DNA from: an uncultured Ignavibacteria bacterium
GTDB taxonomy: Bacteria; Bacteroidota; Ignavibacteria; Kapaibacteriales; Kapaibacteriaceae
Length of the DNA: 60,388 nucleotides
Direction of reading: 5' to 3'
Assembly: GCA_937870915.1 (NCBI GenBank)
Contig: CALMZQ010000130.1
Location: 1-60,388 of the forward strand
Made by a program: the position numbers and the translations under genes. Shown here in pieces: positions 1-60,388 of the stretch; the stretch's first letter is position 1; each line of letters begins with the position of its first letter. The notes beneath the pieces were generated by a model. It searched no databases. It saw nothing but the letters and a program-made list of their open reading frames with translations, and was not told where the DNA came from.

Positions 1-795
1 CTGCCGGGCGTCTTTGAGATCCATGGCGACTACAATCCGTCATTCGGTGAGATCGATCACCCTGAGCCTATCGCTGAATGCTTACTCCCGCTGTCAGCAG
101 CCGTTCGGAAGAAGAAAGCTGATATGGGGCTTGCCACTGACGGAGATGCGGACCGGCTAGGTGCTGTTGACCACACAGGCGCTTACGTTGACCCACATCG
201 CATCTTCATCTTACTGATGAAGTACCTCTACACAACCAAGAAACGTCGTGGTGCTGTAGTGAAAACTGTGTCGCTGACGTCTATGGTCAACGCCTACTGT
301 GAAAAGAATAAGATCAAGCTTCACGAAACTCCCGTAGGCTTCAAGTACGTTGCCAAACTCATGTCGGAAGAGAAGATTCTCATTGGCGGCGAAGAATCAG
401 GCGGACTCGGCACCTCACTCCATATTCCAGAGCGCGACGGAGTATTCAACGGCCTTTTGCTGCTTGAGATGATGGCATCAACAAAGAAGTCGCTCAAGCA
501 ACTCTGCGATGATCTCGATGAAGAATTTGGACCACATCGTTACCGCCGCCGCGACGTACGCGTAACGGAACAAAAGAAGAAGTCGATCCTAGCCGCATGT
601 GCCAAGAAGCCCCTTTCCATCGGTAAACACAAGGTCATCCGTATCGATACGCGGGACGGCTTTAAGTTCTACGTTGAGAATGGATGGCTCCTCATCCGCG
701 CCTCCGGTACTGAACCACTCTTGCGCTTCTACGCCGAAGCCAATACGATGGAAACAGTAAATGAGCTTATCGACGCAGCCCTGTTACTCTCCTAG
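1..795 (+). CDS. Phosphomannomutase/phosphoglucomutase, C-terminal part (5' end outside the window)
   Basis: Alpha-D-phosphohexomutase, which interconverts hexose 1- and 6-phosphates for sugar-nucleotide synthesis in the cytoplasm. Frame 1 is open from the first base, so this is the 3' part of a gene cut by the left edge. The metal-binding loop DGDADR lies at about residues 49-54 of the visible part. The sugar-binding GGEESGG follows at about residues 130-136. The phosphate-binding RASGTEPLLRFYAE motif lies near the C terminus. About 264 codons are visible and the usual length is 450-550, so roughly the first two domains are missing. It ends in convergence with rmlC across a short GTAAC repeat array. 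Whether it prefers mannose or glucose phosphate cannot be told from this fragment. Confidence 0.93.
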   Translation: MPGVFEIHGDYNPSFGEIDHPEPIAECLLPLSAAVRKKKADMGLATDGDADRLGAVDHTGAYVDPHRIFILLMKYLYTTKKRRGAVVKTVSLTSMVNAYCEKNKIKLHETPVGFKYVAKLMSEEKILIGGEESGGLGTSLHIPERDGVFNGLLLLEMMASTKKSLKQLCDDLDEEFGPHRYRRRDVRVTEQKKKSILAACAKKPLSIGKHKVIRIDTRDGFKFYVENGWLLIRASGTEPLLRFYAEANTMETVNELIDAALLLS

Positions 796-797
796 TC

Positions 798-834
798 GTA
801 ACTAGTAACAGAGTAACTAGTAACTGAGTAACTG
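798..834. repeat. GTAAC short-repeat array between convergent genes
   Basis: Five GTAAC cores start at 798, 805, 813, 820 and 828, so the spacing alternates 7, 8, 7, 8. The array sits directly after the phosphohexomutase stop and supplies the last codons and stop of rmlC on the other strand. The same core recurs at 26347-26402. Confidence 0.8.
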
Positions 835-1338
835 TGCATTTCTGTCTTTCTCGCTCATTATCGGATCATCTACAAGCCAGCGGATGCCTAGAGAAGGGTC
901 GAGTGCATTGATAGCCCCTTCTCCTGCCGGATTGTAGAGAGCTGTGCATTTATACGAAACGTCGGCCTCTTCGCTGAGGACGGCAAAACCGTTAGCAAAG
1001 CCGGGTGGGATCCAGACTACGCGACCATTCTTGTCTGAGACGTCGATAGAGACGTGATTGCCGTAGGTGGAAGATCCTTTTCGGATATCTACTTCCACGA
1101 GTTGGATCTGACCACGCACAACACGAAGCATCTTGCCCATAGGCTCGACGTTCTGGAAATGCATGCCGCGTATCACGCCATAGGTTGAGCGTGAATGATT
1201 GTCCTGCACAAAGTCTGTTGGAATGCCATATCGCAGACACATGTCTGCTCGGTACGTCTCTTCGAAGTATCCGCGATGATCATTGAAGCGTTCAGGACGG
1301 AGGATCATCACGGCATCAAAGATCACCTCTTCAAGCAT
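817..1338 (-). CDS. rmlC: dTDP-4-dehydrorhamnose 3,5-epimerase family protein
   Basis: Cupin-fold epimerase of the dTDP-L-rhamnose pathway, which supplies rhamnose for cell-surface polysaccharide. The family pattern is clear: FNDHRGYFEETY near the N terminus, the GVIRGMHFQ segment with the catalytic His, and a C-terminal VSYKCTALYNPAGEGAI segment with the conserved Tyr. The frame stays open upstream to 1449, but starting at 1338 gives about nine residues before the conserved VMILRPERF, as in E. coli RmlC, and an 8-nt overlap with the end of pdxB. The last few codons (QLLSY) and the stop are read from the adjacent GTAAC repeat array, so the extreme C terminus was probably set by that repeat. 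No rmlA, rmlB or rmlD is visible nearby. Starts at 1347 or 1356 are possible. Confidence 0.9.
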   Translation of the reverse strand: MLEEVIFDAVMILRPERFNDHRGYFEETYRADMCLRYGIPTDFVQDNHSRSTYGVIRGMHFQNVEPMGKMLRVVRGQIQLVEVDIRKGSSTYGNHVSIDVSDKNGRVVWIPPGFANGFAVLSEEADVSYKCTALYNPAGEGAINALDPSLGIRWLVDDPIMSEKDRNAQLLSY

Positions 1339-2371
1339 CAAGGGCATCGAGCTCATCCCATGTTGGTGGAGTGCGTCGTTCATTGCGAAGAGGATAGGTT
1401 CTGCGCAATTCATCAAAGGTTGCAGGAGTGATCCGCGCATGATGATCATACGGCGCTACTACAACCGGTTCGATAGTAACAAGGGGCTTCTGGTCTGCCG
1501 CCTGCTCCTCGGTTAGTTCCACCTCGTCTCGTATACGAACGGGGTGACCAACAAATGCCTCGTAGATCATCAACGCACCGTTCTCTTTGGCTTGTACTGT
1601 GTATCCGGCCACATGTGGGGTGCAATGTGTGATACGCTCCGTAACATAGGGGTCAACATTGGGTTCGTTCGCAAACACGTCAAGTACGGCTTGCAAGGTG
1701 CCTGCTGCAACGAGGTCTGCAAGAGCATGTTCATCCAAGATGCCGCCACGTGAAGTATTCACAACCAAGGTCCCGGGCTTGCAAGTCTTAAGGATGCCTG
1801 CCGTGATGAGATCGCGAGTCGGGAACGCCCCGTCATCAGTAAGTGGTACGTGGAAGGAAATAGCGTCGGCCCTTGCTGCCAGCTCTTCCAAGGAGACAAC
1901 AGTTGCCCATTTTGGGAATGTTGTTCCGGCACTCTGTAGAGGAGGATCATTCACAAGGACGTTGTATCCTAACGAACGTACATACCGCGCGAGCAGAGAG
2001 CCAACATGTCCAAAGCCAACGATACCTACTGTTGCCCCGCGTGGAATCTTGTGCTCTTCAAATGCATCAAGCACGTACTCCGCAACGGCATTAGCATTGC
2101 AGCCTGGTGCGAATGCAAAACGAATGTTGCGCGAGTCGAGATATTCCGTGTCAATGTGATCGATGCCTGCGGTTGCTGAGCCTACAAAGGCAACGTCTGT
2201 ACCCGCCAAGAGTTTGGCGTCAACGGATGTTACGGAGCGAACAAAAATCGCCGTGGTGCGCGATCTGCGAAGTTGTTCTCGCGTGAGTGCTCTTCCGTCG
2301 AACCGCGACACCCCGTCAGTGAGTGAGAGTATCTCAGCGAGGTGCGGAATCTGATCGTCAATAAAGAGCAT
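1331..2371 (-). CDS. pdxB: Erythronate-4-phosphate dehydrogenase (PdxB-like)
   Basis: NAD-dependent 2-hydroxyacid dehydrogenase that oxidises 4-phosphoerythronate in the DXP-dependent pyridoxal phosphate pathway. It aligns by eye with E. coli PdxB: VRSVT, FVGSATAGIDHID, the PdxB-typical APGCNANAVAEYV, the nucleotide loop GIVGFGHVGS, NTSRGGILDEHAL with the substrate Arg, and CTPHVAGYT with the catalytic His. Its 346 residues fit the family. It lies 15 nt downstream of the sugar dehydrogenase stop and overlaps rmlC, so the three minus-strand genes 4387 to 817 are probably one transcript. A generic 2-hydroxyacid dehydrogenase is the alternative, but the GCNA motif favours PdxB. Confidence 0.88.
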   Translation of the reverse strand: MLFIDDQIPHLAEILSLTDGVSRFDGRALTREQLRRSRTTAIFVRSVTSVDAKLLAGTDVAFVGSATAGIDHIDTEYLDSRNIRFAFAPGCNANAVAEYVLDAFEEHKIPRGATVGIVGFGHVGSLLARYVRSLGYNVLVNDPPLQSAGTTFPKWATVVSLEELAARADAISFHVPLTDDGAFPTRDLITAGILKTCKPGTLVVNTSRGGILDEHALADLVAAGTLQAVLDVFANEPNVDPYVTERITHCTPHVAGYTVQAKENGALMIYEAFVGHPVRIRDEVELTEEQAADQKPLVTIEPVVVAPYDHHARITPATFDELRRTYPLRNERRTPPTWDELDALDA

Positions 2372-2386
2372 GTGGGTTCGCTTTCG

Positions 2387-4387
2387 CTACGGAGCGATGA
2401 GAAATGGAGTGGTTCGTGACTGACCTCGTGCCGAGACGGATAGGGTGTAGACACCCTTTGACGCCTGACCCAAGAAGGACATAATAGGGATAGAAACTGA
2501 CGTGCCGTTGTGTTTGCCTGTATAGACGAGTCTGCCTAACGCATCGTGAACAGAGATCTCGTGCGAGGAGCCGTCCGTGAGCGTGATGTTCAGGACATCC
2601 CGAACAGGCTGGGGAGCGAGGGCAAACCGTGGGCCTTGCTCGTCGTCCTCGACGCTGACGGGTATCAATTTTATTGAGAAGGAAGCATCACGGAACGCAT
2701 CGGTAAGCAATACAACGTCTATAACCGACCCAACGGCCACCGGGGTTGTTAGCTTGAACGTAAACGAGTGTACCTCGTCTGGGGCTATACGAACCGGATA
2801 TTCACTCCCAGTTATGGTAGCAGTCCCCGAGGGGCTGAAGAGAGCCGACGTAACAGTAACTGTGTCGAGTCCGATATTGCGAACAAAACACTCCACTGTA
2901 TTGCCTGCCGAAACCATAAACGTATCCTGTGTAGCCTTTATGTAGCCCTTCTTCGGCAGGCCAATGAGTGTAGCGTACTGAGAGTGTTCTGCTTCACCAG
3001 GGTTGGCATAATAGACGGTTGCTGTAGCTACGTACGGGAAGTCTGTCTGTGGTGTGTATTGTACACGGAAGAGATAGCAGTCCGTTCCTTCTGTAGACGC
3101 CCCATCCTGCCAAAAACGAGCCTCAAAAATGTTGCCCGGATTGGTGAAGAGGCGAGTGTAGAATACGGGCGTTCCACCATCACTGCAGAATTCTACTGCA
3201 GTTTTTACAGTGTCTCCGGCATCTGCGCGATAAAGAATCGTATCGAGTGGGACGCGGACCTTGGGGTCTTCATACTCCCAAACCGGGAGAAGCTCTACGA
3301 TAACATCATGATCCGGTTTTGGGAAGGGGGCGATGTTTCTTGCATCATAGTTGCCGGTGCACACAAAGAGTCTGCCATCGCTCATTACAAGCACATCACG
3401 TAGCCGCCCATAGCGAAACATCAACATGTGTTTATCGCTTACAATCTTGGATTGGTCCTCTGAGAGATCAAAGACCATCATTCGGGATGCTTTGAGGAAT
3501 ACGCCGAGGAGCTTCCCGGTAAGCGCCGGATAACGTGTGTGTGGGTAATACTCAAGACCGGACGGTGCATAGGTCAACTGCGTACCGCTCGACCACACAG
3601 GCTCAACCACATTGTTCGCAGTGCAGAACTCGATCTCAGCCGGAAGGTCGCATTTTCCTTCAATTTTTGGCCAACCATAACTAGCCCCCTTCACAATGAG
3701 ATTGATCTCATCTTCGATCTTGTCACCATGTTCTGATGCAAAGATGTTCCCGTTAGGAAGTTGACACATACCTTGCGGATTGCGATGGCCTATGGACCAG
3801 ATCCTACTTCCGGGGAATGGGTTGTCTGCCGGTATCGAACCATCGAGGTTGATGCGGATGGTTTTGCCGATTTCTGATGTGAGGCTGAACGTGCTGTCGG
3901 GAGCCGGCTGGTCTCCGTTTGTGAACATCAATGTGGTGTCCGGCAGAATGACGAGTCTGCATCCTTGATGCCACTGTTGAGCAGGTTTGAGTTCGTAGAT
4001 AGTGACAATGTCTACGATCTTGGAACCGTTGAATCTGCCACGTAGCACACGTTTGACCCACGTGTCGTTATTCTTGAACGCGTAGGCTGCATAGACGTAG
4101 GGTTGTTCGGAAAAATTCGGATGGAGAACCATGCCGAGGAGTCCGATCTCTACGCTGTTGGCAACTGAACCGCGGAAATCAAGAATCGTATCTTTTTCCT
4201 TGGTGTCCGGGTGGATCCTGCTGATAAGGCCAACACGTTCGGTGAACCAGATCTTTCCGTCGGGCCCCTCAAGAAGATCCCATGGGATGTTCAAATGATC
4301 GGCCACCGGACGAGCCGTAAAATCTACCTGCCCATTCGTTGCAACTGAGCAGAGCATGATCGCGATAACTATCAGGTATGAACGCAC
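2387..4387 (-). CDS. Secreted PQQ-type glucose/sorbosone dehydrogenase with T9SS sorting domain
   Basis: An exported protein of 666 residues with a signal peptide ending near SVATNGQ. Residues about 20-360 form the six-bladed GSDH propeller: IPWDLLEGPDGKIWFTER, IGHRNPQGM, ASEHGDKIEDEINLI and GASYGWP are typical of soluble PQQ aldose/sorbosone dehydrogenases. A middle part of about 200 residues looks like Ig-like all-beta modules. The last 80 residues, from FALAPQPVRDVLNI through GRLVYTG to GVYTLSVS, fit a type A T9SS C-terminal sorting domain, so the enzyme is probably attached to or released at the cell surface. PQQ dependence is inferred from the family and no PQQ synthesis genes are in the window. 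It lies just upstream of pdxB on the same strand. Confidence 0.85.
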   Translation of the reverse strand: MRSYLIVIAIMLCSVATNGQVDFTARPVADHLNIPWDLLEGPDGKIWFTERVGLISRIHPDTKEKDTILDFRGSVANSVEIGLLGMVLHPNFSEQPYVYAAYAFKNNDTWVKRVLRGRFNGSKIVDIVTIYELKPAQQWHQGCRLVILPDTTLMFTNGDQPAPDSTFSLTSEIGKTIRINLDGSIPADNPFPGSRIWSIGHRNPQGMCQLPNGNIFASEHGDKIEDEINLIVKGASYGWPKIEGKCDLPAEIEFCTANNVVEPVWSSGTQLTYAPSGLEYYPHTRYPALTGKLLGVFLKASRMMVFDLSEDQSKIVSDKHMLMFRYGRLRDVLVMSDGRLFVCTGNYDARNIAPFPKPDHDVIVELLPVWEYEDPKVRVPLDTILYRADAGDTVKTAVEFCSDGGTPVFYTRLFTNPGNIFEARFWQDGASTEGTDCYLFRVQYTPQTDFPYVATATVYYANPGEAEHSQYATLIGLPKKGYIKATQDTFMVSAGNTVECFVRNIGLDTVTVTSALFSPSGTATITGSEYPVRIAPDEVHSFTFKLTTPVAVGSVIDVVLLTDAFRDASFSIKLIPVSVEDDEQGPRFALAPQPVRDVLNITLTDGSSHEISVHDALGRLVYTGKHNGTSVSIPIMSFLGQASKGVYTLSVSARGQSRTTPFLIAP

Positions 4388-4459
4388 CGAAGAATCCTTG
4401 GTAAACTACATCATTGCACCAAAGATACGGGGTTACGATTCGGTAAAACAGAGGCGCAG

Positions 4460-6169
4460 CTATTTGGCAGGGGGCAGGCCAAACGAAAAACGAAAACCTT
4501 CTACAGTCCAGCGTGCCCGTATGGTAAGAGATGCAGGGGACGGCCACCACTCTTCACTCACGGAAAATGGCGTGTGATCTCCATGATCATACACGCCGTT
4601 AGCATTCCGATCGAGGAACACGTCGATCTTGTATTCGCCGGGTGGAAGCGAGGTTACGGTAAAGGCCTGTCCGACATAAACAGCCTGAGAATGTATCAAA
4701 GCCCCGGCTGGTGTGAGAAACCTCACCGTAAGCTGAACATCCTTGGGAGCAAGGTTGAATGTGTCTACGAGTACTCCGTTGACGCTTCCGGGTTCAGACC
4801 GGCGTTCTTCGGTGGAGATCCAGTGTGTAAGGAGCGAGTCGTTTAAACGGGAGCCGGTGAACGACCGTACATCGATAAAGGTGATCGATGTGCGATACCA
4901 CGTCCGCACGCTTCGTGGACTCTTGGGACGCAACACCAACCGTGTAGGATCACTCCACGTTGCCGTTACCGGCATTGCTCCGCTCGGTGCTTCGTGCCAC
5001 ACGGTGATACGTGCATTAGCCGTATCCACGGCGTCAGAGAACTGGATCACTACGGTTGAGTCAACACGAACCGATCTCGTACTATCGGTAGGATTAACGC
5101 TCAGGATCTTTAACGACGTCGTGTCTGGGTTACTCACTCCTCGGAAGGAAGATCTCCCAATGGTATCTGGTGATAGGACGCCATTGAGATCCACAATGCT
5201 CCTTGGTGCGGTTCGCACTTCGTACCGAGACGTATCGATGTCTCGTCCGAGGCGGAGCAGTACCTTCTCCTGTGATCCACTCTCCGGCCATATGGCAACT
5301 ATTGGCAGTGCGGGATCTGTTGCTGAAGAAAGGGATAGAGCATCATGCCAACTCTTAACAGGCACTACCGGCTCCGAGAACTGCACGCTAACCAGCCTCG
5401 CATTCAACGCTCGCGCACGTGCTATCAAGGGCTGATCTCGGTCGATAGCCTTCCCCATCAATAGTGTAAGGGGCTTTGCAGAACCATTTGTTAACTGAAC
5501 ATCTGCCGGAGCGTTCACAAAGTCTTCTGTGTTCTCCAACAGACCATTGCGATTCTCGTCACGTGCGGCAACAATACGATAGAGACCATCCGGGAGCCCC
5601 TTTACAGAGAATACCCCAGACGATCCTATGGGGAGTCGAAACTTTGGGGCTACAGATCGAGGACTAAACGTAGGCCGTAAAGTATCTGCACGTTGATAAC
5701 AGAAGATCACCACATTGGAGAGAGATTGACCAAACACCGTACCGGAGATACTTCCTGAGTCGATCTGGTCGCCTGTTGAAAAGACCATCGTATACGACTC
5801 GCTTGGCTTATTACCTCTGAGATCTGACCATTCTGTTCCCAGTGTAACAGTGTACGTAGTATTCGTATCAAGGGGCTCTTCAAACGTGATCTCGAGTTCA
5901 TCCCCGCCGTAGGTGGTTGAGAAACGGGCATTTGGCAACACTGTGATAGCGTTGCGGACAGAACGATCTACATAGTCGTCGAACTCAAAGGTGATCGTTC
6001 GCTCCTTCATCGACGTGGTGCCACTTGGAGGCGTCATTGTGGTCAGCACTGCCGGTTCCGAGTCCTTTGGACCACCAGTGGGCGCAACCTTCATTGCACA
6101 GCCAGCCATTGCCAGGCAGGTGACAATGGTTGAAAGAGCTAATGCAGATGAACGCAAGAACAGGGGCAT
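4460..6169 (-). CDS. Ig-like domain lipoprotein (Bacteroidota GGPKD type)
   Basis: 569 residues with a lipoprotein signal peptide (lipobox LAMAGC, Cys at about residue 25) followed by APTGGPKD, the N-terminal tag of a widespread Bacteroidota lipoprotein family. Next comes a Big_5/SbsA-like Ig domain (about residues 40-135: TPPSGTTS, ITFEFDDYVD, NTTYTVTLG, DLRGN) and then a carboxypeptidase-regulatory-like strand region containing LPDGLYRIVAARDENRNGLL. A second Ig-like stretch (SVNPTDSTRSV) and another beta module with DRNANGVYDHGDH follow. Probably a periplasmic or surface lipoprotein. Its biochemical function is unknown. It is divergent from yihY, with 38 nt between the starts. Confidence 0.82.
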   Translation of the reverse strand: MPLFLRSSALALSTIVTCLAMAGCAMKVAPTGGPKDSEPAVLTTMTPPSGTTSMKERTITFEFDDYVDRSVRNAITVLPNARFSTTYGGDELEITFEEPLDTNTTYTVTLGTEWSDLRGNKPSESYTMVFSTGDQIDSGSISGTVFGQSLSNVVIFCYQRADTLRPTFSPRSVAPKFRLPIGSSGVFSVKGLPDGLYRIVAARDENRNGLLENTEDFVNAPADVQLTNGSAKPLTLLMGKAIDRDQPLIARARALNARLVSVQFSEPVVPVKSWHDALSLSSATDPALPIVAIWPESGSQEKVLLRLGRDIDTSRYEVRTAPRSIVDLNGVLSPDTIGRSSFRGVSNPDTTSLKILSVNPTDSTRSVRVDSTVVIQFSDAVDTANARITVWHEAPSGAMPVTATWSDPTRLVLRPKSPRSVRTWYRTSITFIDVRSFTGSRLNDSLLTHWISTEERRSEPGSVNGVLVDTFNLAPKDVQLTVRFLTPAGALIHSQAVYVGQAFTVTSLPPGEYKIDVFLDRNANGVYDHGDHTPFSVSEEWWPSPASLTIRARWTVEGFRFSFGLPPAK

Positions 6170-6194
6170 TCCACAAAACTAGTCCGTAGTGCCG

Positions 6195-6202
6195 TAGTTT
6201 TG
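6195..6202 (+). promoter_or_regulatory. Candidate -7 box (TAGTTTTG) next to the yihY start
   Basis: Matches the Bacteroidota -7 consensus TAnnTTTG. Only 5 nt separate it from the ATG at 6208, so transcription would start at or next to the start codon. No good -33 TTTG is seen 19-21 nt upstream. Confidence 0.4.
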
Positions 6203-6207
6203 GTGAA

Positions 6208-7095
6208 ATGAAACAATCAGAACCGCGGATACTGACGCAGCTAAAACATGCGTGGGAATTGTTCTACGACTTTGTTGACATCACAGACCGACGTCACATC
6301 TTCCTCCTATCGTCCGGAATTGCCTTCAATCTGTTGTTGTGTACAATTCCGCTGCTGATCCTCATACTCTCTGTTGTCTCTGGTGTGATCGATGAGGATC
6401 TAACAAAGTCTACGGTACAGAACTTCCTTGTGAACTTCTTGCCACAGAACACACAGGCCACGGAATTGATCAGCGTAATTGTGAAGGAACTTGGATCGGT
6501 ATTCAATGCACGAACGGTGGCCGGATGGATAGCAGGTGTTACGTTGCTCTGGCTGGCCTCAACCCTCTTTAGTTCCTTGAGGACTGGGCTGAATGCGATC
6601 TTCCACATTCCAACGCCGAAATTCTTTGTGATCTATCGGCTGAAGGACATGCTCCTAACGATCATCACTACGATCCTCATTTTGGTCGTAACGTTGATGA
6701 GCCCCCTGCTGACATTTGCAGAGACCTATTGGACCGGGATTCTTCCGGAACTGCGAGAGAGTCTACTCTTTGGACTCACGGTCCGCGTGGCATCGCTGGT
6801 AGCAACCACCATCGTCTTCTTCCTTTTGTATCGACTTGTACCAAACAAGAAGTTGCCGTGGCCAGTGGTTCTCATCAGCACAGGAGCTGCGGTTATCATG
6901 TGGGAGTTTGCTCGAGTCCTGTTCTCGTGGTATGTAAATGGCGCTTCTGACTTTGGAAAGTTCTATGGCGGATATGTAGCACTTGCATCATTTGCACTAT
7001 GGCTATACTACACGGCCTTTGTCTTTCTGTTGGCAGCGGAACTAGGGCAATACATCCATACGCTACGCACGGAGAAAGTGAAACCGACTCCTTAA
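6208..7095 (+). CDS. YihY/BrkB family inner-membrane protein
   Basis: 295 residues with about six hydrophobic membrane segments. YihY/BrkB features are visible: the HIFLLSSGIAFNLLLCTIPLLILI segment, the WLASTLFSSLRTGLNAIF region, and the late RLVPNKKLPWPVVLISTGAAVIMWEFARVLFSWYV and FGKFYGGYVALASFALWLYY segments. The family was once misnamed RNase BN. Its transport role is not settled, so no reaction is claimed. The 3' end overlaps the convergent exonuclease gene by 4 nt. The start has no Shine-Dalgarno sequence and may be leaderless. Confidence 0.9.
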   Translation: MKQSEPRILTQLKHAWELFYDFVDITDRRHIFLLSSGIAFNLLLCTIPLLILILSVVSGVIDEDLTKSTVQNFLVNFLPQNTQATELISVIVKELGSVFNARTVAGWIAGVTLLWLASTLFSSLRTGLNAIFHIPTPKFFVIYRLKDMLLTIITTILILVVTLMSPLLTFAETYWTGILPELRESLLFGLTVRVASLVATTIVFFLLYRLVPNKKLPWPVVLISTGAAVIMWEFARVLFSWYVNGASDFGKFYGGYVALASFALWLYYTAFVFLLAAELGQYIHTLRTEKVKPTP

Positions 7096-7823
7096 AATCG
7101 GAGTAGCTGGTCCCACGTAACAAACAGATCCCACGTGGCGGTTACGTCGCGCAGACAATACTCAGCAATGATATTGTGCTTGCCCTGGTGGAAAAGCTCT
7201 CCTACCATTGAGCCATCTACGCCCTCTGCCTTTGGGGACGTGATGCCAAAGGACTTTGCATAGAAGTCAAAGTTGAATCTTCTTGTTGCTCCACTACCGG
7301 ATCCTTGGAAGAACGTGAGCCTGTCTAACAGGTCAATGTGTCCGCTATAGTTGAAGCGTGTCCCATCCATCAGATTTTTCGTGGGACGAATTCCTAAGAC
7401 CGCGCTGCGTAGCATCAACCACGGAGCATCAAAATTCCGTCCATTGAATGAAACAAGCGTTATCCCGCGATGATGATTGAGAAGCTTCCAGAAATTCTCT
7501 AACATCATGTGTTCGCTACTGAGATACCAGGTTGAGCCTGATGGGAGTTCTTCATGGCGAGATGGAGCCCCTTCTTCCATTGACGGATCAACGGAATACG
7601 CAACTCTCTTTGCCTGCCATTCGTCACCAACACGTGTCATCATCTGCATACCAATGCAGACGATCCGTCCTGTGAGGGGGCTGAGTGCAAACTCGCCGAT
7701 CTTCTTTTCTCGCTCTTCTTCGGTTGATGCACCACGGAGCAGATATTCGATCTGAACGTCGTCGAAATTCTCAGCAGAATGCCCAACTGTTTCTAGGTCA
7801 AAGACAAGGTAGGACGGTTCCAT
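7092..7823 (-). CDS. Predicted DEDD-type 3'-5' exonuclease (PolB exonuclease-like)
   Basis: 243 residues of the RNase H-like fold. The DEDD residues are visible: Exo I VFDLETVG (residues 7-14), Exo II LVSFNGRNFDAPWLM (about 122-136) and Exo III YCLRDVTATWDLF (about 221-233). This matches the stand-alone family related to the PolB exonuclease domain (DNA_pol_B_exo2). It would act on DNA or RNA ends in the cytoplasm, but the in vivo substrate is not known. It lies 5 nt downstream of the VWA-OmpA gene on the same strand and meets yihY tail to tail with a 4-nt overlap. Confidence 0.85.
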   Translation of the reverse strand: MEPSYLVFDLETVGHSAENFDDVQIEYLLRGASTEEEREKKIGEFALSPLTGRIVCIGMQMMTRVGDEWQAKRVAYSVDPSMEEGAPSRHEELPSGSTWYLSSEHMMLENFWKLLNHHRGITLVSFNGRNFDAPWLMLRSAVLGIRPTKNLMDGTRFNYSGHIDLLDRLTFFQGSGSGATRRFNFDFYAKSFGITSPKAEGVDGSMVGELFHQGKHNIIAEYCLRDVTATWDLFVTWDQLLRF

Positions 7824-7828
7824 GGTTG

Positions 7829-9244
7829 TTACCGCGTAAGAGGAATGAATTCAGTTCTACGGTTCTGCGCCTTTCCTTCATCTGTGTCGTTAGATGCAAC
7901 CGGTTCCGCGTCTCCGTATCCTTTCACAGTGATGCGATCCGCCTTGATTCCACCACGCACGATCGCATCTCGGACGGCTTCTGCACGCTTCTGAGAGAGC
8001 TTTTTGTTGAAGTCGGGGTCTGATGTGCTGTTCGTGTTGTCTGTGTGTCCGCGCACTTCGATGGTCATCGACGGGAGCGCTTTCATCATTGTTACGATGT
8101 TATTGATGGCCACAGATGACGAGGCATCGAGTGTTGTTTTACCGTGATCGAAATTCACATTCAGAAGTGCGATAGCACCCACGTCTGGCGTGTTGTCATA
8201 CTTGAAGTTCGATGAAGCAGTGTCCTTGCCCCAGCAGAGTTTGAGCTTCACATCGTGCGAACCATAATCTTGAACCGGATATTCAATCACGTAGCTATTC
8301 TTGAGTCTACGATAGACATCTTCAAACATTGGTCGGAATTCAGCTGTACCGTAGATGTGTGTGTACGACCCACCGGTGCTGCGCGCGATGTCTTCCATGT
8401 ATCCCTCGTTAATACCGCTACCAAAGTCAACTGCACAAACAACAACGTTGGACTTGATCGCGCGCGAGATCATTTCATCGCGTGAGAGCTTGGATGAATT
8501 CTCTTGACCGTCTGTGAATATGATCACAGCCTTCCGTGTTCCCTTTGGTGCTGATTGATCGAGATGATCAATTGCAGCAACTACTCCAGAGTGAATGGCA
8601 GTGCCCCCTCCAAATCCCTCAAGTCCATTCTGCTTCAGCTTGCTTCGCACCTCTTCGGTGTTGTTCGAGAGTGGCGATTCTACTTCTGTGTGATGATCAT
8701 AGCGGACAAGAGCAACGGCATCCTGCGGTTGTTTCAAACCGAGGAAGTCTTCAACCGAAGCTTGCATTGCTCGTGCACGTGCGTCACCCATTGAGCCGGA
8801 GTTGTCCATTACAAGTGCAAAGGCCACCGGCTCCTTATCGCGCTCCGTTACTTCACGAATGGTGTAGTTCTTCACATCGCGCGATGTGCCATTAATGGTT
8901 TCCGTTACCTTACACCACAGAGCCTTGCCGTTTCCTTTTACACCACCGGTGTAGTAGGTGCCAGTTGAATCCAAAACGTGTGCATAGATCTTGACCGACT
9001 TGCCATCCCGTGTATCTACACGTGTTGCATTTAGAGCCACCTTCTGTGGCTTTTTATCCGGAAGAGTTGCAACTGTTCTCAGAAAGATTGGTGCATATCC
9101 CGGTGGTGGCGTTGCATCCGCAGTGGCCTCCGGTTCTTGCCAAGAAGCGCACCCGGTGAGCAAGACAACGACGAGAATGACGGAATGACGTAGTGACGTA
9201 ATGACGAGATGACGAGATGACGGTATGACGTTATGGCGTGTCAC
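7829..9244 (-). CDS. VWA-OmpA lipoprotein whose signal peptide is encoded by octamer repeats
   Basis: 471 residues. The signal peptide ends at lipobox LLTGC (Cys about residue 32). A von Willebrand A domain spans about residues 140-310 with an intact MIDAS (MDNSGSMGDARA, then GGTAIHSG and FTDGQ). A C-terminal OmpA peptidoglycan-binding domain carries IEVRGHTDNTNS and QKRAEAVRDAIV, with the final NRRTEF. Probably an outer-membrane lipoprotein tethered to the wall that displays an adhesive or scaffolding VWA domain. The first 27 residues are read from a GACGnnAT octamer array, so RHNVI, RHLVI and RHSVI recur every eight residues. The GTG at 9244 is the only start that gives a full signal peptide. 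Confidence 0.88.
   Translation of the reverse strand: MTRHNVIPSSRHLVITSLRHSVILVVVLLTGCASWQEPEATADATPPPGYAPIFLRTVATLPDKKPQKVALNATRVDTRDGKSVKIYAHVLDSTGTYYTGGVKGNGKALWCKVTETINGTSRDVKNYTIREVTERDKEPVAFALVMDNSGSMGDARARAMQASVEDFLGLKQPQDAVALVRYDHHTEVESPLSNNTEEVRSKLKQNGLEGFGGGTAIHSGVVAAIDHLDQSAPKGTRKAVIIFTDGQENSSKLSRDEMISRAIKSNVVVCAVDFGSGINEGYMEDIARSTGGSYTHIYGTAEFRPMFEDVYRRLKNSYVIEYPVQDYGSHDVKLKLCWGKDTASSNFKYDNTPDVGAIALLNVNFDHGKTTLDASSSVAINNIVTMMKALPSMTIEVRGHTDNTNSTSDPDFNKKLSQKRAEAVRDAIVRGGIKADRITVKGYGDAEPVASNDTDEGKAQNRRTEFIPLTR
9170..9242. repeat. GACGnnAT octamer tandem array
   Basis: Nine units run from 9170 to 9242; the first is 9 nt, the rest 8 nt: gacgagaat, gacggaat, gacgtagt, gacgtaat, gacgagat (twice), gacggtat, gacgttat and a decayed ggcgtgtc. 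Read on the minus strand, 24 nt equals eight codons, which gives the RHxVI periodicity of the lipoprotein signal peptide. Related arrays lie at 48024-48140 and 49376-49500. Confidence 0.88.
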
Positions 9245-9284
9245 TGGAGTGCTCGTGATGTGGTTATGGCGTTGTTAATGCTGG

Positions 9285-11150
9285 TCAGGGGATCGCTGCG
9301 TCAAGTTGACGGGTGATGCGATCCTTAGGGTCCAAACGGCGCGCAAGATCACGATATCTGCGGAAACCAGCAGTATCGGTAAATGCGTCAAGTTTGTAAT
9401 ACGCCATCGTACCAAAGCCGGCGAGTGCGGTTTGTTGGAGCCCCTTATCCAGCCGTTCCATTCTACCTGCGAGACTGGAAACGAGTTCGTTCACACCAGC
9501 GGTGCCCTCGCGTTGCTGGTACTTGGAAGTGTCCTTCACCAAACGAACGAGCGGTCCGGCAGGACGTCTGTCATATCCAACAGCAAATCCCTGCTCATCT
9601 TGCAAAAGCTCGGGTGTGATATAGACAGGCCTATCTGGGTTTGCGGTTAAAAGTGCATTCAGGAGCGCAACAAACCGTTGCTGAATGATCCGTACGTTTG
9701 CCTGGTTTGTGTTGAAGGCATCACCATTGGATTCAAACATTTGTAGGTAGGGCATAAACGCCTCTACCTCCGGCTGCACACGTTTCATCACGTCGGGATA
9801 TCGCTGTAGGAGGTAGGGGGCATACCAGGTACGCCGTAAGAGTTCTTTGTCGATCACCGTGATATCTGTCCGCTCCTTCTGTACAACCTGACGGTACCAT
9901 GCTGCCGAACAGAAATAGTCCCATTGACGTGTGAGGATGATTGCGTTTGGCTCGGCATTGTCGAACACCCACGAAGTGTAGTTGTCAACGGCCGTGTGCC
10001 TCGACCGATCCTGTTGTTGCAAACCAACAACCACGGCAAAAAGCGGAAGGGCCAAAGCTGCCCAATACGAGCCAGATGGAAGTTTCTTCATCAGAGGTGG
10101 GAGGCCAAGGCAGAACAGAAGTGCTGCAACAAGGATGGTTGGCAGGAAATAGGGTTCGAGATCGGGAATAGCATAACCAAGCGAGATGCCGAGATTGCCA
10201 ATGATGAGGGTAATGAGGGCTAGTGCAAGCCGACGCTGACCCGTAACCAACCGCCAGAGCCCTATGGATGCCGGAATAAAACCAACCCACAAAAAAGTTG
10301 ATGCAAGGAGCGCCCAGAACATCGAAACGTTATCTGAGAACGCCTTCTTGTCGCTGAACATCCACACACCGAACTGTGTGCCTTTCACGTGATATAGGAA
10401 GGCTGAGAGATCTCGGTGCACCATGCCCCAGTTGATAGGGGGCTCTTGGGCACTCCGCAATGGAAGAATTGCGTAGAGGGCAACACCAACTAATGCCGGG
10501 ACTATTACCACCGCCCATGAACGTAGCCGTGACTTGCGATCCTGAGTACCGGAGAGCCAGAGTAGCAGAAGGCCCGGTGCAAGAAATGCCGATGATAGGT
10601 GGTTGGCCAGCATAAGGCCGTAGAGTAGTCCGGTCAGTGCTGTCCACCGCTGAGCGTGGTCACTGCTACGTACACTCTTCACAGCAAACAGCAACGTCAA
10701 CGAGAATAGAAGAAGGTGAAGCGAATAAACCTCAATCGATGTTGCCTGGGACCACACAACGCTACTCCAACCGAGCATCAGAGCACCCGTAGCAGCAATG
10801 ATCGAATAGAGTTGATTTGTGCCAACGCCATAAACCCACTGCAAGACATTCAACATGAGTAGGTAGGTAATGCTAACTGCAGAGGCTACCCATACGCCTG
10901 CGAGAACGTTAAGTGCGGAGATCGGGGAGCCCCATGACATCATTGTCCACACATGGCCAAGGAGGGTAAACAATGGATAGCCCGTGGGGTGGGCAACTCC
11001 TAGTGTTGTACACGCGGCGGCCAACTCGCCACTATCGGTATACATCAGACCAGGTGCCATTGTTATGGCATAGGTCACAAAAACAAGAAAGCCGAGGACA
11101 GCTGCCTGGAGACCAGGGGAGGCAAGTCCTCGGCCGATGATGTTCTTCAT
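9285..11150 (-). CDS. DUF2723 polytopic membrane protein (intact copy)
   Basis: 621 residues from the ATG at 11150, which lies 22 nt after the stop of the upstream gene; the open frame continues to 11213. It has about ten membrane segments in the first 400 residues and a soluble C-terminal part. The DUF2723 hallmark is present near the N terminus (APGLMYTDSGELAAACTTLGVAHPTGYPLFTLLGHVW), comparable to GT-C/PMT-type glycosyltransferases in which an Asp-Ser/Cys-Gly-Glu loop faces the periplasm. A glycosyl-transfer role is inferred from fold similarity only. The left boundary of the 6,011-bp duplication falls inside this gene at 9627, so this copy keeps its native 3' end and the second copy does not. 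Confidence 0.87.
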   Translation of the reverse strand: MKNIIGRGLASPGLQAAVLGFLVFVTYAITMAPGLMYTDSGELAAACTTLGVAHPTGYPLFTLLGHVWTMMSWGSPISALNVLAGVWVASAVSITYLLMLNVLQWVYGVGTNQLYSIIAATGALMLGWSSVVWSQATSIEVYSLHLLLFSLTLLFAVKSVRSSDHAQRWTALTGLLYGLMLANHLSSAFLAPGLLLLWLSGTQDRKSRLRSWAVVIVPALVGVALYAILPLRSAQEPPINWGMVHRDLSAFLYHVKGTQFGVWMFSDKKAFSDNVSMFWALLASTFLWVGFIPASIGLWRLVTGQRRLALALITLIIGNLGISLGYAIPDLEPYFLPTILVAALLFCLGLPPLMKKLPSGSYWAALALPLFAVVVGLQQQDRSRHTAVDNYTSWVFDNAEPNAIILTRQWDYFCSAAWYRQVVQKERTDITVIDKELLRRTWYAPYLLQRYPDVMKRVQPEVEAFMPYLQMFESNGDAFNTNQANVRIIQQRFVALLNALLTANPDRPVYITPELLQDEQGFAVGYDRRPAGPLVRLVKDTSKYQQREGTAGVNELVSSLAGRMERLDKGLQQTALAGFGTMAYYKLDAFTDTAGFRRYRDLARRLDPKDRITRQLDAAIP

Positions 11151-11172
11151 GGGTCGAGCGGAGAGTGGGAGA

Positions 11173-11880
11173 TCAGCGAGTAATAACCACCGGAGAGGCC
11201 GACATGGAGCCATCAGCCGACGTCATGATTAGGCGATACGTACCGGATGCAAGGCCACTCAAGGGAAGGGTAGCTACTGTTGACGCAGGCACACCATAGG
11301 AGCGTACAATGTTTCCAGAGGCATCGTAGAGGCCAATCGTAGTGATTGTTGGCAAAACATCGCCACGAACCGAAACTGATTCTGTTGCCGGCAGAGGACT
11401 AACCGAGAGACCGATCTCGGATGCATCGCGGACGGATGTTGAAGGGGCGATCTTGAAGGTAACGGAGAAGTTGAGTTTGTCGTTGGTGTTGGTCTTATCG
11501 AACAACGAAACCTGGACAAGGCTCGTGCCTTCCGTGCCATGAGGGGTAAGATCTACGTAGAGAGGAAGGGTTCCACCAACGCTAAGTACTTGTCCGTCGC
11601 GGATATAGGGATCATCTCCCGGACCCGGGTACAGGGACCAACATGTATTCATACATAGCTGAGCTGTGTGATCAAGTGATAGGCCGTTGAGGTCGTACGA
11701 GAAGTACAATTCCTTAGCTGTGTTGTTGAGGTTCCGAATGGTGCCCTCGCGCTTCACCGTTCCTCCGCCGGGTGTTCCAGAGATGGTTTCACCCTGAAGC
11801 CAGTCTATGGTGTACGTCTGAGCACTGGCAGACATGGAAAGGAGGAGTCCTGCAACAAGCGCAAGTACATGAGTTTTCAT
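11173..11880 (-). CDS. Secreted T9SS-sorted protein with a Cys pair (copy 1)
   Basis: 235 residues from the ATG at 11880. The open frame continues to 12021, but this start gives a clean signal peptide (MKTHVLALVAGLLLSMSASAQ). The N-terminal half is an all-beta domain with one Cys pair in LCMNTCW (C-x3-C). The last 75 residues, from ISPLPATES-like SVSPLPATESVSV through GLYDASGNIVRSY to LASGTYRLIMTSADG, fit a type A T9SS sorting domain. The family of the N-terminal domain is not recognised. It is divergent from the TlpA-like gene and just upstream of the DUF2723 gene on the same strand. The Cys pair makes it a possible thiol client of the neighbouring thioredoxin-like proteins, which is inference. 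Confidence 0.8.
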   Translation of the reverse strand: MKTHVLALVAGLLLSMSASAQTYTIDWLQGETISGTPGGGTVKREGTIRNLNNTAKELYFSYDLNGLSLDHTAQLCMNTCWSLYPGPGDDPYIRDGQVLSVGGTLPLYVDLTPHGTEGTSLVQVSLFDKTNTNDKLNFSVTFKIAPSTSVRDASEIGLSVSPLPATESVSVRGDVLPTITTIGLYDASGNIVRSYGVPASTVATLPLSGLASGTYRLIMTSADGSMSASPVVITR

Positions 11881-11912
11881 AATTTGACGTCCCTTGGATT
11901 CAATGCGTTCTG

Positions 11913-11920
11913 CAAACCTA
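11913..11920 (-). promoter_or_regulatory. Candidate -7 box (TAGGTTTG on the minus strand)
   Basis: Perfect match to TAnnTTTG about 32 nt upstream of the ATG at 11880. The -33 region is weak. It is duplicated at 17924-17931. Confidence 0.4.
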
Positions 11921-11992
11921 CTACATGCGGGCAAATTCCCGAACGAGTAGAGCATATGACGCCGAAACCACTTTTTTGTGACAGGAGAATTC

Positions 11993-12505
11993 GTGAAAAG
12001 GTTCGTACTGGCGGCCATCATCGCCTTTGTTTCGCTCTCCGGAGTGGTTTGCGCTCAAGATACTTCTTCGGCCCGTCTGCCTTCTGTAAAGATCCGGAGT
12101 GTTACCGGAGATCTGATCAATACAGCAGACATCAGCACGGACAACAGGCCCGTTGTGGTGAGTTTTTGGGCTACATGGTGTAAGCCGTGTTTGCAGGAAT
12201 TGCAGACATATCACGGACTCTACGAGGAGTGGCAGGAAAAGTACGGGGTAAAGCTGGTAGCTGTGTCGATCGACGATTCCCGCAATGCGTCCAAGGTAGC
12301 CCCCGTTGTAAAATCGCGGAACTGGAAGTATGATGTTTTGCTCGACATCAACCAAGAGTTCAAGCGCGCAATGAATGTGAACAACGTCCCGCATACCTTC
12401 GTGATCATGAATGGTAAGGTTGTGTTTTCCCATAGTGCATATTCGTACGGCGACGAAGATGAACTGGAAGAACTCTTCAAGAAACTCACGGGCAAAGAAG
12501 GATAA
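11993..12505 (+). CDS. TlpA/ResA-like thioredoxin-fold exported protein (copy 1)
   Basis: 170 residues. The GTG at 11993 has AGGAG at 11983-11987 as ribosome binding site with 5 nt spacing, which favours it over the GTG at 11978. The signal peptide (KRFVLAAIIAFVSLSGVVCAQ) exports it to the periplasm. The thioredoxin fold contains VVVSFWATWCKPCLQEL with the redox-active WCKPC and the cis-Pro segment NNVPHTFVI. TlpA-like proteins reduce or isomerise disulfides outside the cytoplasm. It is 3 nt upstream of the DUF6029 gene, and Omp28 follows, so the three form a likely operon. Its exact partners are unknown. Confidence 0.87.
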   Translation: MKRFVLAAIIAFVSLSGVVCAQDTSSARLPSVKIRSVTGDLINTADISTDNRPVVVSFWATWCKPCLQELQTYHGLYEEWQEKYGVKLVAVSIDDSRNASKVAPVVKSRNWKYDVLLDINQEFKRAMNVNNVPHTFVIMNGKVVFSHSAYSYGDEDELEELFKKLTGKEG

Positions 12506-12508
12506 TAC

Positions 12509-14188
12509 GTGAAGGTGTTCATTGCTGGAATTGTGGCCCTTGTGGTGCTTTCGCTACCCACATTTGGTCAAGGTATCGACATTCAGGACATCGGTACCAT
12601 CAGTGGGTCCCTCCAGTCCGATATCCAAACGTATACGGAAGACACCATTATCGGAGCCCCAGAGGTACCGGAACGGCTCCTCTCCAATACGTTCTTCAAC
12701 CTCTTGTTCACCCGAGGCAAGTTCACGGCGGGTATTCGGTTCGAATCCTATCAGAACCCACTGCTCGGCATCGACCCACGTTATGGTACGTCGGGTAGCG
12801 GTACAGGTCTCGGTATACCGTATCGTTTTGCCTCGTACACCGACGACATCTTTGAGGTTACAGCCGGTAACTTCTATGAGCAGTTTGGTAGTGGTATGAT
12901 CTTTCGCACCTACGAAGAACGCAACCTTGGATTCGATAACTCTATCGATGGTCTGCGTATGCGGTTCATTCCAACGCCGGGTCTAAAGATCACGGGTCTT
13001 ATCGGTCGGCAACGTGCGTTCTGGGAATTGAGCCGAGGCATTATGAGAGGGGGCGATCTGAGTCTCGACCTCAACGAGATCGGAGACTCACTGCTTCCGA
13101 GCAACATGCACCTTACGCTTGGCGCAAGTGTGATGAGCAGGTATCAGGCTGACGATCAGGATCTTTTAAAGATCCCGGAGAATGTGCTCGCATGGTCCAC
13201 TCGTGCGCACTTTATGTATGCCGACTTCTCGCTCGAACTTGAATATGCCTACAAGATCAATGACCCGAGCGCTGCCAATGTGCTCTCGTTCAATCCTGGA
13301 GACGCCCTGTACCTTAATGCATCGTATGCCGCTTCGGGTCTTGGATTGAACTTCGCTGCAAAGCGAATCGACAACATGGACTTCCGAAGTGACAGAACAG
13401 CCACGGGATTTGCACAGCAGGTGAACTATCTGCCAGCGCTAACCAAACAACATACGTGGCGACTCATCACGCTCTATCCATACGCAACGCAGCCAACTGG
13501 TGAGTTTGGCATGCAGGGCGACATCTCTATTACGATCCCCAAGGGCTACGGGCTTGGGAACGATGAGACGATGATCACGTTGAACGCTTCGGTGATCCAC
13601 GCCATGGATACAACACACACCAGCCCCTTTACATATGACGTTGCTTTCTGGTGGGCAGATCGCATTTATTACCGAGACATGAACGTTGAGATCTCACGAA
13701 AATTCGGCAAGGATTTCAAAGCAACACTTGTCTACGTAAACCTCGATTACGATCAAGACATCATTGAGCGCAGGGCTTCGCCCAATGAAACACTTTATGG
13801 TGTGATCACCTCAAACTTCGTGTGCTTGGAGCTGTGGTTCAAGACGGCGAAAAACCAGAGCCTTCGAACGGAATTCCAGTTCATGTCCGTTTCTCATCAA
13901 CCTGGTGCGCAACTCGCCCTTCAGAATGGAAATTGGGTGATGGCGCTCGCTGAATACACAATCTCTCCGCACTGGTACTTTACCGTGTTTGACGAATACA
14001 ATTACGGCAATGCCGATCCCACCCTTCAGGTGCACTATCCGAACGCTAGCCTTGCATACAATGCCGGAGCATTACGAGTACAAGGTGGGTATGGCCGCGT
14101 GCGTGGTGGTATTCTCTGTGTAGGTGGCATCTGTCGTCCGGTCCCAGCCTCGAATGGCATGACCCTTAACGTGACGTATTCCTTCTGA
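12509..14188 (+). CDS. DUF6029-like outer-membrane barrel protein (copy 1)
   Basis: 559 residues from a GTG start, with signal peptide MKVFIAGIVALVVLSLPTFGQ. The body is rich in alternating aromatic and polar beta strands and ends in NVTYSF, a terminal Phe typical of outer-membrane barrels. The segments FTAGIRFESYQNPLLG, AGNFYEQFGSGMIFRTYEERNLG and NSIDGLR resemble the Bacteroidota DUF6029 family, which often sits beside Omp28 genes. The function is not established. It is probably the membrane partner of the TlpA-like and Omp28 proteins that flank it. A late Cys pair (GGILCVGGICRP) lies near the C terminus. Confidence 0.78.
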   Translation: MKVFIAGIVALVVLSLPTFGQGIDIQDIGTISGSLQSDIQTYTEDTIIGAPEVPERLLSNTFFNLLFTRGKFTAGIRFESYQNPLLGIDPRYGTSGSGTGLGIPYRFASYTDDIFEVTAGNFYEQFGSGMIFRTYEERNLGFDNSIDGLRMRFIPTPGLKITGLIGRQRAFWELSRGIMRGGDLSLDLNEIGDSLLPSNMHLTLGASVMSRYQADDQDLLKIPENVLAWSTRAHFMYADFSLELEYAYKINDPSAANVLSFNPGDALYLNASYAASGLGLNFAAKRIDNMDFRSDRTATGFAQQVNYLPALTKQHTWRLITLYPYATQPTGEFGMQGDISITIPKGYGLGNDETMITLNASVIHAMDTTHTSPFTYDVAFWWADRIYYRDMNVEISRKFGKDFKATLVYVNLDYDQDIIERRASPNETLYGVITSNFVCLELWFKTAKNQSLRTEFQFMSVSHQPGAQLALQNGNWVMALAEYTISPHWYFTVFDEYNYGNADPTLQVHYPNASLAYNAGALRVQGGYGRVRGGILCVGGICRPVPASNGMTLNVTYSF

Positions 14189-14244
14189 ACGTAACAAAGA
14201 CAACGGCTTGGTGGTCAGTACAACACCAAACGGAGACTTCCCAC

Positions 14245-15132
14245 ATGAAAATCCTTCTTCTCGCGCTAACCCTCGCAACGGCATTGATGATCAATGCTTG
14301 TGATATTATTGAGGCACCCTACCTCAAAAATCCCATTGATCCGGCTGATACGTTGTTGAAGGATACATCAAACGTTGTCGCCCGAACTGAGGGGTTGCAG
14401 AACGTCCTCCTTGAGGACTATACGGGGCATACGTGTGGCAACTGCCCGGAGGCTGCGGATATCGCTGCTTCCATTGCGGCAGCAAATCCATCCCGCGTGA
14501 TCGTAACGGCAATTCATGCCGGAGGCTTTGCATTGCCGGAACTGCCGGACTATCCGTATGATTTTCGGACAGAGGCTGGGACCACGCTCGACGAGACATT
14601 TAAGATCAGTCGAGCCGGCAATCCAAACGGTTTGGTTAATCGCGCCAAATACAATACACGGTTCATCCTTGGTCAAAACAACTGGGTCCCGGCTGTTGCA
14701 GCTCAATTGGCACTTTCGCCACGCATCGATCTTGATCTGAGTCACACCTACCATGCAGAAGATCGAACACTTGTAGCCACTGTTGAGGCTACGTATCTCG
14801 CTGAGGGTGAAGCAGACTATTCCCTAGTAGTCTGGATAACGGAGAACGGTATTGTACAGGACCAAAAGGACTATCGCCGTACGCCATCACATGTCGAAGA
14901 GTATGAATTTGAGCACGTACTGCGTGGCTCCATGAACGGCACGTGGGGAGATTCTCTCAGCGCAAAGGTTGAACCGGCCGGGACAAAGATCAAGAAGGTT
15001 CTTCGCTACACCATTCCGGATGGAGTGGATTGGAATCTTGCAAACTGCGAGCTCGTTGCCTATGTGATTCGCCGTAAGGACGATCAAACTCGCGACGTGC
15101 TTCAAGTGGTAAAGCAGGCCTTTAGACCTTAA
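14245..15132 (+). CDS. Omp28-family lipoprotein with thioredoxin-like CGNC motif (copy 1)
   Basis: 295 residues. The signal peptide ends at lipobox LMINAC (Cys 19), so it is a predicted lipoprotein. Residues about 54-100 show the Omp28 hallmark VLLEDYTGHTCGNCPEAADIA, a thioredoxin-like fold with a C-G-N-C motif. The C-terminal half is all beta. Omp28 was described as an outer-membrane lipoprotein in Porphyromonas; its activity is not defined. It follows the DUF6029 gene by 56 nt and overlaps the convergent Wzi-like gene by 4 nt. Confidence 0.87.
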   Translation: MKILLLALTLATALMINACDIIEAPYLKNPIDPADTLLKDTSNVVARTEGLQNVLLEDYTGHTCGNCPEAADIAASIAAANPSRVIVTAIHAGGFALPELPDYPYDFRTEAGTTLDETFKISRAGNPNGLVNRAKYNTRFILGQNNWVPAVAAQLALSPRIDLDLSHTYHAEDRTLVATVEATYLAEGEADYSLVVWITENGIVQDQKDYRRTPSHVEEYEFEHVLRGSMNGTWGDSLSAKVEPAGTKIKKVLRYTIPDGVDWNLANCELVAYVIRRKDDQTRDVLQVVKQAFRP

Positions 15133-15637
15133 TAGCCAACACGGATCTCAAAGGATCCGAAAAAGAAGTTCTCGGGCATATTTCCACCGTTGCGATTCGT
15201 GTATCCAACGCGGAGGTCTGTAAAGACGTTCGGAAACCACTCTGCAGAAAACCAGAGTCGGACGCGCCGCTGATAACTCAGGTTGCCGCGCAGGAAGGTG
15301 TTGCCTGCAAGGCCATCGCCATCACCGCGCAACATATCGCCCCCTACATTCCCTACGGCTACAAGTATCCCGGATCCCGGATAGTTGGGATCTTCTGCAG
15401 CTTGGATGTTGCCGGTGCTATCGAGGAAGTTCTCTCCGTGACGTGTATAGTCTAGGTCCAATCGAACGAAGGTTCGTGGACTGAACCAATGCCGAGCCTG
15501 AAACGCAACACGGTCTGAGTTGGGCTGAAGGTCGTAGCCAACCGGCGCACCAAATGTTGTGTACGATGCATTGATGCTACGGTGAGAGAATGTAAACGGG
15601 TCAACGCGAGCATACTCTAAAGACACAAGGGAACGGG
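15129..15637 (-). pseudogene. Truncated Wzi-like barrel gene (C-terminal fragment at the duplication junction)
   Basis: Identical to the last 169 codons of the intact gene at 21140-22795, but the 5' 382 codons are missing because the duplication joint at 15638 replaces them with DUF2723 sequence. The first possible start is an internal GTG at 15626. Without a signal peptide the product could not reach the outer membrane, so the fragment is almost certainly non-functional. Confidence 0.93.
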
Positions 15638-17161
15638 AGGCCTATCTGGGTTTGCGGTTAAAAGTGCATTCAGGAGCGCAACAAACCGTTGCTGAATGAT
15701 CCGTACGTTTGCCTGGTTTGTGTTGAAGGCATCACCATTGGATTCAAACATTTGTAGGTAGGGCATAAACGCCTCTACCTCCGGCTGCACACGTTTCATC
15801 ACGTCGGGATATCGCTGTAGGAGGTAGGGGGCATACCAGGTACGCCGTAAGAGTTCTTTGTCGATCACCGTGATATCTGTCCGCTCCTTCTGTACAACCT
15901 GACGGTACCATGCTGCCGAACAGAAATAGTCCCATTGACGTGTGAGGATGATTGCGTTTGGCTCGGCATTGTCGAACACCCACGAAGTGTAGTTGTCAAC
16001 GGCCGTGTGCCTCGACCGATCCTGTTGTTGCAAACCAACAACCACGGCAAAAAGCGGAAGGGCCAAAGCTGCCCAATACGAGCCAGATGGAAGTTTCTTC
16101 ATCAGAGGTGGGAGGCCAAGGCAGAACAGAAGTGCTGCAACAAGGATGGTTGGCAGGAAATAGGGTTCGAGATCGGGAATAGCATAACCAAGCGAGATGC
16201 CGAGATTGCCAATGATGAGGGTAATGAGGGCTAGTGCAAGCCGACGCTGACCCGTAACCAACCGCCAGAGCCCTATGGATGCCGGAATAAAACCAACCCA
16301 CAAAAAAGTTGATGCAAGGAGCGCCCAGAACATCGAAACGTTATCTGAGAACGCCTTCTTGTCGCTGAACATCCACACACCGAACTGTGTGCCTTTCACG
16401 TGATATAGGAAGGCTGAGAGATCTCGGTGCACCATGCCCCAGTTGATAGGGGGCTCTTGGGCACTCCGCAATGGAAGAATTGCGTAGAGGGCAACACCAA
16501 CTAATGCCGGGACTATTACCACCGCCCATGAACGTAGCCGTGACTTGCGATCCTGAGTACCGGAGAGCCAGAGTAGCAGAAGGCCCGGTGCAAGAAATGC
16601 CGATGATAGGTGGTTGGCCAGCATAAGGCCGTAGAGTAGTCCGGTCAGTGCTGTCCACCGCTGAGCGTGGTCACTGCTACGTACACTCTTCACAGCAAAC
16701 AGCAACGTCAACGAGAATAGAAGAAGGTGAAGCGAATAAACCTCAATCGATGTTGCCTGGGACCACACAACGCTACTCCAACCGAGCATCAGAGCACCCG
16801 TAGCAGCAATGATCGAATAGAGTTGATTTGTGCCAACGCCATAAACCCACTGCAAGACATTCAACATGAGTAGGTAGGTAATGCTAACTGCAGAGGCTAC
16901 CCATACGCCTGCGAGAACGTTAAGTGCGGAGATCGGGGAGCCCCATGACATCATTGTCCACACATGGCCAAGGAGGGTAAACAATGGATAGCCCGTGGGG
17001 TGGGCAACTCCTAGTGTTGTACACGCGGCGGCCAACTCGCCACTATCGGTATACATCAGACCAGGTGCCATTGTTATGGCATAGGTCACAAAAACAAGAA
17101 AGCCGAGGACAGCTGCCTGGAGACCAGGGGAGGCAAGTCCTCGGCCGATGATGTTCTTCAT
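15617..17161 (-). pseudogene. DUF2723 gene truncated by the duplication
   Basis: Second copy of the 9285-11150 gene, with identical sequence from the ATG at 17161 to the joint. After ANPDRP the frame enters Wzi-like sequence out of frame, adds PVPLCL and stops at 15617. It keeps about 508 of 621 residues and all membrane segments but loses about 114 residues of the soluble C-terminal part. It may still be translated. Whether it folds is unknown. Confidence 0.9.
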
Positions 17162-17183
17162 GGGTCGAGCGGAGAGTGGGAGA

Positions 17184-17891
17184 TCAGCGAGTAATAACCA
17201 CCGGAGAGGCCGACATGGAGCCATCAGCCGACGTCATGATTAGGCGATACGTACCGGATGCAAGGCCACTCAAGGGAAGGGTAGCTACTGTTGACGCAGG
17301 CACACCATAGGAGCGTACAATGTTTCCAGAGGCATCGTAGAGGCCAATCGTAGTGATTGTTGGCAAAACATCGCCACGAACCGAAACTGATTCTGTTGCC
17401 GGCAGAGGACTAACCGAGAGACCGATCTCGGATGCATCGCGGACGGATGTTGAAGGGGCGATCTTGAAGGTAACGGAGAAGTTGAGTTTGTCGTTGGTGT
17501 TGGTCTTATCGAACAACGAAACCTGGACAAGGCTCGTGCCTTCCGTGCCATGAGGGGTAAGATCTACGTAGAGAGGAAGGGTTCCACCAACGCTAAGTAC
17601 TTGTCCGTCGCGGATATAGGGATCATCTCCCGGACCCGGGTACAGGGACCAACATGTATTCATACATAGCTGAGCTGTGTGATCAAGTGATAGGCCGTTG
17701 AGGTCGTACGAGAAGTACAATTCCTTAGCTGTGTTGTTGAGGTTCCGAATGGTGCCCTCGCGCTTCACCGTTCCTCCGCCGGGTGTTCCAGAGATGGTTT
17801 CACCCTGAAGCCAGTCTATGGTGTACGTCTGAGCACTGGCAGACATGGAAAGGAGGAGTCCTGCAACAAGCGCAAGTACATGAGTTTTCAT
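17184..17891 (-). CDS. Secreted T9SS-sorted protein with a Cys pair (copy 2)
   Basis: Identical to the 235-residue protein at 11173-11880, including signal peptide, LCMNTCW pair and C-terminal sorting domain. The upstream region with its TAGGTTTG box (17924-17931) is also duplicated, so this copy should be expressed. It lies upstream of the truncated DUF2723 copy. Confidence 0.8.
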   Translation of the reverse strand: MKTHVLALVAGLLLSMSASAQTYTIDWLQGETISGTPGGGTVKREGTIRNLNNTAKELYFSYDLNGLSLDHTAQLCMNTCWSLYPGPGDDPYIRDGQVLSVGGTLPLYVDLTPHGTEGTSLVQVSLFDKTNTNDKLNFSVTFKIAPSTSVRDASEIGLSVSPLPATESVSVRGDVLPTITTIGLYDASGNIVRSYGVPASTVATLPLSGLASGTYRLIMTSADGSMSASPVVITR

Positions 17892-18003
17892 AATTTGACG
17901 TCCCTTGGATTCAATGCGTTCTGCAAACCTACTACATGCGGGCAAATTCCCGAACGAGTAGAGCATATGACGCCGAAACCACTTTTTTGTGACAGGAGAA
18001 TTC

Positions 18004-18516
18004 GTGAAAAGGTTCGTACTGGCGGCCATCATCGCCTTTGTTTCGCTCTCCGGAGTGGTTTGCGCTCAAGATACTTCTTCGGCCCGTCTGCCTTCTGTAA
18101 AGATCCGGAGTGTTACCGGAGATCTGATCAATACAGCAGACATCAGCACGGACAACAGGCCCGTTGTGGTGAGTTTTTGGGCTACATGGTGTAAGCCGTG
18201 TTTGCAGGAATTGCAGACATATCACGGACTCTACGAGGAGTGGCAGGAAAAGTACGGGGTAAAGCTGGTAGCTGTGTCGATCGACGATTCCCGCAATGCG
18301 TCCAAGGTAGCCCCCGTTGTAAAATCGCGGAACTGGAAGTATGATGTTTTGCTCGACATCAACCAAGAGTTCAAGCGCGCAATGAATGTGAACAACGTCC
18401 CGCATACCTTCGTGATCATGAATGGTAAGGTTGTGTTTTCCCATAGTGCATATTCGTACGGCGACGAAGATGAACTGGAAGAACTCTTCAAGAAACTCAC
18501 GGGCAAAGAAGGATAA
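18004..18516 (+). CDS. TlpA/ResA-like thioredoxin-fold exported protein (copy 2)
   Basis: Identical to 11993-12505: signal peptide, WCKPC active site, and the AGGAG ribosome binding site at 17994-17998. Being a complete second copy with its own upstream region, it doubles the gene dose. Confidence 0.87.
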   Translation: MKRFVLAAIIAFVSLSGVVCAQDTSSARLPSVKIRSVTGDLINTADISTDNRPVVVSFWATWCKPCLQELQTYHGLYEEWQEKYGVKLVAVSIDDSRNASKVAPVVKSRNWKYDVLLDINQEFKRAMNVNNVPHTFVIMNGKVVFSHSAYSYGDEDELEELFKKLTGKEG

Positions 18517-18519
18517 TAC

Positions 18520-20199
18520 GTGAAGGTGTTCATTGCTGGAATTGTGGCCCTTGTGGTGCTTTCGCTACCCACATTTGGTCAAGGTATCGACATTCAGGAC
18601 ATCGGTACCATCAGTGGGTCCCTCCAGTCCGATATCCAAACGTATACGGAAGACACCATTATCGGAGCCCCAGAGGTACCGGAACGGCTCCTCTCCAATA
18701 CGTTCTTCAACCTCTTGTTCACCCGAGGCAAGTTCACGGCGGGTATTCGGTTCGAATCCTATCAGAACCCACTGCTCGGCATCGACCCACGTTATGGTAC
18801 GTCGGGTAGCGGTACAGGTCTCGGTATACCGTATCGTTTTGCCTCGTACACCGACGACATCTTTGAGGTTACAGCCGGTAACTTCTATGAGCAGTTTGGT
18901 AGTGGTATGATCTTTCGCACCTACGAAGAACGCAACCTTGGATTCGATAACTCTATCGATGGTCTGCGTATGCGGTTCATTCCAACGCCGGGTCTAAAGA
19001 TCACGGGTCTTATCGGTCGGCAACGTGCGTTCTGGGAATTGAGCCGAGGCATTATGAGAGGGGGCGATCTGAGTCTCGACCTCAACGAGATCGGAGACTC
19101 ACTGCTTCCGAGCAACATGCACCTTACGCTTGGCGCAAGTGTGATGAGCAGGTATCAGGCTGACGATCAGGATCTTTTAAAGATCCCGGAGAATGTGCTC
19201 GCATGGTCCACTCGTGCGCACTTTATGTATGCCGACTTCTCGCTCGAACTTGAATATGCCTACAAGATCAATGACCCGAGCGCTGCCAATGTGCTCTCGT
19301 TCAATCCTGGAGACGCCCTGTACCTTAATGCATCGTATGCCGCTTCGGGTCTTGGATTGAACTTCGCTGCAAAGCGAATCGACAACATGGACTTCCGAAG
19401 TGACAGAACAGCCACGGGATTTGCACAGCAGGTGAACTATCTGCCAGCGCTAACCAAACAACATACGTGGCGACTCATCACGCTCTATCCATACGCAACG
19501 CAGCCAACTGGTGAGTTTGGCATGCAGGGCGACATCTCTATTACGATCCCCAAGGGCTACGGGCTTGGGAACGATGAGACGATGATCACGTTGAACGCTT
19601 CGGTGATCCACGCCATGGATACAACACACACCAGCCCCTTTACATATGACGTTGCTTTCTGGTGGGCAGATCGCATTTATTACCGAGACATGAACGTTGA
19701 GATCTCACGAAAATTCGGCAAGGATTTCAAAGCAACACTTGTCTACGTAAACCTCGATTACGATCAAGACATCATTGAGCGCAGGGCTTCGCCCAATGAA
19801 ACACTTTATGGTGTGATCACCTCAAACTTCGTGTGCTTGGAGCTGTGGTTCAAGACGGCGAAAAACCAGAGCCTTCGAACGGAATTCCAGTTCATGTCCG
19901 TTTCTCATCAACCTGGTGCGCAACTCGCCCTTCAGAATGGAAATTGGGTGATGGCGCTCGCTGAATACACAATCTCTCCGCACTGGTACTTTACCGTGTT
20001 TGACGAATACAATTACGGCAATGCCGATCCCACCCTTCAGGTGCACTATCCGAACGCTAGCCTTGCATACAATGCCGGAGCATTACGAGTACAAGGTGGG
20101 TATGGCCGCGTGCGTGGTGGTATTCTCTGTGTAGGTGGCATCTGTCGTCCGGTCCCAGCCTCGAATGGCATGACCCTTAACGTGACGTATTCCTTCTGA
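18520..20199 (+). CDS. DUF6029-like outer-membrane barrel protein (copy 2)
   Basis: Identical to the 559-residue protein at 12509-14188. It starts with GTG 3 nt after the TlpA-like stop, and the barrel-type C terminus is intact. Confidence 0.78.
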   Translation: MKVFIAGIVALVVLSLPTFGQGIDIQDIGTISGSLQSDIQTYTEDTIIGAPEVPERLLSNTFFNLLFTRGKFTAGIRFESYQNPLLGIDPRYGTSGSGTGLGIPYRFASYTDDIFEVTAGNFYEQFGSGMIFRTYEERNLGFDNSIDGLRMRFIPTPGLKITGLIGRQRAFWELSRGIMRGGDLSLDLNEIGDSLLPSNMHLTLGASVMSRYQADDQDLLKIPENVLAWSTRAHFMYADFSLELEYAYKINDPSAANVLSFNPGDALYLNASYAASGLGLNFAAKRIDNMDFRSDRTATGFAQQVNYLPALTKQHTWRLITLYPYATQPTGEFGMQGDISITIPKGYGLGNDETMITLNASVIHAMDTTHTSPFTYDVAFWWADRIYYRDMNVEISRKFGKDFKATLVYVNLDYDQDIIERRASPNETLYGVITSNFVCLELWFKTAKNQSLRTEFQFMSVSHQPGAQLALQNGNWVMALAEYTISPHWYFTVFDEYNYGNADPTLQVHYPNASLAYNAGALRVQGGYGRVRGGILCVGGICRPVPASNGMTLNVTYSF

Positions 20200-20255
20200 A
20201 CGTAACAAAGACAACGGCTTGGTGGTCAGTACAACACCAAACGGAGACTTCCCAC

Positions 20256-21143
20256 ATGAAAATCCTTCTTCTCGCGCTAACCCTCGCAACGGCATTGATG
20301 ATCAATGCTTGTGATATTATTGAGGCACCCTACCTCAAAAATCCCATTGATCCGGCTGATACGTTGTTGAAGGATACATCAAACGTTGTCGCCCGAACTG
20401 AGGGGTTGCAGAACGTCCTCCTTGAGGACTATACGGGGCATACGTGTGGCAACTGCCCGGAGGCTGCGGATATCGCTGCTTCCATTGCGGCAGCAAATCC
20501 ATCCCGCGTGATCGTAACGGCAATTCATGCCGGAGGCTTTGCATTGCCGGAACTGCCGGACTATCCGTATGATTTTCGGACAGAGGCTGGGACCACGCTC
20601 GACGAGACATTTAAGATCAGTCGAGCCGGCAATCCAAACGGTTTGGTTAATCGCGCCAAATACAATACACGGTTCATCCTTGGTCAAAACAACTGGGTCC
20701 CGGCTGTTGCAGCTCAATTGGCACTTTCGCCACGCATCGATCTTGATCTGAGTCACACCTACCATGCAGAAGATCGAACACTTGTAGCCACTGTTGAGGC
20801 TACGTATCTCGCTGAGGGTGAAGCAGACTATTCCCTAGTAGTCTGGATAACGGAGAACGGTATTGTACAGGACCAAAAGGACTATCGCCGTACGCCATCA
20901 CATGTCGAAGAGTATGAATTTGAGCACGTACTGCGTGGCTCCATGAACGGCACGTGGGGAGATTCTCTCAGCGCAAAGGTTGAACCGGCCGGGACAAAGA
21001 TCAAGAAGGTTCTTCGCTACACCATTCCGGATGGAGTGGATTGGAATCTTGCAAACTGCGAGCTCGTTGCCTATGTGATTCGCCGTAAGGACGATCAAAC
21101 TCGCGACGTGCTTCAAGTGGTAAAGCAGGCCTTTAGACCTTAA
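20256..21143 (+). CDS. Omp28-family lipoprotein with CGNC motif (copy 2)
   Basis: Identical to the 295-residue protein at 14245-15132, with lipobox LMINAC and motif TCGNCP. It overlaps the end of the intact Wzi-like gene by 4 nt, the ancestral arrangement. Confidence 0.87.
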   Translation: MKILLLALTLATALMINACDIIEAPYLKNPIDPADTLLKDTSNVVARTEGLQNVLLEDYTGHTCGNCPEAADIAASIAAANPSRVIVTAIHAGGFALPELPDYPYDFRTEAGTTLDETFKISRAGNPNGLVNRAKYNTRFILGQNNWVPAVAAQLALSPRIDLDLSHTYHAEDRTLVATVEATYLAEGEADYSLVVWITENGIVQDQKDYRRTPSHVEEYEFEHVLRGSMNGTWGDSLSAKVEPAGTKIKKVLRYTIPDGVDWNLANCELVAYVIRRKDDQTRDVLQVVKQAFRP

Positions 21144-22795
21144 TAGCCAACACGGATCTCAAAGGATCCGAAAAAGAAGTTCTCGGGCATATTTCCACCG
21201 TTGCGATTCGTGTATCCAACGCGGAGGTCTGTAAAGACGTTCGGAAACCACTCTGCAGAAAACCAGAGTCGGACGCGCCGCTGATAACTCAGGTTGCCGC
21301 GCAGGAAGGTGTTGCCTGCAAGGCCATCGCCATCACCGCGCAACATATCGCCCCCTACATTCCCTACGGCTACAAGTATCCCGGATCCCGGATAGTTGGG
21401 ATCTTCTGCAGCTTGGATGTTGCCGGTGCTATCGAGGAAGTTCTCTCCGTGACGTGTATAGTCTAGGTCCAATCGAACGAAGGTTCGTGGACTGAACCAA
21501 TGCCGAGCCTGAAACGCAACACGGTCTGAGTTGGGCTGAAGGTCGTAGCCAACCGGCGCACCAAATGTTGTGTACGATGCATTGATGCTACGGTGAGAGA
21601 ATGTAAACGGGTCAACGCGAGCATACTCTAAAGACACAAGGGAACGGGAGGCCTCTCCTGGCTTGCCCAGTGCCTGGGAAGCTCCTATTTGATAGGCGAA
21701 TTTGTTTTGATTTCCACCTGATGATGAATCTCCAAGTGTAGCGTAGTTCAAGTCGTCGATGATAAAAGACCCGTAGATCATCATTCCTTTGAATGGCCGC
21801 ACAGCAAGATCAAACCCCATCATCGAATTGTCGTTCAAACTCCGCTCTTGAGTGCTGAGTCCGGCAGACACAAAAAATGCGAGCGGGTTGAGATAAACAA
21901 AATCTAGCCCCCTGCCCCAATACACGATCATATCACTTACGGCAAAGCTCAACCAATCAACAGGATCGATAGCCAGACGATGCGTAGCAATGTATTTGCC
22001 GGTAACAGCCGCACCCGACGTGTCAACTCCATTCGCAGCAGAGTGAGTCATGGTGAACCGGACACTCTTGTACGGCACGTCTATCAGAAGACCGTCTAGC
22101 AAAGGGGCTTCAATGGAGTGAACAAAGTTGTCGATCGGACTGAATCCGAACTGCATTGCTTCTCGTCCAAACCGCACACGGAGCCAGCTGCTCTGATACT
22201 GAACGTAGCCAATGTAGCGATCGAAGAACGCACTATCTTCGATGGAGAACTTCAGTGTTCGTGCCAAAGTGGGGTCTGTTTTAGCGATCTGTGCAGGATC
22301 TCCGGCCAGCCTGATGCCGTTGGAAAGATCGAGGAAGTATCCAAAGTTCCCACCAAGCGACCCCATAAATCGTACGGCTGGGCGCATGAGCAGGAACGGA
22401 TCTGCTATTGCGTTATCGCTATAATACCCCGGACGCATCATGAGGGAGATGTCGCCTTGAATACGAGCAATGCTGTCCGCGTACACAAGTCCACGGAACC
22501 GACCGCTTGTTGACTCTGCAAACTCCAGGTCTTCTGTCAAGGGGGCATTCAGCAACACGGAGTTGTAATACGACCGGATGTATCTGCCGAAGGCGTTGGC
22601 AGAATCTGTGCCCTGCTCTGTGAGCGTGTACGCGGACTGTGGCCACACTGCGTAGGTTCCCAACGGCGCAGAGCCGTCTACAGCGCGCAGGAGCTGCATA
22701 TCCATGGAGACACGCTCGGCGTTCACGTCTGCATTCTGCGCAAGCATAGGGGCCAGCGCAACTGTCAAACAAGCAAGTGCGAGAAGTAGTCGCAT
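21140..22795 (-). CDS. Wzi-like outer-membrane beta-barrel protein (intact copy)
   Basis: 551 residues with signal peptide MRLLLALACLTVALAPMLAQ. The rest is strand-rich, with GRFRGLVYADSIARIQGDISLMMRPGYYSD, VRFGREAMQFGFSP, a VYWGRGLDFVYLNPLAFF segment and a C-terminal FEIRVGY. The GRE..G and YLNP-type motifs resemble the capsule-assembly Wzi barrel family seen in Bacteroidota. A role in surface polysaccharide attachment is inferred from that family. Its start overlaps the SPOR gene stop as TAATG, so the two are translationally coupled. The duplication's right end (21649) falls at about codon 383, and only this copy is complete. Confidence 0.75.
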   Translation of the reverse strand: MRLLLALACLTVALAPMLAQNADVNAERVSMDMQLLRAVDGSAPLGTYAVWPQSAYTLTEQGTDSANAFGRYIRSYYNSVLLNAPLTEDLEFAESTSGRFRGLVYADSIARIQGDISLMMRPGYYSDNAIADPFLLMRPAVRFMGSLGGNFGYFLDLSNGIRLAGDPAQIAKTDPTLARTLKFSIEDSAFFDRYIGYVQYQSSWLRVRFGREAMQFGFSPIDNFVHSIEAPLLDGLLIDVPYKSVRFTMTHSAANGVDTSGAAVTGKYIATHRLAIDPVDWLSFAVSDMIVYWGRGLDFVYLNPLAFFVSAGLSTQERSLNDNSMMGFDLAVRPFKGMMIYGSFIIDDLNYATLGDSSSGGNQNKFAYQIGASQALGKPGEASRSLVSLEYARVDPFTFSHRSINASYTTFGAPVGYDLQPNSDRVAFQARHWFSPRTFVRLDLDYTRHGENFLDSTGNIQAAEDPNYPGSGILVAVGNVGGDMLRGDGDGLAGNTFLRGNLSYQRRVRLWFSAEWFPNVFTDLRVGYTNRNGGNMPENFFFGSFEIRVGY

Positions 22796-23526
22796 TAACG
22801 CTTCGTAACCGTTGGCTTACACTTGCATACTGCGCGTACAGATTCGAGGTCTTTGAGAGCTTCAGGCTCTGTCTCGTACTCTCCAACACTTACGATGTAG
22901 CGCGTTTTGTTCTTCAATTGCTCCGTCGTGAGTCGGGCACGCATCCGCTTCTTCTTGAACTGCGCCACAAGTCCGTCTGCCTCATCCTTGCTGAACGTAG
23001 TGCGCGTAACAAGCGTGTATGACTTTGCTGCGGTCTTCACAGGTGTCTCTACAACGGGCTCTGGCTTCTTTGGTGTAGGAACTGCAACTGAACGGTCTCC
23101 GGGTGGTGGTACACCAACGGTGGAGCGCATAACATCGTAGACAACAGAAAGCAGTTCGCTCTGTGAATATTGCTCTCGCATAATGGCGAACGTCTTCTTT
23201 GCCTTTTCTGCCTCGCCCTTGGTAGCCGCGAAGATCACCAGTCGGGCAAGTGCATCGTCGGCCCACTCACTCTTCGGATAGGCAACTACGATACGCTCCA
23301 AGAGCGGTGCTGCCTTCTTTGGATCTTCAACAAGAGATGCGTGAAGAAAGAGCACGCCCGGATCGTCAGGATTATCGATCAAGAGATCTGGTAGCGCCTT
23401 TTTTGCATCAGACGTCCATCCCGACGCTACCTGTTGAATGTATTGCCTCACACCAACCGTTTGCGCGTTAACGTGTGCGGTGATGATAACGAGAAGCGTA
23501 AGGACGATGATTGTGCGTCGGGGCAT
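22795..23526 (-). CDS. SPOR-domain protein with TPR-like repeats
   Basis: 243 residues with signal peptide MPRRTIIVLTLLVIITAHVNAQ. Residues about 30-135 contain helical repeats (DDPGVLFLHASLVEDPKKAAPLLERIVVAYPKSEWADDAL and so on), typical of TPR/Sel-like or YbgF-type modules. A Pro/Lys-rich linker follows. Residues about 165-243 (KSYTLVTRTTFSKDEADGLVAQFKKKRMRARL and TRYIVSVGEYETEPEA) fit a SPOR domain, which binds denuded peptidoglycan at division sites. Probably a periplasmic cell-wall protein. It is divergent from murG (57 nt apart) and coupled to the Wzi-like gene. Confidence 0.83.
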   Translation of the reverse strand: MPRRTIIVLTLLVIITAHVNAQTVGVRQYIQQVASGWTSDAKKALPDLLIDNPDDPGVLFLHASLVEDPKKAAPLLERIVVAYPKSEWADDALARLVIFAATKGEAEKAKKTFAIMREQYSQSELLSVVYDVMRSTVGVPPPGDRSVAVPTPKKPEPVVETPVKTAAKSYTLVTRTTFSKDEADGLVAQFKKKRMRARLTTEQLKNKTRYIVSVGEYETEPEALKDLESVRAVCKCKPTVTKR

Positions 23527-23583
23527 GGTACTTGGATAACGAGAATGGGGAAGGACGGCTGAAATTACGGAAGAGGGCCTATT

Positions 23584-24744
23584 TTGGTAGTGCTTCCTCC
23601 CTTTGAGTGTGAGAACGTGATCGCAACAGTGGCCCCTTCAGAGAATTTTCGTGTGGTTGTTGCTGCCGGAGGTACCGGCGGACACATCTTCCCCGCTGTT
23701 GCAGTGGTTGAGCAATTGCAGGCACTCACCAACGGCAGTTGTGACGTTGTATTTATGGGAAGCTCCGACCGAATGGAAACCACGCTGGTTCCCAAACTAG
23801 GCTATCGTTACGTTCCTATGCCGATAGCCGGGTTTAAGGGGCTAGCCCTCTCAACGCTTACCTTGCCGATGAAGGTGCTCACATCCATTCGTATTGCACG
23901 CGACGTTATTCGTCAGCATCAACCGCATGTTGTTGTGTGTACAGGAGCCTACATCAGCTACCCGGTAGGCGTTGCTGCCATCCGCGAACACATTCCGCTT
24001 GTTGTACTCGAAAGCAATCTCAATCCCGGTAAAACCAATTCACGACTAGCACCAAAAGCTACGGCCGTTGTTCTTGCGTTTGAAGAAAGTAGGAGATTTT
24101 ATCCCGACTCAATGACGTCGAGACTACATGTGCTTGGCAATCCCGTGCGAACCCAAATTGATGTTTCGAAACCTGTGGACCAAGCGCGCCTTACCTACGG
24201 TCTCGACCCAAACAGGGCTACGGTACTCGTGTTTGGTGGAAGTCTTGGTGCGCACACAATCAATACATCCATAGAGCGTGCCCTTCCAGAGATCGCTGAT
24301 CGACCGTGGCAACTGTTGTGGCAAACAGGGAAGGGGTACACCCCTCCGTCTGTCTTACCCCCTAACGTAACGATGCTGCCGTTCTTAGAAGACATGGGAA
24401 GCGCATATGCAGCAGCTGATCTCGTTGTCTCTCGCTCCGGTGCCACAACTATTGCTGAACTTGGAATCGTTGGGAAGCCGGCTATTCTCGTGCCTCTTGC
24501 CACAGCTTCAACCAATGAACAACAACACAATGCCCGCGTCTTAGAAAAGCACCACGCTGCTATTGTGATCTCCGACAACGTCCTGCGAGAGATTCTTCTT
24601 CCTACCATAGATTCCGTCATGACCGACCAAAACAGGCGTAGCACAATGTCCAACGCCATGCTTTCTCTCGGAAAGCCCTTTGCAGCACATGATGCTGCTC
24701 GCCTCGTGCTCCGAATCGGTGATCGAGAAAGGGGCTCCTCATGA
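23584..24744 (+). CDS. murG: UDP-GlcNAc:lipid I N-acetylglucosaminyltransferase MurG
   Basis: GT28 enzyme that adds GlcNAc to lipid I to make lipid II on the inner face of the cytoplasmic membrane. It shows VVAAGGTGGHIFPAVAV, GSSDRMETTLVPKLGY, VCTGAYISYPVG, VFGGSLGAHTIN, LLWQTGKGY and SRSGATTIAELG, all matching MurG. The length of 386 is slightly long. The frame opens with TTG at 23584, which has GGAAGAGG (23569-23576) 7 nt upstream; GTG at 23617 or 23629 would give a more usual N terminus, so the start is uncertain. It overlaps the next gene by ATGA. No mur/fts cluster surrounds it. Confidence 0.95.
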   Translation: MVVLPPFECENVIATVAPSENFRVVVAAGGTGGHIFPAVAVVEQLQALTNGSCDVVFMGSSDRMETTLVPKLGYRYVPMPIAGFKGLALSTLTLPMKVLTSIRIARDVIRQHQPHVVVCTGAYISYPVGVAAIREHIPLVVLESNLNPGKTNSRLAPKATAVVLAFEESRRFYPDSMTSRLHVLGNPVRTQIDVSKPVDQARLTYGLDPNRATVLVFGGSLGAHTINTSIERALPEIADRPWQLLWQTGKGYTPPSVLPPNVTMLPFLEDMGSAYAAADLVVSRSGATTIAELGIVGKPAILVPLATASTNEQQHNARVLEKHHAAIVISDNVLREILLPTIDSVMTDQNRRSTMSNAMLSLGKPFAAHDAARLVLRIGDRERGSS

Positions 24745-25238
24745 CTGATACCCTTCAGAAGGTAGCATTACCGGCAGAATTCCATGTGAAGCTCGACTTC
24801 TATTGGCAGTCCATTGCTGTGTATGCTGTTACACTTATCGGGTACGTCATGATCAAGGCGGTATGGGACAGCACCATTCAACAGGGCCTTGTTAATGTAG
24901 TGCTGACCGATCCTGTTGTAGTACTTCTCGGTTTCTTTGTTCTCATCACTACTTTTTCACTTGTCGTGAATAGTGTAAGCAGACGTTCGATCATTATCAG
25001 CGACGATGCAGTGACGTATCTCAGTCGATTTCATGAACGTACCTTCCAACTCGACGAAATTGAGAAGATCGTTATCGGCAGCGAACGGAGAACGAATGTT
25101 CGCGGAGTGCTTGCCCTCGTCCGCATATACATACGAGGCCGCAGACGGCCTCTGCGTGTAAGGCCGGGTCTTTACGAAAACGAACACGGACTTGTGAGTG
25201 CGCTTTTAACACTTCGGCATCATTCACAACATTCATGA
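24741..25238 (+). CDS. Small membrane protein with bacterial PH-like domain
   Basis: 165 residues. Two hydrophobic segments (about 26-45 and 58-80) are followed by a C-terminal domain of beta strands (RRSIIISDDAVTYLSRFHERTFQLDEIEKIVIGSERR and VRIYIRGRRRPLRVRPG) that resembles a bacterial PH domain. The function is unknown. The start overlaps the murG stop (ATGA) and its stop overlaps the next start in the same way, so the three are coupled in one operon. Confidence 0.65.
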   Translation: MTDTLQKVALPAEFHVKLDFYWQSIAVYAVTLIGYVMIKAVWDSTIQQGLVNVVLTDPVVVLLGFFVLITTFSLVVNSVSRRSIIISDDAVTYLSRFHERTFQLDEIEKIVIGSERRTNVRGVLALVRIYIRGRRRPLRVRPGLYENEHGLVSALLTLRHHSQHS

Positions 25239-25828
25239 CGACCCGAGTAGCACTTCTCTGCATTTCGATGTTCATGTGTAGCGTGGGTCTGCACGCACAA
25301 GCTGTGCCGAACACGATTGATGTGATTGACAGTGCGATCGCTGGTATCGTTGATTCTGTGTGTCTTCAGTATCGAGCCAGTGAACTGCAGTATTATGTAT
25401 CGGAACATCCAGACCGCGAATGGATATCGAGCATAATGGGGAGACGCATGCAATATGCCGGGCGCATCGCCCGCGTTGTGTCAGTTGAGGAAGAGGCAGA
25501 CGTTGTATTCTCTATCGAAGATGTCTCTACGAGATATTCTCTTAAAGAGAACACGGACAGTATTCTGCGCACCATCGTAGTGCAGTGTAATGCGCGCGAT
25601 CGCAGATCTTCACCTCCGGGGCTCGTCCTGCGAACGCCGACCACGCGTCGTGCAGACGTTACAACCCGTGAGGTGGCCGCGGCCACGGAATCTCAACAAC
25701 ATCGTGGGAGTAACGGCACCATTCCGCCCCCTCCAACATCGTTTTGGGATGATCTAGCGCAGCCCGTGATCTTCATTGCAGCGGCAGCAACAACAGTGCT
25801 CTTGCTTTTCACCGTGCGATCACAATAA
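25235..25828 (+). CDS. Exported protein of unknown function with C-terminal membrane anchor
   Basis: 197 residues with a signal peptide (RVALLCISMFMCSVGLHAQ) and a C-terminal hydrophobic segment (PVIFIAAAATTVLLLFTV) ending a few residues before the stop, so it is probably held in the membrane by its tail. The middle part is a mixed alpha/beta domain of about 110 residues (AIAGIVDSVCLQYRASELQYYVSEHPDREWI, FSIEDVSTRYSL), then a low-complexity linker rich in Thr, Arg and Pro. No family is recognised. It is coupled by a 4-nt overlap to the PH-like gene and 14 nt upstream of sixA. Confidence 0.6.
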   Translation: MTTRVALLCISMFMCSVGLHAQAVPNTIDVIDSAIAGIVDSVCLQYRASELQYYVSEHPDREWISSIMGRRMQYAGRIARVVSVEEEADVVFSIEDVSTRYSLKENTDSILRTIVVQCNARDRRSSPPGLVLRTPTTRRADVTTREVAAATESQQHRGSNGTIPPPPTSFWDDLAQPVIFIAAAATTVLLLFTVRSQ

Positions 25829-25842
25829 GCAGGATCGGAACC

Positions 25843-26340
25843 ATGAAAACGTTGTTTGTTGTGCGTCATGCGAAATCTGCGTGGGACGATCCGCGTTTAT
25901 CTGACAAGGAACGCATTCTCAATGATCGTGGTAGACACGACGCTCCGATGATGGCAGCATACGTGGCAAAACATCATCCGCATCCGTCACTGTTGATCTC
26001 CAGCACAGCCACAAGAGCATGGACAACAGCCCAAGCGTTTGTTGATGCATTTGAGCTGTCAAAGGATAGCGTGCAGCAGACCGATGCGATTTACGAAGCG
26101 CCACTCTCATCCTTGCTTCATGTTGTGGATGCGATAGATGATGGTGTTGATGTAGCAATGATTGTTGGACACAATCCCGGTGTGACGGAACTGGTCCGCT
26201 CCCTTTCTGGGGAGACCTTCACACACATGCCCACGTGTGGCGTTGTGATCCTTCAGTTCACACATGCAAACGTTTGGCAGGAAATAGCAAAGGGTACAGG
26301 ATCGATCAAAGCGTTCCTATACCCTAAGATGTTTGCATGA
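25843..26340 (+). CDS. sixA: SixA-type phosphohistidine phosphatase
   Basis: 165-residue histidine-phosphatase family protein. The RHG motif appears as VVRHAKSAWDD (residues 6-16, catalytic His), followed by LISSTATRAWTTA and the second catalytic His in IVGHNPGVTEL. SixA removes phosphate from phosphohistidine of His-kinase phosphotransfer domains or the Ntr-PTS. That specific role is inferred from length and motifs. Its TGA stop lies in an ATGACG word immediately before a heptamer array, and mdh is convergent beyond it. Confidence 0.85.
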   Translation: MKTLFVVRHAKSAWDDPRLSDKERILNDRGRHDAPMMAAYVAKHHPHPSLLISSTATRAWTTAQAFVDAFELSKDSVQQTDAIYEAPLSSLLHVVDAIDDGVDVAMIVGHNPGVTELVRSLSGETFTHMPTCGVVILQFTHANVWQEIAKGTGSIKAFLYPKMFA

Positions 26341-26346
26341 CGTCTC

Positions 26347-26402
26347 GTAACTCGTAATGAGTAGTAAGTAACTAGTATCTGGTAACTAGTAACTGGTAAC
26401 TA
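26347..26402. repeat. GTAACTR heptamer array, eight perfect-phase units
   Basis: Eight 7-nt units start at 26347, 26354, 26361, 26368, 26375, 26382, 26389 and 26396: GTAACTC, GTAATGA, GTAGTAA, GTAACTA, GTATCTG, GTAACTA, GTAACTG, GTAACTA. The array fills the gap between the convergent sixA and mdh genes, like the array at 798-834. Confidence 0.88.
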
Positions 26403-26412
26403 AACTTCGTGT

Positions 26413-27393
26413 TTACCAGAGATGTTTTACGCCTTCTCGTTCTTCAACGAGTTCTGCAAGTGTTGCATTGAGGCGCTCTCGGGAGAAGTCGCTGATTTCA
26501 AGGCCTTGGACGATCGAGTACTCGCCGTTGGCGCACGTTACCGGATACCCAAACGTTACGTCGTCTGAGATTCCATACGAGCCATCAGCAGGAATACCCA
26601 TGGTTGTCCAGTCACCGGCAGGCGTGCCAAGTGCCCAATCGCGCATGTGTTCGATAGCGGCGTTAGCGGCGGAGGCAGCAGATGAGAATCCGCGTGCTTC
26701 AATGATGGCAGCGCCACGTTTGGCCACAGTTGGAATAAAGGTGTCAGAAAGCCACGTATTGTCATTGATCGTTGGCCACACAAGTGATCCATTTGATTCG
26801 AGAACGGAGATGTCTGGGTATTGTGTAACAGAGTGATTACCCCACACGATCATCTTTGTCAGCGCGGACGTTTGAATACCAGTCTTTGCAGCCACTTGTG
26901 CCAAAGCGCGATTATGATCTAGGCGCATCAGAGCCGTGATGTTCTTCGGATTGAGGTCCGGCGCACTCATGCGCGTAATAAGGGCATTCGTGTTAGCCGG
27001 ATTGCCAACGATAACAACCTTCACATTACGATCTGCTACAGCGTTGAGCGCTTTGCCCTGTACCGTAAAGATCTGAGCGTTCGCTTCGAGAAGGTCCTTG
27101 CGTTCCATTCCCTTGGAGCGCGGACGAGCACCAACGAGGAGTGCATAATGAGCGTCCTTAAACGCTACCATTGGATCGTCGGATTGCACGATGCCGTGCA
27201 ACAGCGGGAAGGCACAATCTTCGAGCTCCATGGCTACGCCACGCAATGCTTGAAGTGCAGGCGTGAGCTCAAGAAGTTGGAGGATGACCGGCTGGTCCTT
27301 TCCAAGCATTTCGCCGCTAGCGATCCGGAAAAGAAGGCTGTAGCCGATTTGGCCTGCAGCGCCGGTAACGGCGACGCGAACTGGTGTTTTCAT
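26413..27393 (-). CDS. mdh: Malate dehydrogenase (cytosolic GNHS type)
   Basis: TCA-cycle enzyme interconverting malate and oxaloacetate with NAD(P). The start at 27393 gives 326 residues and [21 protein letters not shown] with the nucleotide-binding loop; the open frame continues to 27435. [16 protein letters not shown] and [14 protein letters not shown] carry the substrate Arg and catalytic Asp, and [13 protein letters not shown] the catalytic His. The GNHS form is that of cytosolic/Thermus-type enzymes rather than the lactate-dehydrogenase-like type found in many Bacteroidota. Confidence 0.94.
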
Positions 27394-27419
27394 GGTAGTG
27401 CTACGGTAAAATTGGCAAT

Positions 27420-27444
27420 AAAAAACGCCCCACAAGGAGGCGTT
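27420..27444 (-). terminator. Rho-independent terminator of rplU-rpmA
   Basis: On the minus strand AACGCC (27444-27439) pairs with GGCGTT (27429-27424), with a short loop and then a run of six Ts. It lies 24 nt after the rpmA stop. Confidence 0.8.
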
Positions 27445-27467
27445 ACATATTCGTCAGCAGGTCGTCA

Positions 27468-27728
27468 TCAGTTGGCTTCTGGATAAACAGAAACCTTGAG
27501 GCGAACCTTGTCCTTGCGCTCGAACTTTACGACGCCATCCACAAGGGAGAAGATCGTATAGTCCTTGCCGAGGCCAACGTTCTTGCCCGGATGAACATTT
27601 GTGCCATTCTGGCGGATGATGATGTTGCCGGCCAGAACTGTCTGACCACCGAACTTCTTCACGCCCAGGCGTTGTGCATTAGAATCACGGCCGTTCTTGG
27701 TAGAACCGCCACCTTTTTTGTGTGCCAT
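27468..27728 (-). CDS. rpmA: 50S ribosomal protein L27
   Basis: 86 residues beginning [22 protein letters not shown], the L27 signature that reaches the peptidyl-transferase centre. [27 protein letters not shown] follows. No cleavable N-terminal extension is present. It is 12 nt downstream of rplU, the universal L21-L27 pair, and ends in a clear terminator. Confidence 0.98.
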
Positions 27729-27740
27729 GACGGAGCCTAA

Positions 27741-28049
27741 TTAGATTTTGATGTCTGTGATGGTAATGCTTGTGAACAACTGACGGTGTCCATTAAGCTT
27801 TTGGTATCCCTTGCGGCGCTTCTTGTGGAACACGAGGACCTTTTCGCCCTTGCCGTGTTCTACTACAGTTGCCTTGACAGAACCCTTGATGAAGGGTGCG
27901 CCTACGGAAACATTGCCGTTATCGCTCGCGAGGAGGATGTTGGTAAATTCAACGGTGTCGCCAACGTTCTTGTCCATGAGCGGCACCTTAACGGTTTGCT
28001 TAGGAGCCACGGCGTATTGTTGACCTGAGATCTCTACTACTGCGTACAT
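27741..28049 (-). CDS. rplU: 50S ribosomal protein L21
   Basis: 102 residues from the ATG at 28049 ([23 protein letters not shown]). The open frame continues far upstream to 28412, but that stretch covers the promoter and the divergent DUF2752 gene and is not L21. [18 protein letters not shown] is the L21 rRNA-binding segment. First gene of the rplU-rpmA operon. Confidence 0.97.
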
Positions 28050-28083
28050 GTTGTTCTGTTGGCGTTGTACGAAAAAAGGACGC

Positions 28084-28115
28084 GCAATATACAGGGCAGG
28101 GTACAGATAAACAAA
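28084..28115 (-). promoter_or_regulatory. Candidate promoter of rplU-rpmA
   Basis: On the minus strand a TTTG (28115-28112) is followed by a 20-nt spacer and TATATTGC (28091-28084), close to the Bacteroidota pattern TTTG-N19-21-TAnnTTTG. The leader would be about 30 nt. Confidence 0.5.
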
Positions 28116-28173
28116 CACCTTACTGAGATTTCCACAGTAACCTTTCGATGTGGGATTCGTAGCTAAACCAATC

Positions 28174-28461
28174 ATGAAGTCATTTGTGTTCAATATTCCA
28201 CGAGAAGCATGGCTTTGGACCGCCGGTTTGGTTGGTCTTGCTGTGTTGGCTCCAACGTTAGAAAACACCGTAACTCTATGTGTACCAACACTTTTGGGGT
28301 TTGATGGCTGTTGGGGTTGTGGTCTTGGCAGATCAATCGGATACCTAGCACACGGAGATGTATCTGCTTCTTTGGCCTCGCATCCTTTTGGAATTCCTGC
28401 CGTATTGATCATTTCGACTCGTATCGTTCACTTGGTTCGGCAAAGCCGGACCGTATCCTGA
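28174..28461 (+). CDS. DUF2752 membrane protein
   Basis: 95 residues from the ATG at 28174. Two or three hydrophobic segments are present, with the DUF2752 signature GFDGCWGCGLGRSIGYLAHGD (Cys pair and GLGRS). The function is unknown. It is followed after 7 nt by a TM2-domain gene, a pairing often seen in Bacteroidota, so the two are probably cotranscribed. Confidence 0.8.
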   Translation: MKSFVFNIPREAWLWTAGLVGLAVLAPTLENTVTLCVPTLLGFDGCWGCGLGRSIGYLAHGDVSASLASHPFGIPAVLIISTRIVHLVRQSRTVS

Positions 28462-28468
28462 GGTTCTT

Positions 28469-28828
28469 ATGGCGAATGTTCTACAATTCATCCCCGATGC
28501 CGACGGCGAGGAGATCGCATATCTGAACATGATCGTTTCTCCCATGAACGATGCTCAGGCTCAACAATTCTCCATGATGTACCGCTCCCGCCGTAAGGAG
28601 CCACAAATGATCTTGATTCTTGCGATCATTGGATTTCTCGGCATCGCGGGCATCCATCGATTTGTCACAGGCAACATCGGTCTTGGACTCCTCTATTTTC
28701 TCACCGGAGGCCTGTGCGGAATTGGCACAATTATCGACATCGTCAACTATCGCAAACTCGCGTCTGATTACAATCAGGGTCAGGCCTACGAGGTTGCAAA
28801 CATCATGCGGTCGATGGGTCAGCTGTAA
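28469..28828 (+). CDS. TM2-domain membrane protein
   Basis: 119 residues. The N-terminal 50 are soluble (DAQAQQFSMMYRSRRKEP). Two membrane helices follow with the TM2 pattern: ILAIIGFLGIAGIHRFVTGNIGLGLLYFLTGGLCGIGTIIDIV, including the G-x-HRF turn. The C-terminal tail is soluble. TM2 proteins have no agreed function in bacteria. A perfect hairpin follows 22 nt after the stop. Confidence 0.87.
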   Translation: MANVLQFIPDADGEEIAYLNMIVSPMNDAQAQQFSMMYRSRRKEPQMILILAIIGFLGIAGIHRFVTGNIGLGLLYFLTGGLCGIGTIIDIVNYRKLASDYNQGQAYEVANIMRSMGQL

Positions 28829-28850
28829 ATCGAAGTTTACGATGGACTAT

Positions 28851-28883
28851 GAAGGTCATGAAGTATGTTGCTTCATGACCTTC
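28851..28883 (+). terminator. Perfect 13-bp hairpin covering the phosphatase start codon
   Basis: GAAGGTCATGAAG (28851-28863), loop of 7 nt, CTTCATGACCTTC (28871-28883), then TTTCGTTTTT. By structure it is a terminator for the DUF2752-TM2 genes, but the ATG of the next gene (28875) lies in the 3' arm. Confidence 0.7.
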
Positions 28884-30476
28884 TTTCGTTTTTGGATGCT
28901 GTGCACCATAGTCGCTCTCTCCACCGGCACGCCAGCATTTTCGCAGCAACAACCCAAACTTGTTGTTATTGTCTCCTTTGACCAATACCGTGGAGACTAT
29001 CCTACATCATTTGCACGATTCATTGGTTCAAGGGGCTTTGCACGACTGCAAAAAGATGGCGCAGTGTTCTCACAGTGCTATTACGAACATGCAAGTAACC
29101 TCACCGGACCAGGCCATGCTTCACTCCTTACGGGTTCTTACCCGGCACACACTGGCATCGTGGGCAATGACTTCTGCGACAACCGAAATGATGCCTGTGT
29201 CTACTGTGTGAGTGATGCTAACGATACAGCAAGCGCAACTCTCTTGGAAATGCCAACCGTTGGAGAGATCCTTCGTGAACGTAACCCACGCTCAAAAATC
29301 GTTGGTGTGTCGCTCAAAGACAGGGCAGCGATCCTCATGTGCGGTAAGGGGGCAAGTGCATGTGTGTGGTTCGATGAGTCATTGGGCACGTGGACCACAA
29401 GCACGGCCTATACGCGACCGAAGTGGTTAGCGCTATTGAATAAAGAGGTGAACGTCTCCACCTATGCCGAACGCACGTGGGACGCCAAGATCCCGGCTAC
29501 ACTCAACCCGGCTTATGACAGCGTAAGCGCTGAAGGTGCGTTTGAAGGGGGCAACAACACCTTCCCGCATGTCGTGTTGCCAGTGAACCACAAGAGCTAT
29601 GTGTCGAGTGTGATGCTAAGCCCCTTTAGCATGGATATGGTTTTTGATGCTGCCTCCCTTGCTTTGAAACAGGAGAAACTTGGCCTAGATCGGAATCCTG
29701 ATCTACTCTGTGTGGGAGTATCAACCACGGACTATGTTGGCCATGTCTTTGGACCAGATAGTCGCGAAGTTCAAGAACTCTACGTCCTTGCCGATAAGCG
29801 CATTGAAAGGTTGATCGATGAATTGGATCAACGTGTTGGTAGAAAGAATTACGTTTTGATCATAACATCAGATCATGGAATTGCTCCAATACCAGAAGTG
29901 ATTCGTGATCTCCCACAACAACAAGGGGCACGTATAGACGCAGGACGGATTACTAAAAAGGAACTGCGATCGATCGTTGATTCGGTATTGACAAAGAGGT
30001 TCGGCCCGGCAAGATCGGGCTCATTCATACGTGCAATTTTTGCCCCCTCCATCTATCTCAACGAAGACGCTATTTCCGGCTTCAACAGGGCCGAAGTGCT
30101 CGGAGTTGTGGTTGGTGCTTTGCGAGCTCATCGAGGAATAGGCGTTGTAACAACGCGTGACACTCTTGCGCTTGGCGACTGTCCGGAGAATTTGGACAAT
30201 GCGACATGCAGATATCTTCGCAACAGCTTTCATGCTGCTCGATCGGGCGACGTACTTGTATTCCCAAAACGGTACTGGGTGTTTGGATCGAATACGGCAA
30301 CACACGGCACAGCGCACGATTATGATCGTTACGTGCCTTTAATGCTTCTGGGTGGACGAATTCTGCCACAACGGTCAAAGGAACAAGTGTCGCCGGTGGA
30401 CATTGCTCCCACTATCGCATCGTGGTTCGGTTTAACCTTGGGCCCAATTGACGGAAAGCCCCTACCGCTAAAGTAA
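28875..30476 (+). CDS. Secreted alkaline phosphatase-superfamily enzyme (PafA/NPP-like)
   Basis: 533 residues from the ATG at 28875, which gives the charged signal peptide MTFFRFWMLCTIVALSTGTPAFSQ. ATGs at 28842 and 28896 are alternatives. Metal ligand and nucleophile motifs are visible: VVIVSFDQYRGDY, NLTGPGHASLLTGSYPAHTGIVGND with the Thr nucleophile, ITSDHGIAPIPE with the Asp-His ligands, and a late HGTAHDYDRYVPLML with His ligands. The layout is that of Bacteroidota PafA-type monoesterases, which release phosphate from periplasmic organophosphates. Phosphodiesterase activity cannot be excluded. The start codon lies inside a strong hairpin. Confidence 0.85.
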   Translation: MTFFRFWMLCTIVALSTGTPAFSQQQPKLVVIVSFDQYRGDYPTSFARFIGSRGFARLQKDGAVFSQCYYEHASNLTGPGHASLLTGSYPAHTGIVGNDFCDNRNDACVYCVSDANDTASATLLEMPTVGEILRERNPRSKIVGVSLKDRAAILMCGKGASACVWFDESLGTWTTSTAYTRPKWLALLNKEVNVSTYAERTWDAKIPATLNPAYDSVSAEGAFEGGNNTFPHVVLPVNHKSYVSSVMLSPFSMDMVFDAASLALKQEKLGLDRNPDLLCVGVSTTDYVGHVFGPDSREVQELYVLADKRIERLIDELDQRVGRKNYVLIITSDHGIAPIPEVIRDLPQQQGARIDAGRITKKELRSIVDSVLTKRFGPARSGSFIRAIFAPSIYLNEDAISGFNRAEVLGVVVGALRAHRGIGVVTTRDTLALGDCPENLDNATCRYLRNSFHAARSGDVLVFPKRYWVFGSNTATHGTAHDYDRYVPLMLLGGRILPQRSKEQVSPVDIAPTIASWFGLTLGPIDGKPLPLK

Positions 30477-30492
30477 GGTCATGCAAAAGGGG

Positions 30493-31662
30493 TCACTGGA
30501 TCTCTGCTAGGAGATTACGAGCGATCACCATCTTCTGAACCTCACTCGTGCCTTCGCCGATAGTCAGGAGTTTGGAATCGCGCCAGTATTTCTCAACCGG
30601 GTACTCCTTCACGTAGCCATAGCCACCATGAATCTGGATGGCTTCTTCTGCTGTACGCACTGCAACTTCTGAGGAGAAGAGTTTTGCTTCAGAAGCGGCA
30701 ATAGTGAAGTTCATTCCTTGGTCTCGCATCCACGCAGACTTATACGTCAAGAGTCGTGATGCCTCGATCTCCATTGACATCTTTGCGAGCTTGAATTGCA
30801 TGGCCTGCATGTCTGCCAATCTCTTGCCGAATTGGACCCGCTCAACGCTATACTTGAGCGCTGCTTCAAACGCCCCCTGGGCCAGACCAACGCTCAGGGC
30901 AGCAATAGAGATCCGACCACCATCAAGGATCTGAAGGGCCTGAATGAATCCTTCGCCTTCGTTTCCAATGAGGTGCGATGCCGGAACGCGAACATTGTCA
31001 AATGTGAGTCCGGCAGTATCTGAACAACGCATGCCCAGTTTGTTTTCCTTTTTGGAGCCATAGAATCCAGGCATAGACTTGTCTACCGCAAAGGCAGAAA
31101 TACCGCGCTTGCCGGCGGACTGATCTGTAACGGCCATTACCACGCAAATGTCGCCCACGTTGCCATGCGTAATGAAGTTTTTGGAGCCATTGATCACATA
31201 ATGATCGCCATCACGTACTGCCACAGTCCGTGTGCCCCCGGCATCCGAGCCCGCACTTGGCTCTGTGAGACCCCAAGCGCCCATCGTTTCACCCTTGGCA
31301 AGCCGTGGGATGTATTTTGCACGCAGTTCATCAGATCCAAAACGATTGATGTGACCGGAACACAAGCCATTATGCGCTGCCACTCCTAGTGCGATAGAAG
31401 GACAACCGCGGGCCACTTCTTCGACAACAATGGCATACTCCATGTATCCCATGCCAGCTCCGCCCAGTTCCGGCGGCATAACGATACCGAGGTAGCCAAG
31501 GTCACCAAGTTTGCGGAAGATCTCGTGGGGAAACTCCTGCGACTCATCGTATTGCAGGGCCACAGGTTTGATCTCTTCCTCAACAAAGGCGCGGATGTGT
31601 GAACGCAGCGCCTCTTGATCCTCAGTAAGGTCGAAGGAGATTCCAGATGTTTCTTGGTCCAT
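30493..31662 (-). CDS. Acyl-CoA dehydrogenase
   Basis: 389-residue FAD enzyme from the ATG at 31662; the upstream extension to 31767 is not conserved. It shows WGLTEPSAGSDAGGTRT and KNFITHGNVGDI (FAD and substrate segments), FGKRLADMQAMQFKLA, IQIHGGYGYVKEYPVEKYWRDSKLLTIGEGTSEVQKMVIAR with the catalytic Glu in GEGTSE. This is the short/branched-chain type (like butyryl- or isovaleryl-CoA dehydrogenase) used in fatty or amino acid degradation. The chain-length preference cannot be read from sequence by eye. No electron-transfer flavoprotein genes are nearby. Confidence 0.93.
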   Translation of the reverse strand: MDQETSGISFDLTEDQEALRSHIRAFVEEEIKPVALQYDESQEFPHEIFRKLGDLGYLGIVMPPELGGAGMGYMEYAIVVEEVARGCPSIALGVAAHNGLCSGHINRFGSDELRAKYIPRLAKGETMGAWGLTEPSAGSDAGGTRTVAVRDGDHYVINGSKNFITHGNVGDICVVMAVTDQSAGKRGISAFAVDKSMPGFYGSKKENKLGMRCSDTAGLTFDNVRVPASHLIGNEGEGFIQALQILDGGRISIAALSVGLAQGAFEAALKYSVERVQFGKRLADMQAMQFKLAKMSMEIEASRLLTYKSAWMRDQGMNFTIAASEAKLFSSEVAVRTAEEAIQIHGGYGYVKEYPVEKYWRDSKLLTIGEGTSEVQKMVIARNLLAEIQ

Positions 31663-31701
31663 GTTGGGTAGCCGGGGAGTGGTGTCGATGAATCCGAGTT
31701 G

Positions 31702-31709
31702 CAAACCTA
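31702..31709 (-). promoter_or_regulatory. Candidate -7 box (TAGGTTTG) of the acyl-CoA dehydrogenase
   Basis: Exact TAnnTTTG on the minus strand 39 nt upstream of the ATG at 31662. The -33 region is weak. Confidence 0.4.
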
Positions 31710-31787
31710 CAAAGGTCCGGCCGAGTGAGATGTAACGGTTTTCCCTTCGTATCATCGTCCCTAACACAGGAACATTCCCAAGAGTTC

Positions 31788-32924
31788 GTGCTGCGCCCCC
31801 TTCTCAATATCCTTGCCTTTGCTCTCCTTCTGTTCCTAGCCCCTTCGGCCAGTGGACAGCAGGAGGATGTGCGGATTATGCAGCGTGTGGATACTGCCCA
31901 TCCGCATGTTCGAGAGGTGTTGCAGAGGTGGGTAGATAGCCTCCGCAACTGGCGAGGAGACGTACGGGGCGTGGCGCAGAACAGGGGATTCTTTACGAGT
32001 ACCGGGTCGATCGTCCGAGACTGGTTTTCTCAGGATAACGACGTGGTGATGCAATTCCCGGCCACGGTAATGAGTGTGGAGTATGATGGAGGGGGCTGGG
32101 TGGTCCGCACCATCTTTGCACGTTTGGATGCCACATCGCGGATCGTCATTCCACTCGGTATCATTCGTGCAAGATTTGTCCTTGCCGCAGATGCCTCCGG
32201 AATGATCGGTTGGCAACTGGAAGACGCCTTGAAAAAGGCTATTGTGTTGTGGGACACCACACGTGTGGACGGCATCTCCTTTATCCACCCTCGTGATATC
32301 ACGGTAGACGTGGGTCGAGCCAAGGAGTCTCCAATTTTCTGTGAAGCCATCTCTGAAAGGTTCGGCCTGCAGGCGCCGATATCCATTCAGGTGATCCTTA
32401 CACATGACCGGGATGAGCTCTGCCGTATCCTTGGGTTAGAATATTATGCCTTTCCGCCACAAGCGCTTTCATTCCCCGAAGCGAGCCTCATCATTGAGGC
32501 AGGAAACGAGTCCTACCACCCGCATGAGCTTGTACACCTAGTCTTCAAAGACTTTGACGGGGCTCATCCCATCCTGCGCGAGGGCCTAGCGACACTATTG
32601 GGCGGTACCGGGGTGATGGACTTTTCTGACGCATTGGCAGAATACCTCGAGGCCCACGCCAATGCACGCATCCCGTCCTTTGTGGAACTCTTCACCGGCG
32701 TCCATATAGATCAGTCCGACGAGTATATCCTTGGGGCTGTTATTTGTGACCTTGTGCTCCGATACCATGGGCGAGCAGCATTACTGGAGTTGTTGCGCAA
32801 TCAGCGCCCTTCCGACGTAATGATAGCCCTTAGCACCCTGCTGGGCTTTGATATAGCCGACCGACAAGAGTCGCTGCGGTCTATGGCCGAGGCTGCCTAT
32901 AGCCGGGGAGTAACGGGGCGCTGA
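31788..32924 (+). CDS. Exported gluzincin-type zinc metallopeptidase
   Basis: 378 residues from the GTG at 31788, which gives the signal peptide LRPLLNILAFALLLFLAPSASGQ. Earlier starts at 31725 add an unlikely N terminus overlapping the divergent gene's leader. The zinc motif is HELVH at about residue 246, and a downstream Glu in ILREGLATLLGG about 19 residues later fits the third ligand of gluzincins (peptidase MA-like). Probably a periplasmic or secreted protease. The substrate is unknown. It is divergent from the acyl-CoA dehydrogenase. Confidence 0.75.
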   Translation: MLRPLLNILAFALLLFLAPSASGQQEDVRIMQRVDTAHPHVREVLQRWVDSLRNWRGDVRGVAQNRGFFTSTGSIVRDWFSQDNDVVMQFPATVMSVEYDGGGWVVRTIFARLDATSRIVIPLGIIRARFVLAADASGMIGWQLEDALKKAIVLWDTTRVDGISFIHPRDITVDVGRAKESPIFCEAISERFGLQAPISIQVILTHDRDELCRILGLEYYAFPPQALSFPEASLIIEAGNESYHPHELVHLVFKDFDGAHPILREGLATLLGGTGVMDFSDALAEYLEAHANARIPSFVELFTGVHIDQSDEYILGAVICDLVLRYHGRAALLELLRNQRPSDVMIALSTLLGFDIADRQESLRSMAEAAYSRGVTGR

Positions 32925-32954
32925 TTCTGCTTTGTAGTTTTGTGACCTTCCCAT

Positions 32955-32975
32955 TGCGAAGTGTAACATTTCGCA
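32955..32975. promoter_or_regulatory. 21-bp inverted repeat upstream of the M16 protease gene
   Basis: TGCGAAGTGT - A - ACATTTCGCA, with nine of ten positions symmetrical. It lies 50 nt upstream of the ATG at 33026 and overlaps a promoter-like TAACATTTCG. The dyad is the right size for a dimeric regulator's operator. No regulator gene is adjacent. Confidence 0.45.
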
Positions 32976-33025
32976 CTACGGGGCGTTGAGCCGCACGAAT
33001 CCAATCATCTCTGACGGAGAAACGC

Positions 33026-35905
33026 ATGACCAGACGCATGGTCACACTTCTGTGTCTTGTTCTTACTGCATTTGCAGCAACGGCACAGACAACATTCGAT
33101 CTCAAGGACACCGTCCGATTCAACCCCGATGTGAAGAAGGGATGGCTTTCGAGCGGTATTCCTTACTATCTCATGAAGAACAGCCGCCCGGCAAACCGCT
33201 TGGAGCTGATGCTTGTTGTGAATGCTGGTGCTGTGCTTGAAGATGATGACCAGAATGGACTTGCCCACTTCTGCGAGCACATGGCGTTTAACGGAACACA
33301 GGGTTTCCCAAAGCAGGAGCTCGTGAATTTCCTTGAGTCCATGGGCGTGCGTTTTGGTGCCGACCTTAATGCATATACGAATCTTGATGAGACCGTATAT
33401 ATGCTTACGATCCCACTTGATAAGCCTCAGAACCTCATCCGCGGTATCCAGGTTATTCGCGACTGGGCCGGGTTCGTTACCTATGACGAAGAGGCCATCA
33501 ATGCGGAACGCGGCGTTATCATGGAAGAACTTCGTCTTGGTAAGGGTGCTGAAGAGCGCATACAAGACAAACATCGTCCATTGATGTTTTGGGGCTCCAA
33601 GTATGCACAGCGCAATGTGATTGGTGATACGAATGTGCTGTTGCGTGCACCGGGCGACAATCTTCGTCGATTCTATCGTACCTGGTATCGCCCGGAAAAC
33701 TTTGCGATCATCGCTGTAGGTGATGTAGACCCAAGTACGCTTGAAACATATCTCAACAAGTATTTCAGTTCACCTGCATCATCGGGTGAACGTTCGTCAA
33801 ATAGGCCGCAGATCACACTGCCCCCTCACAAGGAGACGTTGATCTCTATTGCATCCGACCCTGAACTCCAAGGTGCACGGGCAGAGATCTTTATCAAGCG
33901 TCCAGCAGATACAGTGCACACATATGGAGATTACAAGCGAAACATTGCCCGCCAAATGATGATGGCGATGTTGAACAACAGGCTTGCAGAGCTTTCGCGC
34001 AAGAACCCACCTCCGTTTGCGAGTGCAGGAACAGGTGAGTTCCGCATTGCACGTGAGGCAACAGCCACCTACGGAATTGTAACGGCATCAGACAAGAATG
34101 TCCTGAAGAGTCTCAATGCACTCCTCACGGAATTCGATCGCGCAAAACGTCATGGATTCACTGCTACGGAGCTGGTGCGCGCTAAGGAGTCAACCTTGGC
34201 GAACATGGAGAAATACTACAACGAGCGTGACAAATCAGAATCACAGCAATTCGCTCAAGAACTTACACGCCACGTACTTCAAGTGGAGTCTGTTCCGGGC
34301 ATCATGCATGAGTGGGAGATCTATCAAGGCCTTGTTCCCGGCATCACCATTGATGAAGTGAATGTTGCTGCACGTGGATTGATCACGCAGGAGAATCGTG
34401 TTATCACAATCTCTGTTCCGGAAGGGAATGGTTTTGTGAAGCCAACTGAACAACAGGTTCGCGATCTTCTTGCAGCTGTAGCAGAGAAGAAGATTGACGC
34501 CTATGTTGACGCAGCTCCTACAAAGCCCCTTATGGAGAAGGCTCCAGAAGCCGGAAAGATCACTGCCCTACGTACACTCTCCGATGTTGGTGCAACAGAG
34601 CTCACGTTGTCGAATGGGGCACGTGTCGTCTACAAGAAAACTGACTTCAAGAACGACGAGATTCTCTTCTCAGCTCAGAGCTGGGGAGGACAGTCGTTGG
34701 GACGCGAAGAAGACCACATCACGAACATGGTTGCAGCAACAGTAGTTGATGCCGGTGGTGTTGGTGAATTCAGTACCAACGAGCTGATGAAGATCCTAAA
34801 TGGGAAGAACGTTGGTATCGGACCGGGTGTGGGAATGTATCAAGAAACCATCAACGGTTCATCCACACCCAAAGACCTTCGTACGTTCTTTGAACTTCTC
34901 TATCTAGGATTTACAGCGCCTCGCAAGGATGCCGAATCATTTGAGTCGTGGAAGGCCAAGATGAAGGCTGAATTAGCAAATAAGAGCAAGAGTCCGGAGG
35001 GCGTGTTCTTCGATTCTGTGATGGCTGTATCTACCGGCAATCATCCGCGCAGCCGTACGATGACGGAAGAAAGTGTAGATCAGATCGATTTGGACAAGGC
35101 ATTCGAATTCTATAAGCAGCGCTACAAATACGGTTCTGACTTTACCTACTACTTTGTTGGCAACTTCGACGAAGAAGCACTGAAGAAGTATGCAGAGACG
35201 TATATCGCTTCGCTCCCGGCAGCCCCAGAGAGAGAGCAGTGGAAGGATGTAGGTCTTCGCACCAAGAAGGGTCAATACCGCAAGACAGTATACAAGGGTG
35301 TTGAGCCAAAGAGCACGGTACTTCTATCCGCATCCGGACCGATGAAGTATAATCCGGAGAGTCGTTACGACATCGTGGCTCTATGCGAAGTGATGGAGAT
35401 CACGTTGCGCGAGCAAATGCGTGAAGAAAAGGGAGGCGTGTACTTTGTTTCTGTACAGCCAAATTTCGATAAGATCCCTTCAGAAGAATTTTCGATCAGC
35501 GTCTATTTTGGATGCGCACCTGACCGTGTGGATGAGCTTATCTCAACCGTGAAGAACGAAATGGTTTCACTTCGTACGAAGCCGGTGCCAGATTCGCTCA
35601 TTGCCAAGGTGAAGGAGATGCAGACGAAGGAGCGCGAGACGGGTATCAAGACCAACCGTTTTTGGATGCAGGTGCTGTCTCGTTTTGATCACGATGGCGA
35701 GCCGTACGCAAACGTCTTCCTTCGTGAGAAATTCATCAAAGACCTAAGTGCTGCTCAGGTCAAAAAAACTGCGGAAAAATATCTCGACGGTAAGAACTTT
35801 GCGGAGTTCGTTCTCAAGCCTGAATCAGCTGCTTCAAGCGAACCGAAGCCCGCATCTTCTACGATTCAAGCGCCGGCTCCGAAGAAGAAGTCGAAGAATA
35901 AGTAG
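33026..35905 (+). CDS. M16-family zinc peptidase (pitrilysin-like, two-half), exported
   Basis: 959 residues with signal peptide MTRRMVTLLCLVLTAFAATAQ. The inverted zinc motif H-x2-E-H is in GLAHFCEHMAFNGT (about residues 79-92), and the third ligand Glu lies in ERGVIMEELRLG. The C-terminal half (from about residue 510) is a second, catalytically silent M16-like half. The tail is Pro/Lys-rich (APAPKKKSKNK). This resembles the large periplasmic M16 proteases (PqqL/insulinase-like) of Bacteroidota. It would degrade peptides or small proteins outside the cytoplasm. It stands alone between an operator-like dyad and a bidirectional terminator. Confidence 0.93.
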   Translation: MTRRMVTLLCLVLTAFAATAQTTFDLKDTVRFNPDVKKGWLSSGIPYYLMKNSRPANRLELMLVVNAGAVLEDDDQNGLAHFCEHMAFNGTQGFPKQELVNFLESMGVRFGADLNAYTNLDETVYMLTIPLDKPQNLIRGIQVIRDWAGFVTYDEEAINAERGVIMEELRLGKGAEERIQDKHRPLMFWGSKYAQRNVIGDTNVLLRAPGDNLRRFYRTWYRPENFAIIAVGDVDPSTLETYLNKYFSSPASSGERSSNRPQITLPPHKETLISIASDPELQGARAEIFIKRPADTVHTYGDYKRNIARQMMMAMLNNRLAELSRKNPPPFASAGTGEFRIAREATATYGIVTASDKNVLKSLNALLTEFDRAKRHGFTATELVRAKESTLANMEKYYNERDKSESQQFAQELTRHVLQVESVPGIMHEWEIYQGLVPGITIDEVNVAARGLITQENRVITISVPEGNGFVKPTEQQVRDLLAAVAEKKIDAYVDAAPTKPLMEKAPEAGKITALRTLSDVGATELTLSNGARVVYKKTDFKNDEILFSAQSWGGQSLGREEDHITNMVAATVVDAGGVGEFSTNELMKILNGKNVGIGPGVGMYQETINGSSTPKDLRTFFELLYLGFTAPRKDAESFESWKAKMKAELANKSKSPEGVFFDSVMAVSTGNHPRSRTMTEESVDQIDLDKAFEFYKQRYKYGSDFTYYFVGNFDEEALKKYAETYIASLPAAPEREQWKDVGLRTKKGQYRKTVYKGVEPKSTVLLSASGPMKYNPESRYDIVALCEVMEITLREQMREEKGGVYFVSVQPNFDKIPSEEFSISVYFGCAPDRVDELISTVKNEMVSLRTKPVPDSLIAKVKEMQTKERETGIKTNRFWMQVLSRFDHDGEPYANVFLREKFIKDLSAAQVKKTAEKYLDGKNFAEFVLKPESAASSEPKPASSTIQAPAPKKKSKNK

Positions 35906-35922
35906 TCGATCTCGAAACGAAT

Positions 35923-35956
35923 AACGGCGCATCAACCATACGGTTGATGCGCCGTT
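35923..35956. terminator. Bidirectional terminator
   Basis: Perfect 15-bp stem AACGGCGCATCAACC (35923-35937) / GGTTGATGCGCCGTT (35942-35956) with a 4-nt ATAC loop. It lies between the convergent M16 and pyk genes. The T-tracts on both sides are weak. Confidence 0.85.
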
Positions 35957-35982
35957 TGTGTATACGGCTACTATTGATGTTG

Positions 35983-37455
35983 CTATTTATCGAGCGTCTC
36001 GATGGAGAGCATGTTCGTTCGTGCTCGTCCAACGAGTGGACGTCCGATTGTGAATACCACGGTAGAACCCGGTGCAAGCCTCTTCTCCTTTACAAGAAGA
36101 GACTTAATGTGTTCGATGGTGTCATCTGTTGTACTTATCGCATCCAGCACCATGCCCGTAACGCCCCACAACAGCCCCATGCGTCGGGCTACGGCCAGCA
36201 TTGACGTGATGGCGAAAATCGCTGCTCGTGGGCGTCTGTTTGAGATCAGGCGTGCGGTCTCGCCGCTATAGCTCAGGCTGACAATGGCCGATACTCTGCG
36301 TTCTTCAGCAATGTGTGCAACGGCCATTGCCACGGATTCCGTGTTCGTGCGTTTCGCGTCGCCTTCAGGCTCATATCCGGCGTGGTGGATTCCGTCATTC
36401 ATAAGTTCTGCCTCTGCCTCTTGGCAGATCATGCGCATGTAATGTACGGCCTCTATGGGATAGGCGCCCACGCTGGTTTCTGCGCTAAGCATCACCGCAT
36501 CGGTGCCATCGAGCACTGCATTTGCAACATCGCTTGCCTCGGCACGTGTTGGACGCGGATTGCGGATCATTGACTCCAACATTTGTGTAGCTGTAATGAC
36601 CGGCTTTGCCTTTGCATTGCAAAGGTGGATGAGCTTCTTCTGAACGATCGGGACCGCTGAAGCTGCTATCTCCACACCAAGATCACCGCGAGCTACCATC
36701 ACGGCATCTGATGCGTCAACGATAGCCTCGATGTTCGTGAGCGCTTCAGGCTTTTCGATCTTGGCGATCACCCATTGTGTGCCACCATACTTGGTGATGT
36801 ACTTCCGAACGTTTTCAATATCTGACGCAGATCGTACAAACGACAATGCGATGTAGTCGCACTCCTGCTCAATTGCAAACCGCACGTCCGCACGATCCTT
36901 CGTTGTCATGGCGGGCTGCGAGACAGCCGTGTGCGGAAGATTGATCCCCTTGCGTGGCAACAACGTGCCACCGTGGACCACGATGGCGCGGATCACACTT
37001 CCATCCGTTTCCTTCACTTGGATCTTGAGCAACCCGTCGTCAAAGAGTAGGACATCGCCTTTCTTTACATCCTGGGCGATGGTTGGGTATTGAACCGGGA
37101 CCACATTGTCCTTTGGTCCAAGCTTGAGCGCGCGCATCACTCCTACATCTGCGAGACGGATTTCCCTCCCAGATACAAGCGACATCGACTCACGATCCGA
37201 AAAGTCTGCAACACGGATCTTGGGGCCCTGCAGGTCGGCAATGATCGGCAGCAATACGTCGAGTTCTTTTTCAGCAGCACGAATCGCTTTTACATACGAC
37301 TCGTGACCACTATACGCCCCGTGAGACATGTTGAGGCGAAATGCATTGGCACCGGCTTTGACAAGAGCCACTACCTTTTCTGTGGACGCAACGGCTGGAC
37401 CCATCGTACAGAGGATCTTTGCCTTTTGATGCATCATGACTCTACTGGATGCCAT
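35983..37455 (-). CDS. pyk: Pyruvate kinase
   Basis: 490 residues. It converts phosphoenolpyruvate and ADP to pyruvate and ATP in glycolysis. Recognisable parts are KAKILCTMGPAVAS, FRLNMSHGAY, LQGPKIRV, the catalytic Lys region WVIAKIEKPEALTNI, VARGDLGVE, ATQMLESMIRNPRPTRAEASDVANAVLDGTDAVMLSAETSVGAYP and a C-terminal allosteric domain. The first Met (37455) is used here, and Met 7 or 8 are also possible. It lies 12 nt downstream of ymdB in the same direction. Confidence 0.97.
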   Translation of the reverse strand: MASSRVMMHQKAKILCTMGPAVASTEKVVALVKAGANAFRLNMSHGAYSGHESYVKAIRAAEKELDVLLPIIADLQGPKIRVADFSDRESMSLVSGREIRLADVGVMRALKLGPKDNVVPVQYPTIAQDVKKGDVLLFDDGLLKIQVKETDGSVIRAIVVHGGTLLPRKGINLPHTAVSQPAMTTKDRADVRFAIEQECDYIALSFVRSASDIENVRKYITKYGGTQWVIAKIEKPEALTNIEAIVDASDAVMVARGDLGVEIAASAVPIVQKKLIHLCNAKAKPVITATQMLESMIRNPRPTRAEASDVANAVLDGTDAVMLSAETSVGAYPIEAVHYMRMICQEAEAELMNDGIHHAGYEPEGDAKRTNTESVAMAVAHIAEERRVSAIVSLSYSGETARLISNRRPRAAIFAITSMLAVARRMGLLWGVTGMVLDAISTTDDTIEHIKSLLVKEKRLAPGSTVVFTIGRPLVGRARTNMLSIETLDK

Positions 37456-37467
37456 GATAGCCTTCTG

Positions 37468-38283
37468 TTATGATTTCGTAAGAGTGGTTGTGAGGGGGCG
37501 AGGCACCATAAACGGCTCGATCGAAAGAGCCTTGCCCGTATCCTCATCGATCTGGAGGTGTACGCCGCAGACGCGAACGTCGTGCTCTGCAACCTCGTAT
37601 TTGTGTGCTGTCTGAAGGATCAGCCGCTTGATGGCTACGTCCTTCTTCATTCCAAGAACACTGTCATACGGACCCGTCATTCCGGTATCCGTCAGGTAGG
37701 CAGTGCCCTGAGGCAGGATCCGTGCATCTCCCGTCTGAACATGCGTATGAGTTCCCAGCACAGCACTCACCCTCCCGTCACAATGCCAACCCATGGCGAT
37801 CTTTTCCGCCGTGGCATCCGCATGAAAATCGAGTAAGATGATCTTTGTTCTCGGAGCGATCTTATTGATGGCGGCATCAACCGCCTTGAACGGACAGTCG
37901 ATCGCCTGCATGTAGACGCGCCCTTGTGCTTGCATGATCCCAACGGTGCGCTGGTCCGGCAGTGTGATAACTGTGACGCCCCTTCCCGGATTTTCTATCG
38001 GATAGTTCATCGGGCGAAGAACATTTTGATTGGAGGCAAGGAGGGGGCGGGCCTTCCAATTTTCCCAAATATGATTTCCGGTGGTGATGCAATGAACCCC
38101 GGCATCAAAGAGTTCGGCAGCTTCCTTTTCGGAAAGCCCCTTGCCATCAACGATGTTCTCACCGTTGACCACAAGGCAGTCCGGCTTGTATTGCTCCTTG
38201 AGCGACGGCAGAAGCCGGAGGAGTTCGCGCAGGCCAACGTGGCCTACAACATCACCGATAAAGAGCAGGTTGAAGACTCGCAT
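37468..38283 (-). CDS. ymdB: YmdB-type metallophosphoesterase (TIGR00282)
   Basis: 271 residues from the ATG at 38283. The calcineurin-like metal site is visible: IGDVVGHVG, NGENI, TTGNHIWEN, LLDFHADATAEK and GTHTHVQT. YmdB in Bacillus hydrolyses 2',3'-cyclic nucleotides and affects biofilm decisions. The same chemistry is inferred here. It heads a two-gene operon with pyk. A TAGGTTTG box lies 6 nt before the start codon, so its mRNA may be leaderless. Confidence 0.93.
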   Translation of the reverse strand: MRVFNLLFIGDVVGHVGLRELLRLLPSLKEQYKPDCLVVNGENIVDGKGLSEKEAAELFDAGVHCITTGNHIWENWKARPLLASNQNVLRPMNYPIENPGRGVTVITLPDQRTVGIMQAQGRVYMQAIDCPFKAVDAAINKIAPRTKIILLDFHADATAEKIAMGWHCDGRVSAVLGTHTHVQTGDARILPQGTAYLTDTGMTGPYDSVLGMKKDVAIKRLILQTAHKYEVAEHDVRVCGVHLQIDEDTGKALSIEPFMVPRPLTTTLTKS

Positions 38284-38289
38284 AGACCA

Positions 38290-38297
38290 CAAACCTA
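38290..38297 (-). promoter_or_regulatory. Candidate -7 box (TAGGTTTG) 6 nt before the ymdB start
   Basis: Exact TAnnTTTG on the minus strand. The predicted transcription start would fall within 2-3 nt of the ATG at 38283. A divergent TATCTTCG lies 6 nt before the adenosyltransferase ATG at 38330. Confidence 0.45.
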
Positions 38298-38329
38298 CGA
38301 AACCCTCTGGTGGGGTATCTTCGTGGCCC

Positions 38330-38887
38330 ATGGCAACTCGCATTTACACAAAGACGGGCGACGACGGAACTACGGGCCTTTTTGGGGGTATCCGTGTCCG
38401 CAAGGATGATTTGCGCATCGAGACGTACGGCACGGTGGACGAACTGAACGCAACGATCGGCGTGGTGCGGACGTGTGTGATGCCCGACGCCATTGCTGAG
38501 CAGCTTGCATCGATCTCTTCCGTGCTTTTTACGCTTGGAGCGGACCTCGCAACCCCGTTAAACCCGCCCCCTTCCTTTGAGATCCCCAGGATCACGATGG
38601 AACACATTCAGGAGTTGGAGAGTTTGATCGATCGGTTCGACGAACAATTGGAGCCCCTTAAAGCCTTCATTTTGCCGGGTGGAACGCAAGCTGCGGCGCA
38701 TTTACACGTTGCTCGGACCATTTGTAGGCGGGCAGAACGTTGTGCGGTTGCATTAGCTGCGCATGAAGATGTTGGGATCTACGTTGTGAAGTACCTCAAT
38801 CGACTATCGGACTACCTTTTCACTGCGGCAAGGGCTGTGAATGCGGAGGCAGGAGTAGGTGACGTTCCGTGGCGGGCAAGAACATGA
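38330..38887 (+). CDS. ATP:cob(I)alamin adenosyltransferase (PduO type)
   Basis: 185 residues from the ATG at 38330 (MATRIYTKTGDDGTTGLFGGIRVRKDDLRIETYGTVDELNATIG), the PduO/MMAB signature. FILPGGTQAAAHLHVARTICRRAER and YLNRLSDYLFTAARAVN complete it. It transfers the adenosyl group of ATP to cob(I)alamin to make coenzyme B12. No cobalamin-dependent enzyme is in the window. The upstream ORF extension is not conserved. Confidence 0.95.
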   Translation: MATRIYTKTGDDGTTGLFGGIRVRKDDLRIETYGTVDELNATIGVVRTCVMPDAIAEQLASISSVLFTLGADLATPLNPPPSFEIPRITMEHIQELESLIDRFDEQLEPLKAFILPGGTQAAAHLHVARTICRRAERCAVALAAHEDVGIYVVKYLNRLSDYLFTAARAVNAEAGVGDVPWRART

Positions 38888-38976
38888 ACTGATAATGTTT
38901 GCCGTCTGTAACGATCATCTTGACAAATTTGCATGCTGAATTTTACAATGTCATTCCATCCATTTCGGAGAAATCC

Positions 38977-39969
38977 ATGAAGAACATCTTTCGTTTGAAC
39001 ATCGTGATGGCTGCTATTGCCGCCCTCGTGATGGTCGGTTGTAATACAAATGACGACCCGATCACGCCTAATGATGAGAAGCCATCAGCTCCATCCGGAA
39101 CAATGGTTCAATCTGTGTCGGGAACGTCCATCCGTTATAAGTGGACACCTCCTACAAACACATCGAATGTTACAGGTTATGTCCTTATGGCTATTGAGAA
39201 GGTTGCCGGCGGTACAGGGGCAAAGCGCGAAGTAATCGTTAGTGGTTCAAGCAGCTCAACGGGTGTTGTTGGTGGTCTTACGGAAGGTAAGATCTATGAG
39301 TGCATGGTGCATGCGCTGAACGACACAACACGTTCTGATGCTTCGAATGCAATTGACTGGGCACCTGCACAGCGTGGCACGGGAACATTCAAGCTCTATT
39401 CTTCGCTTAACGCAACTGAGGGTAGCGGCCTCGGCATCTTCCGCACTGGCGGTCCAGCCGTTCTCAAGATCGCTAATGGTGGCGATTGGGATGTTTGCTT
39501 CGACGATAAGTTCAATCCAACTGATCCGCGCATCGGTTCGCCTGGTCAGTCTGCCTATGTTGACAATGCTTACAAGTTCCCGAACGGTCAGTCTTCAAAG
39601 GTGGTCTATACTGGCCGCACCTATACTGGGATCAACTCACTTGATGAGATCTATGAGTCAGAAGCGCTCAACACGAATCCAGTGCCAACAACTGAGTTGA
39701 TGTATCAGCTGAGCTCCATCGGTGGTTCAACGGGCTGGGGTTATGCACTTGCGTGGAAGGACGAGAGCACGTCACCAGTATCATACTGGTATGGCAAGCT
39801 CATCGTTAAGCGTATTGGCGGTACCTTCATCCAAGGCACTGGCTCAGGCGCGAATATCTCCGTTGACATCTCGTATCAAAACGTTAAAGATCTTCCATAT
39901 GCCATTAAGCAGCGTATTGAGAATCATATTCGTTTCGAAACAAGCCGTCGCGAAGCACAAGCACGCTAA
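38977..39969 (+). CDS. Lipoprotein with a fibronectin type III-like domain
   Basis: 330 residues from the ATG at 38977 (GGAG at 38968-38971 as ribosome binding site). Lipobox ALVMVGC, Cys about 22. Residues about 35-120 (PSAPSGTMVQSVSGTSIRYKWTPPTNTSNVTGYVLMA and LTEGKIYECMVHALND) fit an FN3 domain. The C-terminal 200 residues are beta-rich and not assigned to a family. Probably a cell-envelope lipoprotein. The gene is followed by a strong terminator and stands alone. Confidence 0.78.
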   Translation: MKNIFRLNIVMAAIAALVMVGCNTNDDPITPNDEKPSAPSGTMVQSVSGTSIRYKWTPPTNTSNVTGYVLMAIEKVAGGTGAKREVIVSGSSSSTGVVGGLTEGKIYECMVHALNDTTRSDASNAIDWAPAQRGTGTFKLYSSLNATEGSGLGIFRTGGPAVLKIANGGDWDVCFDDKFNPTDPRIGSPGQSAYVDNAYKFPNGQSSKVVYTGRTYTGINSLDEIYESEALNTNPVPTTELMYQLSSIGGSTGWGYALAWKDESTSPVSYWYGKLIVKRIGGTFIQGTGSGANISVDISYQNVKDLPYAIKQRIENHIRFETSRREAQAR

Positions 39970-39991
39970 GAAGAATGCAGAGAAGACAAAT

Positions 39992-40021
39992 AAAAAGGGC
40001 GTCCGAATGGACGCCCTTTTT
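39992..40021 (+). terminator. Strong Rho-independent terminator (usable on both strands)
   Basis: AAAAAGGGCGTCC (39992-40004), loop GAAT, GGACGCCCTTTTT (40009-40021), then TCGTTTT. It follows the FN3 lipoprotein and could also serve the convergent small lipoprotein. Confidence 0.92.
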
Positions 40022-40045
40022 TCGTTTTAGATGTACGTGCTTCTT

Positions 40046-40357
40046 TTAGCGACTCTTGCGGATCTGTGTTGAAGACGCGTCGTCTTCCTTCTTCTCTGTA
40101 CGACTTGGACGAGTCTGAACTCCCGTAGCTGTGCCGTCTGGGTTTTTTTGCACGGCAGTGGTTGTTGTCTTCTTCTTTGTTGTTGTGGTTGTCTTCGATT
40201 CTTCAACCGACTTCAACGTATCAACCTTTGGCATTGTGTCCACAACCGCCGGAGGCGCTGGCATCTCTTGAGGTACTGGCTGTGGTTCTTCCTTCTTACC
40301 GCAACCAACAAGGGTGATGACCGATGCTGCTGCGATAACCATTCCGATTCGTTTCAT
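40046..40357 (-). CDS. Small low-complexity lipoprotein
   Basis: 103 residues. The lipoprotein signal MKRIGMVIAAASVITLVGC is followed by KKEEPQPVPQEMPAPP and a Thr/Lys-rich tract (TTTTTKKKTTTTAV). GGGAG lies a few bases upstream of the start. No domain or function is recognised. The Pro/Thr/Lys-rich tail looks like an unfolded spacer reaching through the periplasm. Confidence 0.7.
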   Translation of the reverse strand: MKRIGMVIAAASVITLVGCGKKEEPQPVPQEMPAPPAVVDTMPKVDTLKSVEESKTTTTTKKKTTTTAVQKNPDGTATGVQTRPSRTEKKEDDASSTQIRKSR

Positions 40358-40392
40358 GAAAACTCCCGATAGATGATGATGTGTAAAGTGCG

Positions 40393-41802
40393 TTACGATT
40401 TGCGTACAAGGCGAGCGCCAAAAGCGCCGTCGGTTTTGTGCTTGTGTGGAAAGGTCTGAAGAAATCCATCTTCACAGACTTCTGCCGGTAGATGATTCTC
40501 CGCACGGTCCAGTGCAAACTCTGGGTGCCGTTCAAGAAACCACGATACCACTCCGGTGTTTTCCTCAGGTTCGATTGTACACGTGCTGTAGACAATAGCT
40601 CCACCTGGTTTTACAAGTGTTGCGGCGTGGTCTAGGATCTCACGTTGGGTCACAGACATCTTGCGAATATCGTCGATATCCCGCCGCCATTTGATGTCGG
40701 GCTTTTTGGATAACGTCCCCATCCCAGTGCACGGCGCGTCCACAAGAACCAGGTCTGCCTGTTCCTTCTGTGAATATTCACGTGCATCACCTTGTGAAGC
40801 GGCCACGATGGAGATTCCTGAGCGTTGAGCGTTCTCCTCGATAAATCGAAGTTTGGACTCATACTTCTCAAGAGCGATAACCGTTCCCATATTGTTCATG
40901 AGCTCGGCGGCGTGGACCGCCTTGCCTCCCGGGGCCGCACAGAGGTCTACCACCATCATACCCGGCTGAGGGTGGGCTAGCTGCACTGCGAGGCTTGCAC
41001 TGGCATCCTGGACCGTTACAAGGCCATTCTGGAACAACGGAAGCGCTCGCACGTCGCGTAAAGACGTGATCATGATGCTCGAGGGGTGAACGGGCGATAC
41101 TTCATACTTGATCTCTGCTTCAGTGAGAAGGCGTTCAATCTCCTCCATCGAAGACCGCATGGTATTCACCCGCAGCGTTAACATCGGGCGGTGATTGTTT
41201 GCCGAGAGGATAGCTTCTGCCTGTTCTCCACCAAACCGATCCACATAACGCCTAACGATCCATTGTGGGTGGGCGTAGTGGATGGAAAGGTGCAGTACCT
41301 CGTTCTCCTGTCTGTCCGGATATCGGATGGTCTGTACATTCCGCAAGATGTTCCGAAGCACTCCATTCACGATACCGGCATGTTTGTCGCCCTTGATACG
41401 CTTCACGATCTCTACTGACTCGTTGATAGCGGCCGGTGCAGGGATTTTTGATAGAAACAACATCTGGTACAGGGCAATGCGCATCGAGTTCTTTACAAGG
41501 GGCAGGCATTTCGCAAACTCGCCATGATAAAAACCCGTAAGAACCCAATCAAGGCGGGATTGCCACCGAACAGTTCCGTTCACAAGTTCGGTAACTAGTG
41601 CACGGTCTGCGGGCTCTAGCTCCGAACGGCGTAACTCTCCATCAAGAAGTTTGTCGATGTAGGAGTCGCTGTTCTCGTAACGACTAAGGAGCTTCACGGC
41701 AGTGCCGCGAGCGGTTTGAAAGATCGTTGTCGAAGAATCTTCGACACGAGGGGCGGCCTGCTCGTCGCGTGCGGCCTCTGGAGGTGCTTGTTGGTCTGCC
41801 AT
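40393..41802 (-). CDS. rsmB: 16S rRNA (cytosine-967-C5)-methyltransferase RsmB-like
   Basis: 469 residues from the ATG at 41802. The N-terminal 130-residue NusB-like helical domain (RGTAVKLLSRYENSDSYIDKLLD and so on) is followed by the RsmB/Fmu SAM domain: VQDASASLAVQLA, VVDLCAAPGGKAVHAAEL, VDAPCTGMGTLSKKPDIKW (first Cys) and IVYSTCTIEPEEN (catalytic Cys). It methylates C967 of 16S rRNA. The start at 41802 is preferred because the 16 residues before it are not conserved. Confidence 0.94.
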   Translation of the reverse strand: MADQQAPPEAARDEQAAPRVEDSSTTIFQTARGTAVKLLSRYENSDSYIDKLLDGELRRSELEPADRALVTELVNGTVRWQSRLDWVLTGFYHGEFAKCLPLVKNSMRIALYQMLFLSKIPAPAAINESVEIVKRIKGDKHAGIVNGVLRNILRNVQTIRYPDRQENEVLHLSIHYAHPQWIVRRYVDRFGGEQAEAILSANNHRPMLTLRVNTMRSSMEEIERLLTEAEIKYEVSPVHPSSIMITSLRDVRALPLFQNGLVTVQDASASLAVQLAHPQPGMMVVDLCAAPGGKAVHAAELMNNMGTVIALEKYESKLRFIEENAQRSGISIVAASQGDAREYSQKEQADLVLVDAPCTGMGTLSKKPDIKWRRDIDDIRKMSVTQREILDHAATLVKPGGAIVYSTCTIEPEENTGVVSWFLERHPEFALDRAENHLPAEVCEDGFLQTFPHKHKTDGAFGARLVRKS

Positions 41803-41850
41803 AGGGCCACAAGTATACCGAAATGACGAGTTGTTTGTCTTTTGTGACAA

Positions 41851-41882
41851 GTTGCGAATGATTCACACCCATGATAAGTTTC
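41851..41882 (+). promoter_or_regulatory. Candidate promoter GTTG-N20-TAAGTTTC
   Basis: GTTG (41851-41854) and TAAGTTTC (41875-41882) have the 20-nt spacing of Bacteroidota housekeeping promoters. Only 4 nt lie between the -7 box and the ATG at 41887, so the mRNA may start at the start codon. Confidence 0.5.
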
Positions 41883-41886
41883 ATCA

Positions 41887-42696
41887 ATGTCTAACCGAAA
41901 CCACCAGCCCCTTTTGCTGATCCTTGTTTGTTTCCTGGCTGCTGGTGCCCTCCATGCCCAGGTAAACGTGATGGATAGCGATCCCATTGCAGCCCGAAAG
42001 CGCCTTGTCTATAGTCAAGTTGGGGCCTTCATCGGCTTTGGATCCACTACACAAGGTGGTTCGTTCACCACCGATTGCAACTGTGAATTTAATGGTGGTG
42101 CCGGCGCAGGATTTGTTGCCGGACTGATGTTCGAGAGGCTCACGCGCTCTGAGTTTACCTGGGGTATAACGCTTGGCTATGATAGTAGGGGGCTAACCGG
42201 ACGTTTCCGCGAGGAGGAAGGTGTGGTACAGACTAGCCCGTCTGGGCGGGCCTTTACAGTGCCTATCACTTTCTTGAACGAAGCTCAGGTAGATCTGAAT
42301 GTTGTTACGGTGATGCCATACGTGAAGCATCACTTCTTCGACATCTTCTATGCACGCCTCGGAGCCTCGGTCGGGTATGTTTTTTCGTCAGGACTGAGCC
42401 ATTCAAAGACCCTAGAGACCCAATCCGTGACCTTCCCAAACGGAGAAGTGGCCACGGTAAGCCTTCCTGGTGGGGAGGGCACTACAGTTACGTTGCAGAA
42501 CGGACCGTTTACGGACCTCAATGCACTTCAGCTCGGAATCATGGCCGGAGTTGGAATGGAGATCAGACTTTCAAAAAAAATGTTTTTAAGTCCAACCATC
42601 CAATATCTCTTCCCTTTGACCTCTATAAGTGCTCAGGGAACCAGCTTTACAGTGCGATCGCTGCAATTTTCTGCTGAGATTCGACACATTCTGTAA
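41887..42696 (+). CDS. Outer-membrane beta-barrel protein (PorT-like fold)
   Basis: 269 residues with signal peptide (PLLLILVCFLAAGALHAQ). Repeating amphipathic strands such as VGAFIGFGSTTQGGSF, FVAGLMFERLTRSEFTWGITLGYDSRGLTG, YVKHHFFDIFYARLGASVGYVF and LQLGIMAGVGMEIRLSKKMFLSPTIQYLFPL are followed by the C-terminal SLQFSAEIRHIL. This is an eight- to ten-strand barrel of the type called outer-membrane beta-barrel or PorT family in Bacteroidota. The substrate is unknown. It precedes the tandem-OmpA protein by 115 nt. Confidence 0.75.
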   Translation: MSNRNHQPLLLILVCFLAAGALHAQVNVMDSDPIAARKRLVYSQVGAFIGFGSTTQGGSFTTDCNCEFNGGAGAGFVAGLMFERLTRSEFTWGITLGYDSRGLTGRFREEEGVVQTSPSGRAFTVPITFLNEAQVDLNVVTVMPYVKHHFFDIFYARLGASVGYVFSSGLSHSKTLETQSVTFPNGEVATVSLPGGEGTTVTLQNGPFTDLNALQLGIMAGVGMEIRLSKKMFLSPTIQYLFPLTSISAQGTSFTVRSLQFSAEIRHIL

Positions 42697-42740
42697 CGAT
42701 ATACTTTGGTGGTTATCCACATTTACCTATTTTTTCCGTC

Positions 42741-42757
42741 CGTTGCCTCGGGCAACG
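42741..42757 (+). terminator. Short stem-loop between barrel and OmpA genes
   Basis: CGTTGCC - TCG - GGCAACG followed by TTTG. A 7-bp stem with a poor T-tract, so a weak terminator or leader structure. Confidence 0.35.
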
Positions 42758-42811
42758 TTTGTCGGAAACGGGACACCCAAGTGGTTGGGACGAAATCATC
42801 ATTAGGACGGG

Positions 42812-45472
42812 ATGTGTATGATGCAGCGATTGGTGACGGTCTGTGTCGGCGCTTTACTACTGTTTGCGCAAGGTCAGGCCGCAGCATCGAACTCGGAGTT
42901 GTATCTCTTTGGCGTGACCATAGAGTCAACTGTATCGGCGGATGAAGATTCGCGCGGGGACATCCTGGAGGATCCTAGGAAGATCCGGATCCTTAACCTT
43001 GGAAAGGTCATCAACCACAAAGGTCTGGACTACGGTCCAACCATCAGTGCTGATGGCAAGACACTCTACTATGTGTCGAACCGCCAAGGTAGTCGCGTAA
43101 CGAAGGATGGCGACTTCTCGCACGACTTCTGGTCGGCGAAGAAGGAGAACAACCTCGACACGATCTTCTCATCGCCTGTAAACATCGACACTGTCGATGC
43201 AGGCGTGAATACGATCATGAACGAAGGGGTTGCCTCGATCGCTGCCGATCGTCAGACACTGTACTTCACCGGATGTAATCGTCCGGACGGTCTTGGTGAC
43301 TGCGACATCTACGTTGCCGAGATCGAGGGAGACCGTTGGTCAAAGCCACGTAACCTTGGTCGTACAGTGAACTCAGAATATTGGGACTCACAGCCAACGA
43401 TTACTCCAGACAAGTCACGTCTGTACTTCTCTTCGAATCGCCCATCACCAACAAACCCTGATGGCGAGGGTGATGACGATATCGACATCTGGTATTGTGA
43501 TTGGGATGATGACCTCGGTGAATGGAAAGCGGCCAAGAACATGGGCCCTGAAGTGAATACCTCTAAGCAGGAAGTTTCTCCGTTCATTGGTTCCGACGGC
43601 TATACACTCTTCTTTGCATCGAATGGTCTCCTCCCAAACATGGGCGGATTGGACTTCTATCGCACAAAGAAGACAGGCGAAAAGGAACGCGACGGTCGGG
43701 AAAAGTGGTCGAAACCAGAGCAACTTCCTGCTCCAATCAACACGAATCAAGATGAGCAGTTCATTTCGCTGCCAGCCTCTGGCGACGTGCTGTACTTCTC
43801 CTCACGCCGTACAGACATCAGTGGATTCCAGGGAGACCTCGACGTCTTTATGGCCTTCATTCCGTCGTACTTCCGCGCTGTGAACGTCATCGTTAATGTC
43901 ATCGATGAGTGTACGGGGCAAAACATCCCGGCTACCGTAACGTTCCGCAATAACAAAACGGCACGTACCCAAAAGGACAGTGTCGATCAGCAACGCACAG
44001 AGAATAATCTCATTGTTAGCAATGATGATTATGGAACTGGTGCAACACGCGAAGATTCCACAACCCTCACAGTAACGGCGTTCTCGCCGAATTACGGTGA
44101 GCGTTCGATCATGATCAATGTGAAGGATCCGGGCAAGACAACAAATGCCTCGGAAGCGAATCAACAGACAGAGATCCGTAAGACCATTACCCTTGGTCAG
44201 CGTCCGGTCCTGAGCGCAGAAATGGAATTCTCGCGTTGGGCTAAGAAGCTGAACAACTCGTTCAAGGGTCTTGTGATGGAAGAGCGTGCAACGATCCAGC
44301 TCTATCCAATGCTGCCATACGTGTTCTTCGACTTGAATAGCAGCGCTATGCCTAGTCGCTACAAGCTGCTCACATCTTCGCAGACGAATGGCTTCAATGA
44401 TGAGCTCCTACCGGGTGGTACACTCGACAAGTATTACCATGTGCTTAACATCTTCGGCTACCGTCTAAAGAAGTACCCGAATGTTAAAGTTGAGTTGGTT
44501 GGTTGCGTTGACGAAAAGAACGAGGACAAAAACTCGTCACTTCCAAAAGAACGTGCTCAACTCGTCTATGACTACCTCAAGAATGTATGGGGTATCTCCG
44601 AAGACCGCATGAAGGTAACTGCTCGTGGCTGGCCGGAACTACGTTCTAATCCAAACGACACCTTTGGTATCGTTGAAAACCGCCGTACAGAGCTTCGCTT
44701 CTCTGGCGGTACAGCAGACGATCTCTGGGAGGTTCAACGCCCAATCTTGGACAATGACCCAACCGTTTCTCCAGATCCTGACCAGATGACGTGGATAATG
44801 AAGAACGGCATTGATGCCGGCATTGTTGCTTCCCGCCGCATCGAAGTGTTCCGTAATGATCGTCCATGGAACGTGCTGAAGGAAGTTGGAACAACAGATC
44901 CATCCAAGCAATGGGATTGGACCAATACGGACATGGAGTATCCGCTTGAAAAGGGTGCGGCAGGAACAGCTGAGATTAACCTCAACCCTTACAAGGCAGT
45001 TCTCGTTGTAACCTCAAAGAACGGCCAAGAATGTAAGTCGGACACAGTTACGATTCCCGTTAAGCGTATCTCGTCAAAGTCGATCGGAGTTGACAAGGGC
45101 GCAGAATCAACCCTTGAAAAGTACAACCTGATCCTCTTCAAGTTTGACTCACCGGAAGCCGGCGAACTCAACGAGCGTATCATGTCTACGTGGGTATTCC
45201 CACGCGTGAAGAAGTCCTCTGTGATCAGCATTGACGGTCACACGGACGTTGTTGGTCTGGATACGCGCAATAAGAAGCTCTCTGAAGACCGTGCCCGCAC
45301 GGCTGAGAACTTCATCAAGAAGCGCACATCGGACTTTAAGGAACTCAACACACGTGGTACCGGCGAAGAAGAACCGCTATACTCGAATGAACTTCCTGAA
45401 GGACGTTTCTTCAATCGTACGGTTCAGGTGAAGATCGAAACGCCACTTATCGATGCTGAACTCGGCGAATAG
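42812..45472 (+). CDS. PD40-propeller protein with two OmpA-like domains
   Basis: 886 residues with signal peptide (QRLVTVCVGALLLFAQGQAAAS). Residues about 80-350 form WD40-like PD40 repeats (YGPTISADGKTLYYVSNRQG, QPTITPDKSRLYFSSNRPS, SLPASGDVLYFSSRRTDISG). A carboxypeptidase-regulatory-like stretch follows (VNVIVNVIDECTGQNIPATVTF). A first OmpA-like domain (about 505-630) has VELVGCVDEKNEDKNSSLPKERAQLVYDYL and ENRRTELRF. A second (about 765-880) has ISIDGHTDVVGLDTRNKKLSEDRARTAENF and FFNRTVQVKI. The single-domain relatives (PorE-like) link T9SS to peptidoglycan; a similar wall-anchoring role is inferred. Met 1, 3 or 4 may be the start. Confidence 0.85.
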   Translation: MCMMQRLVTVCVGALLLFAQGQAAASNSELYLFGVTIESTVSADEDSRGDILEDPRKIRILNLGKVINHKGLDYGPTISADGKTLYYVSNRQGSRVTKDGDFSHDFWSAKKENNLDTIFSSPVNIDTVDAGVNTIMNEGVASIAADRQTLYFTGCNRPDGLGDCDIYVAEIEGDRWSKPRNLGRTVNSEYWDSQPTITPDKSRLYFSSNRPSPTNPDGEGDDDIDIWYCDWDDDLGEWKAAKNMGPEVNTSKQEVSPFIGSDGYTLFFASNGLLPNMGGLDFYRTKKTGEKERDGREKWSKPEQLPAPINTNQDEQFISLPASGDVLYFSSRRTDISGFQGDLDVFMAFIPSYFRAVNVIVNVIDECTGQNIPATVTFRNNKTARTQKDSVDQQRTENNLIVSNDDYGTGATREDSTTLTVTAFSPNYGERSIMINVKDPGKTTNASEANQQTEIRKTITLGQRPVLSAEMEFSRWAKKLNNSFKGLVMEERATIQLYPMLPYVFFDLNSSAMPSRYKLLTSSQTNGFNDELLPGGTLDKYYHVLNIFGYRLKKYPNVKVELVGCVDEKNEDKNSSLPKERAQLVYDYLKNVWGISEDRMKVTARGWPELRSNPNDTFGIVENRRTELRFSGGTADDLWEVQRPILDNDPTVSPDPDQMTWIMKNGIDAGIVASRRIEVFRNDRPWNVLKEVGTTDPSKQWDWTNTDMEYPLEKGAAGTAEINLNPYKAVLVVTSKNGQECKSDTVTIPVKRISSKSIGVDKGAESTLEKYNLILFKFDSPEAGELNERIMSTWVFPRVKKSSVISIDGHTDVVGLDTRNKKLSEDRARTAENFIKKRTSDFKELNTRGTGEEEPLYSNELPEGRFFNRTVQVKIETPLIDAELGE

Positions 45473-45496
45473 TTGCCGTGTACATAGAATTTGATC

Positions 45497-45523
45497 AAGC
45501 GCCCGACCTTTCGTCGGGCGCTT
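45497..45523 (+). terminator. Rho-independent terminator
   Basis: AAGCGCCCGAC (45497-45507), loop CTTTC, GTCGGGCGCTT (45513-45523), then TCTGTTT. It follows the tandem-OmpA gene, only 19 nt before the lgt start. Confidence 0.88.
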
Positions 45524-45542
45524 TCTGTTTACATTCGCATCT

Positions 45543-46343
45543 ATGATAGAATGGAATGTTGACCCAACGATCTTCACACTCGGCCCGCTATCTCCGCGCT
45601 GGTACGGTGTCCTCTTTGCAACTGCCTTTCTATTGAGCTACCAAGTGATGAAGAAGATCTTCCTCACGGAGAAGAAGGAGCTCAAGGATCTCGATCTCCT
45701 TACGATCTATATGATCGCCGGCACGATATTGGGCGCGCGCTTAGGCCACGTGCTCTTCTATGAGCCGGAGATTGTGTTGAACAACCCATTTGAACTCTTC
45801 GCCATTTGGCATGGCGGACTAGCCAGCCATGGCGGTGCCTTGGGCATCATCACAGGCTTGTGGTTGTTCCATCGCAAGCGTCGCGGGTATTCGATGACGT
45901 GGCTCTTAGATAGACTCGCTATTGTAGCTGCCCTCTCGGGGATGTGTATCCGAATCGGTAATCTTTTCAACTCAGAGATCGTTGGGCGTCCAACAGATGT
46001 GCCGTGGGCATTCTGGTTTAAACTGAATGACGTGCTTCCTGTATGGCGTCATCCGGCACAGGTCTATGAGGCTGTGCTGTGCCTTGTGATCTTCCTTGGT
46101 CTGTGGCTACTGTATCGCAAGGGAGTTGCCACAGCTACACCGGGACGCTTGTTCGGCATCTTCCTCGTTGTACTCTTCACCGGACGGTTCCTCGTAGAAT
46201 TCCTCAAGGAGCACCAAGTAGAATTTGAGGCATCCCTCCCCATAGATATGGGGCAGATCCTCAGCTTGCCATTTATCGCGGCAGGCGTCTGGTACTTGGT
46301 ACGATCAAACGCGGGCTCTTCACCGTCGGCTTCAGTGCGATAG
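45543..46343 (+). CDS. lgt: Prolipoprotein diacylglyceryl transferase
   Basis: Inner-membrane enzyme that attaches diacylglycerol from phosphatidylglycerol to the lipobox Cys of prolipoproteins, the first step in maturing the many lipoproteins seen in this window. 266 residues with about seven membrane segments. Family motifs: SPRWYGVLFATAF, GARLGHVLFYEP, WHGGLASHGGALGII with the essential His-Gly-Gly region, and MCIRIGNLFNSEIVGRPTD (Lgt signature). A TACATTCG box lies 5 nt before the ATG. The 3' 71 nt overlap the convergent gene. Confidence 0.96.
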   Translation: MIEWNVDPTIFTLGPLSPRWYGVLFATAFLLSYQVMKKIFLTEKKELKDLDLLTIYMIAGTILGARLGHVLFYEPEIVLNNPFELFAIWHGGLASHGGALGIITGLWLFHRKRRGYSMTWLLDRLAIVAALSGMCIRIGNLFNSEIVGRPTDVPWAFWFKLNDVLPVWRHPAQVYEAVLCLVIFLGLWLLYRKGVATATPGRLFGIFLVVLFTGRFLVEFLKEHQVEFEASLPIDMGQILSLPFIAAGVWYLVRSNAGSSPSASVR

Positions 46344-47082
46344 GTTTGTCGATGATCGTGAATCCGCTCACGCTCCTCACGAGACTGTTCACAGACGATG
46401 GATCCTTGGTTGTTGCCCTTGCTGTGTAGATCGTGTTGTTTGCCTGCACGTACTTTACGCACACCGTTTGTTGCGTGATTGGATCGCGATACCAAATCAT
46501 GGCCGTCTTCGAAGCAGAGTCAATTCGTGATGTAGCCTTGGTTCCGGACCGTTGGAGAGAATCAAGCAGTCTGTGTACAAGTCGGTCTAGGTCGTTCGTA
46601 CGAGACGCTGCTTCCATCTTAACGGTGATCTCGCTGCCATCATTGGCTGAAAGCCTCTGCATACCATCCTGCATGCGCTCTACCGTCCAGGCAGAAGGCC
46701 TGTCACTCGATAGCACAAATCCCGATGCCGTGTCGATGAAGTTCTGTCCCGAGAATGCACCATCAGTCTTTACGCCCGGAATAGTCTTAAGCGCACTGTC
46801 GGAGATGGTACCCGTCGTTAGAGACACACTATCACCAAACGCCTTTACGCTCTCTGATGACGTACCGAGCTGTGTGGTGATGGGTTGTTCTAGTGTTACT
46901 TCCACGCCCTTATCCGTGACTTTCAACGTGCCGCCGCGGTTAGTTACGTTCTGAAAGAAGAGAACAGTGGCTAGCACGCCAACGACCGTTATAGCAGAGG
47001 CAACAATCAACGTACGTTTGGTTTTCTCGCGCTCTACGTGGACCTCATTTGGCAGCACTGGATCGTTGTTGTCAGTAGGCAT
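46273..47082 (-). CDS. Membrane-anchored protein of unknown function
   Basis: 269 residues from the ATG at 47082. A short cytoplasmic N terminus is followed by one transmembrane helix (RTLIVASAITVVGVLATVLFF, about 24-44) and a periplasmic domain of about 215 residues (SGFVLSSDRPSAWTVERMQDGMQRLSANDGSEITVKM and TAMIWYRDPITQQTVCVKYVQANNTIYTARATT). The latter alpha/beta pattern resembles lipoprotein LpqN/PsbP-like folds, but no family is claimed. The last 24 codons overlap the end of lgt on the other strand. Confidence 0.72.
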   Translation of the reverse strand: MPTDNNDPVLPNEVHVEREKTKRTLIVASAITVVGVLATVLFFQNVTNRGGTLKVTDKGVEVTLEQPITTQLGTSSESVKAFGDSVSLTTGTISDSALKTIPGVKTDGAFSGQNFIDTASGFVLSSDRPSAWTVERMQDGMQRLSANDGSEITVKMEAASRTNDLDRLVHRLLDSLQRSGTKATSRIDSASKTAMIWYRDPITQQTVCVKYVQANNTIYTARATTKDPSSVNSLVRSVSGFTIIDKPIALKPTVKSPRLIVPSTRRLPR

Positions 47083-47139
47083 GGAGCCCCCTCGCATATT
47101 TTGAACCGTTCAGCACCGTGAACATACGCCGAAGGGCGT

Positions 47140-47147
47140 TAATTTTG
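47140..47147 (+). promoter_or_regulatory. Candidate -7 box (TAATTTTG)
   Basis: TAnnTTTG match 25 nt upstream of the hydroxyacyl-CoA dehydrogenase ATG (47173). No clear -33 element. Confidence 0.35.
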
Positions 47148-47172
47148 ACGTTCACACCATTAAGGAAATGAA

Positions 47173-48024
47173 ATGTCTGTTCAGAACATCACGGTTATTG
47201 GCGGCGGCACGATGGGCAATGGAATTGCACATGTTGCAGCGCAAAGTGGTTACTCAGTTACTCTGGTAGATGTAAACGATGCAGCCCTTGAGCGGGCTAT
47301 CAAGACCATCACCACAAACTTGGAGCGTCAGGTCAAGAAGGAAACAATCTCAGCTGAAGTTATGGCAGAGACACTGTCTCGCATCACCACAAATACGTCT
47401 CTCGATGCCGGTGCTGCAAATGCAGACTTGGTGATCGAGGCCGCAAGTGAGCGTCTCGAGATCAAGCAACAGATCTTTGCTACGCTTGATAGAGTATGTG
47501 CGCCTCATGCGATTCTCGCATCGAATACATCTTCTATCTCGATCACGGAATTGGCAGGGGGCACAACTCGCGCCGACAAATTCATCGGCATGCACTTCTT
47601 CAATCCGGTCCCTGTGATGAAGCTCTGTGAGATCATCCGTGGACTTGCCACGAGCGATGAAACATATGCACTCATCAAGGCTCTTGCGGAGAAGATGGGC
47701 AAGGTGCCGGTGGAAGTGCAAGACTATCCCGGCTTCATCTCCAATCGCATTCTGATGCCGATGATCAACGAAGCTGTGTATTGTGTGATGGAAGGAATTG
47801 CCTCCGTAGAAGATATCGATACCGTGATGAAGCTTGGTATGGCACATCCAATGGGCCCCCTCACACTTGCTGACTTCATTGGTCTTGATGTATGCTTGTC
47901 CATCATGGAGGTACTGCACAATGGACTTGGTGATTCCAAGTATCGTCCGTGCCCGCTGCTCCGCAAGATGGTTGCTGCAGGACATTTGGGGAGGAAGAGC
48001 GGGAAGGGATTCTATAATTACTAA
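47173..48024 (+). CDS. 3-hydroxybutyryl-CoA (3-hydroxyacyl-CoA) dehydrogenase
   Basis: 283 residues. It oxidises L-3-hydroxyacyl-CoA with NAD, in beta-oxidation or butyrate-type metabolism. The Rossmann loop is [28 protein letters not shown]. The catalytic His is in [18 protein letters not shown], and [49 protein letters not shown] is the C-terminal signature. The length is that of the stand-alone Hbd/PaaH type. It may work with the acyl-CoA dehydrogenase at 30493, although the two are not adjacent. Its TAA stop is the first part of a TAATGAC repeat array. Confidence 0.95.
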
Positions 48025-48140
48025 TGACAAATGACGAATGACAAATGACAAATGACGGAATGACAGTTATGACAAATGACAAGTGACGAAATGACTCTTA
48101 TGACGTTATGACAACTATGACGTTGTGACGTAGTGACTAC
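48024..48140. repeat. RTGAC short-repeat array (7-9 nt units)
   Basis: About 15 units of ATGAC or GTGAC followed by 2-4 variable bases (atgacaa, atgacga, atgacgga, atgacagtt, gtgacgaa, atgacgtt, atgacaact and so on). It begins at the stop of the upstream gene and runs to the ribosome binding site of the next. Every unit contains a TGA, so all three plus-strand frames are closed. Confidence 0.88.
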
Positions 48141-48211
48141 AGAGAGGTGGACGATGGCAACAATGATGAAAATACTCTTTGTGGTTGCTGTTGTGTGCAG
48201 CATGTACGGGA
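48100..48211 (+). repeat. 112-bp shared leader/signal-peptide cassette, copy 1
   Basis: 110 of 112 bases match 49463-49574 (offset 1363). It spans the last array units, the AGAGAGG ribosome binding site, the ATG at 48154 and 19 codons of signal peptide. Similarity falls off abruptly after the codons for SMYG. Confidence 0.95.
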
Positions 48212-49380
48212 GTCTGTCTGCCCAGTGGAGGACTGTAGAGATACCGGACACCTTATCCACCCTAACGTTTGTGCGGGGACTAGTTCCAGCACCTGACGGC
48301 TCGGTTGTCCTCTTCTCTGACCATCTGTATGATTGGTGGACCTGGGGCGGATTTAAACACACCCGTTGGTTTGCTCGGATACATCGCGTGTATCAAGATG
48401 GAACGGTAAGGCATCTTGGAACATTTTCAAATGGGAACAACGAGAATGAGCCGGGAACGATGTTCTCAAGACTTACCGTTCTTAACGACACGGTCGTCTT
48501 TCAACTAGATGACCAGCATGATGCCGCGCGCCCTACGCGAGTCGGAGTTCTTGATATGGCATCTGACTCGATCTTCGTTTCCGAGGTGTATCCGCGAGTG
48601 TTCTATGTTTGCGATTCGAGGCGAGCGCTAGTCGGCACGTGGAACGGAGGGGTGTCGACTCTGGTTGATATACATACTGGAGAGGTCCGGGGGACACAGT
48701 CCGTTGATGGTGAGATTGTTGGTTTGGGCCCGATCATAGCGAGAAGGGTAGGCAACGATAGTGCTTTCATTGAGAGGACATGCACTTCCGAAAGTGTCGG
48801 ACTACGAGTTCCTTTCTACAAATGGACTTCGTCCTTCGAAATTGGACACACCGGTACTTTCTACCTATATGAACGAGATACTGCCGCTTACCATCAAATA
48901 GTTGGAATCTCGTGGTCCACCGATATGGGAGCTACGTTCAGTAGAGTTGTAAGAGCCGGTTTCATTGAAGAATACTTTGCTATGGCCGATGGTGGTCATG
49001 TGATCCTTTCAAAGCATGCAGAAGGAGCCAAGTATCGAGTATCGTTTGCTGATCGATATGGAGCTACCAAGTACGGCTACTACGTAGCACCTGACACATT
49101 GCGAATTGAGGCAGTTGCCGCAAGAGACCGTGATAACATTGCTCTTGGTGTGAACTGGTACGACTCAACGAATAAAGCACACGTCGGAGTGGTATTCCTT
49201 GATCCATCGGTTTCTGTGAATGAGACACCTACAACGTCAACAACGGATTGCTGGAAGGCCTTTACAACAATTGGTCAATACGTGACTGGTGGAGAGGGGG
49301 CGTTCGATGTGGCTAATCTGGATGGTGGGATGTACATCGTTGTTGAAGGCGGTAAGGCACGGCTGGTGATGAAGCAATGA
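48154..49380 (+). CDS. Secreted protein with T9SS-like C terminus
   Basis: 408 residues from the ATG at 48154 (AGAGAGG at 48141-48147). The signal peptide MATMMKILFVVAVVCSMYGSLSAQ is nearly identical to that of the next gene, but the mature parts differ. The body is beta-rich with propeller-like repeats (GLVPAPDGSVVLFSDH) and one Asp-box-like STDMGATFSRVV. The last 40 residues (GAFDVANLDGGMYIVVEGGKARLVMKQ) look like the end of a type A sorting domain. The function is unknown. Codon use has more A/T than the neighbours, with several AGA/AGG and ATA codons, so recent acquisition is possible. Confidence 0.7.
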   Translation: MATMMKILFVVAVVCSMYGSLSAQWRTVEIPDTLSTLTFVRGLVPAPDGSVVLFSDHLYDWWTWGGFKHTRWFARIHRVYQDGTVRHLGTFSNGNNENEPGTMFSRLTVLNDTVVFQLDDQHDAARPTRVGVLDMASDSIFVSEVYPRVFYVCDSRRALVGTWNGGVSTLVDIHTGEVRGTQSVDGEIVGLGPIIARRVGNDSAFIERTCTSESVGLRVPFYKWTSSFEIGHTGTFYLYERDTAAYHQIVGISWSTDMGATFSRVVRAGFIEEYFAMADGGHVILSKHAEGAKYRVSFADRYGATKYGYYVAPDTLRIEAVAARDRDNIALGVNWYDSTNKAHVGVVFLDPSVSVNETPTTSTTDCWKAFTTIGQYVTGGEGAFDVANLDGGMYIVVEGGKARLVMKQ

Positions 49381-49500
49381 CAGATGACTAATGACTAATG
49401 ACTAATGACGTAATGACGTAATGACGTAGTGACGTTATGACAATTATGACGTTATGACAACAATGACGTTGTGACAACTATGACGTTGTGACGTAGTGAC
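49376..49500. repeat. RTGAC short-repeat array (7-9 nt units)
   Basis: Starts within the stop of the upstream gene: three atgacta heptamers, three atgacgta octamers, then alternating 8- and 9-nt units (atgacgtt, atgacaatt, atgacaaca, gtgacaact). It ends at the ribosome binding site of the next gene. Confidence 0.88.
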
Positions 49501-49574
49501 TACAGAGAGGTGGACGATGGCAACAATGATGAAAATGCTCTTTGTGGTTGCTGTTGTGTGCAGCATGTACGGGA
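49463..49574 (+). repeat. 112-bp shared leader/signal-peptide cassette, copy 2
   Basis: Partner of 48100-48211 with two mismatches: A/G in an array unit, and A/G in the Ile/Met codon 7 of the signal peptide. Confidence 0.95.
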
Positions 49575-51943
49575 ATGTCGTTGCACAGTCCGTTGACTGG
49601 ATCGTGAGGTTGCCTCGTATGCCGATAGGGTGGCAGGTGGGTACGTCTCGCGTTGTGGAAGATGTTGTACGCCACCGAATCTTCACGCTGGGATGGAAGC
49701 GCGGCACAACGTTGATGTCTGAAGATGGGGGTAGGACGTGGAGTGGTGAATATTCTATCTACACCGATGTGGTGGGGAAGAATGCCAACCTTATCGTCTT
49801 GGCCGACGGCACGTATCTCTATCATGGTCAAACGCCGTTCAATCAGCGCGTGGCGGTTGTGTCTTCGGACGGTGGTGAAACATGGCGGAAGCTCACAGAG
49901 GATCCGCGTGTTCTGAAGGAGGGAATTCACAATGGTATCGTTGAGTTCATAGAGCCTCATTACATCACGGCCTTTGATTCGAGTGTGAACAGTGGCGGTA
50001 CCAGCAAACTTCTCAGCGCAGATCTTGGCATAACGTGGCGACCGTTTCCGATGCAACCGCTTGATAGTGGCGTGGTCTCGTTCGTGTGGCATCAGGCAGC
50101 CCCCTACATCATCTATTGGTCGGGCAGGACGCATTGGTATCGTTGTGATGTGCGCACGGATACGGTGTGGAGCACTACGTCCGTCCCTACAGAGCTTGAC
50201 GGGGCAGTGGAGTTGGGAGCTTCCGTAGTTGGATCAATGAACGGTCGACTTGCCTACATGGTCCACGTTGATAGCGCCGTCACCGTAACCGACCACAGTA
50301 TTCTATCAGCAGTAGCCATCACTGACAGCACTGCCTATGTGTTCGATAGTGCCGGATGTACCTATGAGATCCAGCCACGAACAGGATCGATCCGACGACT
50401 CTCATGTGTGAACGTCTCGTCAACGGGAAGGCAACTTGCACTTGATCTGGCCTCAAAGTATGGCAACCGAGTACTTGCCGTTTGGAGAGATGCAGCGGAC
50501 ACCTGGATCATGGAAGAGTTCGATCTTGTACGTGGCACGTCAACGATCAACACCACACGGTATCGTCGTTCGCCAGTGCTTTACAACAATTCCTCGCCCC
50601 TTACCTACATGGGTGATAAGGGGCTGTTTATGATCACAGACCAACCTCCAAAGTTCAGAGAGGTTGTGCGAACGCTTGATCTTGGGTCGACGTGGATCCT
50701 CAGCGACTCTATCGACGTAAAGGATCTTGAACCGGCATTTCTGCCGATGTCGAGCGCAGTTCAGACCGAGAGCGGAGAACTGCTTCTTCAGTCAGGGTTC
50801 GACCATCTGCTCCGCAAGGAGGACGACCAGTGGAAGGAGCGAATGCAATACCTGACAACGGGGCATGAACGCGTTCTGGAACGTAAGCCTATGATGTTCA
50901 TGGATGAGGATGATGTGCTTGTGCCGGGTGCGATGCTGCTGAAGCTCGACCCAACCACGTGTGCGTTTGTGGATACTGTTCTTCCACGTCGGGCCACGTT
51001 CATGCGTCGACTCACCGATGATATGCTGGCAGCCGGTAATGATTCCCTTTGGTTGTCTTTTACCAACAAGCGCGAGTGGATCTACGTCCCGGCAGGACTC
51101 ACAGAGGTCAGACCTTCACAGCGCGGAAAGGTAAGTGATGTTGCCCGACTCGTGAACGGAGATCTCCTGTGTGCTATCCGTGGTGTTGACACCGTAGATC
51201 CTGCAGGCGTGCGAGGGATCCTCAAGCAAGGTGGGATCACGAAGAGCACTGATGACGGCGACACCTGGAGATGGACAGATTCTCTGCCGGAAGGGATGAC
51301 GCACGCAACAATGCTGTTCACTCTTCCGTCCGGGAATGTCCTTGCCCACTGCGCACGAGTGGTCAACGATCCGGTTTCGCCGCTCGTGGAATCTGCCGCA
51401 CTCCTTCGTAGTGTAGACAATGGAGCACAATGGACCATCGTTGCCCGAGACTTCCGCTCCAATATTCCATATCCCGATATGGAGCCAAATATTGTGCAGG
51501 TTGCTAACGGCGCAATCGTTGCAACGATGTACTCCGGTAACGTTGTTGTTTCATTCGATGATGGCGAGAATTGGGACGTAGTAGATGTTCCCGAGTTAGG
51601 AACTACACAGGTCAACAACATCTTACTCCGTAGAGATGGCACCCTTCTCATCTCCACCGATGTTGGCGTTGGCATACTTCGCATCCCCAGCGTAACGGCT
51701 GTTGATGAACATCGATCCACTTCCACCATACATCAGATCGCTGTGGATGGTGTCCTCCACTATCCATGGAAGGGGGCTCCTGCAACACTCACGATCCGTG
51801 ACCTCAACGGATGCACATACGCTGTGCATGCTGCCCAAACAGGAGACAATCGATTCGATGTAGCAAATCTTGTTCCCGGCGTTTATTCGATCACATGTGT
51901 CGGAGAACAGTCGCTTGAGCGTTCGCTATTCGTGAAGCCTTAA
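49517..51943 (+). CDS. Secreted Asp-box (BNR) beta-propeller protein with T9SS sorting domain
   Basis: 808 residues from the ATG at 49517. The signal peptide is MATMMKMLFVVAVVCSMYGNVVAQ. At least five Asp-box motifs (S-x-D-x-G-x-T-W) are visible: MSEDGGRTW, VSSDGGETW, KSTDDGDTW, RSVDNGAQW and VSFDDGENW, the turns of sialidase- or Vps10-like propellers. No sialidase Arg triad or FRIP motif was seen, so binding rather than catalysis is likelier. The C-terminal 80 residues (TIRDLNGCTYAVHAAQTGDNRFDVANLVPGVYSITCVGEQSLERSLFVKP) fit a type A T9SS sorting domain. It is a likely surface or secreted binding protein. Confidence 0.8.
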   Translation: MATMMKMLFVVAVVCSMYGNVVAQSVDWIVRLPRMPIGWQVGTSRVVEDVVRHRIFTLGWKRGTTLMSEDGGRTWSGEYSIYTDVVGKNANLIVLADGTYLYHGQTPFNQRVAVVSSDGGETWRKLTEDPRVLKEGIHNGIVEFIEPHYITAFDSSVNSGGTSKLLSADLGITWRPFPMQPLDSGVVSFVWHQAAPYIIYWSGRTHWYRCDVRTDTVWSTTSVPTELDGAVELGASVVGSMNGRLAYMVHVDSAVTVTDHSILSAVAITDSTAYVFDSAGCTYEIQPRTGSIRRLSCVNVSSTGRQLALDLASKYGNRVLAVWRDAADTWIMEEFDLVRGTSTINTTRYRRSPVLYNNSSPLTYMGDKGLFMITDQPPKFREVVRTLDLGSTWILSDSIDVKDLEPAFLPMSSAVQTESGELLLQSGFDHLLRKEDDQWKERMQYLTTGHERVLERKPMMFMDEDDVLVPGAMLLKLDPTTCAFVDTVLPRRATFMRRLTDDMLAAGNDSLWLSFTNKREWIYVPAGLTEVRPSQRGKVSDVARLVNGDLLCAIRGVDTVDPAGVRGILKQGGITKSTDDGDTWRWTDSLPEGMTHATMLFTLPSGNVLAHCARVVNDPVSPLVESAALLRSVDNGAQWTIVARDFRSNIPYPDMEPNIVQVANGAIVATMYSGNVVVSFDDGENWDVVDVPELGTTQVNNILLRRDGTLLISTDVGVGILRIPSVTAVDEHRSTSTIHQIAVDGVLHYPWKGAPATLTIRDLNGCTYAVHAAQTGDNRFDVANLVPGVYSITCVGEQSLERSLFVKP

Positions 51944-51947
51944 ACGA

Positions 51948-52220
51948 CTAGGCAGCCTTATTCAGACGTAGTTGTGCGTCGTAGAGGTCGCACGATATCT
52001 GCAGATTCATCCAAAAGTGCGGCGAGTTTTTGAACGCTCGTGCAAGAAGAATGGCCGTTTCGGCAGACACGGCTCGCTTGCCATTGATGATCGTGTTGAT
52101 TCGCTGAATCGAGACACCGAGTTTCTCTGCGAGCTCCACCTGTGTCATGGACATAGGAATCAGAAACTCCTCGAGTAGAACTTCCCCGGGGTGCGTGGGC
52201 CTTCTATTATTTGGTGACAT
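51948..52220 (-). CDS. higA: HigA-family antitoxin (XRE HTH), toxin partner not seen
   Basis: 90 residues: RPTHPGEVLLEEFLIPMSMTQVELAEKLGVSIQRINTIINGKRAVSAETAILLARAFKNSPHFWMNLQISCDL is the HigA signature, an XRE-type helix-turn-helix. In higBA operons the RelE-like toxin gene lies just upstream, but the 151 nt between this gene and the TonB receptor hold no HigB-like frame on either strand. It could be an orphan antitoxin or a plain regulator. A direct repeat of TTAACG overlapping a TAAGTTCG box upstream suggests autoregulation. Confidence 0.92.
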   Translation of the reverse strand: MSPNNRRPTHPGEVLLEEFLIPMSMTQVELAEKLGVSIQRINTIINGKRAVSAETAILLARAFKNSPHFWMNLQISCDLYDAQLRLNKAA

Positions 52221-52249
52221 TGCTCATTCCTCAACGATGGTATTGCAGC

Positions 52250-52268
52250 CGAACTTAACGCATTAACG
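52250..52268 (-). promoter_or_regulatory. Candidate higA promoter/operator
   Basis: On the minus strand TAAGTTCG (52257-52250) resembles a -7 box. TTAACG occurs at 52255-52260 and 52263-52268 on the plus strand (8-nt period) and overlaps it, as expected for an autorepressed antitoxin gene. Confidence 0.35.
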
Positions 52269-52371
52269 TATAGCATGAAGTGCAATCCGTGCGGACGAAT
52301 ATCAGCGTCCTCTTGCAACCTTCTGTAGGACGTGCCGTACCGCCTGAATCCAATAATTCAGGAGTGCTGCA

Positions 52372-54792
52372 ATGTCTCTGGTACTTGTCTCGTGTTTGAT
52401 CGGGCTCCTTGCCCCTCCAGAAACTGATGACAGAACATATGTTGTGAAGGGGCTTGTTGTGAGTGCCCGAGACTCATCCCGAATGGCCATGGCAAACGTG
52501 GCAATGCTCAACCCTCAGGACTCCTCGGTCCGTAAGGGAGTGGTGGCCAAGAAGGACGGGAGTTTTATGATCACCGATGTTGAAGGATTGGATCATCTTC
52601 TGCGAGTTTCTTATGCCGGACACCACGCGGCATATCGTGCTCTTGAGGATCTTATGACAAATACGGGAAGTGATACCATCGATGTCGGAGTAGTTGCTTT
52701 GGAGTCCACTACGACAAACGTGGTGGAAGTGACAGCAGAACGCCCCCTCGTTGAATATCAAGACGGTAAGAAGATCTTCAATGTCACTGAGTCCATTACA
52801 ACGGCAGGGGGCAATGCATTGGACGTGTTGAAGCAAGTTCCTACGGTGAATGTTGATCTCGAGGGAAACGTAACCGTACAGGGAATGCAGGGCGTGAATA
52901 TCATGATCGACGGGAAACCTCTATCGGCGTATGGGAATGCAAATCAGATATTGAAAACTCTTCCGGCAGGAGTGTTGGAGAAGGTTGAGGTAGTAACGAA
53001 TCCAGGATCGAAGTACGATGCACAGGGGCAGGGTGGTATCCTGAATATCGTGTTAAAGAAACAGCGGAAATCCGGATTTAACGGAATTGTGGACCTTAAC
53101 CTTGGCATCTACGACAACTATAGCGGCTCCACAACCATGAACTCACGCAACGATGGTGTGAACTTCTTTGGAGGAGCCGATTTCTATTTGGCCAGGCAGC
53201 GCAGATACAGAAATGTGGAAAGTACCTTCGATGACGGAACGGGGCTTCTTCGCACCGGTACATCACATAACAACAATCATTCATACGGACTCAGGCTAGG
53301 CTCCGATATCACGTTTGACAGTGTGCATAGTCTTACGATCAGTGCTGAAGCACGGGCCAACAATGGAACCAACCAAGATCCCTGGTTGAACTCCTTCACC
53401 AGTACCGATGGGTTGGCCCCCTCGCATAGCTCTATGGACCAGACAAGTGGGGGGCCGAATAATACGCTCGGATTCACGGGGACCTATACGATGCATGTGG
53501 GTCCAAAGGATCACGACCTAGTTGCCAACGTGTATTTCTATCCGGACAACTACGATATCACCAATACGTTAGTAACCACACCAACAACATCCACGGGAGA
53601 GCCTATTGGTGCGGCCACCGGTAGAAGGTCGCAAACAGTTGGTATTGGGTCCTACTTCGAGGCACTCGCTGACTATTCGTGGCCGATCACGTCGTCTCTT
53701 CGTATCGGTATGGGCGTAGATGCAACACTGCAATTCATCGATTCTGAATTCAACTTCTCGGAGTTAGATGCAGTAAACAATGTATTCGTCCCAGCGGTTG
53801 CACTGTCCAATGGGGCTAAGCACTACGATGATGTGTATGCAGCTTATGTAGATGCTTCTGAACAATTCGGCGATCTTAATGTACGCATTGGCTTGCGTGG
53901 AGAACACACTCGAAATCAGTTTGAGAATAGGGATACACCTGCCCAGAACTTTGACCGATCATTTGGGAATCTCTTCCCAAGCATGAGTGCGAGCTATTCC
54001 TTCACACCCGAGCAGAGTCTGCAGCTCTCCTATTCGCGACGTATCAATCGTCCGTCGGGCCCGCAACTAAATCCCTATCTCGATGTGACTGATTCACTGT
54101 ATTGGAGGACGGGCAATGCGGCCCTAATGCCTGCCTACATCAATTCACTCCAATTTGGCGTGTTGCAGTATATCGACGCATCGGTGGTGAACGTAGAAGC
54201 GTTCTATAGGCTAACTGAGAATATGATTAACCTGCGATTCAGGGAGGAGGTAAAACCAGGCGTGCTGTTGGAGCGCCCATATAACTTTGGTCAGGGCATT
54301 TCCTACGGAGTATCAGGATCTGCCAATCTCTCCCTCGCCCCTTGGCTTAGTGTTAACAGCGAACTGAGCTATTATTATCAAGAAGCCGGCGGAACGTTTA
54401 AGGGTCAAACCTATGAAAGCACAGGGTATGGCTGGAATGCGCGTGTGATCGCAAACGCAACATTGCCACTTGACATCAAGAGTCAGGTCTTCTTTGACTA
54501 TACAGCTCCGCAAGTGATCCCACAAGGGGAGCGAATGCAGTTCTCCATGTTTAGTCTGTCGATGAACCGCGAGTTCAAGGAGCAGCATCTTACCGTTGGT
54601 TTGAACTGGATGGACATTTTCAACAGCGCGCAGTATGGCGGCAGTGTGTCCGGCCCGGGCTTCTCAACCGACCTCTTGAACAGGCGAGACTATCCACTGG
54701 TGAGTCTCAATCTGTCATACCGCATCAACGACTATAAGGGGCCTAGACCACGGCAAACACCCGGCGTTGGTGGTGGAGGAAATACGATCTAA
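52372..54792 (+). CDS. TonB-dependent receptor-like outer-membrane protein (OMP_b-brl_3 type)
   Basis: 806 residues. A carboxypeptidase-regulatory-like domain (about 22-110: YVVKGLVVSARDSSRMAMANV and KKDGSFMITDV) is followed by a plug domain (NALDVLKQVPTVNVDLEGNVTVQGMQGVNIMIDGKPL, VVTNPGSKYDAQGQGGILNIVLKK) and a barrel of about 550 residues. The ribosome binding site is AGGAG at 52360-52364. The signal peptide (MSLVLVSCLIGLLAPP) is oddly short and has no positive residue. An in-frame TAA at 52354 rules out an earlier start. The imported substrate is unknown, and no SusD-like partner is adjacent. Confidence 0.88.
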   Translation: MSLVLVSCLIGLLAPPETDDRTYVVKGLVVSARDSSRMAMANVAMLNPQDSSVRKGVVAKKDGSFMITDVEGLDHLLRVSYAGHHAAYRALEDLMTNTGSDTIDVGVVALESTTTNVVEVTAERPLVEYQDGKKIFNVTESITTAGGNALDVLKQVPTVNVDLEGNVTVQGMQGVNIMIDGKPLSAYGNANQILKTLPAGVLEKVEVVTNPGSKYDAQGQGGILNIVLKKQRKSGFNGIVDLNLGIYDNYSGSTTMNSRNDGVNFFGGADFYLARQRRYRNVESTFDDGTGLLRTGTSHNNNHSYGLRLGSDITFDSVHSLTISAEARANNGTNQDPWLNSFTSTDGLAPSHSSMDQTSGGPNNTLGFTGTYTMHVGPKDHDLVANVYFYPDNYDITNTLVTTPTTSTGEPIGAATGRRSQTVGIGSYFEALADYSWPITSSLRIGMGVDATLQFIDSEFNFSELDAVNNVFVPAVALSNGAKHYDDVYAAYVDASEQFGDLNVRIGLRGEHTRNQFENRDTPAQNFDRSFGNLFPSMSASYSFTPEQSLQLSYSRRINRPSGPQLNPYLDVTDSLYWRTGNAALMPAYINSLQFGVLQYIDASVVNVEAFYRLTENMINLRFREEVKPGVLLERPYNFGQGISYGVSGSANLSLAPWLSVNSELSYYYQEAGGTFKGQTYESTGYGWNARVIANATLPLDIKSQVFFDYTAPQVIPQGERMQFSMFSLSMNREFKEQHLTVGLNWMDIFNSAQYGGSVSGPGFSTDLLNRRDYPLVSLNLSYRINDYKGPRPRQTPGVGGGGNTI

Positions 54793-54957
54793 TTCTGAAC
54801 TCTCGGAAACTTCTCAAGAGTATCGGTGTTGTTATGCTTGGTGACACACACTACCAGGGCATGCGTGTTGCGTAATGATCATGACTTCGGGTTCGGTAAA
54901 ACGTGCAGCCGGATTCACCACGCATGATCGTTTCGTGGACATGCATGCTTCTGTGTT

Positions 54958-55920
54958 TTAGAACCAACGTGCCGCCGTCTCCGGGACATACCAATTGGCG
55001 TGATGTCCGGGCTGGTGAGCCCCTTGTTCCTGTGAGCGCATAATGATCACAGTGTCATCCACAGTTGCGTGGATCAGCCATTCGTGCCCAATGAACTCTA
55101 CGGCTGTTACGAGCACATGGAGAGCAATGGAGTTTGGTGACGGGGCAAGCTCTATCTTCTCCGGGCGGACGCCCAGCGTCCTACCGTTGTACGGTATGAG
55201 ATTCATTGATGGACTGCCGGTGAACGAAGCAACGAACGGAGTTGCCGGCCTATCGTAGATCTCTGAGGGTGTGCCTACTTGTTGAAGAATTCCGTCGTTC
55301 AGAATAGCCATGCGGTCGCTCATCGTCATGGCCTCTACCTGGTCATGTGTAACGTAGACTGTTGTAACACCCAGAGCCCGTTGCAATGATCGGATCTCTG
55401 TGCGCATATGTGCACGAAGTTGAGCATCGAGATTGGAGAGTGGCTCATCGAACAAGAACACGCGTGGCTGACGGATGATGGCGCGCCCAACAGCAACACG
55501 CTGACGTTGTCCGCCAGAGAGTTGTTTCGGCCTTCGGTCAAGCATAGACTCTAGGCTTAACATCGAGGCTACTTCCCGTACACGAGCAGTGATTTTCTCC
55601 TTTGGCTCTTTACGAATTGCCAGAGGGAAGGCAAGGTTTTCAAACACTGTGAGGTGCGGATACAAGGCATAGTTCTGAAAGACCATGCCTACGTCTCGTT
55701 GACGCGGCTCAACGTCATTCATCACATCTTCGTCGAAGCTTACGGTACCGCTTGTAACAGACTCTAGTCCGGCGATCATGCGCAGCAAGGTGCTCTTTCC
55801 GCAGCCGGATGGACCTACCAAGACAAAGAACTCGCCCGGTTCGATGGTGAAAGACACATCGCGTAGCGGATGCACGGTGTCATACGATTTGCTGACGTTG
55901 TGGAAGCTGATCCGTGTCAT
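54958..55920 (-). CDS. ABC transporter ATP-binding protein (MalK/UgpC/PotA type)
   Basis: 320 residues. Walker [10 protein letters not shown] (about 37-45), Q-loop [23 protein letters not shown], signature [15 protein letters not shown], Walker [18 protein letters not shown]-loop [13 protein letters not shown] and a C-terminal TOBE-like domain ([16 protein letters not shown]). This subclass powers uptake of sugars, glycerol phosphate, polyamines, iron or sulfate. No permease or binding protein lies in the window, so its partners are elsewhere. It follows the J-protein gene by 11 nt, probably in one operon. Confidence 0.94.
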
Positions 55921-55931
55921 GTGTTACCTGA

Positions 55932-56783
55932 TCACAAGCCGAGATCACGAAGCTTCTCTGCCAGCTCTCGTTGTTCATCGGTTAATGGTGTTGGAATAGT
56001 CACCGAAAGCTCAACATACAGGTCTCCTCGCGAATTCTCCACCCCATACACCGGCATGCCCTGCCCCTTAATCCTAAGGACCTTGCCGTTCTGTGTTCCC
56101 GGAGGAATGGTGAGTGCAATGGTTCCCTTCAATGTGGCAACCGGATGTTTTTCACCAAGGAGTGCAGTTGTTAGCGGAATACTCTCCTTTACATGCAGAT
56201 CGTTGCCCCTGCGTTCAAAACGTGAATGGGGCTCTATGGTCACCTCCATCTCGCCGTTTGGAATACGTAGACGCTGACCAGAGGCAACGCCCGGTTTGAA
56301 GGTCACATCCACCTTTGTGCCGTCGATTGCAAATCGTTTTGAGACACCGGTAAATGCTTCTGCCAGAGTAAGTGTTATGGCATATACTTTTGGAGGAGCC
56401 GGACGTGGTTGCGTGCTTCGCGTGCGTGTTGTGCGACCGCCCCCTCCGCCGAATAGTTCAGAGAGGAGATCTCCAAAAGAGGTGCCGGAGAACATATCTC
56501 CAACGTCGTCCATGGAAACCTGTGGCCCTCCCGGACGAGTTCTACCACCGCGTTGATAGGCCGAAGTTTGAGAGGAGAGCTGATCGTATTTGGCACGTTT
56601 TGTTTTGTCGGATAAAACCTCGTAGGCCTCACTGATGCGCTTGAATTTCTCCTCAGCACCTGCCTTATCAGGGTTGGTGTCGGGGTGATACTGTCGCGCA
56701 AGTTTGCGAAAGGCTTTTTTAATCTCTTCATCCGAGGCCGTACGTTCGATCTCGAGTTCCTTGTAATAATCGTTGAAGTTCAT
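55932..56783 (-). CDS. J-domain protein of CbpA/DnaJ type II
   Basis: 283 residues from the ATG at 56783. The J domain (1-70) has [44 protein letters not shown] with an intact HPD. A Gly/Phe-poor linker with [11 protein letters not shown] follows. Two C-terminal beta domains ([41 protein letters not shown], then [16 protein letters not shown]) complete it. There is no zinc finger, so it is CbpA-like. It would stimulate a DnaK ATPase. The start overlaps the upstream stop (TGATG), so the two are coupled. Confidence 0.93.
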
Positions 56784-57124
56784 CAGAGCACATCTCCGAT
56801 CGAAAGACCGAACCATTTGTCGAGGTAGAGGGCAAAGAGCACTGCAAAAACCAAGATGATGAAGAAGATCACACCAATTACGCGGCCAGCTCCGCTCCTG
56901 GTTTGCTGCATGCTTATTTTGACCACTGCTTCTGTTGCACGTTCTGTGTAGGCAAAGACCGGAACAAAAATCAGGACGATGATGCCCATACCAAGCCACG
57001 TGGAGGTGATCGGTCTGAAGCGTTCAGTTTCTTGCAGGAGTCGGTCTTCGAGTAGGCCCGTGAGCAGGTACGACACCAAGACGGTGACGGTAAAGATGAC
57101 GGCCTTCGTCACGTATTTCATCAT
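56783..57124 (-). CDS. Small three-helix membrane protein
   Basis: 113 residues with three predicted membrane helices (about 7-23, 43-60 and 82-102). No family is recognised. It is the first gene of the membrane protein, J protein and ABC ATPase operon, coupled by TGATG. Its start (57124) abuts the divergent lipoprotein gene. Confidence 0.65.
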
Positions 57125-57139
57125 GTGATTGAGTTCTCT

Positions 57140-58177
57140 ATGAAGTCCAAACTTACGGCTCGGAGCATCGTTCTCATTGCAATGGTGTGTTTGGCATCGT
57201 GGAGCATTGTCTCTTGCGAGGGATCAGCTGTGAATCCTGCCGGTTGTCCAGACGAAAAGGACATCCTATCTACCATCACAGATGTTGATGGTGTCACCTA
57301 CACCATTGCTAGAGACGGATATGTCTACAAGAACGTGGGCAGCGGTTGCGAGCAAGTTCTGAAATACTTCGAACCCGGATTTGAAGCAGCGAATTATGAG
57401 CGGAGAGGGGATACCGTTTACTACAAAACCCCGCAGGGTCTCTTTCCGGCTAGGAATACATTCATCGAATCATGGGATCGGTATGACACGTTTACCAGCG
57501 TGTTTATTCAATCTCCCCAGCACGCGGACCGCTACTGGAATACGATGACGTTGCAAAGCCCCCTTGCACCCTCAGTCAGTGACTATATAGCCTTGCGAAC
57601 GTGTATTCTTGATGGAACGTGCACGTTCCGTGACAATAGGATTGACCTTGTGCCCGACCCAACGAACACGGCCAATACAGTTGTGAAGTTCACTGCCGTA
57701 GCGCCATCGATCGGAATGGTAACTTCAAAGTCATCAATAGAGAGTACAACAGCGTTTTTCAAACGGGGTAGTGAGTTGTGGTATGAGGCGCGGTACTTTT
57801 TCCGTTCGCAACTACCATATAGTATCGCAGACTTTGAGAGCGGATGGATCGATCAGTCGCCCGGACCTCGCATTATCATCAGCGGGGGAGCACTTGCCAT
57901 AGAAAATAAGTTCGGGAACAAGCTCATGTTCCGTCAGGCAACACCAATACCCATCCCGATTGGCAAGTGGATAAAGGTAAAGGTCCACTTTGTCTTTCAT
58001 GAAGAGAACGGTCGCATTGAGCTTTGGCAGGATGGAATACGAGTGTTGGACGTTGATGCACCAACATTGCCTCTCTCTATCGCGATACAGAACAACATTG
58101 AAGTTGGGATCTCCGCAACATCGCAGGCCTGCGAAGTGTTTGTGGACGATGTACGTCTCTCGCCACTACCGCTCTAG
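57140..58177 (+). CDS. Lipoprotein with C-terminal concanavalin-like (LamG/heparin-lyase-like) domain
   Basis: 345 residues from the ATG at 57140; the frame opens earlier at GTG 57125. Lipobox SIVSC. The N-terminal 80 residues are beta-rich (TDVDGVTYTIARDGYVYKN). From about residue 150 a jelly-roll pattern appears (DNRIDLVPDPTNTANTVVKFTAVA, ELWYEARYFF, GKWIKVKVHFVFHEENGRIELWQDGIRVLDVDAP, VFVDDVRLSPLPL) like LamG or polysaccharide lyase family 20 proteins. A carbohydrate-binding or -cleaving role is a guess from the fold. The end overlaps the convergent channel gene by 4 nt. Confidence 0.7.
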   Translation: MKSKLTARSIVLIAMVCLASWSIVSCEGSAVNPAGCPDEKDILSTITDVDGVTYTIARDGYVYKNVGSGCEQVLKYFEPGFEAANYERRGDTVYYKTPQGLFPARNTFIESWDRYDTFTSVFIQSPQHADRYWNTMTLQSPLAPSVSDYIALRTCILDGTCTFRDNRIDLVPDPTNTANTVVKFTAVAPSIGMVTSKSSIESTTAFFKRGSELWYEARYFFRSQLPYSIADFESGWIDQSPGPRIIISGGALAIENKFGNKLMFRQATPIPIPIGKWIKVKVHFVFHEENGRIELWQDGIRVLDVDAPTLPLSIAIQNNIEVGISATSQACEVFVDDVRLSPLPL

Positions 58178-59148
58178 AGGGGGCTTGGCGGTTCGTCCAG
58201 CGGTGCCTGAATGGTTGCTAGCGGATAGAGTTCCATTGGAGTTGTGTCGTGCACGCGGTCCACATGGACCGTCACATCGCCTGAGTCGAGCGTTTCGAAC
58301 ATGGAAACATACTTCGCCCCCTCCAAGATCTCTTGAGGTCTGTAGGAGTATCGTGAATAGAACTGTTGTCCAACCGTATCGTCGAACGCGGTGAGGATCA
58401 CTAGGAACTCAGCGTTACGTTGCACCAGATCTGAGAGGCGAAGTCCGGAGAGGGGGCTGTCAGATGTGATCGTATGAACAAGCGTCCAATTAATCGCAAG
58501 TGAACTGATATGTGGGATGTCGAGGTTGAGTTGATAGTAGCGTCTGTTGTGTTGTGATTCATTCGGATCCTGCATCACCATGATCAAACTTGCTGTGCTG
58601 TCCATCACAACGCTCGAACGCTCATTCACCAGTCTACACATGAATGCGTTGTATCCGTCGCGATGAGGTCCTAGAACCGCTTTGTCGGCGAACGTTATTC
58701 GTGGCTTGATGCGCGAGAACCTACCAAATGAAATGCCCGTGAAGATTCCAAAGATGAAAAGTCCGGCCAGAGCTTCCAGAGAAGCTATCGCACTAACAAG
58801 GGGCGAACCAGGCGCAAGGTTCCCATATCCTACCGTGGTGAGTGTCTGTGCGCTGAAGAACATTGCATCGGAGAGTTCCATCCACCAATCGCCGTTGGTG
58901 GCGTTGAGAATCTGGTTTGTGCCGATGAGCATGTAGAATGTGCCAAAGACGGCGTTAACAACAATGTAGAGGACTAGCGTAAGGCCGAGGTACTTTGTCC
59001 ACGACCACATGAGCGCGGCGTGGTAGAGATCCGACCAGTGGAATCTATCGCCCGTGCGACCAACATTCAGAGAACCATCTCTCTTTACGATGCGACCCGT
59101 ACCGCCGAGTTTGATCCCGAAGCCGGGGTCGTTGATCTGTTTAGCCAT
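58174..59148 (-). CDS. Inward-rectifier potassium channel (KirBac type)
   Basis: 324 residues. An amphipathic slide-helix region (WSDLYHAALMWSWTKYL) precedes TM1 (YLGLTLVLYIVVNAVFGTFYML). The pore helix and selectivity filter are FFSAQTLTTVGYGNLAPG, and TM2 is SAIASLEALAGLFIFGIFTGISFGRFS. A C-terminal immunoglobulin-like cytoplasmic domain of about 180 residues (RITFADKAVLGPHRDGYNAFMCRLVNERSS and so on) matches Kir channels. It carries potassium across the inner membrane. The gene is monocistronic by position. Confidence 0.93.
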   Translation of the reverse strand: MAKQINDPGFGIKLGGTGRIVKRDGSLNVGRTGDRFHWSDLYHAALMWSWTKYLGLTLVLYIVVNAVFGTFYMLIGTNQILNATNGDWWMELSDAMFFSAQTLTTVGYGNLAPGSPLVSAIASLEALAGLFIFGIFTGISFGRFSRIKPRITFADKAVLGPHRDGYNAFMCRLVNERSSVVMDSTASLIMVMQDPNESQHNRRYYQLNLDIPHISSLAINWTLVHTITSDSPLSGLRLSDLVQRNAEFLVILTAFDDTVGQQFYSRYSYRPQEILEGAKYVSMFETLDSGDVTVHVDRVHDTTPMELYPLATIQAPLDEPPSPL

Positions 59149-59167
59149 GAATGTTGCTACTCTTACA

Positions 59168-59842
59168 TTACATCAAATGTCGTTCAGCGAGTGAGGTGTA
59201 TGCATCACCACCAATGATGATGTGATCCAGCACACGAATATCGACGATGCGTCCGGCATCAACAAGTTGTCGGGTGATTGTGATGTCCTCCTTCGACGGC
59301 TCCGTATTCCCCGATGGGTGGTTGTGTACGAGGATCACGGCAGCACAATTCTCGGCAATAGCCAAGCGAAACACCTCGCGGGGGTGGATCAGCACGGCAT
59401 TGAGGGAGCCGTCGCTTACCGCAACATCTCGCATCACCTGGTTGGCTGAATTCAGCAGTACCACATGAAAGCACTCCGTGCGAAGGTGTCGCATGCGAGG
59501 TGCCATGAGTTTGGCCAGCACCGCTGGAGAAGTGATCATCGTGCGGTCTGTGAATGGTTCGGCTTGAATTCGGTGGGCCAATTCAAAGGCAGCGCAGAGT
59601 GTTGCTGCCTTTGCCGTTCCCATGCCATGGATAGCCCGGAGTTCTGCCACGTCCCGTCCGGCAAGGTCTGTAAGAGTTGGGAACCGTTTCAGTACATCGT
59701 TGGCGATTTCTGCCGCAGAGACGCCCGGCGTACCCACATTGATGAGCAGGGCGAGCAGTTCTTGCGTGCTAAGCGCTTGCGAACCATGGCGTATCAGGCG
59801 TTCCCGAGGTCTGTCTGCATCGGCTGTTGACATTTGTTGCAT
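59168..59842 (-). CDS. radC: RadC family JAMM-domain protein
   Basis: 224 residues. An N-terminal helix-hairpin-helix part (RHGSQALSTQELLALLINVG, LRAIHGMGTAKAATLCAAFELA) is followed by a JAB/MPN domain with the zinc motif ILVHNHPSGNTEPSKEDI. RadC was once thought to act in DNA repair. Its true role is unsettled and it may be an isopeptidase- or nuclease-like metalloenzyme. The first Met (59842) or Met 4 may be the start. Confidence 0.95.
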   Translation of the reverse strand: MQQMSTADADRPRERLIRHGSQALSTQELLALLINVGTPGVSAAEIANDVLKRFPTLTDLAGRDVAELRAIHGMGTAKAATLCAAFELAHRIQAEPFTDRTMITSPAVLAKLMAPRMRHLRTECFHVVLLNSANQVMRDVAVSDGSLNAVLIHPREVFRLAIAENCAAVILVHNHPSGNTEPSKEDITITRQLVDAGRIVDIRVLDHIIIGGDAYTSLAERHLM

Positions 59843-59889
59843 TTTTGCATCCCTTAAAGCCAGTTCAAGAACTCAAGTAGCCCACCTGT

Positions 59890-60195
59890 ATGATCGATCT
59901 CCTCATCTACCACTTGCATATCGTAGGCATTCTCTATGCCTTTACGATGCGGTGGCAGCGTGACGGACTCAAGGGAGGGTTTTTAGCTGTAGCCACGTGT
60001 GGTTTGGTGTTCACGATCCTTTGGGCCGTAACCGGACCCATTGCTAGAATCCTTATGCCACAGGCTGCGCAGCCTGGAGATGTGTTTACATCGGACACAC
60101 TTTCACTCGTTCTGTTGATGATACCCGAGATAGTGTTCTTCCGGGTGTTCTTCCTACGTGCGCCCAGCGTATCGGAACGTGACGTAGCGGCTTAG
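59890..60195 (+). CDS. Small membrane protein of unknown function
   Basis: 101 residues with two or three hydrophobic segments (about 2-17, 30-52 and 70-87). Charged residues (MRWQRDGLKGG) lie between the first two. No family is recognised. It lies just upstream of the presumed rRNA promoter region and is divergent from radC by 47 nt. Confidence 0.55.
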   Translation: MIDLLIYHLHIVGILYAFTMRWQRDGLKGGFLAVATCGLVFTILWAVTGPIARILMPQAAQPGDVFTSDTLSLVLLMIPEIVFFRVFFLRAPSVSERDVAA

Positions 60196-60228
60196 ACCCC
60201 ACGCCCCTTAAGTTTTTTCCACCCCCTG

Positions 60229-60260
60229 TTTGGTGGAGTCAGTCGTTACCCTTATGTTTG
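60229..60260 (+). promoter_or_regulatory. Candidate rRNA operon promoter TTTG-N20-TATGTTTG
   Basis: TTTG at 60229-60232 and TATGTTTG at 60253-60260, separated by 20 nt, match the Bacteroidota consensus TTTG-N19-21-TAnnTTTG fully. Best promoter match in the window. Confidence 0.7.
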
Positions 60261-60261
60261 T

Positions 60262-60374
60262 CGTTCCCCCCGCGCCGAACGAAACGGAGCAAGGGGAACG
60301 GTGGAAACGCTGGTGTTCTTTGACAACAGGAAGCAAGCAGTAACAAATAAATGGGTAGGACATATGTTCTACCC
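60262..60374 (+). ncRNA. Putative 16S rRNA operon leader with boxA antiterminator
   Basis: An 8-bp stem CGTTCCCC (60262-60269) / GGGGAACG (60293-60300) is boxB-like. TGTTCTTTGACA at 60314-60325 resembles the rrn boxA (E. coli TGCTCTTTAACA). A 9-bp hairpin at 60353-60374 (GGGTAGGAC / GTTCTACCC with one G-U pair) follows. The promoter, boxB-like stem, boxA order is that of rRNA leaders. The 16S gene itself would begin beyond 60388 and is not visible. Confidence 0.65.
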
Positions 60375-60388
60375 CCGTCATGGAGTGC

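Follow-up and report, generated by a model that had tools for sequence, protein, structure and literature searches.

Does a perfect 6-kb tandem repeat in the draft genome of an uncultured bacterium record a duplication carried by living cells, or only the way in which an assembler walked its graph? The question is raised by a contig of an uncultured Ignavibacteria bacterium of the Kapaibacteriaceae (CALMZQ010000130.1, assembly GCA_937870915.1), which at its full length of 60,388 nucleotides forms our window and belongs to a 3.32-Mb genome in 233 contigs (97.34% complete, 0.89% contamination). A preliminary description had reported a 6,011-bp direct tandem duplication without base difference, and this is borne out over the whole repeat: with every base compared at offset 6011, positions 9627-15643 are identical to 15638-21654 over 6,017 bp, with zero differences, and the flanking base mismatches at either end of the identical run. 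The unit length and period is 6,011 bp, the orientation is direct and head-to-tail, and the extra 6 bp are AGGCCT, which is common to both parental breakpoints and to the joint between the copies (Table 1). The second-longest exact repeat in the window measures 65 bp (48109/49472), and chance as a source of a 6,017-bp repeat is not an issue. What is confirmed in this way is the assembled sequence; copy number in the cell is a separate matter.

Table 1. Positions in the window of the repeat units, breakpoints, joint, genes and contig-end overlap.
Feature	Positions	Strand	Basis or remark
Unit copy 1	9627..15637		Exact match to 15638-21648, offset 6011
Unit copy 2	15638..21648		Exact match to copy 1
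Left parental breakpoint AGGCCT, within TMEM260-like gene	9627..9632		Base comparison
Novel joint between copies, AGGCCT	15638..15643		30-bp joint sequence unique in window
Right parental breakpoint AGGCCT, within Wzi-like gene	21649..21654		Base comparison
TMEM260-like (PF11028) gene, intact, 642 aa, crosses left breakpoint	9285..11213	-	Pfam
Protein with weak T9SS C-terminal sorting domain (PF18962, below its cutoff)	11173..12021	-	Copy 2 at 17184-18032, identical
TlpA/ResA-like thioredoxin	11978..12505	+	Copy 2 at 17989-18516, identical
DUF6029 (PF19494)	12509..14188	+	Copy 2 at 18520-20199, identical
Omp28-like lipoprotein	14245..15132	+	PF11551 above cutoff; NCBIfam Omp28 model just under cutoff; copy 2 at 20256-21143, identical
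Wzi-like 3' fragment created by duplication, 165-aa open frame, without native start	15129..15626	-	Translation
TMEM260-like gene, truncated second copy, first 529 native residues plus 6 foreign	15617..17224	-	Translation
Wzi-like (PF14052) gene, intact, 551 aa, crosses right breakpoint	21140..22795	-	Pfam
Last 77 bases of the window, equal to the last 77 of contig C177	60312..60388		k=77 de Bruijn overlap

Each unit contains four complete genes, encoding a protein with a weak T9SS sorting domain, a TlpA/ResA-like thioredoxin, a DUF6029 protein and an Omp28-like lipoprotein. The translations of all four are identical between the copies, in agreement with the earlier statement that shared features are offset by 6011 and the encoded proteins are the same. 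That statement had gone on to read the event as seemingly harmless and dose-raising, given that each boundary gene keeps one intact copy. The intact copies are indeed there; harmlessness does not follow from them, because any direct tandem duplication gives this geometry, and a raised dose is at most a possibility.

The TlpA-like, DUF6029 and Omp28 genes form a conserved cassette, found at 11978-15132 of the window and in related loci (L004-L083). The gene immediately upstream of DUF6029 is TlpA in 50 of 73 testable loci, and the one immediately downstream is Omp28 in 59 of 70. Both proteins flanking DUF6029 carry CxxC motifs in their translations (CKPC and CGNC), which suggests that the DUF6029 protein may belong to a putative envelope thiol-redox module.

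What did the locus look like before the duplication? Both boundary genes are present in 9 of 80 related loci, and in all nine the genes are single copy and in the same order: TMEM260, T9SS-sorted protein, TlpA, DUF6029, Omp28, Wzi, continuing to SPOR and MurG in eight. The remaining 71 loci, which end at a contig boundary or have a different gene order and so lack one or both boundary genes, are neutral on order. One of the related loci (L014) runs from TlpA to MurG in order, together with a vWA-OmpA gene, and gave no TMEM260 or T9SS match. No second DUF6029 was found in the 80 loci within the DNA examined; for 34 of them this DNA extends beyond 6.1 kb to either side. Among 60 whole genomes searched for DUF6029, including the window's own, 49 matched, and two full-length matches occurred solely in its own genome; three others gave two partial matches each, at adjacent places and to consecutive parts of the query. 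Of the named relatives, a Candidatus Kapaibacterium MAG from Lac Pavin comes closest, its DUF6029 being 87% identical. Since relatives show the single-copy order and no second DUF6029, the duplication is, judged by gene content and order, derived in this genome, in a comparison whose collections hold one genome per species and whose closest DUF6029 is 87% identical. At 3.32 Mb, the genome also exceeds in size all ten listed genomes of its genus, which span 2.0-2.9 Mb and are 88-100% complete.

How the draft was assembled decides what the identity of the copies can mean. We examined 93 of the 466 contig ends, from 55 of the 233 contigs (1,081,232 of 3,324,208 bases), many contigs being represented by their first 20 kb only; contigs shorter than 3,000 bases did not enter any repeat count, which removed 27 of 81 contigs other than that of the window. 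End-to-end overlaps of at least 25 bases joined five pairs of these ends, and they were exactly 77 bases long in four and 32 in one. A de Bruijn assembly of short reads with k=77 leaves exact overlaps of just this length, and from them we infer the assembler itself; SPAdes commonly uses a k of 77. Just two exact repeats in the sampled third of the genome exceed 115 bp, the 6,017-bp repeat and one of 719 bp on contig C3. Both are direct with their copies close together, and no dispersed or inverted exact repeat above 115 bp was found in the same sample. Close direct repeats alone are the pattern of simple loops walked by an assembler. Widespread duplication in the draft was considered and rejected, the 719-bp repeat being the one other exact repeat above 115 bp in the parts of the 55 contigs.

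Other repeats were noted as well. On contig C3, positions 90172-91047 and 92020-92895 (8319-13399 of locus L142) form a second partial tandem duplication of 876 bp at 99.3% identity, 719 bp of it exact, which repeats the last ~240 codons of a gene that we take to be ClpC-like. A pair of small genes, similar but diverged, follows at the same offset of 1848, and ungapped identity falls to background beyond ~900 bp. Within the window, 48017-48211 and 49384-49574 align over 197 bp at 88%, covering an upstream region with many AATGAC-type repeats together with the first part of a signal-peptide-like frame, after which they diverge. Contig C1 encodes three consecutive proteins of 730-761 aa with similar C-terminal ends (20725-27428; 11284-17987 of locus L157); the outer two have 2,088 bp in common at 89% identity, and the middle one differs.

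The k-mer content of the window makes the consequence explicit. At k=78, the k-mer sets of the window, of three copies, of five copies, of a mixture of one-copy and two-copy chromosomes and of one copy plus a circle are identical, whereas a single copy alone lacks 71 k-mers, all from the joint. A single graph edge was probably the source of both copies, and identity therefore cannot date the event or show gene conversion. The preliminary description was right to list an assembly contribution among its readings of the identity; its other readings, a very recent event, amplification or gene conversion, lose their support with the k=77 fingerprint and the single edge. Perfect identity between tandem copies is uninformative about age when the draft comes from short reads. 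The evidence is the joint and not the identity, and the frequency of the joint is measurable from short reads alone. Our search of the literature on duplications and misassembly in MAGs returned nothing directly on point, which we do not offer as a claim of absence.

The joint itself is informative. Among 400,000 random junctions drawn from a single-copy version of the window, 0.16% share at least six bases, which makes blunt random ligation unlikely and points to a microhomology, or short-junction, tandem duplication. Homology between the breakpoints outside the six bases is slight. Rightwards from AGGCCT 14 of 18 bases match, a level reached by 0.4% of pairs sharing a 6-mer, and to the left 3 of 10 match, about chance. 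AGGCCT is palindromic, as are 1.3% of the 6-mer pairs in the window. Hairpin guidance of the breakpoints was rejected: of 200 shuffles, 172 folded as well as or better than the left breakpoint, 47 the right and 136 the joint, so that the right breakpoint folds best of the three sites yet is unremarkable. The palindrome thus lends no extra support to a hairpin route. Within 300 bp of the breakpoints, no word longer than 10 bp is shared between left and right, in direct or inverted orientation, or repeated in inverted orientation within the left, and repeat-mediated recombination was rejected on these comparisons. As for a transposon- or IS-mediated duplication, neither a transposase or integrase gene nor, in these same comparisons, terminal repeats were found at the ends of the unit. 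Pfam detected no mobile-element family among the 10 proteins scanned from the unit and its neighbourhood, and an origin from a mobile element or plasmid was rejected on this result together with the lack of a plasmid or viral-contig match. AGGCCT is also a StuI site, and the 60 kb contain 14 such sites, about the expectation of one per 4,096 bases; ligation of restriction fragments was set aside in view of this count and of a further AGGCCT inside the unit at 15116. The repeat has the features of a short-junction duplication: the copies are head-to-tail, the joint is too short for homologous recombination, and the arrangement in relatives points to a single-copy ancestor, with the parental order kept.

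We favour, at a probability of roughly 0.73, a microhomology-mediated direct tandem duplication that is present in some or all cells and whose loop was written twice by a k=77 short-read assembler. On this view the Kapabacteria lineage would have acquired one direct tandem duplication through linkage of the AGGCCT of the Wzi-like gene to that of the TMEM260-like gene, presumably by a template switch or another RecA-independent microhomology route. Some or all cells of the sampled population would carry the joint, which probably rests on real reads, and the k=77 de Bruijn assembler, meeting a simple loop, would have written the single graph edge of the unit twice. With six bases shared at the joint, one would expect to see it in a k=77 graph only where it was present in some of the molecules. 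We leave room for one exception, a scaffolding step that accepts short overlaps.

That exception belongs to the strongest competing explanation, which we nevertheless consider unlikely: the cell has one copy, and the joint is an artefact of a chimeric library or amplification molecule or of scaffolding on a short overlap. A chromosome with one copy would lack just 71 of the assembly's k-mers (k=78), the related genomes have one copy, and SPAdes scaffolding can join path ends on few-base overlaps. Against this, assemblers usually discard edges of very low coverage, and a scaffolding join presupposes two path ends, each terminating precisely at AGGCCT. Random joining reaches at least six shared bases 0.16% of the time, a figure that counts for less in that amplification chimeras can use microhomology too. 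Experience from culture also speaks for an artefact, since in a Salmonella chemostat study (PMC3411829), as far as the portion consulted describes them, five of eight tested duplication junctions were confirmed with a deduced cut-off of 11 bp, and candidates with 7, 9 and 17 bp were not; it is the 7- and 9-bp cases that lend weight to an artefact.

If the joint is real, how many copies does it connect? A published benchmark (PMC6052550) offers a guide in those of its tables and sections that we used. In simulation (its Table 5), SPAdes wrote two copies for every two-copy repeat, even where the repeat exceeded the insert, and regardless of whether paired ends were used. For true counts of three to five, its scaffolds often read two when the insert exceeded or approximated the motif; for motifs of 400 or 500 bp against a 250-bp insert, it wrote 0 for three to five copies and 2 for two. 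In real isolates its record on two-copy repeats exceeding the insert was mixed, several being restored and others missed. Because our 6-kb unit lies in the regime where motif clearly exceeds insert, the two copies printed are mild evidence that two are real, and an average of two copies across the population is accordingly the mildly favoured figure. Support from the benchmark for about two copies is weak, since its motifs are far shorter (in real genomes up to 612 bp, a size at which they were not restored, and in simulation up to 500 bp), and its reads come from isolates at 150-200x or simulation at 150x, not from a metagenome.

The same figures bear on ongoing amplification, in which part of the population would carry three or more copies that the assembler reports as two. 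The k-mer set is the same for three and five copies, and the benchmark's scaffolds often gave two for a true three to five when the insert exceeded or approximated the motif. The 6-kb unit falls instead where the motif clearly exceeds the insert, and there SPAdes wrote 0 for such counts (PMC6052550, in the simulations drawn on here); we regard amplification as improbable. Its adaptive version, in which some members of a natural, uncultured Kapabacteria population would have an actively amplified array of at least three copies, retained for the benefit of a higher dose of the TlpA-DUF6029-Omp28 envelope cassette, strikes us as very doubtful; if true, it would allow gene amplification to be observed directly in cells not grown in culture.

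Equally hard to credit is a circle of the unit beside a single chromosomal copy, which an assembler could not tell from a tandem, the k-mer set being identical to the window's. Replication, integrase and transposase families are absent from the 10 proteins scanned, the unit has no megablast match in 72,556 plasmid records, and the exact 34-base joint sequence has no match in viral contigs. Least probable of all are two long-read-resolved, truly identical copies, the product either of a duplication that happened very recently or of gene conversion still active, a reading that fits the exact identity over 6,017 bp and conflicts with the 77-base end overlaps and the lack of dispersed or inverted exact repeats above 115 bp in the sampled third, both of which point to short reads.

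A short-junction duplication with its loop written twice also resembles systems already described. As an assembly object, the locus is like the simple-loop tandem repeats in the de Bruijn assemblies tabulated in the parts of PMC6052550 used here, with one in-edge, one out-edge and a loop that, once walked, yields two identical copies; it differs in that our unit is ~10 times the largest tabulated motif and lies in a metagenome-type draft instead of an isolate. As a chromosomal rearrangement, it shares direct tandem copies with segmental duplications between long repeats such as rRNA operons and IS elements, but its joint shares 6 bp and no long repeat flanks the unit. The closest parallels are the short-junction duplications of E. 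coli and Salmonella. In E. coli, the portions of PMC3161906 bearing on junctions report microhomology at all 40 sequenced amplification junctions and 3-30 bp at the junctions of inverted complex events, and duplication is described as largely recA-independent, between microhomologies, in the passage of PMC2656507 that we cite. On the figures given in those portions, our 6-bp joint lies within the E. coli range of 3-30 bp (PMC3161906) and below the 11-bp Salmonella cut-off (PMC3411829). Unlike those cases, ours comes from an assembled draft of an uncultured bacterium, without selection, reads or culture; like them, it is a direct duplication of a kilobase unit, with few shared bases inside unrelated genes and the boundary genes each kept once. 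Most likely, then, the duplication is a known kind of event, one more short-junction duplication.
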